Virus record (IMG/VR): IMGVR_UViG_3300010300_000028
Span: 1 to 45,589 of that record
DNA length: 45,589 nucleotides
From: a virus
Reading direction: 5' to 3' (one strand)
Under the pieces are notes generated by a model. It had not been told where the DNA came from, searched no databases, and saw only the letters and a program-made list of their open reading frames with translations. Positions 1 through 45,589 of the stretch are shown piece by piece. Each line of letters opens with the position of its first letter. Positions within the stretch are counted from its first letter, which is position 1. The position numbers and the translations under genes are program-made.

Positions 1-1
1 A

Positions 2-1069
2 CTTTCTATCCGTCTCTGGGATAAACCTAGAAGAGTATGGACTGATAAAGTTTATGTCTGGGATCAGGGTCAGATAGATACCAATGCTAACTCCTCCAAC
101 GGTCAAGCAGTAGAGTGGAATAGCATCTACTATGATGGTCAAGAGTGGGCAGACAATCAGGGTTACAATGGTAACTTCTATGAGAGGAATACTAACCGAC
201 GTGGACATGTCATGAGTTCCAACATCGATGGTGAAGGAAACTTCAATGGCAATCCAAACATCAGAGGTGGTCGTGGTATCTTCTACAATGCACTGTTTGA
301 ATATGGTAGAGGTCTGATCTGTAAACCAGTTCTTGATAATGAGAATCTCAGGACGTATGTTCACATGTCTAACACCCATGGTTTCATGGCATGGTACACT
401 CAGTTCAAGGCGGGTAGTGGTAGTAACTTCAACTCAGCAATGCAGACTATCGATAACTACTATGCTTATGGTATCAATCTGAGCACCGATGGATTCCCAC
501 AAGGAGCCATGCCTACCAGTAATGGACAGTACAGTAAGATGTCATTCATGCATGACTATCGACTGGGTGAGTATGGTTCTAAGCAGAACTCGACAGATGT
601 TGGTGGTAGTGGTAAGATACGTGTGGCATTCTGGCCATATACAGTGATGCCATCTCACTTGCCTGCGGGTACTCAGAGATACTCTAACTCTATCTACTGG
701 GCATGTGGTGTTGAGATCATGGATGTCATCAATGAAGGGTACGCATATGGTGTTGGACAAACGTTCGACTTAGTATGGCCACCTATTCAGGATGAGTCTG
801 ATGACTATCAGGACCTCTTTGGTTCTCAAACACCTTTCTTCCCTAGGGACGTAGGTGCTAACGTCTTACCTGGTCACCCAGATAAATTACCTAAAAAGAT
901 TAGGGTACAGACTGTCGGTGAGGATCCTGATGATAGATTCAACAACTCCTACTCTCCTAAGGAATTGTTCTATCAAGAATCACATAACAGGAGTTCTAAC
1001 CTCTGGTATCTTTGCCAGAAGACAAAGGACCGTGTTAAATTTAGAATTGAAATTGAGGAAGTTTACTAA
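2..1069 (+). CDS. Virion structural protein, C-terminal part (5' end outside window)
   Basis: The reading frame is open from base 2 to the stop at 1067-1069, so the gene enters from upstream; an internal ATG at 212 is not a credible start because codons before it are open and similar in composition. The visible 355 residues are rich in Asn, Gly, Tyr and Trp and have no Cys-based or nucleotide-binding motifs, as expected of a beta-rich tail or baseplate protein. The position ahead of the accessory block fits the end of a structural operon in cyanomyoviruses, where baseplate wedge genes such as gp8 lie, but I cannot match it to T4 gp8 by eye. The downstream gene starts on its stop codon (TAATG). 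Confidence 0.6.
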   Translation, partial: LSIRLWDKPRRVWTDKVYVWDQGQIDTNANSSNGQAVEWNSIYYDGQEWADNQGYNGNFYERNTNRRGHVMSSNIDGEGNFNGNPNIRGGRGIFYNALFEYGRGLICKPVLDNENLRTYVHMSNTHGFMAWYTQFKAGSGSNFNSAMQTIDNYYAYGINLSTDGFPQGAMPTSNGQYSKMSFMHDYRLGEYGSKQNSTDVGGSGKIRVAFWPYTVMPSHLPAGTQRYSNSIYWACGVEIMDVINEGYAYGVGQTFDLVWPPIQDESDDYQDLFGSQTPFFPRDVGANVLPGHPDKLPKKIRVQTVGEDPDDRFNNSYSPKELFYQESHNRSSNLWYLCQKTKDRVKFRIEIEEVY

Positions 1070-1428
1070 TGACAGAAGGTTTTGGTTTCACTAACCGTCC
1101 TGGTAACGGTGGTAGATCTAAGAACACAGATCGTATGATTGTGGATGGTGTCAAGAAACTGACAGGTCTACAAAAGATCCTACGCAAGTATCCTGACGAT
1201 CCCAAGGGTCGTAAGAGGATGCTTAAAGCGTGGAGGAAATACCACTATGGTTGGTTGGGTGAGATGGATCGTCTCGAACAGGATCCAGAACTGTTGGAGG
1301 ATGTTCCTTTGGCACTCGAAGAACTCAAACAGATCGTGCCTGACATGCCTGAGGAACCTGTTGTGGTGGATCAAGAACCTACACCAGAACAAGTTGAAAA
1401 GATTCGTAATGCTCTGAGAAAGGATTGA
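1069..1428 (+). CDS. Hypothetical protein, coupled to upstream structural gene
   Basis: A 119-residue protein whose ATG overlaps the stop of the preceding structural gene (TAATG), indicating translational coupling and probably a linked structural or assembly role. The N-terminal half is basic (Lys/Arg rich, residues 20-60); the C-terminal half is acidic and Pro/Glu rich. No membrane segment and no motif I recognise. Its stop codon TGA forms part of a TTGACA box (1425-1430) of a candidate promoter for the next unit. Function unknown. Confidence 0.7.
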   Translation: MTEGFGFTNRPGNGGRSKNTDRMIVDGVKKLTGLQKILRKYPDDPKGRKRMLKAWRKYHYGWLGEMDRLEQDPELLEDVPLALEELKQIVPDMPEEPVVVDQEPTPEQVEKIRNALRKD

Positions 1429-1453
1429 CAAGACCACCAGAACCTGGTACACT
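1425..1453 (+). promoter_or_regulatory. Candidate sigma70 promoter P1 overlapping a stop codon
   Basis: TTGACA at 1425-1430, a 17-base spacer, then TACACT at 1448-1453 preceded by TGG (extended -10). The -35 box contains the TGA stop of the upstream gene (1426-1428). It would lie upstream of promoter P2 and feed the 1643 gene. The -10 is imperfect, so activity is less certain than for P2. Confidence 0.5.
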
Positions 1454-1512
1454 TATCTCATGATCCCAGAGAGACCTCAATGTTTTGATTCCAAAACAAA
1501 ACTGTCACACGG

Positions 1513-1540
1513 TTGACATTTTTGGACTCTCTGGTATTAT
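1513..1540 (+). promoter_or_regulatory. Sigma70 promoter P2 for the secreted barrel gene
   Basis: TTGACA at 1513-1518, a 16-base spacer, and TATTAT at 1535-1540 preceded by TGG (extended -10). The predicted transcription start is near 1547, the first base of a perfect 19-base palindrome. About 95 bases of leader precede the ATG at 1643. Confidence 0.75.
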
Positions 1541-1546
1541 ACATAT

Positions 1547-1565
1547 ACCGTTAAGACTTAACGGT
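1547..1565. repeat. Perfect 19-base palindrome at the predicted +1 (operator or 5' mRNA hairpin)
   Basis: ACCGTTAAG, a single A, then CTTAACGGT: nine-base arms with one central base. It starts about 7 bases after the -10 box, so it covers the predicted transcription start. It could be a repressor operator, or, folded with a 5-base loop, a hairpin at the extreme 5' end that protects the mRNA. The rest of the leader (1566-1642) shows no ORF or further structure I can support. Confidence 0.6.
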
Positions 1566-1642
1566 TTGTAACAAACGGGACAAGTCGAGTCCCTATACAT
1601 CTGCGGGTAACCATTCCGCAAGTAACTAACAGGTAAAAAGAA

Positions 1643-2020
1643 ATGATCAAAACTGCTATCGCAACTCTCGCCGCTACTGCTGCTGTTGTGGCTCCGTCTG
1701 CTGCCCTCGCAGGTCCCTACGTTAACGTGGAAACCAATGCTGGTTGGACTGGCGCTGACTACACTGGTGCCGCAACTGATTTCCATGTGGGCTACGAAGG
1801 TGCTCTGGGTGAGTCTGCCTCTTGGTACGTTCAGGGTGGTGCTACCTATCTGACTCCCGATGGTTCTGATAGTGACACCGTTCCTTCTGGTAAGGCAGGC
1901 ATCGGTCTCGCCGCTACCGAGCAACTGGGTGTCTATGGTGAAGTCTCCTTCGTCGGTTCTGGCGACAGCGACATCGACCGTGGCTACGGTGGTAAACTGG
2001 GTGTGAAGTATTCCTTCTGA
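1643..2020 (+). CDS. Secreted outer-membrane beta-barrel-like protein
   Basis: A 125-residue protein with a clear Sec signal peptide: Lys at position 3, an Ala-rich hydrophobic core and an ALA cleavage site near residue 23. The mature part alternates polar and hydrophobic/aromatic residues (Trp, Tyr, Gly) as in small outer-membrane barrels and ends in a C-terminal Phe, the usual barrel-assembly signal. It has its own promoters and terminator, so it is expressed apart from its neighbours. Codons are notably C-ending (ctc, gcc, cgc, ttc) compared with flanking genes, suggesting high expression or host origin. Likely inserted in the host outer membrane or made as a porin-like or superinfection-related protein; that role is inference. 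Confidence 0.65.
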   Translation: MIKTAIATLAATAAVVAPSAALAGPYVNVETNAGWTGADYTGAATDFHVGYEGALGESASWYVQGGATYLTPDGSDSDTVPSGKAGIGLAATEQLGVYGEVSFVGSGDSDIDRGYGGKLGVKYSF

Positions 2021-2046
2021 TCCTAAGCGTTGACATAATATATACA

Positions 2047-2068
2047 GGGGACTTCGGTCCCCTTTTTT
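2047..2068 (+). terminator. Rho-independent terminator
   Basis: GGGGAC, TTCG tetraloop, GTCCCC, followed by six T. It closes the 1643 transcription unit before the glutaredoxin gene. Confidence 0.93.
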
Positions 2069-2088
2069 AATCTCTACCTGAAATTATT

Positions 2089-2340
2089 ATGGCTAAGAAT
2101 CCTGGTGGCACAGTAATCTACACTCGTCCTGGGTGTCCCTACTGCACAAAGATCAAAGAGGTTTACAGGATGCGAGGTTGGCAGTATAGTGAACTTGTTC
2201 TCGATCAGAACTTCACTCGTGACCAATTCCGACAGGAGTTTGGTCAACGAGCTACCTTCCCTCAGGTTCTGATCAATGGGAACAAGATCGGTGGATGCAC
2301 CGAGTCGATTGCCTATCTTCGTGAGAACAAGTGCCTCTGA
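2089..2340 (+). CDS. grx: Glutaredoxin
   Basis: An 83-residue thioredoxin-fold protein with the glutaredoxin active site CPYC at residues 16-19, the cis-Pro segment FPQV near residue 58 and a GG pair with Cys (residues 68-70) in the glutathione-binding region. It reduces disulfides using glutathione and in T4-like phages supplies electrons to ribonucleotide reductase, supporting dNTP synthesis. First gene after a terminator; the next gene starts on its stop codon (TGATG at 2338-2342). A diverged relative without the CXXC is at 10423-10665. Confidence 0.95.
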   Translation: MAKNPGGTVIYTRPGCPYCTKIKEVYRMRGWQYSELVLDQNFTRDQFRQEFGQRATFPQVLINGNKIGGCTESIAYLRENKCL

Positions 2341-2702
2341 TGACCCAACATAATGAACAGGAACTATATGAACTCGTGGACAAGTCCATAGATCTTGCCA
2401 TGACTGAGCAGAAGTTCCTGTTCAGGTTGTACCCATACCTAAAAACAAACAAGTGGACACGACGACAAACTAATGATTTCATTGAGAGTCAGTGTGCTGC
2501 TAACCTAAACTTCATCATCTTGGAGTTGGAAGACTACATCAAGGGAGGTGATAAGATCTTACGTGAAGCGTATGGTTATCTCCCTAAACCCAAAGCAAGA
2601 AAGGTCAGGGACTATCTCTATGGTATCTTGAAAGATGCTTGGGATTATCATGCCGAACGTAAACCAGGTCGTAAACCTGGAACCAAAGTGAGGAAGAAAT
2701 GA
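2340..2702 (+). CDS. Hypothetical protein, helical, basic C-terminus
   Basis: About 120 residues starting at the ATG that overlaps the glutaredoxin stop (an in-frame ATG at 2331 is the alternative). The body looks alpha-helical and the last 20 residues are strongly basic (repeated RKPG/KP units, ending RKK), typical of small nucleic-acid-binding proteins. No recognised family. It overlaps the following 55-residue gene by ATGA. Confidence 0.7.
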   Translation: MTQHNEQELYELVDKSIDLAMTEQKFLFRLYPYLKTNKWTRRQTNDFIESQCAANLNFIILELEDYIKGGDKILREAYGYLPKPKARKVRDYLYGILKDAWDYHAERKPGRKPGTKVRKK

Positions 2703-2866
2703 ATCTGAATCATCATCAATGGAAACTTATCTACGATGCTGTTCGTGCTAAGCAAGTGAACAGTATTGTAGATGGTACAGACTACAAAGAATATGATACT
2801 ATCCTCAATGAGTTGTGGGATGTAGCATACTCGGAGAATTATCTGGATTCTCCCATAAATACTTAG
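2699..2866 (+). CDS. Small hypothetical protein (55 aa)
   Basis: ATG at 2699-2701 overlaps the stop of the upstream gene (ATGA); the frame is open for 55 codons to TAG at 2864-2866 and fills what would otherwise be a 180-base gap. Sequence is mixed and acidic towards the end, with no recognised motif. Support is the coupling and the exact fill of the gap. Confidence 0.65.
   Translation: MNLNHHQWKLIYDAVRAKQVNSIVDGTDYKEYDTILNELWDVAYSENYLDSPINT
2854..2862 (+). promoter_or_regulatory. Late promoter (CATAAATAC)
   Basis: Matches the cyanophage/T4 late -10 type NATAAATA and lies 25 bases before the ATG at 2887, within the last codons of the 55-residue gene. Confidence 0.65.
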
Positions 2867-2886
2867 ACCACATAGGGAGAACAGCC

Positions 2887-3126
2887 ATGGCAGATGCTTC
2901 ATTTCTTTACATTGCTTTCTTCCTCACCATCGGAAGTTTTGTTCTGGGATTCCTAGCATCCTGGAACTTAAAGCATATCTTTGATGTGTGGGTTGATCGT
3001 GCAGACTACGCTAGGATTGCTATGCATCCTGAGATGTATGACGAGAACGGAGAACTGACTGACCAGCCTCTGATCTACTTGCACATCGATGACGAAGATG
3101 ATATGATGTATGACGAAGACGATTGA
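2887..3126 (+). CDS. Small single-pass membrane protein with acidic tail
   Basis: 79 residues. Start chosen at the ATG at 2887 because GGGAGA lies just upstream and the long hydrophobic segment (residues 5-25) then follows the start directly. The rest is soluble, with a very acidic end (Asp/Glu run over the last 15 residues). Probably anchored in the host inner membrane with the tail in the cytoplasm. Preceded by a late promoter motif. Function unknown. Confidence 0.75.
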   Translation: MADASFLYIAFFLTIGSFVLGFLASWNLKHIFDVWVDRADYARIAMHPEMYDENGELTDQPLIYLHIDDEDDMMYDEDD

Positions 3127-3132
3127 GGTCTA

Positions 3133-4008
3133 ATGATCCTTGTTGATATGAATCAGGTTTGCATCAGCAACCTAATGGTTTCTTTGTCAACCAGTCAGAC
3201 TATCAGCGAAGGACTAGTCCGCCATATGGTACTGAACTCATTGCGATACTATCGCTCTAAGTTTAGTAAGGAGTATGGTGAACTGGTCCTTTGTTATGAC
3301 AGCAAGCATTACTGGCGACGCAAAGAGTTTCCTTACTATAAAGGTACACGTAAGAAAGATCGAGAGAAGTCTTCTCTGGATTGGAATGAGATCTTTGATG
3401 TCTTGAATCGTATTCGTGACGAGATCAAAGAGAATCTTCCTTACAAGGTTATCGAAGTCGATGGTGCTGAGGCAGATGATGTCATCGCATCCCTTGTAAA
3501 GGACCAGGCATACCGTAACATCAGGTTGCAGAACAACATGCAACCACCACAGAAAGTCCTCATCATGAGTGGTGACAAAGACTTCCAACAACTTCAACGG
3601 TATAAGTTTGTCTCACAATACAATCCTATCCAGAAGAAGTTTGTCCAGTGTCTAGACCCCAAGAAGTATCTCTTGGAGCACATCATTAAGGGTGATAGAG
3701 GTGATGGTATCCCTAACTATCTGTCTGATGATGACACCTTCGTTGCTGGCAAACGTCAACGTCCACTGTCCAAAGTAAAACTTGAACGGTGGTTGGACAT
3801 GTCTCCCGAACAATTCTGCGATGATGTAACCGCACAGAACTACGAACGCAATCGGAAATTAATCGACTTTGATTGCATTCCTAAACAAGTTTACGATGAC
3901 ATCATAAATACGTTTGAAACTACTGAACCTCCTGGTCGAGGACAGATGTATGTCTACTTTGGTAGGCATGAGTTGACCGAAATGCTAGATCACATCACCG
4001 ACTTTTGA
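3133..4008 (+). CDS. rnh: RNase H / 5'-3' exonuclease (T4 Rnh family)
   Basis: 291 residues of the FEN/5' nuclease family. Acidic metal-binding clusters are visible in order: VDMN near residue 5, CYDS near residue 54, VDGAEADDV near residue 109, SGDKDF near residue 146 and KGDRGDGIPN near residue 189. T4 Rnh removes RNA primers and adjacent DNA from Okazaki fragments. Length matches the T4 enzyme (305). It follows the membrane protein gene closely and is two bases from the DUF6433 gene, matching the usual T4-like order near gp33 and gp32. Confidence 0.95.
   Translation: MILVDMNQVCISNLMVSLSTSQTISEGLVRHMVLNSLRYYRSKFSKEYGELVLCYDSKHYWRRKEFPYYKGTRKKDREKSSLDWNEIFDVLNRIRDEIKENLPYKVIEVDGAEADDVIASLVKDQAYRNIRLQNNMQPPQKVLIMSGDKDFQQLQRYKFVSQYNPIQKKFVQCLDPKKYLLEHIIKGDRGDGIPNYLSDDDTFVAGKRQRPLSKVKLERWLDMSPEQFCDDVTAQNYERNRKLIDFDCIPKQVYDDIINTFETTEPPGRGQMYVYFGRHELTEMLDHITDF
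3903..3911 (+). promoter_or_regulatory. Possible internal late promoter (CATAAATAC)
   Basis: Same motif as at 2854 and 9850, inside the rnh coding region, about 100 bases before the next ATG at 4010. It may be chance. Confidence 0.35.
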
Positions 4009-4009
4009 T

Positions 4010-4441
4010 ATGAAACTGTTAATCTCCGAAGTCCTACAAAAGGCACACAGCGCAAAGACCAAAGCAGAAAAGGTTAAGATCCTGCAAGACCACGTAAGTC
4101 AAGCACTTAAATCTATTCTGATCATCAACTACGATGAATCCATCGTGTCTATGCTGCCTGAGGGTGCTCCTCCGTACAATAAGAACGAGGCACCTGCTGG
4201 CACTGAGCACACACGATTGGAGCATGAGTCACGTATCCTCCACCACTTCTTCAAGGGTGGATCTAACATCAGTGCCATGAAGCGTGAGCAGATGTTCATT
4301 CAACTGCTCGAAGGTCTGCATCCTGATGAAGCAGAGGTTGTCATCGCTGCTAAGGACAAGGCTCTTGGTAAGAAGTATAAAGTTACCAAGGCATGTGTTA
4401 GTGAAGCATTCCCCCAGATTCAGTGGGGCAATCGCTCTTGA
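4010..4441 (+). CDS. DUF6433-like conserved phage protein
   Basis: 143 residues, starting with a short helical segment rich in Lys (KLLISEVLQKAHSAKTKAEK). The pattern of a helical N-terminus, a central acidic PPY stretch and a C-terminal KALGKKYKVTK segment matches the conserved T4-like family I know as DUF6433, which lies next to rnh in many T4-like phages. No catalytic motif is evident; function is unknown. The next gene begins inside its last codons. Confidence 0.7.
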   Translation: MKLLISEVLQKAHSAKTKAEKVKILQDHVSQALKSILIINYDESIVSMLPEGAPPYNKNEAPAGTEHTRLEHESRILHHFFKGGSNISAMKREQMFIQLLEGLHPDEAEVVIAAKDKALGKKYKVTKACVSEAFPQIQWGNRS

Positions 4442-4695
4442 AGATTAAGATACTCTTCGAGGACTGTGACCCATCGTTGAGTCAAGACAGGTCCTTGCCT
4501 TACACTGCCTACTTGATTGAATATACCTTGGATGGTATGACCAAGTTTGACATTGCTGTTGCTCCTAAGAGAGTAGATATCTTTGATCATTATTGGGATC
4601 ACTACCGCCATGACTTTGTAAACATGACCCAGACAGAAGGGAGAGTTAATCCTAAACTGTATGGGTCTCAGCAAAAGGACAAGAAAAAGAAATGA
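4438..4695 (+). CDS. Hypothetical protein (start TTG or GTG)
   Basis: About 85 residues. No ATG is in a sensible place: candidates are TTG at 4438, which overlaps the upstream stop (TTGA), or GTG at 4423. I prefer 4438 because the overlap type is common here and the conserved-looking KIKILFED segment then begins the protein. The C-terminus is Lys rich (KDKKKK). No recognised family. The next ATG overlaps its stop. Confidence 0.6.
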   Translation: MKIKILFEDCDPSLSQDRSLPYTAYLIEYTLDGMTKFDIAVAPKRVDIFDHYWDHYRHDFVNMTQTEGRVNPKLYGSQQKDKKKK

Positions 4696-4934
4696 AGAAC
4701 TCCATGTACACATTCAACATCAAGAAACCTGGTGAAGAAGAACAACCTTGGACGGATCAAGACAGTAAGATGGTGGCACTCACCACGTTGGGTTTCCTCG
4801 GTGGATTAATGGTCGCACCCTTTCTTGTATGGGCAGCGTGGAATGTTTCAATGCCTGCCATCTTTGGACTACCCGTGATAGGATACTTTCAATCCTTGGG
4901 ACTATACCTCGTCGCTAAACTCTTACTGAAATGA
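4692..4934 (+). CDS. Small membrane protein with two hydrophobic segments
   Basis: 80 residues with hydrophobic stretches at about 27-50 and 56-78 separated by a short Pro-containing turn, and a polar N-terminus. ATG at 4692 overlaps the upstream stop; a second ATG at 4704 is possible. Likely an inner-membrane hairpin protein of unknown role. thyX follows with an ATGA overlap. Confidence 0.65.
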   Translation: MKNSMYTFNIKKPGEEEQPWTDQDSKMVALTTLGFLGGLMVAPFLVWAAWNVSMPAIFGLPVIGYFQSLGLYLVAKLLLK

Positions 4935-5632
4935 AACCACAAGTATGTCTGGTCTCTGTCACTCCCGATGCAGAGAAAACTATCGGTTACATTGCTCGCG
5001 TGAGCAACCCAGCAAACCAGGACAACCCTAAGGTTGGTGGTCTGTTGAAGTATTGCATCAAGCATGGACACTGGTCTGTGTTTGAGCAGGCATCGATGAC
5101 CTTACAGATTGAGACTACCAGGGGACTGGCAGCTCAAATTCTGAGGCACCGTTCGTTCTGCTTCCAAGAGTTTTCTCAACGCTATGCAGACTCATCTGAA
5201 TTGGGTGACATCCAACTGCCTGAACTGCGTCGTCAAGACACCAAGAACAGGCAGAATAGTATCGATGACCTGGATCCTTTTCTGGTTCAGAAGTATGAGA
5301 TCCTCATGCAAGATTACTTCAAGCGTGGTATGGAACTCTATCAACAGATGCTTGAAGATGATATTGCAAAGGAGTGTGCTCGCTTCGTGCTTCCCCTCGC
5401 CGTAGGAACAAAACTCTACATGACAGGAAATCTCAGGTCATGGATCCATTATATCAATCTGCGTACTGCTAATGGTACACAGAAAGAACACATGGAGATC
5501 GCTGAACTCTGTAAGCGTCACTTTGTATGTCAGTTCCCGACTGTTGCTGAGGCATTGGGTTGGTGTGACAGCACATGTGATTGCCCTGAGCAAGAGGATC
5601 CCTGCTATCAATCTGCACTTCTTATACCATGA
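4931..5632 (+). CDS. thyX: Flavin-dependent thymidylate synthase
   Basis: 233 residues. ThyX makes dTMP from dUMP using FAD, NADPH and methylene-tetrahydrofolate. The signature RHRxxSxNxxSxRY appears at residues 72-85 as RHRSFCFQEFSQRY, so the first Ser is Cys and the Asn is Gln, while the FAD/dUMP-binding Arg and the second Ser are kept. The C-terminal SWIHYINLRT segment carries the conserved Arg contacts with dUMP. Overlaps neighbours on both sides by ATGA. Provides thymidine nucleotides for phage DNA, together with glutaredoxin. Confidence 0.96.
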   Translation: MKPQVCLVSVTPDAEKTIGYIARVSNPANQDNPKVGGLLKYCIKHGHWSVFEQASMTLQIETTRGLAAQILRHRSFCFQEFSQRYADSSELGDIQLPELRRQDTKNRQNSIDDLDPFLVQKYEILMQDYFKRGMELYQQMLEDDIAKECARFVLPLAVGTKLYMTGNLRSWIHYINLRTANGTQKEHMEIAELCKRHFVCQFPTVAEALGWCDSTCDCPEQEDPCYQSALLIP

Positions 5633-5799
5633 AACAGTATCCCTATCAGATTTGCTACACCCTGAACAGTACAGGGAATCGTCATCACTTCAAGAGTGTC
5701 ATGGCAGCATCTCAGAACGAGGCAAAGAAATTGTTTGAGGCAGACATGCCAACGGCAAAGTATATCTGTGCCATTGCACAACCACAGAATAGGAACTGA
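5629..5799 (+). CDS. Small hypothetical protein (56 aa)
   Basis: ATG at 5629 overlaps the thyX stop (ATGA) and the frame runs to TGA at 5797-5799, leaving only two bases before the next gene. The protein is basic in its first half and has no recognised motif. Coupling and exact gap fill support it. Confidence 0.65.
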   Translation: MKQYPYQICYTLNSTGNRHHFKSVMAASQNEAKKLFEADMPTAKYICAIAQPQNRN

Positions 5800-5801
5800 C
5801 A

Positions 5802-6032
5802 ATGCCTACCTACGATTTTAGAAACAAAGAAACAGGTGAAATCATTACTGAGGTAATGTCTATTCACGCTCTCGATAAATACAAGGCAGAGCATCCAGAA
5901 TTAGAACGGTACTTTGGTAATCAAATCAACGGTACTACCTATGGTAAACCAAAGCAGTCAGATGGATTCAAAGATGTAATGTCTAAGATCCAACAGGCTC
6001 ACCCTGGTGCTAACCTTTCACGATACACTTGA
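5802..6032 (+). CDS. FmdB-like protein lacking the zinc ribbon
   Basis: 76 residues. The start MPTYDFRNKETGEI resembles the FmdB zinc-ribbon family start (MPTYEYRC..CG), but the protein has no Cys at all, so the zinc-binding knuckles are gone. The helical stretch after residue 20 (SIHALDKYKAEHPELE) also fits the FmdB pattern. FmdB proteins are putative regulators; the phage form keeps only the scaffold. Role unknown. PhoH follows two bases after its stop. Confidence 0.65.
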   Translation: MPTYDFRNKETGEIITEVMSIHALDKYKAEHPELERYFGNQINGTTYGKPKQSDGFKDVMSKIQQAHPGANLSRYT

Positions 6033-6033
6033 T

Positions 6034-6792
6034 ATGCCAGCAGCAAGAAAGCGTCAGAAGACTCCGAACATGAATGGTATGACAGCCAAACAAATGAGAC
6101 GGAAAAAGCCGATCAACCTTGACCACCTTAAAACTATCGAACCCCTGACTGATAATCAGGAGAAGGTGTTCAATGCATATGCCGAGGGGAAGAATCTGGT
6201 GCTGCACGGTGCCGCTGGTACAGGTAAGACTTTCATCAGTCTCTACCTTGCCATGCAGCAGGTGTTAGATCCTGAGTCTCCTTACGAGAAGATCTACATG
6301 GTCCGTTCGCTGGTGCCTACCAGAGAGATCGGGTTCCTGCCTGGTGACCATGAGGATAAGAGTAACCTGTACCAGATTCCATACAAGAATATGGTGAAGT
6401 ACATGTTCACCATGCCTGATGATAATAGTTTCGAGATGCTCTACGATAATCTCAGAGCACAAGAGACTGTCTCCTTCTGGTCAACGTCATTCATCCGTGG
6501 CGTTACCCTTGACAAGTGCATTATAATTGTGGATGAGTTCTCTAACTTAAACTTCCACGAACTAGACTCCATCATCACCCGTGTTGGTGAAGACGCCAAG
6601 ATTATTTTCTCTGGTGACTACACCCAGTCTGACCTCATCAAGAGCAACGAGCGCACTGGTGTGCTAGACTTCATGAAGATCCTTCAAACCATGCCCTCGT
6701 TTGAGTGTGTGGAGTTTGGGATTGAAGACATCGTACGTTCTGGTATCGTTCGTGAGTATCTCATCTCCAAAAATAATCTCGGGTTTAATTGA
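6034..6792 (+). CDS. phoH: PhoH-like P-loop ATPase
   Basis: 252 residues from the ATG at 6034; an in-frame GTG at 6007 would overlap the previous gene. Walker A GAAGTGKT at residues 59-66 and a Walker B IIIVDEFSN stretch near residue 170 define a PhoH-type ATPase related to superfamily I helicases. phoH is a very common cyanophage gene; roles in phosphate stress or RNA metabolism have been proposed but are unsettled. The nuclease gene downstream starts on its stop codon (TGATG). Confidence 0.95.
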   Translation: MPAARKRQKTPNMNGMTAKQMRRKKPINLDHLKTIEPLTDNQEKVFNAYAEGKNLVLHGAAGTGKTFISLYLAMQQVLDPESPYEKIYMVRSLVPTREIGFLPGDHEDKSNLYQIPYKNMVKYMFTMPDDNSFEMLYDNLRAQETVSFWSTSFIRGVTLDKCIIIVDEFSNLNFHELDSIITRVGEDAKIIFSGDYTQSDLIKSNERTGVLDFMKILQTMPSFECVEFGIEDIVRSGIVREYLISKNNLGFN

Positions 6793-7472
6793 TGAAGACA
6801 TTTAATCATGTTGGTCCTGCTTGTGAGTTACAGGAACTTGAAAGCAAGACAGGTGAGAAAGGTCGCTTCTACAAGTCACCTAATGGTAACTGGTATCCTT
6901 CTGTGACTACTGTCGTTGGTCATCAATCCATCGAGGGTATCAGGAAGTGGGAGAAGCGAGTTGGTTGGACTGAGGCGGAGAAGATCCGTCGTACATCATC
7001 ATGGAGAGGCACTAAGTATCATGGCATCGTCGAGAACTACATCAAGGGGAATCTGGAAGCAGTTAAAGAGAGCACGGGTCTACCCGCGATCCTTTTCAGG
7101 GCTGCTCGTGAGGTGCTTGATCGTATTGATAATGTTCACGTTCTTGAAGCCCCTCTTTATTCTGATGATCTATGCGTTGCTGGCCGTGTTGATTGTATTG
7201 CTGAGTTTGATGGCGATCTAGCAATCATTGACTTCAAGACAACTAAGGAACTCAAACAGGAGTCCTGGTTGGAGAAGTATTTCGTACAGGAAGCAGCGTA
7301 TGCTTACATGTATTGGGAACGCACTGGTGTTGAGGTCAAGAAACTTGTGACACTTTCTGTTGCGGAAGACGGACAGACGCAGGTCGTTGAAAAGTATGAT
7401 AAGATACCATACATTGATACGCTCTGCCAATGGATCAAAGACTATCGATTCTTTCAGGAGAGTATCAAGTGA
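6792..7472 (+). CDS. PD-(D/E)XK nuclease (RecB/Cas4-like)
   Basis: 226 residues. Core nuclease residues visible: His77 in RGTKYHG, Glu119, Asp134 in GRVDC, Asp147 and Lys149 in IIDFKT, then Gln166 and Tyr170 in VQEAAYAY. This H-E-D-DXK-QxxxY order is the RecB/exonuclease-type PD-(D/E)XK arrangement. A role in DNA recombination or host DNA degradation is likely. Start is the ATG overlapping the phoH stop; TTG at 6789 is not needed. The gp33 gene overlaps its 3' end by GTGA. Confidence 0.88.
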   Translation: MKTFNHVGPACELQELESKTGEKGRFYKSPNGNWYPSVTTVVGHQSIEGIRKWEKRVGWTEAEKIRRTSSWRGTKYHGIVENYIKGNLEAVKESTGLPAILFRAAREVLDRIDNVHVLEAPLYSDDLCVAGRVDCIAEFDGDLAIIDFKTTKELKQESWLEKYFVQEAAYAYMYWERTGVEVKKLVTLSVAEDGQTQVVEKYDKIPYIDTLCQWIKDYRFFQESIK

Positions 7473-7714
7473 AAGAATTAGAAGAAAACTTCATGACACA
7501 GAACAAGTTCAGTGCCCTCGTAGAACATACAGTGCAGAACAACAACGGTCTCATCAATTACATCGAAGCAGTCGCATCAGTATGTGAAGAGTATGAGATC
7601 GAGTTTGAACTGGTAGGTAAACTCATCAGCAAACCACTCAAAGACAAGATCAAAGCCAATGCCCAACAACTCAACTGCATCAAACGAACCAGTCGTGGGA
7701 TCCTCCCGCTCTAA
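7469..7714 (+). CDS. 33: Late transcription coactivator gp33
   Basis: About 81 residues from GTG at 7469 (GTGA overlap with the nuclease stop); an internal ATG at 7493 is the alternative. The helical pattern with NYIEAVASVCEEYEIEFE, a KPLKDKI segment, an Asn-containing helix and a terminal LP motif fits the T4 gp33 family, which bridges the sliding clamp and RNA polymerase at late promoters. The T4-like neighbourhood (rnh upstream, gp32 downstream) and the many NATAAATA promoters in the window agree. The family call rests on pattern rather than strong identity. Confidence 0.7.
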   Translation: MKELEENFMTQNKFSALVEHTVQNNNGLINYIEAVASVCEEYEIEFELVGKLISKPLKDKIKANAQQLNCIKRTSRGILPL

Positions 7715-7979
7715 ACTCTCCCAATCCTTTGGGGGTACAGTAGAGAAAGAGATTCCTCTGGACGTTGAGTGGATCGATGATGCTTTCTATATTAAAGAGA
7801 CACGCTTTGGTCTCTTCACTTCTATCTTGAAGGACCCACTGGGTCAACACTTCATTACTGGTGCTAATTATGAGGGAGTTCTCACAGTCTCCCGTTGGCA
7901 TCTGAAATGTATTCAGGATGGATCACTAGACGATTACACCCGCGTCGTTAACAGTGGGGTAGTAGGAGGAAAACTATGA
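7659..7979 (+). CDS. Hypothetical protein overlapping gp33
   Basis: 106 residues from ATG at 7659, which overlaps the gp33 gene by 56 bases; a GTG at 7695 would reduce the overlap. The first 25 residues are Ser/Asn rich and probably disordered, the rest looks like a compact mixed alpha/beta domain (EWIDDAFYI, HFITGANYEG). No recognised family. ATGA overlap with the next gene indicates coupling. Confidence 0.65.
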   Translation: MPNNSTASNEPVVGSSRSKLSQSFGGTVEKEIPLDVEWIDDAFYIKETRFGLFTSILKDPLGQHFITGANYEGVLTVSRWHLKCIQDGSLDDYTRVVNSGVVGGKL

Positions 7980-8338
7980 CTGACGAATTCTTTAAGTCAG
8001 AAATCGTTCAAGAAGAACTGAACGAATTGCAATCAACATACACTGACCTGCTCAAAATGTCTCAGGACTTTGAGAACTTTGATCCTGGTCAGAAGATTGA
8101 ACACATCAACAAGACACTAGAACTCATTGCTAAGCAGAAAGTTTTCTACTCTCGCTTAGAGATGATGGCAAACTATGTTGAAGAGGAAGGGGACGACGAG
8201 TCCGAGGTCAAGTCCATGAAGAATAGGATCGACACGGTGTCATCCATCTACACAGGAGGGCAGGGTAACCTGCTAGCGATCTTACAGGTCATGGAAGACA
8301 AGTTGATCGGATGGAAAAAAGAACTTCAAGGGGGTTGA
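7976..8338 (+). CDS. DUF1825 family protein
   Basis: 120 residues. The N-terminal segment FFKSEIVQEELNELQ followed by a helical region with FDPGQKIEHINKTLELIAK and FYSRLEMM matches the DUF1825 family, found mainly in cyanobacteria and their phages; function is not known. The protein is predicted to be all helical and acidic. Its TGA stop (8336-8338) lies in the loop of a terminator hairpin and inside the -35 box of the gp32 promoter. Confidence 0.8.
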   Translation: MTDEFFKSEIVQEELNELQSTYTDLLKMSQDFENFDPGQKIEHINKTLELIAKQKVFYSRLEMMANYVEEEGDDESEVKSMKNRIDTVSSIYTGGQGNLLAILQVMEDKLIGWKKELQGG

Positions 8339-8351
8339 CACCCCCTTTTTT
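8328..8351 (+). terminator. Rho-independent terminator with stop codon in the loop
   Basis: AAGGGGGT, loop TGAC, ACCCCCTT, then a T run to 8351. The loop carries the stop codon of the DUF1825 gene, so the hairpin can form only after the ribosome reaches the end. Confidence 0.9.
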
Positions 8352-8363
8352 ATGCCGTATATT
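8335..8363 (+). promoter_or_regulatory. Sigma70 promoter for gp32 nested in the terminator
   Basis: TTGACA at 8335-8340, a 17-base spacer and TATATT at 8358-8363. The -35 box lies in the hairpin loop and right arm, and the spacer holds the terminator T run. Predicted start near 8370. Confidence 0.65.
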
Positions 8364-8407
8364 ATTGAGGTGGTGAGGAGTCAAGACTACTCCTCCTTTC
8401 TCCTCGC

Positions 8408-8414
8408 CTAAATA
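8408..8414 (+). promoter_or_regulatory. Late promoter (CTAAATA) for gp32
   Basis: CCTAAATAC 60 bases before the gp32 start. Together with the sigma70 promoter at 8335 this allows gp32 to be made early and late. Confidence 0.6.
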
Positions 8415-8475
8415 CAGTACCCTGTTTAGCGTACGGGGTACACAGACCAAATACAAAACACACACGGAGAATACA

Positions 8476-9396
8476 ATGTCTTTCGCATCGCTCAAAAAGT
8501 CCAGCGGTTCTATCGCCGCTCTGACCAAAGAACTGGACAAGATGAGCAAAGGTTCGGGCAATGGACCCGACGAACGCCTCTGGAAACCAGAGGTTGATAA
8601 AGCAGGTAACGGTTATGCTGTCATCCGTTTCCTTCCTGCTCCCACTGGTGAAGATCTGCCCTGGGCACAGGTCTGGTCTCACGCCTTCCAAGGTCCTGGT
8701 GGTTGGTACATCGAGAACTCCCTGACCACTCTCGGTCAGAAGGATCCTCTTGGTGACCTGAACCGAGTCCTCTGGAACAGTGGTCTTGACTCTGACAAGG
8801 AGATTGCTCGTAAGCAGAAGCGTAAGCTGTCTTACTACTCCAACATCTATGTTGTCAAGGATCCCCTTCACCCTGAGAATGAAGGTCGTGTCTTCCTCTA
8901 CAAGTATGGTAAGAAGATCCACGACAAGATTGTTGAGGCAATGAAACCTCAGTTTGAGGATGAGAAACCCATCAATCCTTTCTGCTTCTGGGAAGGTGCT
9001 GACTTCAAGTTGAAGATCGTCAAGCAAGACGGTTACTGGAACTACGATCGTTCCGAGTTCGCTGCTGGTAGCACACTGGGTGACTTTGATGATGACAAAC
9101 TTGAAGAGATCTACAACCAGCAATACTCTCTTGCTGACTTCACCGACCCTAAGAACTTCAAGTCCTACGAGGAACTGGAAGCACGTCTGAACCTTGTCCT
9201 TGGCAAGACCTCCCGTGCTGCACGAGTCGATGAAGAAGAGGTGGATCCCATCAGCGTTGATGACTTCAACGCTCCTGATGTGACACCTAGCGAACCGACC
9301 TCATCCTTCCGTGCTGGGTTCGGTAAGAGTGTAGAATCATTGAGTGAGGACAGCGATCCTGACCTTGAATACTTTGCCAAACTAGCTAACGACTAA
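8476..9396 (+). CDS. 32: Single-stranded DNA-binding protein gp32
   Basis: 306 residues, close to T4 gp32 (301). Basic N-terminal cooperativity segment (FASLKKSSGS), an OB-fold core with WYIEN, YYSNIYVVKDP, ENEGRVF and CFWEGADFKLKI segments that align with T4 gp32, and an acidic C-terminal tail. gp32 coats single-stranded DNA in replication, recombination and repair. The T4 zinc ligands Cys77, Cys87 and Cys90 are replaced (ENS for ENC; DPLGDL for the CPVC region), so this form appears to lack the zinc. A good SD (GGAG) precedes the ATG. Confidence 0.96.
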   Translation: MSFASLKKSSGSIAALTKELDKMSKGSGNGPDERLWKPEVDKAGNGYAVIRFLPAPTGEDLPWAQVWSHAFQGPGGWYIENSLTTLGQKDPLGDLNRVLWNSGLDSDKEIARKQKRKLSYYSNIYVVKDPLHPENEGRVFLYKYGKKIHDKIVEAMKPQFEDEKPINPFCFWEGADFKLKIVKQDGYWNYDRSEFAAGSTLGDFDDDKLEEIYNQQYSLADFTDPKNFKSYEELEARLNLVLGKTSRAARVDEEEVDPISVDDFNAPDVTPSEPTSSFRAGFGKSVESLSEDSDPDLEYFAKLAND

Positions 9397-9776
9397 TGAA
9401 ACTACCCAACTGGCAACACCACTCTAAAAAAGAGGCAAAGCGTACCTTGAAACCCCAAGCACTGCGTCAAGCAAAGAAGCGTCGTTCTGCTCTCAAAGCA
9501 AAACTAGCCGCTGCTTCGGTGCTGCTAGTTGGGTTTGCTTCTCCTGCTCAGGCAATCACCTGGAATGATTTCTGGGAACCATTTGACCATGACCATAGGA
9601 TTGAAGTCCACCACTATCACGATCGCCCACAGTACATTCGTCCCAGGACTTGTATCAAAGAGGTGCGTCGAACCAAGTGGGTCCCTGGACGTTGGAGAGG
9701 TGATGTCTACATCTATGGTCACTACAAAGAGGTAGTGAGAGACAGACGAGTTCCATGTCATCGATTAGACTGGTAA
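9396..9776 (+). CDS. Secreted basic His/Arg-rich protein
   Basis: 126 residues starting on the gp32 stop (TAATG). A 35-residue basic N-terminus is followed by a hydrophobic core (LAAASVLLVGFASPAQA) with an AQA signal-peptidase site near residue 53, so it is probably exported. The mature part is rich in His, Arg, Tyr and Trp (DHDHRIEVHHYHD), with two Cys. Possible metal binding or periplasmic role; no family recognised. Ends just before a strong terminator. Confidence 0.65.
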   Translation: MKLPNWQHHSKKEAKRTLKPQALRQAKKRRSALKAKLAAASVLLVGFASPAQAITWNDFWEPFDHDHRIEVHHYHDRPQYIRPRTCIKEVRRTKWVPGRWRGDVYIYGHYKEVVRDRRVPCHRLDW

Positions 9777-9801
9777 AACCAAAAACGACCTTTCGTTTCA
9801 G

Positions 9802-9834
9802 AAATACCCCGAAAAAAATTCGGGGTATTTTTTT
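9802..9834 (+). terminator. Rho-independent terminator
   Basis: AAATACCCCGAA, a five-A loop, TTCGGGGTATTT and a T run. Perfect 12-base stem. Ends the gp32 unit. Confidence 0.95.
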
Positions 9835-9849
9835 GCCCCCAGGGTTTTT

Positions 9850-9858
9850 CATAAATAC
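9850..9858 (+). promoter_or_regulatory. Late promoter (CATAAATAC)
   Basis: The last bases abut the -35 box of the sigma70 promoter at 9859, giving a combined early and late promoter before the 9912 gene. Confidence 0.6.
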
Positions 9859-9887
9859 TTGACAGAACCACGAGTTCTGTGTATAGT
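9859..9887 (+). promoter_or_regulatory. Strong sigma70 promoter
   Basis: TTGACA at 9859-9864, a spacer of exactly 17 bases, TATAGT at 9882-9887. The spacer is almost entirely a perfect inverted repeat (9862-9880). Predicted start near 9894, 18 bases before the ATG. Confidence 0.85.
9862..9880. repeat. Inverted repeat between -35 and -10 (operator candidate)
   Basis: ACAGAAC, five bases CACGA, GTTCTGT: perfect seven-base arms. It occupies the promoter spacer, the classic place for a repressor operator. The GAAC/GTTC half sites recall LexA-type boxes, but the spacing does not match a box I know for cyanobacteria. Confidence 0.65.
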
Positions 9888-9911
9888 TCTTTGGTAGCAT
9901 AATCCCACATC

Positions 9912-10139
9912 ATGTATAAACCCTACTCCCAAGAGTGGCACCGTTTACGGTATTTGACGGAAGCTATCGATAAGTACCTGGAAGACGGTGTGGACCCTAC
10001 TCTCGTTATGGACGATATTCAGTATATCCTCCATATACGGTCTGAGGCAGCATATCAGCGATTCCAACGCATCAACCAACTTGAACACTATCTGGCGGAC
10101 AACGAAGTATGCTCTCAACCCAGTACAGACTCAGATTAG
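9912..10139 (+). CDS. Hypothetical early protein
   Basis: 75 residues, first gene after the strong promoter. Helical, with many Tyr, Arg and Gln residues and an acidic C-terminus. No recognised family. The next gene starts 31 bases before its end. Confidence 0.65.
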   Translation: MYKPYSQEWHRLRYLTEAIDKYLEDGVDPTLVMDDIQYILHIRSEAAYQRFQRINQLEHYLADNEVCSQPSTDSD

Positions 10140-10423
10140 AGTTTATCTGCAAAAAGATCGCCAACAAGGAAGAAGTCAAACTTGAAGACATGATTTGGGC
10201 AGAGAAATTGTCCAAAGCAAACACTACCGCTCGTGAATGGTTAAGGAAAGCACGTCGTGCCGCTGCTCAGGATATTCAGGAGGGCAGTATGGACGATTTT
10301 ATGAATAAGATGGGATTAGGCGACCCCGACCCATCTAATTACAAAACGGGGTTCTCAGGTGCAGACGAAATTGTAGATTGGTTCAAACAAGACAAACCAG
10401 ACGATTGGAGACAACGCGACTAA
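10109..10423 (+). CDS. Hypothetical helical protein
   Basis: 104 residues, with a basic N-terminal and central helix (KLSKANTTAREWLRKARRAAA) and a more acidic end with a DPDPSNYKTGF turn. No motif recognised. Overlaps the upstream gene by 31 bases and is joined to the downstream gene by TAATG. Confidence 0.65.
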   Translation: MLSTQYRLRLEFICKKIANKEEVKLEDMIWAEKLSKANTTAREWLRKARRAAAQDIQEGSMDDFMNKMGLGDPDPSNYKTGFSGADEIVDWFKQDKPDDWRQRD

Positions 10424-10665
10424 TGATTCCACTAACAGCAGTAGTTTACTCTAACGGCAGTCAAGAATGCGAAAGGGCAGAAGCTTTGCTAAGGTCCCTA
10501 GGTGGTGAATATCTCGAATATCGCCTAAATCAACATTTCACACAAAGAGCATTTGAGCAAGAATTTGGTCCAGAAGCAGAATACCCACAAATTGCACTTG
10601 GAGCGCAACATGTGGGTCATTTGAAGGAATTGCTACAATATGGAAAAGATAATGGTCTGTTTTAG
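10423..10665 (+). CDS. Glutaredoxin-like protein without the CXXC site
   Basis: 80 residues from ATG at 10423 on the upstream stop. It follows the pattern of the glutaredoxin at 2089: VVY.. strand, LNQHFTQRAFEQEFG matching LDQNFTRDQFRQEFG, then YPQI with the cis-Pro. The active site CPYC is replaced by SQEC (residues 13-16), leaving only the second Cys, and the C-terminal GG-C region is changed. Dithiol chemistry is therefore not expected; it may bind glutathione or a protein partner. Its 3' end overlaps the convergent gp53 gene by four bases. Confidence 0.75.
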   Translation: MIPLTAVVYSNGSQECERAEALLRSLGGEYLEYRLNQHFTQRAFEQEFGPEAEYPQIALGAQHVGHLKELLQYGKDNGLF

Positions 10666-11603
10666 TAACCGCCGCTGCTGCCAGAACTACCACTCGATCC
10701 ACTGCTGCTAGAACTGCCACTTGATCCACTGCTGCTAGAACTGCTCTGAGCGGTGCTAGAAGAGTCTGTGGTGCCTGCTATCACACCAGACGAGTTCACG
10801 AGTGTAGAACTCGTTGATTGATTGTTTGATTGAGTTATAGTAGCGCCAGAATCGAGTGTTGTGGTCGTAATCGTTCTGTTGGTCAATTCTTGCTGTCCAG
10901 CAAATGCCAGAGAAGGTGCCAGACCGTACTCTGTGGTGTAAATGAGTTTCTTATCGATAAAGATCTCTTCCACAGCATTTGGTGTCATCTTAATATCCTC
11001 TCCATCGCCCAATTCTGCATTTGGAGCATATTGAAGAAGTTCTTCAAATTCATCAACGAAGTCATCAATGTACTCTTGACGCAGAACCCAAATATTTGAC
11101 TTTTCGTCATTTATGGCTCTTTCGTGATCGTAGTTGGAAACAGGATATACGCTAGGAACGACAGTGATGTTATCTGTGGTGGTATATTGGAAAGTAGAGT
11201 TTACAACCTTTCCTTCTTTCATCAGGGTCCTACCATTATTGTCTTTGACCTCATATGTCTCATGATGATGAACACCATTCACATCCTTGTATCGACTCGC
11301 CACATATGCGTAAAGTTCCTTCTCACTCATCGGCCAATCATTGTAGATATTGATGATATTGTTACAGAGAAGGACTATCCAGTCTAATTCAGGATCATCG
11401 TACAATTCAGTAGCAACCTGATCAGGTCTTTCGTTGTTTCCGACAGTATACTGTTCAAAACCAAGAATATCGTCTTGGATCTGATCTCTGATCTTCACTC
11501 TACGGAAGATATTCTTTGCAGCAACGAACGGTTCAACGTTATTCTTTCTAAACGAAGAAACACGTACTTTGACGTTAGGTAGGTATCCGAAGTAATGCGT
11601 CAT
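10662..11603 (-). CDS. 53: Baseplate wedge protein gp53
   Basis: 313 residues on the minus strand. The segment ERPDQVATELYDDPELDWIV followed by LLCNN aligns with the T4 gp53 signature (RPEELANAIYGNPQLYWVL, LMCND), and YNDWPMS fits the following turn. gp53 joins wedges around the hub during baseplate assembly. T4 gp53 is shorter (196 residues): here extra residues include an insertion and a C-terminal tail, from about residue 270, made almost only of Ser and Gly. It is coupled to gp48 upstream on the same strand (ATGA). Confidence 0.92.
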   Translation of the reverse strand: MTHYFGYLPNVKVRVSSFRKNNVEPFVAAKNIFRRVKIRDQIQDDILGFEQYTVGNNERPDQVATELYDDPELDWIVLLCNNIINIYNDWPMSEKELYAYVASRYKDVNGVHHHETYEVKDNNGRTLMKEGKVVNSTFQYTTTDNITVVPSVYPVSNYDHERAINDEKSNIWVLRQEYIDDFVDEFEELLQYAPNAELGDGEDIKMTPNAVEEIFIDKKLIYTTEYGLAPSLAFAGQQELTNRTITTTTLDSGATITQSNNQSTSSTLVNSSGVIAGTTDSSSTAQSSSSSSGSSGSSSSSGSSGSSGSSGGY

Positions 11604-12619
11604 GGTGATTTCTTGCCGCCGTTGTACATATTACGAGTGATGAATGCAGTCTCATCAAAACTGAGTTGCAGGTTGTAACTGGCAGGACCGTAATCAACAC
11701 CATCCATGTTTGCAGTACGAAGAGATGTATGCTGACCTGATGGTGTCAGGTTAACTTGCATGTTAGTGAGGACCATGTTCACTGGGAATGTCAGAAGAAC
11801 AGACATTCTCTCAGGGGCAGAGAGTTTATCATTCAATTTTGCTTGGGTTGCTGACTTACCAGGCGTGTATCTCACCAGTTCGCATCGGAAGAATCTAGGA
11901 ACGGTCAACCAGCGAGCATCACCACTGATGTTAGGCAGCATGGCGTCTCTCAGTGCTGTAATGATGTTCTCAATCGCTTGTGCTTCCTCAGCATTGCGTG
12001 GTGCCATCGCAAAGTTAAAGTTGTGAGAACGATAGTTCACACCTTTGAAGACTGTTTCTTCATATGGGTTGAACACCTTACCCTTCGCCAAAGCAGCAAG
12101 TTGGTTCTTGTTCATGTTGCCACTAACACCAAACATGCTAGCAGCGCCATTGAAGATACCAGAGACTGCATTGAAAGCAACCTCGGGTTTGGCGTTCTTA
12201 GCACCTTGCTGGATGTTCTGGGCGATGTTGTCGATATTGCCTGATCTCATTGCTTCCACAGCAATGTCACCGAAAGGACCCAATGCAACCTTATCATAAG
12301 AGGTGCTATAAGTCTCGTTCAGTTCATGTGGGAGGTACAGGTAGATAGTTTTAAGGATAGCGTCCTTATTACCAGTAGAACCAGGGTTCTTGCCTTTTCC
12401 TGAATAGGTATATTGATTAGTCTTCTCAGAATCATAGATCATCAGTTTCAGATAATCCATTTGCTCCGTACCAAAGGTACGGTCACGCGAAATCGATCCA
12501 TCATTGTTACCTCGTGGTCCACGGGGCATCTGCAATGGATAAATAAGTCTACCACCACTCCTCGCCCCCTTCGACTGAGACTTGTTTTGATTCTTAGACT
12601 TTTTGCCTTGCTTCGCCAT
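11600..12619 (-). CDS. 48: Baseplate tail-tube cap protein gp48
   Basis: 339 residues, minus strand. The SHNFNFAMAPRNAEEAQAI segment corresponds to T4 gp48 KVFTWDLTPRSTEDLMAI, and the C-terminal SYNLQLSFDETAFITRNMY fits the end of T4 gp48 and tube-like proteins. gp48 sits on the hub and starts tube assembly with gp54. The first 30 residues are strongly basic (Lys, Gln, Ser). The ATG (complement of 12617-12619) overlaps the ATG of gene 4 on the other strand. Confidence 0.88.
   Translation of the reverse strand: MAKQGKKSKNQNKSQSKGARSGGRLIYPLQMPRGPRGNNDGSISRDRTFGTEQMDYLKLMIYDSEKTNQYTYSGKGKNPGSTGNKDAILKTIYLYLPHELNETYSTSYDKVALGPFGDIAVEAMRSGNIDNIAQNIQQGAKNAKPEVAFNAVSGIFNGAASMFGVSGNMNKNQLAALAKGKVFNPYEETVFKGVNYRSHNFNFAMAPRNAEEAQAIENIITALRDAMLPNISGDARWLTVPRFFRCELVRYTPGKSATQAKLNDKLSAPERMSVLLTFPVNMVLTNMQVNLTPSGQHTSLRTANMDGVDYGPASYNLQLSFDETAFITRNMYNGGKKSP
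12538..12545 (+). promoter_or_regulatory. Late promoter for gene 4 inside gene 48
   Basis: GATAAATA on the + strand, about 73 bases before the gene 4 ATG, within the coding region of the oppositely oriented gene 48. Confidence 0.6.
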
Positions 12620-13052
12620 GAGTTATTCAGGAAAATTTAGACCATCAAACACTCATAAGTATAAGGGAGATCCCACAAATATTATTTATAGGAGTTTGTG
12701 GGAAAGAAAATTTATGGTATGGTGTGATAAGAACGAAAACGTCTTGGAGTGGGGCAGTGAAGAGATTGTCATCCCGTATGTTAGTCCTGTCGATAATAGG
12801 GTTCATCGCTATTTTCCAGACTTCTACGTCAGAGCACGGACCAGGACTGGAAGGACTCAGAGGTTCATTATCGAGGTTAAACCGTCGAAGCAGACCATTC
12901 CCCCCAAGAAGCAAAAACGAGTTACTAAAAGATTTTTGAATGAGGTGAAAACCTACGCTGTCAATGATGCGAAGTGGAAGGCAGCGAGAGAATACTGTGC
13001 TGATCGTAAGATGGAATTCATGATACTTACAGAACACGAGTTAAAGGTATGA
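12618..13052 (+). CDS. 4: Head completion protein gp4 (nuclease-like)
   Basis: 144 residues. Strong match to T4 gp4: MSYSGKFRPSN start, YKGDP, YRS.WE, WGSE..VIPY, RYFPDFYV, FIIEVKP, then FLNEV.TY.VN..KWKAA and ILTE. gp4 (also called gp50/gp65) completes the filled head before tail joining and has an endonuclease-like fold (D-x-E-V-K type residues in FPDFYV and IEVKPSK). An upstream in-frame GTG or ATG at 12603 would add five residues, but the family start is at 12618. Confidence 0.95.
   Translation: MSYSGKFRPSNTHKYKGDPTNIIYRSLWERKFMVWCDKNENVLEWGSEEIVIPYVSPVDNRVHRYFPDFYVRARTRTGRTQRFIIEVKPSKQTIPPKKQKRVTKRFLNEVKTYAVNDAKWKAAREYCADRKMEFMILTEHELKV
12683..12690 (-). promoter_or_regulatory. Late promoter for genes 48-53 inside gene 4
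   Basis: TATAAATA on the minus strand, 64 bases before the gp48 ATG. Exact match to the T4 late consensus. Confidence 0.7.
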
Positions 13053-13519
13053 GCATCTTCAACGACGTTAAAGAACTAGCAGGAGGGAGCAAGCAGTCTA
13101 AGGACTGGTATAGGTCTCAGGTATTCTATGGGTTGGAAGACTCAAAAGGATTCAAGGTAGGTGACGTTATATTCTTTGCATACTCTGCGGCAACCAAAGA
13201 TCTGCCATTCTATGACAAGTACCCGATGGTACTGATCACAGATATTGACATGGCAAACCAGCAGTTCTCTGGTGGAAACATACATTATCTTAGACCTAGC
13301 ACCAGAATATCTGTTGCTAAATCTTGGGGCGGGGGATCCGTATCATATCCTCGTCGCTGCCACCATAAATACTTTATGTCAAATGCAAGTAATATCAAGA
13401 CGGTCTCATCTGCTGACCTTAAAGATATGAAGTATCCGCTCCCTTTGGAGCAATTTACTATGAATGTTGTGGGTCGATATCTTGACGTTCCTAGTTCCAT
13501 CATTTGGAGTAGACAATAG
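13049..13519 (+). CDS. Conserved structural or assembly protein, unassigned
   Basis: 156 residues, ATGA overlap with gene 4. A compact domain with YDKYPMVLITDID, then FSGGNIHYLRPSTRISVA, a pattern seen in small T4-like phage proteins next to tail-completion genes; I cannot name it safely. No membrane segment. Its stop overlaps the GTG of the next gene (TAGTG). By position it should act in head-tail completion or tube assembly. Confidence 0.7.
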   Translation: MSIFNDVKELAGGSKQSKDWYRSQVFYGLEDSKGFKVGDVIFFAYSAATKDLPFYDKYPMVLITDIDMANQQFSGGNIHYLRPSTRISVAKSWGGGSVSYPRRCHHKYFMSNASNIKTVSSADLKDMKYPLPLEQFTMNVVGRYLDVPSSIIWSRQ

Positions 13520-14256
13520 TGGGAAGTCCCAATAGATTTAATACATTCAGAGATCTGGTTGCTACTAATGCCCTGGCACCAGCAACCACTAACCTGTTTC
13601 AAATTATGATTCCTGCACCTCCCATATTCGGTAACGGTGGTAATGGTGCAGTGTCTGGTGGTCGTATTAAAAGAGTCTATGAGACTATCAACTACTATGC
13701 TTCTTCTGTTACTACACCAAGTAGAGCATTGACGACAAGCGAAATCAATAACTATGGTATGATGCGTCGCTTCGCCACAGGTCAGACTAACTCGGAGATT
13801 ACTATCTCATTCTTGGTCACAAAGGACCAGATGCATAGAGACTTCTTTGAAGCATGGTTACACTCTGCTGCTTCTGACTCTGATAATAGCGTAGCATTCT
13901 ATGATGATTATGTTGTTGATTTGCAGATCGTCAAATGGGAGCATGGTGCTAACTTTAAGTTGAAGCAGAATAGAGATAATAGCAAAAAAGGAATGCATCC
14001 GATGCAAGCAACTGGTGTGTGGAAACTGTTTGGTGCATTCCCCACTAACATCAGCACTCAAACGTTTGATAACGAACAGACTGGACTTCTGCAAATGGAT
14101 ATTCAGTTCTACTTCGAGCGTTACAGATTCGACCAAGTATCTCCCAAGACCCTGAAAACGAAGGGTGGTAGAGCAGAAACATTCACGTTTAGTGAAGTTA
14201 GAACCAGAGTAGAAGGTTCTGGTAACCCCGATGTACAGAGATTCAGCATCGGATAA
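13519..14256 (+). CDS. 54: Baseplate tail-tube initiator gp54-like protein
   Basis: 245 residues from GTG at 13519. The middle resembles tail-tube/gp54 proteins: SSVTTPSRALTT, then RRFATGQTNSEITISFL and FFEAWLHSA, close in pattern to the T4 gp54 segment with ITGRELDPLVISFRMD and MQDWVNS. The C-terminal LLQMDIQFYFERYRFD is the usual beta-hairpin of tube-fold proteins. gp54 caps the hub-gp48 complex and nucleates the tube. A tail-tube gp19 relative is the alternative. Confidence 0.75.
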   Translation: MGSPNRFNTFRDLVATNALAPATTNLFQIMIPAPPIFGNGGNGAVSGGRIKRVYETINYYASSVTTPSRALTTSEINNYGMMRRFATGQTNSEITISFLVTKDQMHRDFFEAWLHSAASDSDNSVAFYDDYVVDLQIVKWEHGANFKLKQNRDNSKKGMHPMQATGVWKLFGAFPTNISTQTFDNEQTGLLQMDIQFYFERYRFDQVSPKTLKTKGGRAETFTFSEVRTRVEGSGNPDVQRFSIG

Positions 14257-14261
14257 CTCGT

Positions 14262-14268
14262 CTAAATA
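14262..14268 (+). promoter_or_regulatory. Late promoter (CTAAATA) for the gp26 operon
   Basis: CGTCTAAATAAT at 14259-14270, 23 bases before the gp26 ATG. The same 12 bases occur before gp5 at 24282-24293. Confidence 0.7.
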
Positions 14269-14290
14269 ATTACATCGTCATTTTCTGATT

Positions 14291-14992
14291 ATGCCTTTAC
14301 CTAAACTTGTAGTGCCTGATTACGAGTGTAAACTCCCTGTCAGTGGTACTAAGGTCACATACCGACCGTTTCTTGTAAAAGAAGAAAAACTCCTCTATCT
14401 CGCGATGGAGTCCCAGAACGAGAAGGAGATGATTCGCGCAGTGAAGCAAATCCTTAAAGCATGTACCAACGTTCCTAATGTTGAGAAACTTGCCACGTTT
14501 GAGATCGAGTATCTTTTCTTGAAGATCAGATCCAAAGCAGTTGGTGAAGTTAGTGAATTCAAAGTAACATGTCAAGATGATGGAGAGACTCAGGTTGATG
14601 TTCAACTGAATCTCGATGAGATTGAAGTCAATGTTCCTAAGGATCACAAGAAGATCGTCAAACTCACTGATACTGTCAAGGTACAGATGAGGTATCCTTC
14701 ACTCGATGCATTCATCGACACCAACATGAAGGAAGATCCTGACATTGAAGATGTCTTTGAACTTGCTGCCGACTGCATTGAAAAAGTATACGATGGAGAT
14801 GAAACCTATGAGGCTTTCACTAAGAAAGAAGCAAAGGATTTCCTCGGTGAGATGAATAGTGAACAGTTCCAATCTATTCAAAAGTTCTTCGACACAATGC
14901 CTAAACTCAGGCATGAGTTCGTGGTAACGAATCCTAAAACCAAGGTGGATAACACCATCATCCTGGAAGGACTCGCGGCTTTTTTCGCGTAG
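14291..14992 (+). CDS. 26: Baseplate hub assembly protein gp26 (T4 family)
   Basis: 233 residues. The start LPKLVVPDYECKLPVSG.KVTYRPF and the KEEKLLYLAMES segment are typical of the T4 gp26 baseplate family, and the C-terminal half is helical and acidic. gp26 is needed for hub assembly; its place before gp51 and the giant tail proteins mirrors tail assembly chaperones that precede tape-measure genes in other phages. A slippery T TTT TTC lies two codons before the stop (see frameshift site). Confidence 0.88.
   Translation: MPLPKLVVPDYECKLPVSGTKVTYRPFLVKEEKLLYLAMESQNEKEMIRAVKQILKACTNVPNVEKLATFEIEYLFLKIRSKAVGEVSEFKVTCQDDGETQVDVQLNLDEIEVNVPKDHKKIVKLTDTVKVQMRYPSLDAFIDTNMKEDPDIEDVFELAADCIEKVYDGDETYEAFTKKEAKDFLGEMNSEQFQSIQKFFDTMPKLRHEFVVTNPKTKVDNTIILEGLAAFFA
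14980..14986 (+). other. Probable programmed -1 frameshift site joining gp26 and gp51
   Basis: T TTT TTC in the gp26 frame, a standard X XXY YYZ heptamer, followed by GCG and the TAG stop. A -1 slip puts the ribosome in the gp51 frame, which is open from there through the gp51 ATG (CGC GTA GCG TTA ATG), giving a 298-residue gp26-gp51 fusion. A Shine-Dalgarno-like GGAAGGA at 14965-14971 lies 8 bases upstream, the arrangement that stimulates -1 shifting in dnaX. Downstream small hairpins (15001-15015; palindrome 15035-15048) could add to it. Confidence 0.7.
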
Positions 14993-14997
14993 CGTTA

Positions 14998-15186
14998 ATG
15001 CATGATAGTCTCATGAACTTGTTCAAGACTAACTTTGCATTAATGCAACACCACAAATACTCACTAACTGAGTTAGAAGACATGATCCCTTGGGAAAGGG
15101 ATGTTTACGTGAATCTACTTATAGCATATCTACAAGAAGAAGAGCGCGAACGTGCCAAGCAAAAACAAGGTGGATCATTCCTATAA
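14998..15186 (+). CDS. 51: Baseplate hub assembly protein gp51-like
   Basis: 62 residues, helical, with a SLTELEDMIPWERDVYVNLL core and a Glu/Lys/Gln-rich C-terminus. The size, the WERD..V.LL pattern and the place directly after gp26 fit the T4 gp51 hub assembly protein and tail chaperone C-terminal domains such as lambda T. It may be made both alone (ATG at 14998) and fused to gp26 by frameshift. The next gene starts on its stop (TAATG). Confidence 0.75.
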   Translation: MHDSLMNLFKTNFALMQHHKYSLTELEDMIPWERDVYVNLLIAYLQEEERERAKQKQGGSFL

Positions 15187-18100
15187 TGGCAGCAACGATC
15201 AGAAAATTTGTAACCATTAAACCCCAGTTTGGGTCAGACGAGTTAGGCAAACAGTTTAAGTCACAAACGTTTGCCTTCAATCGTCTTGGTGTGGTTCTGA
15301 CTGACATTGGTCTGCTAACAAAAGAATTCAAAGAAGTAGTAACAACATACTCTGATTCTGTACTCGCTTTCCAAGAAAGAGAGAAGGAAGTTACAGAAAA
15401 AGAGCATAAGCATAAGGTAGAGATAATTGAAGCCCAGGAAGACATGCTGGGCAAGAAGAAAGGATTGCAGCAGGATAAACTTGCAGAAGAGAAGCAAGAA
15501 GGACTGAGTGCAAAGAAAGAAGAGAAGATAGGTGAGGAGGAAGCAAAGAAGGAGAAGAAATCTAAGTTTGGATGGTTGAAGAACCTGTTCAGTCCCATGA
15601 AGATGCTCATGGGTGGACTGATCAAGTTGGTTGCTCCATTCCTTGCTCTGGGTGTACTAGACTGGTTATCCAAACCAGAAAACTTAGAGAAGATCAAGAC
15701 ACTCTTGAAGTTCTTCAAGGGTATATGGGATCTTGCTCGATGGTTTACCAAGTGGGGGATGACTCAGGTCCTTGATGGGATCACGAAAGTATTTGGTAAT
15801 GATCCTGACAAGAGTGCCGTTGAGAATGGTCTTGATAAGGTATTTGGTGTTCTGCAAATCGTTGCAGGATTAGCAAGTATCTTTGTAGGATCTCGTATCC
15901 TAATGCCCTGGAAGTTGATTGGCGACTTCAAGGCGATGCGTAAGATCGGTGAAGCATTCCGAAAGTCGCAAACACCGAGAAGTCGTGGCGGTGGCGGTGG
16001 TGGAGGATCGAGAGATAGTTCTGGTAGAAGACTAACTGCACGAGAGAGATATAGAAGAAGATTTGGTGATAGAGCTGCTAGAAGAAGATTCGGTCGTGGT
16101 GGTCGTCGTGGTCTAGGTGGGGTCGCTGGTGCTCTGTGTCCTAATCCGTTGGATCTGTTACCTGCTGGTGCAGATGATGCTACTAAGAGAGCAGTTGCTC
16201 AGAATGCTGATGATGTAGCGAAGAAGACTGGCGCTGAGTTTGCAGAACAAAGTAGCAAGAAGGTAGCATCCGAAGCAGCAGAAGAGGTAGCAACCAGCAA
16301 GGGCGTCATGGGCGCTCTGGGTGACCTATTTGGTAAAGGTCAGAGACTTGCAGGTCGAGCAGTCGATGCTACTGTAACTGGTGCAAAGGCAGTTGGTTCA
16401 TTTACTGTTGGTGCATTCCAAAATCTAAACAAGTGGTTTGCTGAGGGTGGCGAGAGACTGATCGGTGGTGTCAAGAGCATGGGTCAGGGTATTTGGGACT
16501 TCGGTGCCAAAGCAGGAAAGATGATTGGTGATGTTGCAGAACTGGCGAAGAATCCTGCTGCGCTTCGCGACAAGGCGATGGCGAAGGTCAAGGACTTTGT
16601 TGGTCCTATCCTAGAAAAGAATCCTATTGGTAAGAAGGTCAAGGATCTCGCCAACGCCCCACCGAAGGGTCCTTTTGGTGGTATCAAGATGGACAAGGTG
16701 AAAGAATCCATCGGTGGTGCTATTAAGGCAGGATTCCAGAACCCTGGATTCAAGAACCTGCGTGAGTTCTTGAAAGCAGCAAAAGCAAATGCTAAGATCG
16801 GTGGTGTTGATAAGATCGTTGCCACTGTCCTAGCACTCATGGACTATGGTATGTTTGGTGAATCACCTATTAACGCTTTACTTAAAGCATTAGGTGGTCT
16901 GCTAGGTTACTCTGCTGGTTTTGCTATTGGTGCTCCGTTTGGTGGTGTACCTGGTTTCATCACTGGTATGGCAGGTGGTTTCGCTGGTGAGTGGGCAGCA
17001 GAACAGTTGTTGGGTCTCCTTTATAAGATCCCCTGGTTGTCTGAGACTGATGACCCGATCGCTAAGATGATCGGTGGTGACTTTGCACAGAGAAAACTGA
17101 TCCGCGATCCTAACGGTGGATTCCCTGGTGAAGATGCACTGCTATCAGCAGCAGAGTCTGGTGATACTGGTGAACCCATGACTCTCCCTGAGATGGCAGT
17201 GGGTGGTGCTGTAAGAGCACACAATAAGATGGCGAAGAAGATGGTCGATCCCATGGTGATGAGCACCAAGAAGTCGGCAAAAGATCCTGTAAGAGATTGG
17301 GGTAAGTTTGCTTCTGGTGGTTCTGTCAATGGTAGATTGCCTGAGGATCAACTAGCATCGATTGGTGGTGGACATAAACTCGCCAAAGATGTCGCGCCTA
17401 AGTTCAAGGCGATGATGGCAAAGGCATCAGAAGATGGATTTAAGATGGGTTCTGCATTCAGAATCAACTCATCTTATCGTACATACGAGAAGCAAGCACA
17501 ACTTTATAGAGAACTTGGACCTGGCACTGCTGCTGCCCCTGGTACATCTAACCATGGTCTAGGTAAGGCAGTTGACCTCTGGTTCACCAATGGTGCATAC
17601 AAGTGGTTGAGGATGAATGCTGGAACATATGGATTCAAGCAGATTCCTGGATATGAGACAGACAATCCTGATGGGCATGAGGCATGGCACTGGGAGAATC
17701 TGACTGGTGGTGGTAGCACTGATGGATCTGGCAACTATACTGCACCAGGATCTACGACACAGACTGCTAGCGATTCCAGCAGTTCTAATACTGGTGGTAC
17801 GGATACTGCTAACCAGACTGCTGAACCCACAATAGATGCCAAGACCGAGTATCTGTCAGCACAGAAGATGGCAGAGTTCTTTGCTCAGAAACTAGGTATC
17901 CTTGGAAGCTATGCTAAGGACGCTGATGAAATGGGCGGTGGAACACCTAGTCAAGGTATCTTTGATCCCACTCCGCCACAAGCACCTCCGTCTGTTGCTC
18001 CTCCTGCCCCACAACCATCCACACCTCTTTCTGATCTCAAACCAGTCAAAACTAATGAGACAGAGGCACTAAATACTAAGATAGACAAACTGAGTACATT

Positions 18101-18248
18101 ATCTGTCGATAAGACACGTCGTGAGAAGGAACCTAAGACTAATCAACTAATGGTCGCGGTCCAACCTGTCGTTCAGACACAAGTCATTGGTGGCGGTAAG
18201 AAACAATCCGCTGGCGGTCCATCTGCATCTCCCCTCCTTAACGGTTAA
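15186..18248 (+). CDS. Giant tail protein (tape-measure-like) with M15 peptidase domain
   Basis: 1020 residues; start at 15186 (TAATG) rather than the out-of-context ATG at 15090. Order: N-terminal domain; charged coiled coil about 65-130; hydrophobic helical part 130-270 with the LDWLSKPENLEKIK motif; Gly/Arg linker; long helical Ala/Gly/Lys part; hydrophobic segment about 560-610; then a D-Ala-D-Ala carboxypeptidase-like (VanY/M15) domain about 740-845 with SNHGLGKAVD (His790, Asp797) and Glu832...His835 zinc and catalytic residues; Pro/Ser tail. It should cleave peptidoglycan cross-links during injection. Position after the gp26/gp51 pair suggests a tape-measure role. Paralogous to the next gene in the N-terminal third. 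Confidence 0.85.
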   Translation: MAATIRKFVTIKPQFGSDELGKQFKSQTFAFNRLGVVLTDIGLLTKEFKEVVTTYSDSVLAFQEREKEVTEKEHKHKVEIIEAQEDMLGKKKGLQQDKLAEEKQEGLSAKKEEKIGEEEAKKEKKSKFGWLKNLFSPMKMLMGGLIKLVAPFLALGVLDWLSKPENLEKIKTLLKFFKGIWDLARWFTKWGMTQVLDGITKVFGNDPDKSAVENGLDKVFGVLQIVAGLASIFVGSRILMPWKLIGDFKAMRKIGEAFRKSQTPRSRGGGGGGGSRDSSGRRLTARERYRRRFGDRAARRRFGRGGRRGLGGVAGALCPNPLDLLPAGADDATKRAVAQNADDVAKKTGAEFAEQSSKKVASEAAEEVATSKGVMGALGDLFGKGQRLAGRAVDATVTGAKAVGSFTVGAFQNLNKWFAEGGERLIGGVKSMGQGIWDFGAKAGKMIGDVAELAKNPAALRDKAMAKVKDFVGPILEKNPIGKKVKDLANAPPKGPFGGIKMDKVKESIGGAIKAGFQNPGFKNLREFLKAAKANAKIGGVDKIVATVLALMDYGMFGESPINALLKALGGLLGYSAGFAIGAPFGGVPGFITGMAGGFAGEWAAEQLLGLLYKIPWLSETDDPIAKMIGGDFAQRKLIRDPNGGFPGEDALLSAAESGDTGEPMTLPEMAVGGAVRAHNKMAKKMVDPMVMSTKKSAKDPVRDWGKFASGGSVNGRLPEDQLASIGGGHKLAKDVAPKFKAMMAKASEDGFKMGSAFRINSSYRTYEKQAQLYRELGPGTAAAPGTSNHGLGKAVDLWFTNGAYKWLRMNAGTYGFKQIPGYETDNPDGHEAWHWENLTGGGSTDGSGNYTAPGSTTQTASDSSSSNTGGTDTANQTAEPTIDAKTEYLSAQKMAEFFAQKLGILGSYAKDADEMGGGTPSQGIFDPTPPQAPPSVAPPAPQPSTPLSDLKPVKTNETEALNTKIDKLSTLSVDKTRREKEPKTNQLMVAVQPVVQTQVIGGGKKQSAGGPSASPLLNG

Positions 18249-21200
18249 TGGCAAAGATAAGATTTTACAAATATGTAACTCCCCCATCCACAGGTGGTAA
18301 GGGTATCACTGTCATTATTGATGGTAAGAAAGTTACGCAACCCACAGATGGTGCTGTAAAGAATATCAAGGCAATCAATAGTCTGGGTGCTACCACCAAC
18401 TCGATTGGTGTGGTCATGGAGGAGATGACTACATCCATGAAGGGTTTCATGGGCACTTACATGAGGACACAGGAACAGATCCTGAATCTTCGTGAGGATC
18501 ATATTGATGATGAGAAGAAGAGACTGAAAGATGCAAAGAGAGCGAAGAAGAGGGCAGAAGGATTAGAGCAGGATAAGAAAGCAGAGGACTTACAAGAAGG
18601 AAAGAGAGATAAGAAATCTACATTTGGTGAGAAGTCGAAGAAGGTTGCTGCTGGTGCCTTCGGATTCTTCAAGGGACTGGCATCACTAGTCAGTGGTCTG
18701 TTTAGGACACTGATTCTATATGAAATTCTTGATTGGTTCTCTAAACCAGAGAACATAGAGAAGATCAAGAAGATGCTCGAAGCAATCAAGGCGATTGGTA
18801 CTTGGTTGAAGGATACCTATGGATTCCTGATCAACATGGGTCTGGATGGTATCGTAGCATTCATGGAGAATCCTTTCAGTTTTGAAGGTGTCTTCGGTAT
18901 CATCAAATTTATAACAGCACTGGGTCTTATCTTTGCACCTGCTGCTGTTGCTAAACTAGGACTTGGACTTCTGTTCAAGTTGATGGGTAGTCTTGGGTCC
19001 AAAGGATTAGCGAATGCTGTCTTTGGATTCATGGGTAAATTGGGGATGGCAGTCTTCAATGTGATGAAAGGTGTCGTCAGTTTCCTTGTGGGAACTGGAT
19101 GGGGATGGGCACTGATGGGTATTGCTGGCATCGGAGCACTAGGTATTGCTCTGGGCAACAAGGCAAACACCCCAGGCGTAGAGAAAGGTAAGACAGAACT
19201 AGATGAAACCTCAGAGAATGGTGGCATGGTTGGCGCTCCTATGAGCGGTGACATGTTCTCCGATGAGGGTCTGGACGAGAAGGCAGACGGTGGTAAGGTT
19301 AAGAAGAAAGCAGCAGGTGGTGGATGGATTACTGGACCTATGTCTGGTTATCCTGTATCACTAGATGGTGGTGCATCTACATCCTTCATTGGTCATGGTA
19401 CTGAGTGGGTAGGCAGACGCTCCGCTGGTGGTGATGCATTCGTGATTCCGTTCAACACACCTGCAACTTCTGGTGGAAGAAACGGTCTGACCAGTCTGAG
19501 AATGCAGCAGGCAAAGGCAGGAGGGTACAGTCTCCCTACCTTCGCAAAGGGTGGTAAACTGTCTGGTACAACAAACCCACGCCGTGATGGTTCTCAGGAA
19601 GAGAATCGTCTGGCACAGCACGATGGCAGACCCATGTCGATGGGTGGTCGTGTCCTACAAGCATTAGCACAGGGTGGTAAGATCTTCCTCCACTGGACTG
19701 CTGGTGGCGGTAACTTCAAACAGTCAGGTAAGTATCACTCTATTGTTCAGGGTGATGGTAGCATCTATCGTGCTCACCCATATGACCAGAGATCTGGTGT
19801 TGCACACACTTATCTAAGAAACGGTCAAGGTATTGGTATGGCAGTTGCTGCCATGGCAGGATCTGGCGGTAATTATGTATGGCCTTCTGGTAAACAGATT
19901 TCATCTTTGTCAGGAGAGATCGCTGACATCGCTAAGAAGCGTGGTTGGAAAGAAAGTGATATTAATATCAAGAACATTATGACCCATGCTGAGGCAGCAT
20001 CTGGTAAAGATGGACAACTGCCTGGCAATGACAACTATGGTCCTACTGCATGGGGTGGTGATGGCGCACGTTGGGACTTGTGGCACCTGACTAAGGATGG
20101 TGCGAAAGGTTCTGGTGGTCATATCATTCGTAACCAAGTAAGAAAGATGCTTGGTATGAAACAGATTCCTGTTCCTCCCGATGCAGGATCTCCTAACCCC
20201 GCCAAAGCAGCAGCAAGTAAAGGTAGCACCAAGAACAATGCCACCAATACTAACAACCAGTCAGGTAGTAGTGAGGGTAGCACTACTAATACTTTTGACT
20301 CTACTAGTTCATATCTGTCTGCCGAGAAGATGGCAGCATTCTTCACTGGTAATGCTGGACTCATTGGAGACTATGCTGCTGATGCCAAAGAAATGGCAAC
20401 AGGTGGTACACTCAACTTAGGTGTCTCTGGTTCTTTCTGTCCCTGGTGTAAGTCTGGTAAGAGATATGCATCTGGTGGTGTGTATGCTCCTGTCTTAGAT
20501 CTGATCGCAAGAGAAGAGTCTCGCGGTAAGTGGGATGCTATGGCACCTGGTACGACACTTCCTGGTGCAACAGACATGACAATCGCACAGGTTGCTGCGA
20601 AGGCAACAGGTGCCGTAGGTAAGTGGCAGAACCTCCCTAGATACTTGGTTGCAAGAGCAAAGGCAGTCGGACTTAATCCGATGACTGATAAGTATAATGC
20701 TCAGAACCAGACGAAGATTGCTGTTCACCTGATCGAGAAAGGACAGGCAGGTGTGACACCTGCAATGATGAAGGACAATCCTCAGGAAGCAATGATCAGA
20801 CTCGCTAAGGTCTGGGCAGCAGTTCCTGTACCTAAGGATATGCAGGGTCACAGAAGAGCAGTCAAGAAAGGTGAGTCATACTATGCAGGTGTGGGTAGTA
20901 ATGCTGCTCACATTGGTGTTGATGAGATGATGAAAGCATTAGGTGGTGGTGGTTATCCTAAGTTTGATCCTAATAAGAAGTATGTGACTGGTGATATTGT
21001 CAATAAAGATGGTAAGTTAAGAATCTTCGACGGCATGGGATGGGGTGACTATGAAGGTGGTGGTCCTACTGCTCAGGGAACTGCTAATGATACACAAGTA
21101 TCTTCAAACACTGGTGGTGTCTCAGTTGATCCTGTGACTGGTGAGGAAACAGCACATGGTGAGGAGAAAAAGAATCCCATGGAAGCACTCATGGGCAAGA

Positions 21201-21550
21201 TGGACATCCTCAAAAAGTATGTTCAGGATGCTCAGGAGATGGGTAGTGGAACGCCGTCTGGTGGTTTGGCAGCAGGTATCGATCAGTCTGACCTCAGACC
21301 CAGGAGTGGTGATCAACTCGCCGCAAAGCAGAAGGCAGAGGATGCAGCAAAGGCAGAAGCGGGTGAGAATGTTAGCCTAACTAGTACACAACTCCCTGCT
21401 GCTGGTGGTAACTCATCCCCACCACAGCAGGCAGCAGCAGAAGTAGACATGCCTGCTTCTGGACCATATGTGATTCCAGCGAATGCATATGCTAGACCTA
21501 GATTCGGTCTCACCGCCGAGATCTTTGCAGAACCAGTTAGTATCGCGTAA
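18248..21550 (+). CDS. Giant tail protein with amidase and lysozyme-like domains
   Basis: 1100 residues, TAATG-coupled. N-terminal third resembles the previous protein: coiled coil about 80-130, then hydrophobic helices with ILDWFSKPENIEKIK. A Gly-rich part holds GHGTEWVGRRSAGGDAF, like the C-terminal end of tape-measure proteins. An Amidase_2-like domain spans about 475-625 (His482 in FLHWT, His580 in THAEA, then RWDLWHL). A lambda-lysozyme-like domain spans about 745-900 (LDLIAREESRGKWDAM with Glu756/757, GAVGKWQNLP, AKVWAAVP). So one protein carries two peptidoglycan-cleaving domains, probably used at host entry. Linker YLSAEKMAAFF...EMATGG recurs from the previous gene. Confidence 0.87.
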   Translation: MAKIRFYKYVTPPSTGGKGITVIIDGKKVTQPTDGAVKNIKAINSLGATTNSIGVVMEEMTTSMKGFMGTYMRTQEQILNLREDHIDDEKKRLKDAKRAKKRAEGLEQDKKAEDLQEGKRDKKSTFGEKSKKVAAGAFGFFKGLASLVSGLFRTLILYEILDWFSKPENIEKIKKMLEAIKAIGTWLKDTYGFLINMGLDGIVAFMENPFSFEGVFGIIKFITALGLIFAPAAVAKLGLGLLFKLMGSLGSKGLANAVFGFMGKLGMAVFNVMKGVVSFLVGTGWGWALMGIAGIGALGIALGNKANTPGVEKGKTELDETSENGGMVGAPMSGDMFSDEGLDEKADGGKVKKKAAGGGWITGPMSGYPVSLDGGASTSFIGHGTEWVGRRSAGGDAFVIPFNTPATSGGRNGLTSLRMQQAKAGGYSLPTFAKGGKLSGTTNPRRDGSQEENRLAQHDGRPMSMGGRVLQALAQGGKIFLHWTAGGGNFKQSGKYHSIVQGDGSIYRAHPYDQRSGVAHTYLRNGQGIGMAVAAMAGSGGNYVWPSGKQISSLSGEIADIAKKRGWKESDINIKNIMTHAEAASGKDGQLPGNDNYGPTAWGGDGARWDLWHLTKDGAKGSGGHIIRNQVRKMLGMKQIPVPPDAGSPNPAKAAASKGSTKNNATNTNNQSGSSEGSTTNTFDSTSSYLSAEKMAAFFTGNAGLIGDYAADAKEMATGGTLNLGVSGSFCPWCKSGKRYASGGVYAPVLDLIAREESRGKWDAMAPGTTLPGATDMTIAQVAAKATGAVGKWQNLPRYLVARAKAVGLNPMTDKYNAQNQTKIAVHLIEKGQAGVTPAMMKDNPQEAMIRLAKVWAAVPVPKDMQGHRRAVKKGESYYAGVGSNAAHIGVDEMMKALGGGGYPKFDPNKKYVTGDIVNKDGKLRIFDGMGWGDYEGGGPTAQGTANDTQVSSNTGGVSVDPVTGEETAHGEEKKNPMEALMGKMDILKKYVQDAQEMGSGTPSGGLAAGIDQSDLRPRSGDQLAAKQKAEDAAKAEAGENVSLTSTQLPAAGGNSSPPQQAAAEVDMPASGPYVIPANAYARPRFGLTAEIFAEPVSIA

Positions 21551-22968
21551 TGGCAGATTCCAAAGCATATAAACTAATTAAGGCAGACCTTCACCTCAAA
21601 GGTGGAGACGACGAGAAACTAGACATCAAAGGTGTCATCTCTGAGTTCTCATGGTTCGAGTCTATTGATTCTCCGTTCATCAGATTAGACATGGCGATCT
21701 TGGATTCTACTGACTTGGACGCTAGATTGTTTGGTACTGAAAAGTTAGACATCGAGTTTGAAACTTTTGCTAGTCAGGGTGACAGCAAGAAGTCTGCTAA
21801 GGATGGTAAGATCAAAGCAACCTTGCAGATGTATAAGATTGGTAGTGTCATCAAGAGTGAACGTGCCAAGATGTATATCCTACACTTCGGTGCTCCCGAA
21901 ATGTATAAGAACGAAGCAAACCGTGCTTTCGGTCTCTTTGGTGCAAAGAATGGTAAGAGTGATGTTGTAGAGAGAATGTTGAAAGATCATCTCGGAGTAT
22001 CCAAGAAGGATATTGAGATTGAACCCTACACTCCGATGAATGTGGTCGCTCCTAATTGGAGACCTGTTGACTGTATATCATACCTTACAGACAAGGTAAG
22101 TAGAGTTTCTCCTGGCAAAGGAACCAAAGGAAAAGGTGGTGCTAAGACTCAGAAAGGTAACATCGGTAAGAGACAGTCTGGTTTCGTGTTCTATCAGAAC
22201 AAGAATGGATACCACTTCAAGTCTATCGATATGCTCTGTGAAGGAGGTGTGATTGCTGAGTATAAGTACGGACAAAAGAACGTCAATGACGATGATCCTG
22301 TTCTGAACATGTTCAAGATTGAGAGCATCAAATATCCAGACAGAGCAAATCAACTGGAAAAACTGAGACAGGGTGTGTATCAAACAGCAACCTTTGGTAT
22401 TGTCATGGCAGCACCTACATCTAGTGCTCTACCAGTAGCGAGTGCAACCACAGGTGGTGGTAAACCAGAAGGTACAGTTACTGGTCCTGTTGTCAATAGA
22501 TTGAGAGGTATTTTCGATAAGGCATCTACCTTAGAAAAGGGATTCCCATATGATGAGACAGTCACTGAGGAATTTGAGACTGAGTTTCCTACAAGAACTA
22601 AGTTGAAGATTCTGCCCAAGTTGACACAGCAACAAGCAAATGCACCTGATGGTGGTGCAGAAGAAGAGAGTTCTAGTATTTTGGTGGCAGCATCATATGC
22701 TAACCAAAGATGGTTCTTGTTGAATACTCACACCCTCACTATTACTGTACCAGGTAACACAGCAGTCTATGCAGGTGGTGTGGTCAAGGTGGTCATCCCA
22801 GAATCTATCCAGAAGAATAAGAACAAACTGGGTAAGGACAGACAGTTTTCAGGTAAGTATCTTATCAAAGGTGTCAAGCACGTTTACAACCAGCAGGGTA
22901 TGACGACCGAACTCTACTTATGCCGCGATAGTCTCCCTGTAAGCCCCCAGAACAAGGGAAATAAATAG
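21550..22968 (+). CDS. 27: Baseplate hub protein gp27-like
   Basis: 472 residues, TAATG-coupled. The N-terminal LDIKGVISEFSWFESIDSPF with DMAILDSTDL is the tube-like domain of gp27/phage hub proteins, and the later parts (VVAPNWRPVDCISYLTDK, GFVFYQNKNGYHFKSID) match hub proteins that join tube and spike. gp27 trimers bind the gp5 spike, whose gene lies downstream at 24325. T4 gp27 is 391 residues; the extra length is a Gly/Ala-rich middle insertion. Family call by pattern. Confidence 0.82.
   Translation: MADSKAYKLIKADLHLKGGDDEKLDIKGVISEFSWFESIDSPFIRLDMAILDSTDLDARLFGTEKLDIEFETFASQGDSKKSAKDGKIKATLQMYKIGSVIKSERAKMYILHFGAPEMYKNEANRAFGLFGAKNGKSDVVERMLKDHLGVSKKDIEIEPYTPMNVVAPNWRPVDCISYLTDKVSRVSPGKGTKGKGGAKTQKGNIGKRQSGFVFYQNKNGYHFKSIDMLCEGGVIAEYKYGQKNVNDDDPVLNMFKIESIKYPDRANQLEKLRQGVYQTATFGIVMAAPTSSALPVASATTGGGKPEGTVTGPVVNRLRGIFDKASTLEKGFPYDETVTEEFETEFPTRTKLKILPKLTQQQANAPDGGAEEESSSILVAASYANQRWFLLNTHTLTITVPGNTAVYAGGVVKVVIPESIQKNKNKLGKDRQFSGKYLIKGVKHVYNQQGMTTELYLCRDSLPVSPQNKGNK
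22961..22967 (+). promoter_or_regulatory. Late promoter (ATAAATA) for cp12
   Basis: AATAAATAG, immediately at the gp27 stop, 24 bases before the cp12 ATG; predicted start falls on the following inverted repeat. Confidence 0.6.
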
Positions 22969-22972
22969 TACC

Positions 22973-22987
22973 ATACTATTCTAGTAT
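22973..22987 (+). repeat. Inverted repeat in the cp12 leader
   Basis: ATACTA, TTC, TAGTAT: perfect six-base arms, three bases before the cp12 ATG, where the ribosome-binding site should be. No Shine-Dalgarno is visible. If transcription starts at the late promoter the leader is almost only this hairpin. Confidence 0.55.
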
Positions 22988-22990
22988 CAA

Positions 22991-23203
22991 ATGGAAAATA
23001 TCGATAAGCATATCCAAGCGGATATTGACGAGCTCAATAATCCAAACACATCAGCACAGCGCCGCCGCCACTTGGAATCGGAGCTTGGTGATCTCGCTCT
23101 CTGGAAAACAGAGCATCCTAATGACGAACACGATCCGACCGCGTTTGAGATGTACTGCGATCAGAACCCTGAGTCTGACGAGTGCAGAATCTACGACGTT
23201 TGA
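22991..23203 (+). CDS. cp12: CP12 Calvin-cycle regulator, half-Cys form
   Basis: 70 residues. The N-terminal IDKHIQADIDEL and the C-terminal YCDQNPESDECRIYDV are typical of CP12, which in cyanobacteria ties GAPDH and phosphoribulokinase into an inactive complex when oxidised. Phage CP12 is thought to turn off the host Calvin cycle and send carbon and NADPH to the pentose phosphate pathway. Only the C-terminal Cys pair (Cys56, Cys65) is present; the N-terminal pair and the AWD.VEEL core are absent. Its TGA stop is inside the -35 box of the next promoter. Confidence 0.93.
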   Translation: MENIDKHIQADIDELNNPNTSAQRRRHLESELGDLALWKTEHPNDEHDPTAFEMYCDQNPESDECRIYDV

Positions 23204-23228
23204 CAACCACTGAATAAATCATTATAAT
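23200..23228 (+). promoter_or_regulatory. Full-consensus sigma70 promoter overlapping the cp12 stop codon
   Basis: TTGACA at 23200-23205, exactly 17 bases, TATAAT at 23223-23228: a perfect consensus promoter. The TGA of cp12 (23201-23203) is part of the -35 box, and an AATAAAT late-like motif sits in the spacer. Predicted start about 23235, 35 bases before the oxygenase ATG; the leader carries a CAGGGTT direct repeat at 23238 and 23251. Confidence 0.9.
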
Positions 23229-23269
23229 CAACACTGTCAGGGTTGAGAGACAGGGTTCTTTGAGGCTTT

Positions 23270-23848
23270 ATGGATTACTTAGATATAGATGCACCTTACA
23301 GTTTTATTGGTGGTGGGAAGATCAGTCCAGAAGTCTGCGATGGAGTAATTGACTTCTTCAATACATGCGATTACTTGAATAAGGAACCAGGACACCATGG
23401 CAATGGGATCGACAAGGATATAAAGGATTCAATAGACTTGACAGTACCACGGTACATCAAGGACAAGAGGATTGTTGACTTCATTGATCAACTAGCAGAA
23501 GTTACTAAGATATATTGCGACTTCTATCCTCAACTCAAAACAATAAAGTGGGATCTTGTAGAAGATTTCAACATTCAATGGTATCCTCCCAATGGAGGTT
23601 TCAAGAAATTACACTGTGAAAGGGGAAGTAGTCATCCACAGTGTGCCAATAGAATCATGGCATGGATGACTTATCTAAATGATGTAGAAGAAGGGGGAGA
23701 AACATATTTTGAGACACAGCAATGTAAGGTGAAACCTGTCAAGGGATTGACCCTTATTTGGCCAGCAGACTGGACACATATGCACAAAGGTCTGCCAGCA
23801 CCCAATGAAGAGAAGACTATTGTGACTGGATGGTATGACATTATTTGA
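23270..23848 (+). CDS. 2OG-Fe(II) oxygenase, prolyl 4-hydroxylase type
   Basis: 192 residues. The P4H-like core is clear: His115-x-Glu117 (LHCERG), EGGETYF about 141-147, KGLTLIWPADWTHMHKG with His172, and Lys183 before the final strand as the 2-oxoglutarate contact. Such enzymes hydroxylate protein or small-molecule substrates using iron, oxygen and 2-oxoglutarate; the phage substrate is unknown. Transcribed from a consensus early promoter, with cpeT overlapping its 3' end. Confidence 0.88.
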   Translation: MDYLDIDAPYSFIGGGKISPEVCDGVIDFFNTCDYLNKEPGHHGNGIDKDIKDSIDLTVPRYIKDKRIVDFIDQLAEVTKIYCDFYPQLKTIKWDLVEDFNIQWYPPNGGFKKLHCERGSSHPQCANRIMAWMTYLNDVEEGGETYFETQQCKVKPVKGLTLIWPADWTHMHKGLPAPNEEKTIVTGWYDII

Positions 23849-24344
23849 GAGAATGATATTGGGGCACTACCTCAATAAGAAGCAAGCACAATCGAACCCA
23901 GTTAAGTGGCCAACGATCAACATTCTGTATACGAAAGTTGCAGACTTGACACTAGAAATGAAGTCCTGGTATAATTACCAAGGTGAAGACAAACCCTATC
24001 GCCACTTCAAAGTGGATCTCACATACGAGAATGATGTAACTGTCTTCACTCAATCAACCAACTTACTCACCAACGAACCAAGTTGTTCTTGGAAATTCGG
24101 TTACTTTGATGGATGGTGGTTCGGTGAGTTAGATGGTGATTGCATTCTCAGGAACACCAAAGTAGTCAGTGAAGTCCAGTTCAATGGACAAGTATATAAG
24201 TCTTTGGATACTGGGTATGATGCCGAAACAGGCAAATTCGCATGGGGCAAACTACCCGAAGAAGGAATGTTTGAGTTTGTGCGTCTAAATAATGCCAGGA
24301 CCTTAGACTATACACTTACTGATAATGTTAGGAACCAAGACTGA
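23835..24344 (+). CDS. cpeT: CpeT-type phycobiliprotein lyase
   Basis: 169 residues (ATG at 23835; 23853 is an alternative). Typical CpeT/CpcT pattern: LGHYLNKKQA near the start, WYNYQGEDKPYRHF, CSWKFGYFDGWWFGE, and GYDAETGKFAWGKLPEEG with FEFVR near the end. T-type lyases attach or carry bilins to phycobiliproteins; the cyanophage form studied from phage P-HM1 binds phycoerythrobilin. It probably adjusts host light harvesting in infection. Overlaps the gp5 gene by 20 bases, an unusual link between a metabolic and a structural gene. Confidence 0.92.
   Translation: MTLFERMILGHYLNKKQAQSNPVKWPTINILYTKVADLTLEMKSWYNYQGEDKPYRHFKVDLTYENDVTVFTQSTNLLTNEPSCSWKFGYFDGWWFGELDGDCILRNTKVVSEVQFNGQVYKSLDTGYDAETGKFAWGKLPEEGMFEFVRLNNARTLDYTLTDNVRNQD
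24285..24291 (+). promoter_or_regulatory. Late promoter (CTAAATA) for gp5, inside cpeT
   Basis: CGTCTAAATAAT, 34 bases before the gp5 ATG and identical to the 12 bases before gp26. It lets gp5 be made late while cpeT is driven early. Confidence 0.7.
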
Positions 24345-26961
24345 TTTTGCTGGAAGAGATGGATTTAACTGGTGGGTCGGTGAAGTTGAAAGCGTAGAAG
24401 ATCCTGCTTCTTTGGGTCGTGTCAAAGTACGTATTGTAGGTTGGCACCAGAAAGGAAAGGTAGGAGAAGATGGTTCTTCATCTTACCTTGAAGATCTTCC
24501 CACCGACGCACTTCCTTGGGCAACAGTTTTGTTGCCTACTGATAAACCTCAGATCAAGAATGCTGGTTCTACTTGTGAATTGCAAGTGGGTGCATTCGTC
24601 ATGGGTTTCTTCATGGATGGCGACGAAGGGCAACTCCCATGTGTCATGGGTGCCTTCCGTGGATTCAAGAAGAAGTCTGGACAAGGTGGTGGATCACAAG
24701 GTAGCGAAGGCAGTGACAACGATGTATCTAGAACAACAATCGCGGATTCTTCCGAAGCTGAAAAGGAAGAGTATGCTTTCCAATCTCCACAGCGTCAAGC
24801 AGTCACAGGTCAGAACATTGAAGGTGGATCCCCGTTCGTAAAGAGTCAGGGTGCAACACCTGGTGGTCCTGAGGGTGGTGAAGAGCAGACCCGTGGTGCT
24901 ATCAGTAGAGCGGAAGTTGAGAACCCGTTCAACGTATATACCAACCCGATTGGTCCCCCGTCTATGGAAGGGGGTATTGCTGATGGTACTAGTGGTCCTC
25001 TGCAAAGTGGTGGTGCTTCTGATGGTTTCAGCAAGGACTTGAAGAGAATGCTCACAGAACTGGGCACTCAAATCGGTTCTTTGGGTGTGGGTTCTGGTGG
25101 TAGTTTGGTGTCTACTATCAGTGGTCATGCTCAGCAGGGTAACATGATCCTCAAACAGATTGGTAACATCGCTAACTATGTTACCAACGGTGTTACCGCT
25201 ATGGTTGCACCGTTGAAGGAACTACTTTCTCAGCAATTAAGAGAAGCAATCGATATCTTTGTCACGCAACTTGCTAGTATCATCCCTCTGGCGGTGATTA
25301 CTACCATCATCAGTATCATCACCAACATTATTCAGAACATTTTCTGCCGACCAGTTCCTGGGTGGCTCAGTGCCATAGGAAGTATAATGAGTAGTCTAGG
25401 AAGTTTTGTTGACACGATAATGGACTTGGTTACCAATGCGATCAACCAAGTCTTCAAGATGATCACTGATTATGTTACCAAGGCAATTCAAGGCATTCAG
25501 AAAGCGATCTGTAAGGTACTGAAATCGATCTCTAAGATTTTCAATACTATCATCAAAGCAATCAATACAATCGGTCAACTTTCCGATATTGTAACTTCTG
25601 TGCAGAAGTTGATGCAGTTGGATTTTACTGCTCTTCTTAAAGGAGGTTTTACAAACATTCTGAATATCATTGCAATGATCGTAGACATCATTGCATCGTT
25701 CATTGATTGTGGAAGGAGCGCACGAAAACCGAAAGCGACAGGGTGGTTACCATTATTGGGGACCACCGAATGTTCTGATCCTGGTACTGCCCTTGCTGGT
25801 CCTGGTGGTAACACCAGTGACGATTGTACTAATTTCAGTGAAGAAGGAACAGGAGGTAACTACTTCGATTCATTCTTCCAAGGCATCAACACCTATGCCA
25901 TGGAAACTAAACTGTTCTTGAATGGTGCCAGAGACATTGATGATGCTACACCTGGGAAGGAGAAGCGCATCCGTTCTGGTCCTGGTGGTGTTACTACGTT
26001 TGAAGATAAGCGTGGTAATGTTCACAAGAACGTTCCTAGTAATGAAACCGCGATCTTTGGTCGTGACTTGATTCAGAACGTCAAGAACAACCTGGTTCAC
26101 ACGATTGAAGGTGACTACTATCTTAAAGTGATGGGTGACTTCCACTTGGAAGTGAACGGATCCTTTAACGAGAACACAGGTAATGGTGCTGGCGCTGGTG
26201 CAAAAGGTAAGGGTGACAATGCTCTGAACCAAGATGATAACCAGTGGACCAAAGCAGCGGAAGAAAACTTCCAAGAAGGTGGTGATGCTGCACTGAAAGC
26301 AGTTCAGGGTGCATTCCAGTCTTTCAGCGATGCATCTAAGAACGTTGATCTCCAAGCAGGAGAGAAAGAAGCGAAGTCATTCCAAACTAAGGCAGGTGAC
26401 CACGCTATCGCATATCACGGTGATGTTACCATTCATGGTAACCAGGTCAAACTCAATGGTGTCTCGGGTATCACTCTGGATGCCCCTGATGTCCACACCT
26501 CTGCTACTGCTATCACCAACAAAGCAACTGGTGAGATCGTCAACGAAGCATCATGGATCACATCCTTCATGCAATGTGGTAGGATGGATGTCATCGCAAT
26601 TTTCCAGACCATGCCAGTGTTCACTGGTTCATACAGTCTGGTCAATGGTTCCATCGTTGACATTACGATGGACGTGCCCCCTGGATCCGTCTCCCCCTCA
26701 ATGCATGTTCGTATGGCACTCGGAACCTCCACTTCTGCTGGTATGGCAGACATCGTGACTGGTTCCAGTGCTGGCGCACACATGACACTGGTGGCCACTC
26801 CGACAGGTGGCATAGGTGAGATTGTAACCTCGGGTAGCGGTGCTATTGTTAATCAGGTGACAAGCGGTCTACTCTCTCACGGGTGTGGTACTGGTCTTGC
26901 TGCCTTTGGGTGTGCCCTCGGTCCCACCCAAATCTATGGTCTCCCTGTCATGTTGAACTAA
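24325..26961 (+). CDS. 5: Baseplate central spike protein gp5, without lysozyme domain
   Basis: 878 residues. The N-terminal 110 residues form the gp5 OB domain (WWVGEVESVEDPASLGRVKV, LPWATVLLP, FVMGFFMDGDEGQLPCVMG). The C-terminal third has the gp5 beta-prism octapeptide repeat VxGxxxxx (VMGDFHLEVNG near residue 600) and ends in a Gly/Ser/Thr beta-rich tip. Where T4 gp5 has a T4-lysozyme domain there is instead a hydrophobic, amphipathic helical region (about 240-465, with IIPLAVITTIISIITNII), and no lysozyme signature. Muralytic domains lie in the two giant tail proteins instead. Forms the membrane-piercing spike with gp27. Confidence 0.9.
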   Translation: MLGTKTDFAGRDGFNWWVGEVESVEDPASLGRVKVRIVGWHQKGKVGEDGSSSYLEDLPTDALPWATVLLPTDKPQIKNAGSTCELQVGAFVMGFFMDGDEGQLPCVMGAFRGFKKKSGQGGGSQGSEGSDNDVSRTTIADSSEAEKEEYAFQSPQRQAVTGQNIEGGSPFVKSQGATPGGPEGGEEQTRGAISRAEVENPFNVYTNPIGPPSMEGGIADGTSGPLQSGGASDGFSKDLKRMLTELGTQIGSLGVGSGGSLVSTISGHAQQGNMILKQIGNIANYVTNGVTAMVAPLKELLSQQLREAIDIFVTQLASIIPLAVITTIISIITNIIQNIFCRPVPGWLSAIGSIMSSLGSFVDTIMDLVTNAINQVFKMITDYVTKAIQGIQKAICKVLKSISKIFNTIIKAINTIGQLSDIVTSVQKLMQLDFTALLKGGFTNILNIIAMIVDIIASFIDCGRSARKPKATGWLPLLGTTECSDPGTALAGPGGNTSDDCTNFSEEGTGGNYFDSFFQGINTYAMETKLFLNGARDIDDATPGKEKRIRSGPGGVTTFEDKRGNVHKNVPSNETAIFGRDLIQNVKNNLVHTIEGDYYLKVMGDFHLEVNGSFNENTGNGAGAGAKGKGDNALNQDDNQWTKAAEENFQEGGDAALKAVQGAFQSFSDASKNVDLQAGEKEAKSFQTKAGDHAIAYHGDVTIHGNQVKLNGVSGITLDAPDVHTSATAITNKATGEIVNEASWITSFMQCGRMDVIAIFQTMPVFTGSYSLVNGSIVDITMDVPPGSVSPSMHVRMALGTSTSAGMADIVTGSSAGAHMTLVATPTGGIGEIVTSGSGAIVNQVTSGLLSHGCGTGLAAFGCALGPTQIYGLPVMLN

Positions 26962-27155
26962 TGATGTCTCCTTCCTTCATCAACCACGCCTACATCCACT
27001 TCAACGAGCGTAAGATCGTCGTTGAAGATGACTGTGGTTACCAAGAGTCTGTCCAGTTCGAGTGGAATGAAGACGGTGCTGAGGGTTTCGCTACCATCAG
27101 TTCCTTCCTCCAAGAGCGACTTGACTCTGACGAGCGTACCTACATTTTTAACTGA
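26961..27155 (+). CDS. Small hypothetical protein (64 aa)
   Basis: ATG at 26961 overlaps the gp5 stop (TAATG), so I take this rather than the in-frame start at 26883 inside gp5. Acidic, with alternating strands (HAYIHFNERKIVVED) and a helical end. No recognised family. Followed after one base by the antitoxin gene. Confidence 0.65.
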   Translation: MMSPSFINHAYIHFNERKIVVEDDCGYQESVQFEWNEDGAEGFATISSFLQERLDSDERTYIFN

Positions 27156-27156
27156 T

Positions 27157-27438
27157 ATGAACGCACAGATCATCGAAGTAAAACTTGAAGAAATTCAAGA
27201 AAACTTTGACTTCTGCTTGACTCTCGTTGAAAGAGGTCATACAATCAAGATCACTCAGGACAACAAACCAGCTGTCTTGATGGTCCCCGTCCCTGAGTAC
27301 AGAAAAGCACTCGAAGTTATCGAGACTGCTAACAACCCACCCCTCCCCATGCCAGAGGGATGGCAACCCGACCCAGCAGGAGTACGACAGTATGTCAATG
27401 AGGAGCTCAGCAACATGCAGAAGGAACTTAACAGTTGA
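27157..27438 (+). CDS. Phd/YefM-like antitoxin
   Basis: 93 residues. The first 50 residues (short strand, helix with LEEIQENFDFCLTLVERGHTIKI, then DNKPAVLMVPVPEYRKALE) are the Phd/YefM DNA-binding fold of type II antitoxins; the rest is a Pro-rich linker and a C-terminal helix, the part that would bind a toxin. No Doc, YoeB or RelE-like toxin is adjacent, so it may act against a host toxin, or the overlapping next gene may be an unrelated partner. Start at 27157, two bases after the upstream stop. Confidence 0.75.
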   Translation: MNAQIIEVKLEEIQENFDFCLTLVERGHTIKITQDNKPAVLMVPVPEYRKALEVIETANNPPLPMPEGWQPDPAGVRQYVNEELSNMQKELNS

Positions 27439-27616
27439 TATTAAACTGTGGTTCAGTGATATAGATTGCCAATGGCACTATACACTTCTTGCCTATGAAG
27501 ATGGATCCACACTACATAGTAACAAGGCAGACACATACTCAAAAGCACTCGCCGCTATTGATTATCGTATCGCCAAGTTAATGGCAGAGGAAGCACATGA
27601 AGTACAAAGTAAGTAA
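27392..27616 (+). CDS. Hypothetical protein overlapping the antitoxin gene
   Basis: 74 residues. ATG at 27392 is supported by AGGAG at 27378-27382; a second ATG is at 27398. It overlaps the antitoxin gene by 47 bases. The part after residue 15 (VDIKLWFSDIDCQWHYTLLAYEDGS) looks like a beta sheet followed by helices (KALAAIDYRIAKLMAEEA). No family recognised. Confidence 0.6.
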   Translation: MSMRSSATCRRNLTVDIKLWFSDIDCQWHYTLLAYEDGSTLHSNKADTYSKALAAIDYRIAKLMAEEAHEVQSK

Positions 27617-27866
27617 CGCTTTTTGTTATCTTGACTCATGTGAATGTATAGTAAACGTCTTCATGATCAATGGACTACCCTTCACCTTTGAGGATGAAGG
27701 GTTTGATCCCCATGACGGTGATGTTATTGCCGAAGCAAACACCAATCCTCAGATTAAGATGGAAGACCTATATAGATGGTCGGACTACCTGATTGCTGAG
27801 GAGATGCATCCGATTCTCTATGAGATGTCTGAACTCATTGAGAATTATCAAGATGTGCCTGATTAG
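27597..27866 (+). CDS. Hypothetical acidic protein ending inside a tRNA gene
   Basis: 89 residues, very acidic in its second half. The stop TAG (27864-27866) uses the last acceptor-stem-adjacent bases of the tRNA-Thr gene that begins at 27857. Start at 27597 overlaps the previous gene by 20 bases. No recognised motif; two Cys pairs are not spaced as a zinc finger. Confidence 0.6.
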   Translation: MKYKVSNAFCYLDSCECIVNVFMINGLPFTFEDEGFDPHDGDVIAEANTNPQIKMEDLYRWSDYLIAEEMHPILYEMSELIENYQDVPD

Positions 27867-27930
27867 CTCAGCTGGATAGAGCAACGGTTTTGTAAACCGT
27901 AGGTCGTCGGTTCAAGTCCGACATCAGGCT
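27857..27930 (+). tRNA. tRNA-Thr (anticodon TGT)
   Basis: A full cloverleaf of 74 bases: acceptor GCCTGAT/ATCAGGC, D arm with GCTC...GAGC, anticodon stem ACGGT/ACCGT with loop TTTGTAA (anticodon TGT, reads ACA), T arm GTCGG TTCAAGT CCGAC, discriminator T. CCA is not encoded, so it must be added after transcription. ACA codons are common in the phage genes. Confidence 0.95.
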
Positions 27931-27942
27931 TTGGAGAAAATT

Positions 27943-28155
27943 ATGTGGAGAATCTGGGCAAAGGCACTAGGTCAAAAGGAGGGAAGAGATGAACGAGAGG
28001 CAGACTCAGTGGCTATCATACGGACTTTTATACTTCTCACTTACCTTATCACTAATTGTTTCATTGTGGCAGGGGTGATCAGACACTGGGACAGGGTTGA
28101 CAAATCTGCCCAACCTGCCTATACTACTGAGGTCCGTGTGAAGGAAGCACCATGA
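27943..28155 (+). CDS. Small single-pass membrane protein
   Basis: 70 residues from ATG at 27943 (the TTG at 27931 is not needed). A charged N-terminus and one hydrophobic segment about residues 27-47 (FILLTYLITNCFIVAGVI). Probably an inner-membrane protein of unknown role. A strong sigma70 promoter lies in its last third, and it overlaps the next gene by ATGA. Confidence 0.65.
   Translation: MWRIWAKALGQKEGRDEREADSVAIIRTFILLTYLITNCFIVAGVIRHWDRVDKSAQPAYTTEVRVKEAP
28097..28125 (+). promoter_or_regulatory. Sigma70 promoter inside the preceding gene
   Basis: TTGACA at 28097-28102, 17 bases, TATACT at 28120-28125; predicted start near 28132, 20 bases before the ATG at 28152. Confidence 0.7.
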
Positions 28156-28451
28156 TGACCGACGACAGATTCTACGAAGAAATCCTCAAAGATGCTACCG
28201 TTGAAGGAGCACCTAAGATCGTCAGTCCTGATCCTGTTGAATTCAACAACAAGATCTACGCTAAACAGCGTAGGGACCGTCTTGCTGACTGCATCAATGA
28301 TTACTTTAATGATGAGGATGTCAGTCCACGTCAGTTCTATGAGGAACTTTTGGCAGAACTTGACGAAGCGCGAGAGTACCATCAGCGACATGCTGATCGC
28401 TATACAGATGTCATGTCATTAATGAAAGGACACAGAGATGTTACCTTATAA
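28152..28451 (+). CDS. Hypothetical helical acidic protein
   Basis: 99 residues, helical and acidic, with many Asp, Glu, Tyr and Arg. Starts with an ATGA overlap. The stop codon TAA is part of the late promoter TATAAATA (28447-28454). No recognised family. Confidence 0.65.
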   Translation: MMTDDRFYEEILKDATVEGAPKIVSPDPVEFNNKIYAKQRRDRLADCINDYFNDEDVSPRQFYEELLAELDEAREYHQRHADRYTDVMSLMKGHRDVTL

Positions 28452-28454
28452 ATA
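28447..28454 (+). promoter_or_regulatory. Late promoter (TATAAATA) for the tail-fibre block
   Basis: Exact T4 late consensus, 31 bases before the GTG at 28485. Confidence 0.8.
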
Positions 28455-28484
28455 ACAGGGAAGAACAGCGCCAAGTGAGTCTCA

Positions 28485-29819
28485 GTGGGTACTAAAAGAA
28501 TATCACAACTTGATACGATTGCTGATGAACTGGTAACGGGGGAAGCAATTCTCCCGATTGTTATCTCGGACCCGCTGATCCCTAACAGGAAGTCTAAGGT
28601 TAATCAACTTTTCAGATCTATTTCTGCGGGATCTGCATCAGCGCCAGGACTGGCGTTTGACTTGGACCGAGACACTGGTTTATTCCAATCGGCAGTCAAT
28701 GAAATCGGCATTACATTTGGTAGTGCGTCATTGTATCAAACCAGAAATCCTAACTCTGATGGTTCTTCTACCATTAGAATGGCGGTTCAAGACAGTGCTG
28801 CTGCTAATGCAAACCTGTTTGTTCAACCACAAGGTTCTGGATATTTCAGTGTTACTGGTCAAGCGCAGTTTACAGACTCTGCAACTTTCTTTGTCGGTGA
28901 TCAAAATGCCGCCAAGAAAGTTGTTTTTAATGTAGATACTGTGTCTACCGCAGGTGGTACGAAGCGATTCGACTTCCCTTCGGTTGGTGCAAATACAGTC
29001 ACAACGTTCGTCGCTACTGATACCTATCAGTCTATTACGAACAAGACTATCATCATCAAAGACTCTGATCTTAGCATCACAGGTTCTACTGATGTATCTA
29101 AGATTGCTAAGTTTGAGACTGATGCTTGGGATGCACCTGGTCAGCACATTTATCGTCTACCTGACTTTGGTGTTGCTGTTTCACAGTCCACACTGTTGGA
29201 TGATGTGACACAGCAGGATGTGTATAACAAGAACATGGTTAATCCCACGTTCTCAAACACTCCTTCTACTGATGAGAATGATCCTACTCATTATGTAATC
29301 TTTAATTCTAGTGTTCTCACTAGTAATAGAACTGTTACGTTCCCCGACTTGAACGTTACTGTTGTTGGTGAAGCATCAACACAAACTCTTACTAACAAAG
29401 TTTATAAAGGTGCTATCTTTGAGGACGCTGCGGAGTCGTCCAAGAAGATTACATTCAACCTTGGCAACCTGAATGACAACACAAACTATCAGTGGACATT
29501 CCCCGAAGGTTCTCTTGCTGCACCTCTAAATAATGGAACTGACGCCAATGTTATTGTTTCTGAGTTAGCAACGCAAACGCTTGTTAACAAAACAATGGAA
29601 GACATGAGGATTAATAATCCTAATGATCTTAATGGTTTGATCAACATTGATCTATCAAACATTGACCAAGAAGTTACAATTCAGTTCCCTAACGGCGACG
29701 CAACACTTCTTTCCACTAACAACACAGCAGCACTGGGTGTTAGCTTCGGTGGTGCAATCGCTGCTCCCGTACTTGGTGGGCAACTTAGACTCCAATCATT
29801 TTTTCAGGCAGGATGGTAA
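28485..29819 (+). CDS. Tail-fibre or virion structural protein
   Basis: 444 residues from GTG at 28485; no ATG is usable for more than 90 codons. The SAPGLAFDLDRDTGLFQ motif near residue 52 is typical of phage tail-fibre proteins, and TQTLTNKVYKGAIFEDA recurs as ATQTLVNKTMEDMRINN, a fibre-shaft repeat. Beta-rich, Asn/Thr/Ser rich, no enzyme motif. First gene of the fibre block after a late promoter. Confidence 0.78.
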   Translation: MGTKRISQLDTIADELVTGEAILPIVISDPLIPNRKSKVNQLFRSISAGSASAPGLAFDLDRDTGLFQSAVNEIGITFGSASLYQTRNPNSDGSSTIRMAVQDSAAANANLFVQPQGSGYFSVTGQAQFTDSATFFVGDQNAAKKVVFNVDTVSTAGGTKRFDFPSVGANTVTTFVATDTYQSITNKTIIIKDSDLSITGSTDVSKIAKFETDAWDAPGQHIYRLPDFGVAVSQSTLLDDVTQQDVYNKNMVNPTFSNTPSTDENDPTHYVIFNSSVLTSNRTVTFPDLNVTVVGEASTQTLTNKVYKGAIFEDAAESSKKITFNLGNLNDNTNYQWTFPEGSLAAPLNNGTDANVIVSELATQTLVNKTMEDMRINNPNDLNGLINIDLSNIDQEVTIQFPNGDATLLSTNNTAALGVSFGGAIAAPVLGGQLRLQSFFQAGW

Positions 29820-29826
29820 TTAACAA

Positions 29827-32046
29827 ATGACAGCAGGAAGACTTGCAGCGTCCAAACCCGCTGCCACTACTAATACAGAACTCTATCGAGTTGATATTGA
29901 ATCAACAGCATCAACTGTGTTGACTGTTGCTAATCAGAGCGGTAGCGCCGCTACTTATCGTGCTGCTCTGAGAGACTATGACCAGATTCTTACACTAGAT
30001 GGCGATTGGCCGTCTCAGTATAAGTTTCGCAAAGGTAATCCAATTAGTTCGTATAAGTTAAAAATTGCACCTGGCATTACCTTTGCTGATGCTATACCTG
30101 GTACTGTAATTGAAAGTATCAATGGTGCTAATGCCAAGTTGTTGGATGTATACAAAGATACTGCTACCATCAACAGATATGTGCAGGTTGCCAAAGTATA
30201 TCCTATTGAAGTATTGCCTGATAACTTGATTGGTATCTATCAACTTGGTGAGACTATCACAGGTGCATTCTCTGGTGTGACTGGTACACTTCGTGCTTTT
30301 GATTCCGTTACAGGTTTTCTTTATCTTACTACTGCTGATGTAAGCAATAGTGCAACGACTGTCAACGTATCTCGTAACACAGGTCTTGCTGATAATACAC
30401 TTTTGTTTGTATCTGAATCTCCCATAGCAACAGGTACTGAGATTATTCAGATTGATCCCTCTGGTATTAATACTGCAAACAACGAACTTACTGTTACTCG
30501 TGGTGTGTATGGCACAACTGCCTCTGCCATCCCTGCTGGTACATACGTTAAGTCCTTCATCGACTCTGCAACCACTACAACAATTAACGAGGGTGCTACT
30601 TTTGCCGCTGCTGATGTTACTTTGACAGTAACTGATGCAACTGGTTTCCTTGAAGGTTCTTTCATTAGAATTAACAACGAGATTCTTGCTGTCTCTGCTG
30701 TTGCTGGTAATGATCTTACGGTCGAACGTGGACAGTATGGTACATCTGCTGTTGACCACACTGATGGTGGTACTATCACTCAACTTACTGACTCTGGTGA
30801 CTATTATCTGAACTGGTTCACAGAAGCAGAATCAGTTGCTGGCGGTACATCTTCTGCAACTATTGATCTGAACTTCTCTCAGGGTTCTAATGACATCGAA
30901 AACGTAGACCGTTTCATTCTCTCTCAGGATGATATTGCTGGTCCTTATGTTCTCCCCCTGGAAGGAGATACTGTTGCTGGTATCGATAATGAAAGAACTT
31001 ATCGCTACGATCAGAGTGATGTATCTAACACTGGTCACCCATTTAGACTGTCAGAAGAACAAGATGGTACACAAGGTTTGACTGGTGTTGAATATACTAC
31101 TGGTGTTACTAAGGGCGGTACTGCTGGAACTGATGGTTATCTTGAAATTGAAGTTACCGAAGCAACTGCGCTAAACCTATATGCATATGCCGAACCTGCT
31201 GTTGCAAACACCGCTGATGATAATGCTGGATATGGTTATTCTATTGCAACATCTTTGACGCCTGCTTACGAAGAGATTTATATCTATCAACTGCGTGATG
31301 AGGCATTTGCTGCTGCTGACCAGTTTACACTTGGTGGCACGACTTATACTATTCAGGCATCTGGTGTTACATCTGGTTCTTGGGGTTATGTGCATGACTT
31401 TGATGAAGCACGCAACGTATTGAAGATCTCTCTTGATGGTGCTTCTGCTGCTTTCGCTGTTGGTGATCAATTCTACGATACACCGACACTTACTAATGCC
31501 AACCGCCTCATGACAGAGGTTGTCACTGGTAAAATTCTTGCTATTGATACTGTGTCCGCTGCTGATCCATCACGCTCTACTGGTACTTACACTGTATCTC
31601 CTACTGGTGGTAGTGGAACTGGTTGTAGTGTTTCTATTGTAGTCGATGGATCTGGTGCTGCTACTGTTACTCTGTTGAACGGTGGTAAGAACTACGTTGA
31701 TGGAGAAACTCTGACTGCTACTGACGCTGTTCTTGGTGGTGGTGGTGCTGCTAACCTTACCTTTGCTGTCGATGGTATTGGTACTGGTGATCAGGCAGGT
31801 GCTACTGCTAGCACATATACCAATGCAGAAGATTACATCTCATATGATGTATCCGTTGCTGCTAATCAGTATGATAAGATCACGGGCATTGTTGTTGGTC
31901 CTGGTCAGAATCTTTTAGTTTATTCATCTGCCGCTGATCTTTCCTACGGTGTATCTGGTTTTGAGACTGCATCTGAGGATTACACAGTTATTCTGAACAG
32001 CAAGGGTGATAGTGACGACGCTGGTGCAGGTGCTGCTGCCCCTTAA
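29827..32046 (+). CDS. Large tail-fibre or structural protein with repeats
   Basis: 739 residues, Thr/Ser/Ala/Asp rich and beta structured. An internal repeat of about 90 residues is visible: NELTVTRGVYGTTASAIPAG and NDLTVERGQYGTSAVDHTDG, each followed by an adhesin-like strand series. The C-terminal part is Gly/Ala rich. No enzyme motif. Late promoter motif ATAAATA overlaps its stop and serves the next gene. Confidence 0.75.
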   Translation: MTAGRLAASKPAATTNTELYRVDIESTASTVLTVANQSGSAATYRAALRDYDQILTLDGDWPSQYKFRKGNPISSYKLKIAPGITFADAIPGTVIESINGANAKLLDVYKDTATINRYVQVAKVYPIEVLPDNLIGIYQLGETITGAFSGVTGTLRAFDSVTGFLYLTTADVSNSATTVNVSRNTGLADNTLLFVSESPIATGTEIIQIDPSGINTANNELTVTRGVYGTTASAIPAGTYVKSFIDSATTTTINEGATFAAADVTLTVTDATGFLEGSFIRINNEILAVSAVAGNDLTVERGQYGTSAVDHTDGGTITQLTDSGDYYLNWFTEAESVAGGTSSATIDLNFSQGSNDIENVDRFILSQDDIAGPYVLPLEGDTVAGIDNERTYRYDQSDVSNTGHPFRLSEEQDGTQGLTGVEYTTGVTKGGTAGTDGYLEIEVTEATALNLYAYAEPAVANTADDNAGYGYSIATSLTPAYEEIYIYQLRDEAFAAADQFTLGGTTYTIQASGVTSGSWGYVHDFDEARNVLKISLDGASAAFAVGDQFYDTPTLTNANRLMTEVVTGKILAIDTVSAADPSRSTGTYTVSPTGGSGTGCSVSIVVDGSGAATVTLLNGGKNYVDGETLTATDAVLGGGGAANLTFAVDGIGTGDQAGATASTYTNAEDYISYDVSVAANQYDKITGIVVGPGQNLLVYSSAADLSYGVSGFETASEDYTVILNSKGDSDDAGAGAAAP

Positions 32047-32052
32047 TAAATA
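32046..32052 (+). promoter_or_regulatory. Late promoter (ATAAATA)
   Basis: AATAAATAG at the end of the preceding gene, 42 bases before the ATG at 32094. Confidence 0.6.
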
Positions 32053-32093
32053 GTCCTGAGACTAACCGCGACCCTAGTACGGAATCCCGATAA

Positions 32094-35000
32094 ATGGCAC
32101 TAACTCGTCTTAAAAATATCATCACGTCTAGGACTGGACGTATTATCTACGTCAACCCTGACGACTTCGATGCATCGGACGCATATGATAACCGAGGTAA
32201 CTCGGCACTGCGTCCGTTTAAGACATTACAACGTGCGTTTCTTGAAGTGGCACGATTCTCCTATCGTGTTGGTCTGAGTAATGACGAATTCGACGCATTC
32301 TCGATCTATCTGTATCCTTCTGACTACGTTCTAGATAATAGACCTGGGGTAACAGATTACAATGATGTTCAACCGTTTGATGCTAACACTAACTTTGACC
32401 TGACGAGTAGTAGCAATGTTCTTTATAGGTTTAATTCAACTCGCGGTGGTATTATTGTCCCTCGTGGTGCTTCTGTTGTTGGTTCGGACCTACGTCGAAC
32501 CAAGTTCATTCCAAAATATGTCCCGTATCCCACAGTACAGGGTAGTCTCGGTATTACTGCTACTAATGAACCTACTGCTTCTGCGATCTTTAACCTAACT
32601 GGTGGTTGTTACTTCTGGCAGGCATCTTTCTTTGATGGTGATACCAATGGTGTCTACTATCGTGGTGATGACATTGCAACTATTGCACCGAACTTCTCTC
32701 ACCACAAACTTACTTGCTTTGAGTTTGCTAACGTAGAAGATCTGAACCTGTACTACCAGAAGATCTCGAAAGCATACGCTACGATTCCTGACTCCTCTGG
32801 TGTGGTTGCACAGGACCAGTTGCAGGCAAGAATCGAAGAAAACAGAATTGTGGGTCCGATTTCGGACGAATTTGCTGTCTCGCAGATTATCAGAAATGGA
32901 CAAACTGCTACGGCGTTTACTGTTGACGAGATCGGTAACCCGAAGAATCATGGATTCTCCGTGGGTGTCGCTGTTAATATATCTGGCGTTAATGGTCCTA
33001 CTGAGCAGGATAAACTACTCTATAATGGATCGTTCCTGGTAACATCTGCACAGGGTAACCAGTTTACTTATCAGATGTCAGCAGAACCCTCAGGTAATGC
33101 TATCGGTTCAAACATCCTCGTTAAAGTTGAGATTGACACGGTTGACTCTGCGTCACCATATGTGTTCAACATGTCCCTACGTTCTGTGTGGGGTATCAAT
33201 GGTATGCACGCTGATGGTTCGCGTGCAACTGGTTTCAAATCGATGGTGGTTGCACAGTTCACTGGTATCTCCCTCCAAAAGGATGACCGAGCATTTGTAG
33301 TTTATAACCCTTCCTCTGGAAACTATGAACCACAAGCAGCAGGATCTGGCGCACACATTAATGGTCTTGCTGAGTACCGTAAGGGATGGCGTCACGCGCA
33401 CATTAAGGCATCCAATGATTCATTCATTCAGGTTGTGTCTGTGTTCGCTGTGGGATTTGGTGATCACTTCTTCGCTGATAGTGGTGGTGACCTTTCTATT
33501 ACCAACAGTAATAGTAACTTCGGAAATACATCCTTGCGATCCAAAGGTTTCAAAGCAACTGCCTTCACAAAGGACAAAGCGGGACAAATTACTCACGTTA
33601 TCCCACCCAAGTCGTTGGATGACGTTGATGAAATCTCGATTAACTGGGTTACTATCGACATCAACGCCACCCGAGCAGAAGCAGATAACTCGCGTCTGTA
33701 CTTATACGGTTACACCTCTGAATTAGGTAGACCACCTAGCAAGATTCAAGGTTACACTATTGGTGCAAGACGTGATGATGTTAATACTCCTGATAGAGTA
33801 TATGTAGCACTTGTTGCTGCTGGCGCGTCTGAACCAACTACACATTATGCTGACATCTCACCCTCTGGTCCTGATGTAACTGGCACAAGAGCAGGTGATG
33901 ATGAGAGTCCAATCAAGTATGATACAAACCGTGGTCAGTGGTATCTACAAGTAGATAACGCTAACAATACTATCTACACCACACTGCAAGCAAACTCGCT
34001 GTATCAGAACCTTGGATTTACTCCTACTACTTTTATACGTCGTGTACCTGATGCTCGTGATCTGACTGACAGAACCTATCGTTTCCGTTATGTCTTGGAT
34101 AAGGATGCATTCCCGATTCCTCGTCCTCCGATTACTGGTTTCGTACTGCAACCCAGATCATCTGAAACTAACTCACCTGCATACTCTAAAACATACTATG
34201 TGTATGACGTAGAGACATTCCAAGAGTTCGTGATTGGTGAGACTGATGGTATCTACTACCTTACAATTCTGTCTGCGTCAGTATCTCCCATCACCTCTAA
34301 CTTTGATGACTTTGAGTTCTCTCAACAGACAGTAGACATCTATCCTGCATTCGACAGAGATAACCCTGTTGCTGACCCTGCTGCCGCTGTGTCTATTGCA
34401 GACAATGAGGTTCTGGGTTTGGTTAAAACTACTGATGGTGCAACTCCTACTCCTAACGAAGACACTCAGTTGTCTATTACTAAGGAGACTGCACAGTTCT
34501 TCCTGCTTGAAGGAAACAACAACCTTGGTTATACCACCACAACAAATACTCTGTCTAACATTGTCGTGACTGCACGTCTGGGTGATGAGGAAGATAGAAA
34601 GATTCCTCTGAAACTCAACACTGATGGTTCTATCGCTCCTCTGAGTATTGAACTCCGTCGTTATTCTATTCTTCGTGCATCTGGTCACACGTTTGAGTAT
34701 CTTGGTTTCGGTCCTGGTAACTACTCAACAGCATTCCCATCTACCCAGGTTGAGGTTCTCTCACCTGAGCAGGTTAGATTGTCACAGTCACTCAAAGAAG
34801 CAGCAGGTGTTGCATACTACTCTGGTGTGAACTCTGACGGTGAACTGTTCGTTGGTAACCAGGTGATTAACCCTGTTACGGGTCAGATCACTAACGAAGA
34901 TATTGCACAGTTGAATGTGTTGGGTGAAGAAGGTACAACGATTGAAACCTTCTCTGAGTTGGTGCTGACTGATAAACTTACTGTTATCGGTGGTGCATCT

Positions 35001-35669
35001 AACCAGTTGGAGTCTGTGTTCTCAGGTCCTGTAACCTTCCAGAAGAAGATTACTTCACAGAATCAGATTCAGTCTCTGAACTTTACCTACTCGAACGATG
35101 ATGGTACTGTTCTGAGGCAGACATTCCTTGCCGAAGAGTTAGGTTCTGGTCTGCCTGATCTTGATTCTGGTCTTGCATTTAATAGTGGAGACATCTGCTA
35201 TAACATTGATTGGGTTCCTGGTCAATCACTTGGTTGGGTCTATGATGCTGGTACATGGTACAAGTTTGGTCTGAGTGATACCACTCCGATCACATCTAAC
35301 AGATTCAGTGGCACTACCAACTATGGTATTGGTATGGCACCTGATGCATCTAACCGCTTGAAGATCAGTGGTAACACATACTTTGATGGTGACATTGATG
35401 TTACTGGTAAGTATGGATGCGCTGATAAATATTCATTAGCAACTGGTATTGCTAATGGCAATAGCGGTGTGACATATAGTGGTGATGGTTCCACACAAAC
35501 GTTTGGTATCTCACCTGGACACACTGCATTCTCTGTTTTGGTATTCCTTAATGGTGTTGCACAGATCCCTGGCACAGACTATACAGTAACAGGTAACGCT
35601 GTTGACTTCTCTGTCGCTACACCTCCTGCAACTGGTGACACCATCCATATTCGTGAACTTGTTATCTAA
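32094..35669 (+). CDS. Large virion structural protein (fibre-like, beta-helix start)
   Basis: 1191 residues. N-terminus has the MALTRLKNIITSRTGRIIYV type start and GNSALRPFKTLQRAFLEVAR, common in cyanophage fibre proteins with a pectate-lyase-like parallel beta-helix (GTRGGIIVPRGASVVGSD type). Later parts have many beta strands, Thr, Asn and Gly. The C-terminal 60 residues (SVLVFLNGVAQIPGTDYTVT) look like a fibre-tip beta domain. No catalytic motif seen. Longest gene of the window. Confidence 0.75.
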   Translation: MALTRLKNIITSRTGRIIYVNPDDFDASDAYDNRGNSALRPFKTLQRAFLEVARFSYRVGLSNDEFDAFSIYLYPSDYVLDNRPGVTDYNDVQPFDANTNFDLTSSSNVLYRFNSTRGGIIVPRGASVVGSDLRRTKFIPKYVPYPTVQGSLGITATNEPTASAIFNLTGGCYFWQASFFDGDTNGVYYRGDDIATIAPNFSHHKLTCFEFANVEDLNLYYQKISKAYATIPDSSGVVAQDQLQARIEENRIVGPISDEFAVSQIIRNGQTATAFTVDEIGNPKNHGFSVGVAVNISGVNGPTEQDKLLYNGSFLVTSAQGNQFTYQMSAEPSGNAIGSNILVKVEIDTVDSASPYVFNMSLRSVWGINGMHADGSRATGFKSMVVAQFTGISLQKDDRAFVVYNPSSGNYEPQAAGSGAHINGLAEYRKGWRHAHIKASNDSFIQVVSVFAVGFGDHFFADSGGDLSITNSNSNFGNTSLRSKGFKATAFTKDKAGQITHVIPPKSLDDVDEISINWVTIDINATRAEADNSRLYLYGYTSELGRPPSKIQGYTIGARRDDVNTPDRVYVALVAAGASEPTTHYADISPSGPDVTGTRAGDDESPIKYDTNRGQWYLQVDNANNTIYTTLQANSLYQNLGFTPTTFIRRVPDARDLTDRTYRFRYVLDKDAFPIPRPPITGFVLQPRSSETNSPAYSKTYYVYDVETFQEFVIGETDGIYYLTILSASVSPITSNFDDFEFSQQTVDIYPAFDRDNPVADPAAAVSIADNEVLGLVKTTDGATPTPNEDTQLSITKETAQFFLLEGNNNLGYTTTTNTLSNIVVTARLGDEEDRKIPLKLNTDGSIAPLSIELRRYSILRASGHTFEYLGFGPGNYSTAFPSTQVEVLSPEQVRLSQSLKEAAGVAYYSGVNSDGELFVGNQVINPVTGQITNEDIAQLNVLGEEGTTIETFSELVLTDKLTVIGGASNQLESVFSGPVTFQKKITSQNQIQSLNFTYSNDDGTVLRQTFLAEELGSGLPDLDSGLAFNSGDICYNIDWVPGQSLGWVYDAGTWYKFGLSDTTPITSNRFSGTTNYGIGMAPDASNRLKISGNTYFDGDIDVTGKYGCADKYSLATGIANGNSGVTYSGDGSTQTFGISPGHTAFSVLVFLNGVAQIPGTDYTVTGNAVDFSVATPPATGDTIHIRELVI

Positions 35670-35688
35670 AACCTTCCGAATAAAATAA

Positions 35689-36555
35689 ATGACCACCAAA
35701 ATTATAGGCAATCAGATTGATGCTGTAACCAGAGCAGTTATTACCGCTCTACAAGTTACAGAGCAAGTCAACCTGCCTAATCTCAACCAGACACAGATCA
35801 ATGCATTGGGTACAGTTCCCCTTGGAACTATTATATTCAATACCACTGAGGGAATGTTCCAAGGTTATCTGCCTGATGTAGGGGGACCTGGTACACCTGG
35901 TTGGGATGATGTAGGTGGTGGTGGTCCTTCCGTTGGTGAAGATTCTATTATTAGAACTAACGGAACCACGATTAGTGAGAACATTATCATTGGTCCTAGT
36001 GCTAATGGTGGTGTAGAGTACAGTAACGGTTTCTCTGCTGCTCCAATTACCATCTCTAATGGTTTTACAGTTACCATTGAGAATGGTGCAACATGGACAT
36101 TGATTGGTGCTGACGAAGATCTTGGGACATACAGATACTTCGACAACGCTGCTATTAACAATCACCTCAGATTAGTCCCTGGTGCTACATTTGAGTTTGG
36201 ACAGACGAAAGAAAGACATATGTCTTTCTCTGTTAGTGGTACTGTCGCATTAGATCATAGTATGGCGACGGTCTTCTCAACTGAGAACCCAACTAATTAC
36301 AACGGTAACTTTACTGTTAACTTTCAAAATGTACCTAATGAATCTGGATTTGTTTACACTGCACAAATTATTAAGAGACAGATAAACGGCAGTGGATATA
36401 TTACTGGTTTCCAAGTTAATGGTTCCACTGCTACTATGATCAGACCATCGGCATTTTCTAATGGTGCTGGTTATGATATTTACAACTGCTTCTTCTACCT
36501 TGAAGGTTCGACTTGGAATGTCTTTGTTACACAAGGTCAATACGATATTGCTTAA
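35689..36555 (+). CDS. Tail-fibre or structural protein
   Basis: 288 residues. A short shaft-like start, a GTIIFNTTEGMFQGYLPDVG turn seen in short fibre proteins, then a Gly/Asn-rich beta region. The ending is beta rich with aromatic residues. Ends three bases before the next gene. Host-recognition role is inferred from place. Confidence 0.7.
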   Translation: MTTKIIGNQIDAVTRAVITALQVTEQVNLPNLNQTQINALGTVPLGTIIFNTTEGMFQGYLPDVGGPGTPGWDDVGGGGPSVGEDSIIRTNGTTISENIIIGPSANGGVEYSNGFSAAPITISNGFTVTIENGATWTLIGADEDLGTYRYFDNAAINNHLRLVPGATFEFGQTKERHMSFSVSGTVALDHSMATVFSTENPTNYNGNFTVNFQNVPNESGFVYTAQIIKRQINGSGYITGFQVNGSTATMIRPSAFSNGAGYDIYNCFFYLEGSTWNVFVTQGQYDIA

Positions 36556-36557
36556 TC

Positions 36558-37154
36558 ATGCCTATTGGAACGAATAAAATACTTTTGTTTGGTGCTAGCG
36601 GTAGTGGTGAGAGAATTTGGTATTCCGAAGGTACTGATGCTCGTGCTGGTATTGGGAACTGGAATTACAGTGAAGTTTATAATATGACACAACTTGGACC
36701 CTTTGGTAACTCTTGGATTCATGGATGGGGTGGTTCTCCTAGAACATATGAACTTACCCTAAGTGGTATACCAGGTCATACTGAAATAAAGTATACTGCT
36801 AAGTATCACCTTGTGGACTCGTGGGATAATGAATATAATGAAGTTAGAATAACCACAGGTAATTCGGGTTCAGGTACACGAACTTATGCTAGTTGGAGAA
36901 AAACTTGGAATAGAAATTACATTGATAGTCCTAGTACAAGTTATGGTGCTACAATTAACTTTGTTAATAACATAGACTACTCATACGAACCTTGGAATGG
37001 TAGTAATGACCCCACAATGGGTTATGTTGACTTTGATTCGGGATGGCAACCACATACTGATAGTTCTATCCGAATCTACCAAAGAACTGATCTCGACCAA
37101 GGTCAGTCTGATGAAGCGTACTATATCTCACACGCTACATTATGGATCCGCTGA
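36558..37154 (+). CDS. Unusual beta-rich protein with SWDN motif (possible adhesin)
   Basis: 198 residues from ATG at 36558, right after the previous stop (the longer in-frame start at 36513 overlaps it). The segment LSGIPGHTEIKYTAKYHLVD followed by SWDNEY resembles a domain seen in secreted and ciliate or planctomycete proteins (hydrophobic-P-H...ID-SWD), here at residues 68-93. Rich in Trp, Tyr and Ser, no Cys. May be a carbohydrate-binding fibre part. The similarity is from memory and weak. Confidence 0.55.
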   Translation: MPIGTNKILLFGASGSGERIWYSEGTDARAGIGNWNYSEVYNMTQLGPFGNSWIHGWGGSPRTYELTLSGIPGHTEIKYTAKYHLVDSWDNEYNEVRITTGNSGSGTRTYASWRKTWNRNYIDSPSTSYGATINFVNNIDYSYEPWNGSNDPTMGYVDFDSGWQPHTDSSIRIYQRTDLDQGQSDEAYYISHATLWIR

Positions 37155-37156
37155 GA

Positions 37157-37164
37157 CATAAATA
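37157..37164 (+). promoter_or_regulatory. Late promoter (CATAAATA)
   Basis: Begins two bases after the preceding stop and 31 bases before the ATG at 37188. Confidence 0.7.
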
Positions 37165-37187
37165 CAAACGAGGAATGATTAACACAG

Positions 37188-37991
37188 ATGACTAGACTAT
37201 CAGTCGCACAAGTTAAGGACTTGAACAATCAAGGCGGTATGTCGTTCTCGAACGGAGCGATTACTGCTAACGGCACTCTTACTGTTAGTGCGATTGTTAT
37301 CAATGGTAATGTTACTGGATCCTCAGGTTATATCATTCCGTCACAGAGTGGACAATCAGGTAACTATTTGTACACAAACGGTTCTACCATCTCGTGGGTA
37401 GGTAATGCAACTAACCTCGGCATCCCTAACTCGATCTCTGTATATAATGGTAACTCTACTTGGAACAAACCTAGTGGTGTAAAACGTATCTGGGTTATGT
37501 GTACTGGTGGAGGTGGTGGTGGATCAGGTTATGGTGAATCTGGTGCCGCTGGTGCTCACACGGAGACTTTTGTAGATGTCGCAAACATCAACTCGATTAG
37601 TGTTCAAGTCGGTGGTGCTGGTAGTGGGACTAATTATAGTGGTCGCGCTGGCAATGGTGGAACGTCATCATTTGGTAACTACTGTTCATCAGGTGGTGGT
37701 CAGGGAGCAAACCGTAGGCAACAACATAGCGGTGCAGATGGTGGAACTCCTAACCAAGGTTCAGTTAGAATCTATGGTGGATCTTCCCAGGGTCATAGAA
37801 ATCCCCCAGGTCTAGGACACGGTGGTCACTCTTATTGGGGTGGATCTTCTCCAACATCCCATAGACAGCAACAATGGGCACAGAGACATAGAACACATGC
37901 TGCCTATGGCGCTGGTGGATCATCTGGTAAGAACAGTGAGCGTGGTGGTGATGGTCGTGTGGGCATCGTCGTAGTCTACGAATTCATTTGA
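37188..37991 (+). CDS. Glycine-rich tail-fibre tip protein, copy 1
   Basis: 267 residues. The N-terminal third is a short shaft with NGTLTV and INGNVTGSSG repeats; then a Trp-containing strand region (IWVMCTGGGGGGSGYGES) and a long Gly/Ser/His/Arg-rich domain with GNGGTSSFGNYCSSGGGQ and a repeated RQQQW/HGG pattern, ending VVVYEFI. Glycine-rich tips of this kind bind host surface sugars or proteins in other phages. Paralogous to the next gene over its whole length, each with its own late promoter. Confidence 0.78.
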   Translation: MTRLSVAQVKDLNNQGGMSFSNGAITANGTLTVSAIVINGNVTGSSGYIIPSQSGQSGNYLYTNGSTISWVGNATNLGIPNSISVYNGNSTWNKPSGVKRIWVMCTGGGGGGSGYGESGAAGAHTETFVDVANINSISVQVGGAGSGTNYSGRAGNGGTSSFGNYCSSGGGQGANRRQQHSGADGGTPNQGSVRIYGGSSQGHRNPPGLGHGGHSYWGGSSPTSHRQQQWAQRHRTHAAYGAGGSSGKNSERGGDGRVGIVVVYEFI

Positions 37992-37999
37992 TATAAATA
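37992..37999 (+). promoter_or_regulatory. Late promoter (TATAAATA)
   Basis: Starts at the end of copy 1, 24 bases before the ATG at 38023. Exact late consensus. Confidence 0.8.
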
Positions 38000-38022
38000 A
38001 CAACGAAGGAGACAAGTAATCA

Positions 38023-38823
38023 ATGAGTACCCTAAAAGTATCCTCTATTAGAGACCTGTCTGGTTCTGGTGGTCTTAACCTCAGTTCTGGATCTATTACT
38101 GTGAACGGTACTCTTACCGTTGGCAATATCGTTATCAACGGAACAATTTCTGGTTCTTCGGCACAGGTTATCCCGTCAGTGTCTGGGCAATCAGGTAAGT
38201 TTTTGTCAACTAATGGCAGCACTATGTCATGGGCAACCATTCAATCTGGTGGTGGACCTAAGTCCATTTCCGTGTATAATGGTAACAACACATGGAACAA
38301 ACCCAGTGGGATTAAGCGTATCTGGGTGAAGTGTACTGCTGGCGGTGGCGGTGGATCAGGTTATGGTGAGTCTGCTGGTGCAGGTGCTCACACTGAGACT
38401 ATCGTCAACGTTGAGAACATCAACTCTATTTCTGTCACCGTTGGTGGTGGCGGTGGTGGAACTAATTATAGTGGTCGCGGTGGTAACGGTGGCACATCAT
38501 CCTTCGGTAACTACTGCTCATCTGGTGGTGGACAGGGTGCAAACCGTCGTCAGCAGCACGAGGGTGCTACTGGTGGCAGTCCTAACCAAGGTTCTGTTAG
38601 AATCTATGGTGGATCGGGTCAAGGGCACAGAAACCCTCCTGGTCTAGGTCATGGTGGAACATCCTTCTGGGGTGGTTCTGCACCGACCGCACACAGACAG
38701 CAACAATGGGCACAGCGTCACAGAGCGCACGCTGCCTACGGTGCTGGCGGTTCCTCTGGTCGTAACTCCGAGCGTGGTGGTGACGGTCGCCAGGGTATTG
38801 TTGTAGTCTACGAATTCGATTAA
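38023..38823 (+). CDS. Glycine-rich tail-fibre tip protein, copy 2
   Basis: 266 residues, clearly a tandem duplicate of 37188-37991: LTVGNIVINGTISGSS parallels LTVSAIVINGNVTGSS, and the Gly-rich domain is nearly colinear (SGYGES.GAGAHTET, GTNYSGR.GNGGTSSFG, GQGANRRQQH, HRNPPGLGHGG, AQRHR.HAAYGAGGSSG). Differences cluster in the Gly-rich loops, the likely contact surface. Two copies may widen host range or give a heteromeric tip. The tail-assembly-like gene follows. Confidence 0.8.
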   Translation: MSTLKVSSIRDLSGSGGLNLSSGSITVNGTLTVGNIVINGTISGSSAQVIPSVSGQSGKFLSTNGSTMSWATIQSGGGPKSISVYNGNNTWNKPSGIKRIWVKCTAGGGGGSGYGESAGAGAHTETIVNVENINSISVTVGGGGGGTNYSGRGGNGGTSSFGNYCSSGGGQGANRRQQHEGATGGSPNQGSVRIYGGSGQGHRNPPGLGHGGTSFWGGSAPTAHRQQQWAQRHRAHAAYGAGGSSGRNSERGGDGRQGIVVVYEFD

Positions 38824-38827
38824 ACCA

Positions 38828-39289
38828 ATGAAAAGAGCACTTGTCCGCGCTGACGGATTTATCACAGACATAGTAGAAGAAGGCGATGAGTTTGAGATCT
38901 ATACAGGTCCTGGCGCTAGTATGAAGTGGGTTGACATTCCCGAGGATGCCACTAATATGTGGAAACTTGAACTCGGTGAGTGGATCCCTGACTTCGTACA
39001 TCACGACGCTGAAACACTTCGTGTGGTAGCATATGGTGATCCTGGTGAACAACTCTCGATGATCTATAATGACATCAAGAATGGTACACTTAACCAAGAA
39101 GGTGAGTTCTTCAAGCACATCAATAATGTGAAGGAAACTATGCCTAAGGTAGAGTATGATGCTGAGGGTAACAAAATTGTACCTGATGAACCATTCCCTC
39201 ACGATGAAACTATGCCTGCATGGTGGACTGTTGATCAGATGTCTGATGATGTTCAACAAGAATTTAAGATCGGCAAATATGCAGAGTAA
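38828..39289 (+). CDS. Possible tail-fibre assembly protein
   Basis: 153 residues. YGDPGEQLSMIYNDIKNGTL and FFKHINNVKE fit a pattern seen in phage tail-fibre assembly or chaperone-like proteins that follow fibre-tip genes. Otherwise acidic, with two Trp-rich pieces. Function by position and pattern only. Confidence 0.55.
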   Translation: MKRALVRADGFITDIVEEGDEFEIYTGPGASMKWVDIPEDATNMWKLELGEWIPDFVHHDAETLRVVAYGDPGEQLSMIYNDIKNGTLNQEGEFFKHINNVKETMPKVEYDAEGNKIVPDEPFPHDETMPAWWTVDQMSDDVQQEFKIGKYAE

Positions 39290-39298
39290 TTAATTGTT

Positions 39299-40891
39299 AT
39301 GCACATTCGTAATGTCCTCATCGTAGGGGGCGGTACTGCTGGTTGGATGACCGCTGCCGCCCTTTTGAAACTCTGTCCTCATATTAAAACCTCACTGATT
39401 GAGAGTAAGAACTATCCCATCATTGGTGTGGGAGAGTCTACACTTGGTCAGATTAATGATTTCTTTGCCATCCTTGACTTGAAGGATGACATGTGGATGA
39501 AGGAAACAGGATCCACATACAAAGTAAACATTAGATTCAATGATTTCTACCAGCAGGGTGAGACTTGGGACTACCCGTTTGGTAAAGCACAACCCATCAT
39601 CAATCAGAATTATCCTCATGGATGGATGTCATGGTTTGCTCTGAATCTACGCAAACCAGATAAGTTCAGTCGTGATACATTTGCTCGCTCACACAATGCT
39701 GTGGGTCATCTTGCTTGGAATAATAAACTAACAGGCAAGGATGATAACTGGAATCATGATGCTGATACTGCATACCATATGGATGCAATCAAGTTCGGAC
39801 AGTGGTTGAAGAACAACTACTGTGAAGGACTCAACTATATGCAGGGTGATGTTGCTTCGTGTGAGAAGGATGAGCGTGGATATATCACGTCACTGATTAC
39901 CACTGATGGGCAGCGATTAGAGTATGATCTATACATTGACTGCACGGGATTCAAGTCATTGCTACTTGAAAACTTCATGGGTGTTCCCTTTGAATCATTC
40001 CATGTAGATGCTGGTGGTTGTTTACTCAATGACAGTGCAGTAACATGTCATCTACCACACGAAGATCCTGAGACAGAGGTAACCAATACCACAAACTGTA
40101 CTGCCATTGAGAATGGTTGGGTGTGGGATGTTCCACTGTGGGAGAGATCTGGTTGTGGATATGTATACTCATCTGGATTCTCTACCAAAGAGAAAGCAGA
40201 AGAAGATATACATGCCTATGTTGCTCGCACACGAGGTATCAAACGTGCTGACAATATCGGATCATTCAAGCATGTACCATTCAGAAATGGTAAGCATAAG
40301 AAGTCATGGCACAAAAATGTATGTGCAGTAGGATTGTCTAATTGTTTTGTTGAACCATTAGAAGCAACTGGTCTACTTACTACACACGAACAGATCATTA
40401 GACTATGCAATAACCTTGCTGGTCGCGATGGTTTTGTGCCTAGGGTTGAGGTGGATATGCTCAACTTGGTAGCAGACTTAGAGATTGAAGGATTCAAGAA
40501 TTTCATTGCTGCCCACTATGCTTTCTCTAACAAACAGACAGAATACTGGAAGTATGTTGCTAATGAAATAGAGTATGATATGTCAACAGCAGAACTAGAC
40601 AATCTCTTCGTGAGATATAGTAGTGAGAAGCATGTATCGTATGAATGGATTGGTGATCCTGCCCACAATGATGGTCTACGTTATGTTGGTGCTGGTATGG
40701 GATTTAATCCGCTAAATAATCACACGTTGATACTAAAACGATTACAGAATGGATTGTCACCAGTGCGTGACGAGTTTGCTCTGCAAGGTGCAGAGCAAGA
40801 GATTGACAGATGGAATAAAGAAATGTATGATTGGTGCATGACTTTACCATCATCGTATGAGTACCAAAAGGAAACAATTTACAAGGAGTAA
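39299..40891 (+). CDS. virX1: Flavin-dependent halogenase (VirX1-like)
   Basis: 530 residues of the tryptophan-halogenase fold. GGGTAGWMT at residues 10-18 is the FAD site; Lys75 in TYKVNIRF aligns with catalytic Lys79 of PrnA; Trp274-x-Trp276 with DVP is the WxWxIP motif that excludes monooxygenase activity; Glu355 in EPLEATG matches PrnA Glu346. Such enzymes make HOX from FADH2, oxygen and halide and deliver it through the Lys. VirX1, from cyanophage Syn10, is a characterised enzyme that favours iodination; this looks like a relative. A flavin reductase is not in the window. Start 10 bases after the preceding gene. Confidence 0.93.
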   Translation: MHIRNVLIVGGGTAGWMTAAALLKLCPHIKTSLIESKNYPIIGVGESTLGQINDFFAILDLKDDMWMKETGSTYKVNIRFNDFYQQGETWDYPFGKAQPIINQNYPHGWMSWFALNLRKPDKFSRDTFARSHNAVGHLAWNNKLTGKDDNWNHDADTAYHMDAIKFGQWLKNNYCEGLNYMQGDVASCEKDERGYITSLITTDGQRLEYDLYIDCTGFKSLLLENFMGVPFESFHVDAGGCLLNDSAVTCHLPHEDPETEVTNTTNCTAIENGWVWDVPLWERSGCGYVYSSGFSTKEKAEEDIHAYVARTRGIKRADNIGSFKHVPFRNGKHKKSWHKNVCAVGLSNCFVEPLEATGLLTTHEQIIRLCNNLAGRDGFVPRVEVDMLNLVADLEIEGFKNFIAAHYAFSNKQTEYWKYVANEIEYDMSTAELDNLFVRYSSEKHVSYEWIGDPAHNDGLRYVGAGMGFNPLNNHTLILKRLQNGLSPVRDEFALQGAEQEIDRWNKEMYDWCMTLPSSYEYQKETIYKE

Positions 40892-40893
40892 TT

Positions 40894-41331
40894 ATGTCTG
40901 AGTTGCTTGAAGATGTGCAAGGTCTTCCTGAGTTTGAACCTGAAACCATTGAAGAAGTAGATAGTCCTGAGGAAGCAGTCAAGTCGCTGGAAGATCTCTG
41001 GCGCAATCTTATCTATCAGCATCGTACGAAGTATGAAAAGTACACTGCTTTCAATGCATCTCTGTCTAGCATGAACTTCGATGAACAAGAGACACGAATT
41101 GACTTCACTGAGATGAATAATCTGCGTGATGAGATTGTTAAGATCGAAGGTGGTCTCGAAACTCTTAATCTGTTCCGCACTCTTGTTCTAAAAGAAGAAG
41201 CAGAACCTTGGATTCAGGAAGAGATTGAAGCAAAGCGTAAGATCAAAGTACGCACACGTCCTGGTTACGAAAAGTATGCTGACTGGGAGTCTGATAACGC
41301 TGGTTCAGATGCCCTGAACACAGTGAAGTAA
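40894..41331 (+). CDS. Hypothetical helical protein after the halogenase
   Basis: 145 residues, acidic, mostly helical with a coiled-coil-like region (residues 25-110) and a basic C-terminal patch (KRKIKVRTRPGYEKY). AAGGAG lies just upstream of the ATG. Its stop overlaps the next start (TAATG). No recognised family; may partner the halogenase or the oxygenases. Confidence 0.65.
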   Translation: MSELLEDVQGLPEFEPETIEEVDSPEEAVKSLEDLWRNLIYQHRTKYEKYTAFNASLSSMNFDEQETRIDFTEMNNLRDEIVKIEGGLETLNLFRTLVLKEEAEPWIQEEIEAKRKIKVRTRPGYEKYADWESDNAGSDALNTVK

Positions 41332-42044
41332 TGAACCTAGACTATATTTTCCCCAGTCCTATCTGGTGGGTGGATCTAGACATTGATCTTCAAGAGATGG
41401 AGAACATTGTCTACAACGTTGCCAATACTATGGAAGGCAAGGACCGTAGCAATCGGGGTGTACTGAACTATCAGTCCCCCGATTTTATGGGTGAACAGGT
41501 TATCAATGACAAAGAACTTGAAGGTGATGAGTTTCAAAAACTCCTCATCATTATCAAGGAGAAAGCAATAGAAGCATTCAAGTCATATGGCACACCATGG
41601 ACTACCATTGAGTATGCAAATGCTTGGATAAACATCAACAACCATGGTGGATATAATGAGGTTCACACACATCCTGGTGCTGTGATGTCTGGTGCTTTCT
41701 ATGTCAAGGTGCCCGAAGGTGATTGTGGTAGACTAGTCTTCCATCGTGATGCTACTGAGGGTTATGTGTTACACTCAGTGGGAACATCTGAGGATATGAG
41801 TACAGCAGAGGTGCCACATACACACTCAACATGGTCATATCCACCTGTTGCTGGTAGACTAATGCTATTCCCAGCATGGCAAGCACATGGTGTGAGAGAG
41901 AACATGACACAAGAGGATCGTATTAGTATCTCGTTTAACTTTATTCCTCAACGTACACGTCATGACATGATGTCAATCATTAAAGAGCATGAATCTAAAC
42001 TTGTTCCCCGTGCCCATCAGGCGCGGATTTATAGTCCCGACTAA
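41331..42044 (+). CDS. 2OG-Fe(II) oxygenase family protein (Oxy_5 type)
   Basis: 237 residues. Typical of the 2OG-FeII_Oxy_5 family: NNHGGYNEVHTHPGAVMSGAFYV with His112-x-His114, then AGRLMLFPAWQAHGV with His186 and Arg197 as 2-oxoglutarate contact (ISISFNF). The acid of the usual HxD is not seen in this pattern. Predicted to oxidise a protein or small molecule. Start overlaps the upstream stop; the next oxygenase starts 55 bases before its end. Confidence 0.8.
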   Translation: MNLDYIFPSPIWWVDLDIDLQEMENIVYNVANTMEGKDRSNRGVLNYQSPDFMGEQVINDKELEGDEFQKLLIIIKEKAIEAFKSYGTPWTTIEYANAWININNHGGYNEVHTHPGAVMSGAFYVKVPEGDCGRLVFHRDATEGYVLHSVGTSEDMSTAEVPHTHSTWSYPPVAGRLMLFPAWQAHGVRENMTQEDRISISFNFIPQRTRHDMMSIIKEHESKLVPRAHQARIYSPD

Positions 42045-42645
42045 GATACAACAGAGGGAGACTAATGAAGTCCTCTGGCGTTACTTTGATCAGGCAAAAG
42101 AAAATACATGGGCACTAGAATCAGGTAAAACTACTGCTAACTTACCTGGTGGTGCTAATCTGTTTGAAGATGTAGCATTTGATTGGTTGACACTACCCAT
42201 CTTGGATGATGTTAAAGACTACTGGGTGAATACTCTTCACTATCGTAGAGATTATCACATGTATATGGATAGCATGTGGGCAAACTTACACTATGAAGGT
42301 GATAGTACAGGTGAGCATTGTCATGTCAATGGACGTGGTAAATCACATGTGTCATTGGTATACTATTGGTCAAAGGATAATGCTGGTGGTCACTTGCAGT
42401 TTAGGAATCCACTAGAACATATACTCAGACACTGCCCACTTGATGCACCATATGATGATTGGTCACGCGAGTGTGGTTATAACTATGACTGGAAGACTAT
42501 GGGCATGGGTGTGCATGAGTATGTTATGTTCCCCTCCTGGTTGATGCATAGAACACAACCAAATACCAAGTGTGAGCGTATTGCTTTCAGCATGAACTTT
42601 GCTGGTTTCCCTAATGACCCCACGGAGAATGAATGGACGTACTAA
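41989..42645 (+). CDS. 2OG-Fe(II) oxygenase family protein (Oxy_5 type)
   Basis: 218 residues, overlapping the previous gene by 56 bases. Same family pattern: GEHCHVNGRGKSHVSLVYY with His110-x-His112, VMFPSWLMHRTQP with His187 and Arg197 (RIAFSMNF). N-terminus NLFPVPIRRGF is typical for this family, supporting the start. A paralog of the previous protein at low identity. Confidence 0.78.
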   Translation: MNLNLFPVPIRRGFIVPTKIQQRETNEVLWRYFDQAKENTWALESGKTTANLPGGANLFEDVAFDWLTLPILDDVKDYWVNTLHYRRDYHMYMDSMWANLHYEGDSTGEHCHVNGRGKSHVSLVYYWSKDNAGGHLQFRNPLEHILRHCPLDAPYDDWSRECGYNYDWKTMGMGVHEYVMFPSWLMHRTQPNTKCERIAFSMNFAGFPNDPTENEWTY

Positions 42646-43352
42646 TGCTACCCTTCCTGAATCCTCAGGAGTTTGTATGTGGTGACAAACCAAAGGTGTG
42701 GCGTAATGCTCTACCTGACCCCACACAATATGTCAACTGGGATACAGTCACGCACTGTTTCAATAATCCATGGTATTATAGAACTCAGGTCCTCAATATG
42801 GAGGGTCGTCGTCTCATGTTACCTGAGAAGTTTGAAGTATGGTATGAAAAGGGTGTGCCACATAAGCATGAACTATTCCAAGCAATCAATGAAGGACATA
42901 CATTCATCATTGAGCAGTATGGTCATTACAATCCAGCAGTAGATAATCTGCTGAATAACATTGAGTCACGGTTTGATTGTAACTGTGATGCACACATCTT
43001 TGGTAGTGCTAAGGCAGGCAGCAAGTCATTTGGTGCCCACTGGGATCTACCACCAAACTTTATTTGTCAGATTGATGGTGAGACCCACTGGAATGTATTT
43101 GAGGAGAGATGTAGTGGTCTGATCGAAATGACAGATGAACCATATCTCCCAGATAAAGCAGGGCAAGAGTTACACATTGCCCTAGATGTCACCTTGTCAC
43201 CTGGTGATGTCATGTATATTCCAGCAAGAACTTACCATAAACCATTCCCAGGTGGTAAGCGATTGTCTATGTCTATCCCTTGCATGTATCCCCGTGACGT
43301 ACCCAGCGACCGTAAACAATATGTTATTGAGTTCGACACATCCTCTTCCTGA
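42633..43352 (+). CDS. Cupin/JmjC-type oxygenase
   Basis: 239 residues. Fe(II) ligands are clear: His136-x-Asp138 in GAHWDLPPNF and His202 in PGDVMYIPARTYHKP. The QIDGETHWNVFE strand is the usual third element of JmjC-like hydroxylases such as ribosomal oxygenases. Likely hydroxylates a protein. ATG is in the end of the preceding gene; the next oxygenase overlaps its 3' end by 32 bases. Confidence 0.82.
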   Translation: MDVLMLPFLNPQEFVCGDKPKVWRNALPDPTQYVNWDTVTHCFNNPWYYRTQVLNMEGRRLMLPEKFEVWYEKGVPHKHELFQAINEGHTFIIEQYGHYNPAVDNLLNNIESRFDCNCDAHIFGSAKAGSKSFGAHWDLPPNFICQIDGETHWNVFEERCSGLIEMTDEPYLPDKAGQELHIALDVTLSPGDVMYIPARTYHKPFPGGKRLSMSIPCMYPRDVPSDRKQYVIEFDTSSS

Positions 43353-43887
43353 TGTACTCGTAGATCAGATTGAAGAGATAGTTACTCAACAACAGTTTCC
43401 CTGGTATCTTGTCAAAGAGACCACATTTGCTGATGGTGGTTATAGACCATATGAAGGTAAGTTTGATAATAGTTCGTTCTCACATGTTGTGGTGATGGAC
43501 TATGAACCTGTCTCACAATACTATGACCTATTTGAATCTGCGTTGAGGTTAATTGCTGATGATGCTGGTCAGGATTTTCGTGATATTTATCGCGTCCGTC
43601 TTGGTTGCCTACTACCTGACAAACTAGATCACCACTGTCCACATGTAGACTTTGAAGATGAACATGTGACAGCATTATATTATGTCAACAAGAGTGATGG
43701 TGATACTATCTTCTTCTCTCACGAGATGAGTATCTTCCAACCTAGATGTCAGTTAAGAGTATCACCTGAGCGTGGAAAGATGCTACTATTCAATGGTAAC
43801 GTACTACATGCATCATCATCCCCCACTAGTGGGTATCGCATCGCTCTTAATGTTAATTTCAGAAAGAGGGTATCGACAACCCGTTGA
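43321..43887 (+). CDS. 2OG-Fe(II) oxygenase
   Basis: 188 residues from ATG at 43321, which overlaps the upstream gene by 32 bases; an earlier in-frame ATG at 43186 is deep inside it. His108-x-Asp110 (CPHVDFED), YYVNKSDGDTIFF, LLFNGNVLHASSSP with His163, and Arg173 before the last strand (RIALNVNF). A paralog of the 44077 protein. Substrate unknown. Confidence 0.82.
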   Translation: MLLSSTHPLPDVLVDQIEEIVTQQQFPWYLVKETTFADGGYRPYEGKFDNSSFSHVVVMDYEPVSQYYDLFESALRLIADDAGQDFRDIYRVRLGCLLPDKLDHHCPHVDFEDEHVTALYYVNKSDGDTIFFSHEMSIFQPRCQLRVSPERGKMLLFNGNVLHASSSPTSGYRIALNVNFRKRVSTTR

Positions 43888-43923
43888 GTTTCGCTACAAT
43901 GTGGTGGTTATGACCGTTAAATA
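43873..43923 (+). promoter_or_regulatory. Promoter region: weak sigma70 plus late motif
   Basis: TCGACA at 43873-43878, 16 bases, TACAAT at 43895-43900 give a weak sigma70 candidate; TTAAATA at 43917-43923 is late-like. Both precede the small ORF at 43944 and the oxygenase at 44077. Confidence 0.4.
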
Positions 43924-43943
43924 GTTACGGTTCTCTGCCTGCG

Positions 43944-44123
43944 ATGACCATGTTTCTCAAAACGCAACAACTGACCGAGGAACAGAAAGTGTTACTCAAA
44001 CATGCACTGTTCAGTCTTCAAAAAGAGTATCATACAAAGTATGGTGAAGTTCCTCTAAGCAAAAGGAAATTGATTGATGAAATTGCGACCTCCTTACATC
44101 TCCGACATGAGGATCATCGATGA
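43944..44123 (+). CDS. Small hypothetical protein (59 aa)
   Basis: ATG at 43944 opens a 59-residue frame ending at TGA 44121-44123: basic, helical (LTEEQKVLLKHALFSLQKEY), filling the gap between two oxygenase genes and overlapping the next by 47 bases. No Shine-Dalgarno is clear. Plausible but unconfirmed. Confidence 0.45.
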   Translation: MTMFLKTQQLTEEQKVLLKHALFSLQKEYHTKYGEVPLSKRKLIDEIATSLHLRHEDHR

Positions 44124-44604
44124 TTTTCTTGATGTTGAGTATCATGCCCACCTCCATGATATACTCATGGGGTGGGAGTTTCCATGGTACTATCAACACA
44201 CACTCACACATGGGTGTAATCAGTTACAAGCACATGGATTCAACCATTGGTTGACTGATGATGGAGATCCTGACTTTGCACCACTGGTACAAAGAATGCA
44301 GGATGAAGTATCTGCCAAAACATGTCTACGAGTGAGAGCAGATATGACACTATATAATCCTGAGGGTTATCGTCATGACTTTCATGTAGACTGTAAAGAA
44401 CCTCACACGGTGTGTATCTATTATGTCAACGACACTGATGGCGACACTATTATTCTGGGAGACAAGAATGATCACGACATCGTTCGTGTTCAACCTAAAA
44501 AGAATAGACTCCTAACATTCAACGGACGACACTCGCACACTGGGCATTCACCTAGTAAGCACAAAAACAGAATCCTAATCAACGCCAACTTTAAGCAAGT
44601 ATGA
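44077..44604 (+). CDS. 2OG-Fe(II) oxygenase
   Basis: 175 residues from ATG at 44077 (TTG at 44074 and ATG at 44107 are alternatives). His103-x-Asp105 (FHVDCKEPH), YYVNDTDGDTIIL, LLTFNGRHSHTGHSP with His154 as distal ligand, Arg165. Paralog of the 43321 protein (shared YYVN.(S/T)DGDTI and N(A/V)NF). Last oxygenase of the island; ATGA overlap with the next gene. Confidence 0.82.
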   Translation: MKLRPPYISDMRIIDDFLDVEYHAHLHDILMGWEFPWYYQHTLTHGCNQLQAHGFNHWLTDDGDPDFAPLVQRMQDEVSAKTCLRVRADMTLYNPEGYRHDFHVDCKEPHTVCIYYVNDTDGDTIILGDKNDHDIVRVQPKKNRLLTFNGRHSHTGHSPSKHKNRILINANFKQV

Positions 44605-44930
44605 CCACTCCTCTGTTCATCTCAGAAGCACCAGCATTAGAGATTAGAAACATTATCAAGTCTCTATCACCTGGTGCCAAAGTAAGATGGCATCATATGG
44701 AAGGATATATAGAATTTGTAGATGACGCATACATCACCATTTGTATTAGTGAGAGACCTAATCCTCCTGGATCTAGGCAACCAATGAACAAATGCTGTGT
44801 GCTAGTCTTCAACAAATACTGGGATGAGTTAGAACTCGATGATAGTCTATTCCAACATGTGAAAGCATACAGTGGCAAGACGAACGATCACCCAGGTAAC
44901 GAAATGCTCCCCGAGTTGACAGCACGATGA
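44601..44930 (+). CDS. Hypothetical protein
   Basis: 109 residues. A small domain with WHHMEGYIEFVDDAYITICI (an SH3-like strand series) and many Pro/Asn residues after it. No recognised family. A sigma70 promoter lies in its last codons. Confidence 0.65.
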   Translation: MTTPLFISEAPALEIRNIIKSLSPGAKVRWHHMEGYIEFVDDAYITICISERPNPPGSRQPMNKCCVLVFNKYWDELELDDSLFQHVKAYSGKTNDHPGNEMLPELTAR

Positions 44931-44944
44931 TTGACTGGTACACT
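44916..44944 (+). promoter_or_regulatory. Candidate sigma70 promoter
   Basis: TTGACA at 44916-44921, 17 bases, TGG then TACACT at 44939-44944. Same -35/-10 pair as at 1425. Predicted start near 44951, 25 bases before the ATG at 44976. Confidence 0.5.
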
Positions 44945-44975
44945 ATCAAGGCATACTACATTGAGCAGTATCTAG

Positions 44976-45416
44976 ATGACCTACGAAGCAGAGGTTCAAT
45001 TTAAGTTTGACGCTACCTACACTCATGATTATAATCGTGGGTTTGGTTCTACTATTGGTGATGATGACTTCCTCCCCGAAGAGCATTACAAGATCACTGC
45101 ACCAGCAGCAGATCTCAATGCCAGGCAGTATTTCAGGTTATTTGAGAAATTCATGCTATGTGTAGGCATGGATGCTGCTTCTATTCGTTCTGGTGCTATG
45201 TCATTGGTCTTCAATGATTATGTGCGTGAGGAAGATCAGCGTAAGATCTGCGATGAGTATGAACTTACTATGGATGAGGACCTGGAAAAGAAATACCAGA
45301 AGTTTAAGGAGCGTGACGCACAATGGGCAGAATTGAATGCTCACTACAAAGAGAATGTTGTAAGTGAACCCAAGATCAAAGGTGATTGGGTAGATAGTGC
45401 TGATGGAGTAGCATAA
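44976..45416 (+). CDS. Hypothetical protein
   Basis: 146 residues, mixed structure with an acidic C-terminal helical part. Contains a DDDFLPEEHYKI turn and ARQYFRLFEKF helix. No family recognised. Its stop overlaps the next start (TAATG). Confidence 0.65.
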   Translation: MTYEAEVQFKFDATYTHDYNRGFGSTIGDDDFLPEEHYKITAPAADLNARQYFRLFEKFMLCVGMDAASIRSGAMSLVFNDYVREEDQRKICDEYELTMDEDLEKKYQKFKERDAQWAELNAHYKENVVSEPKIKGDWVDSADGVA

Positions 45417-45589
45417 TGGGAATGTTTGACTATTTCAGAAGTTCTTATCCTCTGGGTGAGGACTTCTCTGGAAACTGCCAAACAAAAGATATTGAAGAAG
45501 GTATTGGTGGCACTATGTCACAATACTGGTTAGATCCTGCTGGTTATCTGTATCTAATTGACTACTCCTACACTGCTGATCTAAAAATC
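45416..45589 (+). CDS. Hypothetical protein, 3' end outside window
   Basis: ATG at 45416 overlaps the preceding stop; 58 codons are open to the window edge. Starts GMFDYFRSSYPLGEDF, with GGTMSQYWLDPAGYLYLIDY later. Such short Trp/Tyr/Gly-rich starts are found in conserved cyanophage hypothetical proteins. No function assigned. Confidence 0.65.
   Translation, partial: MGMFDYFRSSYPLGEDFSGNCQTKDIEEGIGGTMSQYWLDPAGYLYLIDYSYTADLKI

Follow-up and report, generated by a model that had tools for sequence, protein, structure and literature searches.

The window, which is the whole 45,589-nucleotide stretch of viral DNA analyzed here (IMG/VR record IMGVR_UViG_3300010300_000028), contains a gp26-like gene followed closely by a short reading frame of the kind usually called gp51. 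The locus raises the question of whether these are two genes, or one gene whose product is extended when some ribosomes change frame. Judging from the sequences of the window and its relatives, it is very probable that a programmed -1 ribosomal frameshift yields a short (TAC-N) and a long (TAC-NC) tail assembly chaperone. The DNA comes from a marine T4-like phage. Its gp26 shares 75.5% identity with the gp26 of Synechococcus phage S-WAM1 (Kyanoviridae record), and a gp26 protein with 99% identity is encoded on a 187-kb contig.

Pairs of the lambda G/GT type include, by gene name, E/E+E' of phage P2 and gp13/14 of HK97. According to passages of PMC5009743, gpG and the rarer gpGT of lambda bind the tape measure and the T domain brings the tube subunit; the chaperone frameshift is called widely conserved 'except T4' in the same passages. 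An excerpt of PMC3004832 lists gp26 and gp51 of T4 as 'hub assembly chaperone'. Citing Vladimirov et al. 2022, a passage of PMC10885494 states that some T4-like phages do not frameshift but have separate genes for a short and a long chaperone. The chaperones of T4-like phages were identified earlier in that work (Vladimirov, Gautam and Davidson 2022, Virology), as cited in passages of PMC10885494 and PMC12846349.

Slippery site and reading frames

The features of the locus, all on the plus strand, are:

13519–14256, +: tail-tube-like gene directly upstream of gp26 (phrog_45, tail tube, E 2e-37)
14291–14992, +: gp26-like gene, 233 residues, putative short chaperone TAC-N (PF12322, E 4.4e-69; phrog_150, E 6.6e-76)
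14965–14971, +: Shine-Dalgarno (SD)-like GGAAGGA, 8 nt before the heptamer, possible stimulator (from the sequence and a synonymous-resampling test)
14980–14986, +: -1 slippery heptamer T TTT TTC, in the gp26 frame and conserved in relatives
14986–15186, +: -1 frame extension, predicted C-terminal domain of the 298-residue TAC-NC, stop codon included (phrog_634, E 1.7e-27 on 14998–15183)
14990–14992, +: stop codon TAG of the gp26 frame, 10 nt from the heptamer start, read from the sequence
14992–15046, +: RNA stem-loop with outer 11-bp arms 14992–15002 and 15036–15046 (-20.8 kcal/mol for the element alone)
14998–15186, +: gp51 as usually called, 62 residues, probably not independently initiated (no upstream SD; ATG inside the 5' stem arm)
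15186–18248, +: next gene, 1020 residues, VanY domain (PF02557), tape-measure candidate by position
18248–21550, +: second giant gene, 1100 residues, Amidase_2 domain (PF01510), alternative tape-measure candidate

The gp26 open reading frame ends with GCT TTT TTC GCG TAG. Reading of the sequence confirmed the heptamer that the earlier note had placed in the gp26 frame, and its X XXY YYZ phase is suited to a tandem -1 slip. The -1 reading frame opens at 14953 and closes with the stop codon 15184–15186; it contains no ATG, GTG, or TTG from 14953 until the ATG at 14998. The slip product is predicted to consist of 232 + 66 codons, which bears out the 298-residue fusion claimed previously. Thus, the locus has both an in-phase heptamer and an open -1 frame. 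The string TTTTTTC occurs four times on the two strands of the window, compared with 6.6 expected by chance; the heptamer alone is therefore at chance level, and it is the phase together with conservation that raises it above chance.

Conservation of the heptamer in relatives

Relatives were searched for loss of the heptamer or of the frame relation, which the earlier note had named as evidence against its reading. Of the 179 gp26 loci examined in phages other than the T4-type two-gene phages, 178 keep the heptamer in phase; the claim was not refuted, and a chance heptamer was rejected on phase and conservation. The first set comprised 80 loci and the window, with locus L058 dropped for its truncated gene; all 80 untruncated loci, window included, have T6[C/T/A] in phase and an open -1 frame (72 TTTTTTC, seven TTTTTTT, and one TTTTTTA). 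The second set was collected by a gp26 protein profile that is blind to the heptamer, and 79 of its proteins are new relative to the first set. All 80 of its loci have the heptamer, always TTTTTTC, and the -1 frame. Among named phages with a single gp26 copy, 14 of 15 have the heptamer. It is kept in AS-yj, S-PM2, Aeh1, and Cronobacter phage S13, which were read after the statistics and enter the heptamer tally only.

The one exception is Vibrio phage 207E48.1, with CTT TTT CGG TAA at this place; it was excluded from all codon, fold, and selection statistics. At this locus (L094:2941-3845, reading CTT TTT CGG TAA TG) the -1 frame stays open over 176 nt, and the stop codon is overlapped by an ATG; the phage may use another slip motif or coupling.

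The sets include near-identical contigs, so that 174 tabulated rows reduce to 147 distinct ones. In these 147 rows, the codon preceding the T-run varies in the residue that it encodes (Ala, Ser, Asn, Asp, Gly, or Arg), and it always ends in T. The pattern xxT TTT TTN is found in 41 of 41 representatives (75% clusters built from heptamer-bearing rows only, after 207E48.1 had been dropped), but in only one of 44 other Phe-Phe pairs of the same genes. The probability of about 1e-20 calculated for independent sites is overstated, because the rows are related.

Two-gene phages as a natural control

In T4, gp26 and gp51 are distinct genes that diverge and lie on opposite strands (T4 115802-117228; L082:3803-5229). 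Therefore, unlike the two forms predicted for the window, those of T4 do not come from a single strand. T4 gp51, with 249 residues, matches phrog_150 over 3–248 and the C-domain family phrog_634 over 147–246, whereas T4 gp26 matches phrog_150 only to profile position 235 of 282. T4 gp51 is thus TAC-N and the C-domain in one reading frame and gp26 is the shorter form, so that the same two products, the N-domain alone and the N-domain with the C-domain, are made from two genes of the same family as that in the window.

The T6 heptamer is absent from all 11 phages with a separate full-length gp51, which are T4 and ten others (PG7, Kp 15882-6-3, CHI14, MX01, fHyAci03, Whisky, kvi, Rgz1, AhMtk13a, and RB43). 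T4, PG7, Kp 15882-6-3, CHI14, and MX01 retain the Phe-Phe pair as TTC TTT or TTC TTC, with TTC TTT in T4. The -1 frame after gp26 is open in eight of the 11, because of the overlap with gene 25, and an open -1 frame alone is therefore no evidence of frameshifting. The string TTTAAAG in gp26 of RB43, of the form XXXYYYZ, was rejected as a signal; the -1 frame there closes 11 nt after the stop codon.

Copies of PF12322 were counted in 24 records, of which 18 have a single copy; the other six, all two-gene phages, have two each. The 18 single-copy records are the window, two long contigs, and the 15 named phages, the part of the 179 loci in which copy number was tested. The two PF12322 genes of the T4 layout were thus not found in the window, which is a fragment, or in the 187-kb contig, each of which has one. 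In a quick tree of 52 hand-chosen rows, with long branches and a midpoint root, frameshift and two-gene rows are split by one branch with 98% SH-aLRT support; owing to the midpoint root, the tree does not show which layout came first. Frameshifting would be ancestral, judging from its occurrence across Kyanoviridae, Pootjesviridae, Emdodecavirus, Menderavirus, and part of Straboviridae. The last family holds both layouts, with the frameshift in Aeh1, vB_VmeM-32, AS-yj, and S13, and two genes in T4 and others.

RNA stem-loop downstream of the heptamer

An imperfect stem-loop, which the earlier note did not include, begins in the window after a spacer of 5 nt from the heptamer, at the distance of a few nucleotides required of a -1 frameshift structure. 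Its outer arms enclose an inner stem UAGUCU/AGACUA. The segment 14987–15051 folds with -23.3 kcal/mol (z -5.1 relative to shuffled sequences, none of 200 as low), and resampling of synonymous codons gives a z of -5.0. Among 540 windows of 60 nt around the gene, just two reach this stability, including one at the slip site. A second hairpin, with 7-bp arms ATCCCTT and AAGGGAT, lies at 15085–15102 in the -1 frame, about 100 nt past the slip site.

In the 41 representatives, the downstream region has a mean z of -1.62 (sem 0.27) under synonymous resampling, compared with -0.20 to -0.37 at six control offsets. The fold is significant at p <= 0.02 in 14 representatives and not significant in 27. 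In a replicate set of 76 loci, z is -2.49 (sem 0.17), with 46 loci at p <= 0.02 and 30 not significant; at its control offsets, z is -0.33, -0.30, and -0.81, and the third of these leans towards structure, with nine of 76 loci at p 0.02. Stems thus recur at the slip site beyond what the coding sequence explains, and not in every locus: they are common rather than universal, since a significant stem is missing from roughly two in three representatives and two in five replicate loci. A helix scan of 131 distinct loci found a helix of at least 6 bp within the scanned range in 112, and the best such helix starts 4–9 nt past the heptamer in 61 of these.

The sequence and register of the stem differ between lineages. 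Covariation was counted in 67 of the 77 distinct downstream stretches of the replicate set, with L109-L118 left out. An 11-bp stem pairing positions +6..16 with +26..36 has 38 two-sided changes, compared with 12.4 after shuffling (none of 500 as high) and with 9 to 30 in slid registers; one of its pairs occurs as U-A, A-U, C-G, G-C, and G-U. A 5-bp stem has 25 two-sided changes compared with 10.4 after shuffling (one of 500) and 5 to 18 in slid registers, with the caveat that one slid register scores higher in covariation. The long stem is present in 23 of the 67 sequences, the short stem in 21, both in none, and neither in 23. Covariation is weak in the clade of the window (13 sequences), with eight two-sided cells against 4.9 after shuffling (13 of 500 as high); the register of the window itself gives five against 2.9 (50 of 500 as high), and RNAalifold finds one compensatory pair in this clade. 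S-PM2 has a 14-bp stem. One structure common to all lineages was not found.

The stems differ while the heptamer stays: the window has GCGUUAAUGCA/UGCAUUAAUGC, and elsewhere there are AGUAUGGCUCA/UGAGUCAUACU, GGUCC/GGACC, and others. On balance, selection seems to act on the presence of a stem shortly after the heptamer and not on the stem sequence, and the T4 branch seems to have dropped the cassette for two genes, a reading that we hold to be slightly better than an even bet. The stem-loop is the least expected part of the locus and, from its sequence and predicted fold, a clear candidate for an RNA stimulator. Among the matches listed in a literature search, no title or abstract opening describes a downstream stem at this slip site; subscription journals were thinly covered.

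The SD-like GGAAGGA upstream of the heptamer, likened in the earlier note to that of dnaX, is at the position described, on conserved Glu-Gly codons. Hybridization with the anti-SD core is slightly stronger than expected from synonymous resampling in the 41 representatives (mean z -0.86, sem 0.15; control windows +0.11), whereas that in the window (z -0.26) is no stronger than the synonymous expectation. The position of the element thus stood, its role as a stimulator is weakly supported, and it is retained as a possible one.

gp51 as a probable frameshift extension

The reading frame usually called gp51 begins in the window with the ATG at 14998, 5 nt past the gp26 stop codon and within the 5' stem arm, and no SD sequence is seen upstream of it. 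If gp51 were an independent or coupled gene starting there, the T-run would be a by-product of conserved Phe codons. The proximity of this ATG to the TAG is what such a gene would have, and the first ATG falls at codons 5–8 in 65 of the 77 complete rows of the second set. An SD-like 4-mer precedes the first -1-frame ATG in only two of 95 loci. For gp26 the figure is 54 of 142 starts and for the next long gene 41 of 127, so that not every gene of these phages relies on an SD. Against an independent gene, between the point where the -1 frame opens and codon 15 past the slip, 47 of the 142 distinct complete loci have no ATG and 39 lack GTG and TTG as well. Purifying selection acts in the -1 frame of loci without an ATG before codon 16 (pN/pS 0.17 compared with 2.1 and 1.8 in the other two frames, from only nine usable pairs). 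The residues just past the slip keep the -1-frame pattern RIAL, RISL, or LIAL in 15 of the 41 representatives and are similar in most others. Nor do conserved Phe codons account for the heptamer, which Phe codons elsewhere in gp26 form in one of 44 cases only and which five two-gene phages have dropped while retaining Phe-Phe. An independent gp51 is accordingly very unlikely. Because the heptamer is conserved, is absent from two-gene phages, and 39 of 142 loci lack a start, the gp51 of the window is most likely, on these sequence comparisons, the C-terminal domain of a frameshift product; the claim that it is a gene probably does not hold.

The same fusion would result if RNA polymerase slipped on the run of six or seven T and added a base to some of the mRNAs. 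Every heptamer locus has a T-run, which is seven T long in ten of 147 distinct loci but only six in the other 137. Moreover, the codon phase xxT TTT TTN, found in 178 loci, is needless for RNA polymerase, and a downstream RNA stem fits the ribosome. Transcriptional slippage is even less likely than a separate gene. Errors in sequencing or assembly, or the decay of a single gene, have a negligible probability: no support for either was found, and both are refuted by the relatives, which have the same layout in 178 of 179 loci on many separate contigs and isolates, with 147 of 174 tabulated rows distinct.

With programmed ribosomal frameshifting, most ribosomes would stop at the TAG at 14990 and release the 233-residue gp26. 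The stem-loop would slow some ribosomes, perhaps with a contribution from the upstream SD-like contact, and both tRNA-Phe would slip back one base on T TTT TTC. The slipped ribosomes would then read the -1 frame to 15186 and produce the 298-residue protein with gp51 as its C-domain. By analogy with lambda G/GT, gp26 would be the short chaperone that coats the tape-measure protein, and gp26-51 the rarer long chaperone that recruits tube subunits. The slippage itself, its rate and ratio, and the partners of both proteins are what we infer here. Frameshift, fusion, and chaperone function, as proposed in the earlier note, are supported by the conservation, the missing starts, the split between one-gene and two-gene phages relative to T4, and the fold match described below.

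Protein identity and gene neighborhood

The gp26 protein belongs to the T4_baseplate family PF12322; this domain and the gp51 C-domain are both present, as in the T4 gp26/gp51 family. A model of gp26 was predicted by AlphaFold2 from 40 sequences with a pLDDT of 89.5. The top three PDB rows in VIA-align, 3fgx (Z 7.5), 2ob9 (HK97 tail assembly chaperone, Z 7.4), and 3klu (YqbN, Z 7.0), cover residues 1–94 of gp26, and the next row has a Z of 2.4; 3fgx and 3klu we take to be prophage chaperones. The superposition with 2ob9 includes 83 residues with an rmsd of 4.2. Foldseek alone gave no significant match in the PDB, with the HK97 chaperone at E 1.5; its top rows, DUF198 / GTP cyclohydrolase-IB chains, had a TM of about 0.13. 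The gp26 profile has one weak match among sequences of solved structures, THR5 (E 0.0028, profile positions 144–191). The modeled N-terminal domain of gp26 thus appears to resemble the HK97 tail assembly chaperone, which is supportive but not decisive, because the Z is under 8 and the Foldseek E is 1.5. A fold search of viral models with the product of 14291–14989 gave 58 matches at E <= 0.001, which include proteins from Bacillus phage SP-15 and Campylobacter phage CP220 and several larger uncharacterized phage proteins; on these models, the range of the chaperone family may extend far outside T4-like phages.

As in lambda G/GT, a short and a frameshifted long form are predicted next to a tail tube gene, on the signal and the gene order, and the N-domain fold resembles that of the HK97 chaperone. 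Unlike lambda G/GT, the window has a poly-T heptamer, proteins of the T4_baseplate family, and a strong downstream stem-loop. The tape-measure label that the earlier note gave to the giant next genes rests on their position and not on a family match: the 1020- and 1100-residue proteins have no PHROG tape-measure match, and their matches are 'unknown function' and 'endolysin'. The neighbor in phiM7 has weak PHROG tape-measure matches (1.8e-5 and 6.5e-5). The two giant genes share matches to phrog_1200, 2588, 17500, and 790, and 15186–21550 is possibly a duplicated tape measure.

Annotation and implications

The frameshift device in T4-like phages is probably already in print and so not new in principle. 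Section 3.8.3 of PMC12846349 describes a chaperone -1 frameshift with a GTTTTT motif in Vandenendeviridae and Andersonviridae and reports an open -1 frame for all of the genomes it covers. As in the window, the slip is at the end of TAC-N, and the C-part is usually called a hypothetical protein there; unlike in the window, the slip motif is another one and that section describes no downstream stem. Among the matches listed, titles and abstract openings do not name a gp26-gp51 frameshift of cyanophages. On its sequence, the window would be a new, well-supported case of a known chaperone-frameshift device, with a candidate RNA stimulator.

None of the 16 annotated heptamer-bearing records inspected has a joined coding sequence, and six have no gp51 entry at all. 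The C-domain lies unannotated in the -1 frame past gp26 in several records without a gp51 entry: Aeh1 (L190:3750-3932), S13 (L191:3717-3896), L089, L090, L108, and L083. A short gp51 in cyanophages and its absence from Aeh1 are reported in passages of Sullivan et al. 2010 (PMC3037559), the main text of which contains no occurrence of 'frameshift'. Unlike in that account, Aeh1 has the C-domain here, in the -1 frame. Both observations follow from the frameshift, which explains the truncated look of cyanophage gp51 and its seeming lack in some T4-like phages. The heptamer provides a cheap re-annotation rule for these marine phages, which are widespread as a group. Comparison with T4 opens the role of the chaperone ratio to testing and, if the T4 branch did drop the cassette, it would offer a natural before-and-after test of how this ratio is set.

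Follow-up and report, generated by a model that had tools for sequence, protein, structure and literature searches.

Gene Content of the Island

The window analysed here is the whole stretch of 45,589 nucleotides of an ocean virus, positions 1 to 45,589 of the IMG/VR record IMGVR_UViG_3300010300_000028. As shown in Table 1, the island at 39299–44604 begins with the gene of a flavin halogenase resembling VirX1; next come the gene of a small, coiled-coil-like protein and those of five Fe(II) oxygenases, and all of them are on the plus strand. A long tail-fibre gene, two Gly-rich fibre-tip paralogs and a chaperone-like gene lie to its left. A first-pass annotation had listed the halogenase, the helical protein and five oxygenases (two Oxy_5, one JmjC and two 2OG), and this gene content was confirmed at these positions. 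The overlapping gene order is interrupted before oxD, whose ATG at 44077 is preceded by a 189-base gap. A consensus scan detected nothing terminator-like at any gene junction of the island, in agreement with the earlier description. The start of oxC is most likely the ATG at 43321 rather than 43186; the translated start from 43321 agrees with that of the S-WAM1 ortholog.

Table 1. Genes of the island and of its left flank.
Feature	Coordinates	Strand	Evidence
Long tail-fibre protein, 1191 aa	32094..35669	+	phrog_529 tail fiber E=0; S-SZBM1 ortholog gp52
Fibre-associated protein, 288 aa	35689..36555	+	phrog_29506; S-SZBM1 ortholog gp51 (287 aa)
Gly-rich tail-fibre tip paralog 1, candidate substrate	37188..37991	+	PF21722 Gly_rich_2, phrog_863
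Gly-rich tail-fibre tip paralog 2, candidate substrate, Gln178-His179 loop	38023..38823	+	PF21722; AF2 + Foldseek
phrog_1787 protein, probable tip-assembly chaperone (Tfa-like)	38828..39289	+	phrog_1787 E=2e-26
Flavin-dependent halogenase (predicted activity), VirX1 clade, 530 aa	39299..40891	+	PF04820; 6qgm; K75 + E355
Small helical protein, no assigned function	40894..41331	+	no curated Pfam/PHROGs family above cut-off
oxA, Fe(II)/2OG oxygenase (Oxy_5, HxH...H...R)	41331..42044	+	PF13759 E=2e-24
oxB, Fe(II)/2OG oxygenase (Oxy_5)	41989..42645	+	PF13759 E=5e-10
JmjC_2 protein hydroxylase, H136xD138...H202, R210xS212, 239 aa	42633..43352	+	PF08007 E=3e-15
oxC, Fe(II)/2OG oxygenase (Oxy_3, HVD...H...R)	43321..43887	+	PF13640 E=1e-6; phrog_274
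oxD, Fe(II)/2OG oxygenase (Oxy_3, HVD...H...R)	44077..44604	+	PF13640 E=3e-6; phrog_274

Halogenase and Oxygenases

Judged by its sequence, the halogenase is a member of the PF04820 flavin-dependent tryptophan-halogenase family (E=5e-95; 319 bits against a curated cut-off of 21) and of the VirX1 clade, and its activity is predicted. It also matched phrog_2928 (E=9e-153), and its best PDB match was VirX1 (6qgm, E=6.5e-107). Lys75 and Glu355 were invariant across 14 island halogenases, and the GGGTAG (GxGxxG-type) and WVWDVP (WxWxxP) motifs were present, so that the family match, the 6qgm match and the alignment bear out the VirX1-like enzyme with Lys75, Glu355 and WVWDVP that had been described at first.

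VirX1 from cyanophage Syn10 shares 38% identity with the island halogenase over its full length, and its gene lies in an island of its own with tips, a phrog_1787 gene, two halogenases and then a series of oxygenase genes. In the literature, however, VirX1 figures as a single biocatalyst with no known natural substrate; its active site was reported to be large and accessible, and it halogenates many small aromatics (PMC8407142). No discussion of the island around VirX1 was found in the literature covered, to which the primary VirX1 paper did not belong. The earlier statement that descriptions exist of VirX1 as one enzyme, but not of the gene set as a system, was supported by the literature covered.

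The small helical protein had homologs in eight of nine reference islands in a single-sequence search and in the ninth by profile; homologs occur in most islands, at other positions too. Against PF13759 (2OG-FeII_Oxy_5, curated cut-off 27), oxA and oxB scored 86.5 and 40.3 bits, and their ortholog groups were present in 82/88 and 40/88 islands, respectively. All five oxygenases carried Fe(II)-oxygenase signatures as had been proposed, with the amendment that the Oxy_5 pair has HxH and not HxD: in oxA and oxB the HxH...H...R pattern is invariant, the canonical HxD/E...H facial triad is absent, and the nearest solved relatives (3bvc and 2rg4) share the HxH...H...R pattern. The JmjC protein (H136xD138...H202) and oxC and oxD (HxD...H...R) have the full triad. 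The PF13640 matches of oxC and oxD were barely above the curated cut-off, and a search for PDB relatives of the two returned none.

The JmjC profile matched the ribosomal oxygenases NO66 (1e-13), MINA53 (4e-10) and YcfD (3e-7), that is, its nearest solved relatives are protein hydroxylases, with which it has the PF08007 fold and the HxD...H iron ligands in common; H136, D138 and H202 were invariant. However, the PDB chains of these relatives have 373–489 aa, with C-terminal domains beyond JmjC, while the island protein has only 239 aa. Furthermore, the 2OG-binding Lys, which in ROX enzymes sits downstream of HxD (PMC6006756), aligns with an invariant Thr151 in the island JmjC, where an RxS motif (R210xS212) is found in place of this Lys. 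NO66 hydroxylates His216 within GGGNHQHIG (PMC9994133, PMC8667043), a substrate resembling the phage tip loop, and the tips of one clade contain the sequence GANxxHQHCGG. A role of the oxygenases in DNA repair, as suggested for other cyanophage 2OG oxygenase genes near uvsX/Y/W (PMC9146016), or in 2OG/nitrogen sensing, for which a possible 2OG link was suggested (PMC3037559), is extremely improbable given that JmjC is closest to protein hydroxylases and that the label "DNA endonuclease V" of phrog_274 conflicts with the PF13640 match and the HxD...H triad of oxC and oxD.

Tip Proteins and the Chaperone-Like Gene

All of the 21 Gly-rich tips compared with PF21722 matched it. The AF2 model of tip paralog 2 (pLDDT 82) had fibre gp24 of cyanophage Pam3 as its top Foldseek match (7ypx_A, E=1.8e-8, TM 0.55); the PDB held no sequence match to the tip profile, and Pam3 was found through the predicted fold only. 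According to this model, the tips are Gly-rich tail-fibre tip proteins with a Pam3 gp24-like fold. The phrog_1787 protein (AF2 pLDDT 93) was modelled with N-terminal strands followed by helices, and its fold matches, with the Pam3 chaperone first and the Mu chaperone third, were not significant (E=0.8–1.8; 0.83 for Pam3 gp25). It is probably a Tfa-like tip-assembly chaperone. In Pam3, too, a Gly-rich fibre-tip domain is followed by a fibre chaperone gene, but no modifying enzymes have been described there (PMC9608196).

The S-SZBM1 orthologs of the long fibre (gp52) and of the fibre-associated protein (gp51, one peptide) were listed as virion proteins (PMC9146016, Table 1 for gp52). In the same virion proteome, fibre proteins gp51–gp54 were listed and both tips, gp48 and gp49, were missing, which could reflect low copy number, unexpected modifications or absence from the virion.

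Linkage of Tips and Enzymes

To score linkage, 80 IMG/VR loci with a phrog_1787 gene were used, and the denominators are the contigs long enough to score. A Gly-rich tip adjoined the phrog_1787 gene on its upstream side in 74/74 loci; downstream of the gene, 69/69 loci had a halogenase and 63/63 an oxygenase. At JmjC-anchored IMG/VR loci, halogenase and tips were present in 61/61 and 51/51, respectively. Among 50,697 phage records, the same 20 matched the tip and the phrog_1787 gene; all 20 had the halogenase and 19 had JmjC. Linkage to the Gly-rich tip genes was complete wherever it could be scored, and no random scatter of these genes was seen in the IMG/VR loci or the phage records. The order tips–phrog_1787–halogenase–oxygenases was kept across genera with differing downstream neighbours, and chance can be excluded as the origin of the island because several genera keep this order. 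Two isolates of S-RIM44, with flanking DNA 94–97% identical, differ by the entire block of tips and enzymes, so that both are jointly present or jointly absent within one phage species. Other tip types also adjoin halogenase/oxygenase blocks, namely the Gly/Cys-rich tips of S-SSM7 and C1q-like triplets.

Published readings of such genes concern antibiotic, metabolite and DNA-repair roles, and no description of a tip-modification system was found in the literature. Cyanophage prnA-like genes have been regarded as auxiliary metabolic genes, which would either alter host tryptophan or yield a small halogenated compound, be it a metabolite or an antibiotic. Antibiotic protection (PMC2984593, PMC9964418) and halogenation of host metabolites (PMC10452541) were proposed, and the broad activity of VirX1 on small aromatics (PMC8407142) agrees with such a role. 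However, Pfam and PHROGs revealed no scaffold-building or carrier enzymes in the island of the window, and neither the complete linkage to tips nor the loss along with tips inside a species would be expected, which makes this explanation quite unlikely. A partial precedent is a different cluster of halogenase, 2OG oxygenases and carbamoyltransferase in the jumbo cyanophages S-SSM6a and S-SSM7 (Iyer et al. 2021, PMC7824862), which these authors interpreted as a secondary-metabolite pathway, with a halogenated product, or as capsule decoration. Its halogenase is distant (about 26%), and it has additional sugar and carbamoyl enzymes. This cluster too, however, directly follows tail genes, namely those of a fibre, of three Gly/Cys-rich tips and of a tail assembly chaperone.

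Co-Variation of JmjC with Tip Residue 178

A tip with Gln or Asn at position 178 was found in 84/84 loci with a JmjC gene and in 0/13 loci without one. Counted per tip, Gln178 was present in 194/207 with JmjC versus 0/39 without. Two concordant JmjC/residue 178 events were placed on the tree, and 95/97 loci were concordant. In a lineage that had lost JmjC, Gln178 was replaced by Arg in 3/3 tip paralogs in parallel, and residue 178 was the only one that switched among the 20 invariant non-Gly tip columns of this clade. Gain or loss of JmjC is limited to these two independent events, and JmjC is not the sole candidate partner of residue 178, because one of the events (L011) also removed oxA and a further oxygenase. 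Tip residue 226 also co-varies with JmjC, less cleanly than residue 178. For the halogenase, no comparable tip residue was found. When the second halogenase and the remaining oxygenases were tested against tip residues, the signals were weak or confounded by clade; Arg226 and Thr223 accompanied two halogenases in a few loci of one clade, and no claim is made from them.

These results bear on two further explanations. The target of the enzymes could be a molecule on the host surface (receptor, LPS or S-layer) that is recognised by the tip type, its modification blocking superinfection or the sticking of released virions to debris, with the tips linked through the common receptor. Linkage and co-absence with the tip type would be explained equally well, but one cytosolic hydroxylase tracking one residue in all tip paralogs is not predicted, a series of small protein-hydroxylase-like enzymes would be unusual for surface glycan chemistry, and no transporter or export gene was seen in the island; we consider this explanation unlikely. 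Alternatively, the stretch from fibre to neck could be a plastic region that gathers enzymes of unrelated roles. Several genomes do have the island in this stretch, with fibre genes on one side and neck genes on the other, and its gene content varies, but its constant order despite different downstream neighbours and the co-variation of JmjC with residue 178 make mere hitch-hiking very doubtful.

Proposed Function of the Island

We infer, with a probability of roughly two in three, that the island is the modification part of a tip cassette and that its targets are the tail-fibre tips of the phage itself. At first, the enzymes had been taken for a coordinated pathway with phage fibres, the host surface or host metabolites as possible targets; linkage, co-absence in S-RIM44 and residue 178 favour the fibres and not the other two targets. 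A pathway in the sense of successive steps on a single molecule is unproven; the data agree better with several tip residues being modified in parallel. The phrog_1787 protein would assist in making and folding the fibre and the Gly-rich tip paralogs, of which there are two here and three elsewhere. During infection, side chains in the loops joining the Gly-rich strands would be altered both by the halogenase, with halide, O2 and flavin reduced by the host, and by the Fe(II) oxygenases, with 2OG and O2. Putative targets are conserved tip residues, aromatic or His, for the halogenase and the Gln178-His179 loop or a neighbouring position for JmjC. Modification would take place before or during assembly, and the modified tips would then enter virions and bind the host, possibly with altered receptor binding.

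More tentatively, and at somewhat less than even odds, large cyanophages and their freshwater relatives may write a combinatorial chemical code on the tips with which they bind receptors. With one or two halogenases, at most three, and variable hydroxylases, gained and lost singly, the tip loops would acquire a larger amino-acid alphabet and host recognition would be set by it, as a post-translational modification system dedicated to a viral adhesin. If the island does modify the tips, a virus can extend its receptor-binding surface chemically past the twenty amino acids, VirX1, a well-studied biocatalyst, gains a natural substrate, and enzymes become available for the possible halogenation or hydroxylation of defined residues in Gly-rich proteins. 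Some "auxiliary metabolic genes" would move to a virion-assembly class, altering how ocean viromes are read. The many 2OG oxygenases in marine T4-like phages, remarked on since the first genome comparisons, would also be accounted for.

VirX1-type halogenases also occur outside the module, as 18/67 scorable loci had no phrog_1787 gene upstream. Bacterial relatives of the halogenase clade (80 GTDB loci) were all without tips, phrog_1787 and JmjC. A literature search found no paper linking a bacterial halogenase to TonB-dependent receptors; some of these bacterial loci adjoin such receptors.

Gene content and order of the island

The window, a virus record of 45.6 kb, contains T4-like tail, baseplate and fibre genes. 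The first-pass annotation had claimed a halogenase gene together with five oxygenase genes, and this set was confirmed there after corrections to details. The island starts 10 bases beyond the phrog_1787 gene, which probably encodes a tip-assembly chaperone, and every island enzyme falls in a known family. The phrog_274 label "DNA endonuclease V"/denV sits on Fe(II)/2OG oxygenases, both here and among RefSeq cyanophage members, and looks like a propagated misannotation.

Coordinates of features in the window and in compared loci
Feature	Locus	Position	Remarks
tRNA-Thr(TGT)	window	27857-27930	flanked by baseplate and fibre genes
Long tail fibre	window	32094-35669	upstream of the Gly-rich paralogs
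Gly-rich paralog	window	37188-37991	PF21722 and phrog_863
Gly-rich paralog	window	38023-38823	PF21722 and phrog_863
phrog_1787 gene	window	38828-39289	preceded by the two Gly-rich paralogs
Small helical protein	window	40894-41331	EGGLETL-type motif
phrog_274 oxygenase	window	43321-43887	PF13640, HxD...H...R
phrog_274 oxygenase	window	44077-44604	PF13640, HxD...H...R
VirX1	L006 (Syn10)	8001-9593	second halogenase of Syn10
F4 example	L006 (Syn10)	9577-10365	no Pfam match
F6 example	L006 (Syn10)	11204-11995	no Pfam match
66-aa coiled-coil-like protein	L029	26308-26508	EGGLETL-type motif; adjoins neck genes
Two Gly/Cys/Trp-rich proteins	L048	162-3415	280-kb contig
S-SSM7 cluster	L262	2673-6720	preceded by fibre, tip-like and chaperone genes

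Gene order was identical in S-WAM1, S-SZBM1 and P-RSM6, with DNA identity of 67-75%. The order was also kept in Syn10, S-CREM1, P-TIM40, S-RIM44, Sf-FP1 and Sf-FR1, with halogenase identity of 35-40%, one or two halogenases and a varying number of oxygenases. The VirX1 sequence agreed with the alignment row of the Syn10 gene. The halogenases of S-H35 and S-MbCM6 sit outside the module, without tips, phrog_1787 or an oxygenase run. F4 and F6 are conserved island families of about 270 and 264 aa, present in 57/88 and 44/88 islands, respectively; F6, which shows an HxD...H-like pattern, is possibly another oxygenase.

Linkage and co-absence of tips and enzymes

Among 50,697 records of a phage collection, tips and phrog_1787 each matched the identical set of 20, with halogenase in 20/20 and JmjC (a putative JmjC_2 protein hydroxylase) in 19/20. 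IMG/VR loci were scored with profiles built from reference islands and counted only if the contig was long enough. Loci anchored on phrog_1787 contained tips in 74/74, halogenase in 69/69, oxygenase in 63/63 and JmjC in 53/56 cases. JmjC-anchored loci contained halogenase (61/61), phrog_1787 (51/51) and tips (51/51), and linkage was looser from the halogenase (phrog_1787 49/67, tips 44/60).

S-RIM44 isolates Np_42_0711 and Np_05_0604 were 97% identical upstream and 94-95% downstream, with only 51-59% protein identity in the fibre between these flanks. Beyond the fibre, one isolate carried three tips, phrog_1787, two halogenases and oxygenases, while the other had different small genes and one Oxy_5 gene, the halogenase being absent there. 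In these two isolates, tips and enzymes come and go as one unit. The 66-aa protein, which shares its motif with the small helical protein, is kept even in the isolate without the island.

Structural models of the tip and the probable chaperone

For the tip, the predicted structure (pLDDT 82) had its closest fold match in Pam3 fibre gp24 (E=1.8e-8, TM 0.55). Host binding has been proposed for the Gly-rich domain of that fibre, and its gene precedes one for a chaperone (PMC9608196). No match of the phrog_1787 model (pLDDT 93) was significant; ranks one and three were the fibre chaperones of Pam3 and Mu. Among the conserved tip positions other than Gly, several hold His or aromatic residues.

Co-variation of JmjC with tip residue 178

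Across 97 islands and 246 tips, each alignment column of the tip was set against the presence or absence of JmjC. Column 178 ranked first, with Gln in 194/207 tips with JmjC and 0/39 without it; most of the 13 exceptions with JmjC had Asn. At least one tip had Gln or Asn178 in 84/84 loci with JmjC versus 0/13 without, and His179 was retained in both groups alike. On the phrog_1787 and halogenase tree, residue 178 tracked both JmjC changes, the only two events behind this co-variation, with one additional change in L240/L241.

In the S-RIM44-like clade, 178 alone switched among 20 invariant non-Gly columns, from Gln to Arg in 12/12 tips of four loci without JmjC. The Arg178 tips clustered with orthologs from loci with JmjC and not with each other, one of three groupings being poorly supported; therefore, the change occurred in parallel in three paralogs or by local gene conversion. 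The clade's reference island without JmjC (Sf-FR1) also lacks oxA, an Oxy_5 oxygenase, and one further oxygenase family, so their contributions are inseparable from that of JmjC there.

The closest JmjC relatives of known structure act as hydroxylases on His or Arg of ribosomal proteins. NO66 hydroxylates His216 within a 20-residue sequence (PMC9994133, PMC8667043), and tips of the S-RIM44-like clade contain GANxxHQHCGG, a likeness that may serve as a lead to the JmjC modification site. Membership of the phage JmjC in the ribosomal oxygenases was ruled out because the 2OG-binding Lys and C-terminal domains are missing.

Proposed mechanism

Such genes have been proposed to give antibiotic protection (PMC2984593, PMC9964418), change metabolites (PMC10452541) or serve secondary metabolism (PMC7824862), and a DNA repair role is cited in PMC9146016. 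The comparisons above establish gene content, order, linkage, co-absence and co-variation. In our reading, the island enzymes would modify the phage's own tail-fibre tips within the infected cell, as these are synthesised or fold. JmjC would act at residues 177-179, the halogenase may target aromatic or His residues, and the modified loops would bind the receptor. Neither a tip-linked gene set nor tip modification was found described in the part of the literature covered. The published S-SZBM1 virion list (PMC9146016) includes fibre proteins gp51-gp54; tips gp48/gp49 and all of the island enzymes are absent from it. Absence of the enzymes from virions fits this reading; the lack of the tips in the list could reflect low copy number, modified peptides or true absence.

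Other tip types beside halogenases

Where the tip family of the window island was missing from a halogenase locus, the several loci inspected had other tip-like proteins in its place, Gly-rich in L047 and L092, and Gly/Cys-rich in L048 and L051. In L094 and L097, C1q-like triplets adjoin a probable tail-fibre gene. There, and in L075, L100 and L105, one to three halogenases and several oxygenases are convergent to three tandem proteins of ~310 aa with a C-terminal C1q/TNF-like region, named by eye; the enzymes are similar to those of the window island, but the tip fold is different. The L048 proteins (530-552 aa), near a halogenase/oxygenase block, have a Cys content unusually high for a phage structural protein.

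The S-SSM7 cluster was published as a halogenated secondary-metabolite pathway (PMC7824862). Since a fibre, three Gly/Cys-rich tip-like proteins and a tail assembly chaperone (PF16778) precede this cluster, it too may be a cassette for tip modification; a DUF6445/2OG protein also lies ahead of the halogenase. Bacterial halogenases of the same clade (L331, L335; Alteromonas, Paraglaciecola) occur as tandem pairs directly 3' of a TonB-dependent receptor gene, an arrangement that may parallel the phage case, with a surface protein as the halogenase's partner.
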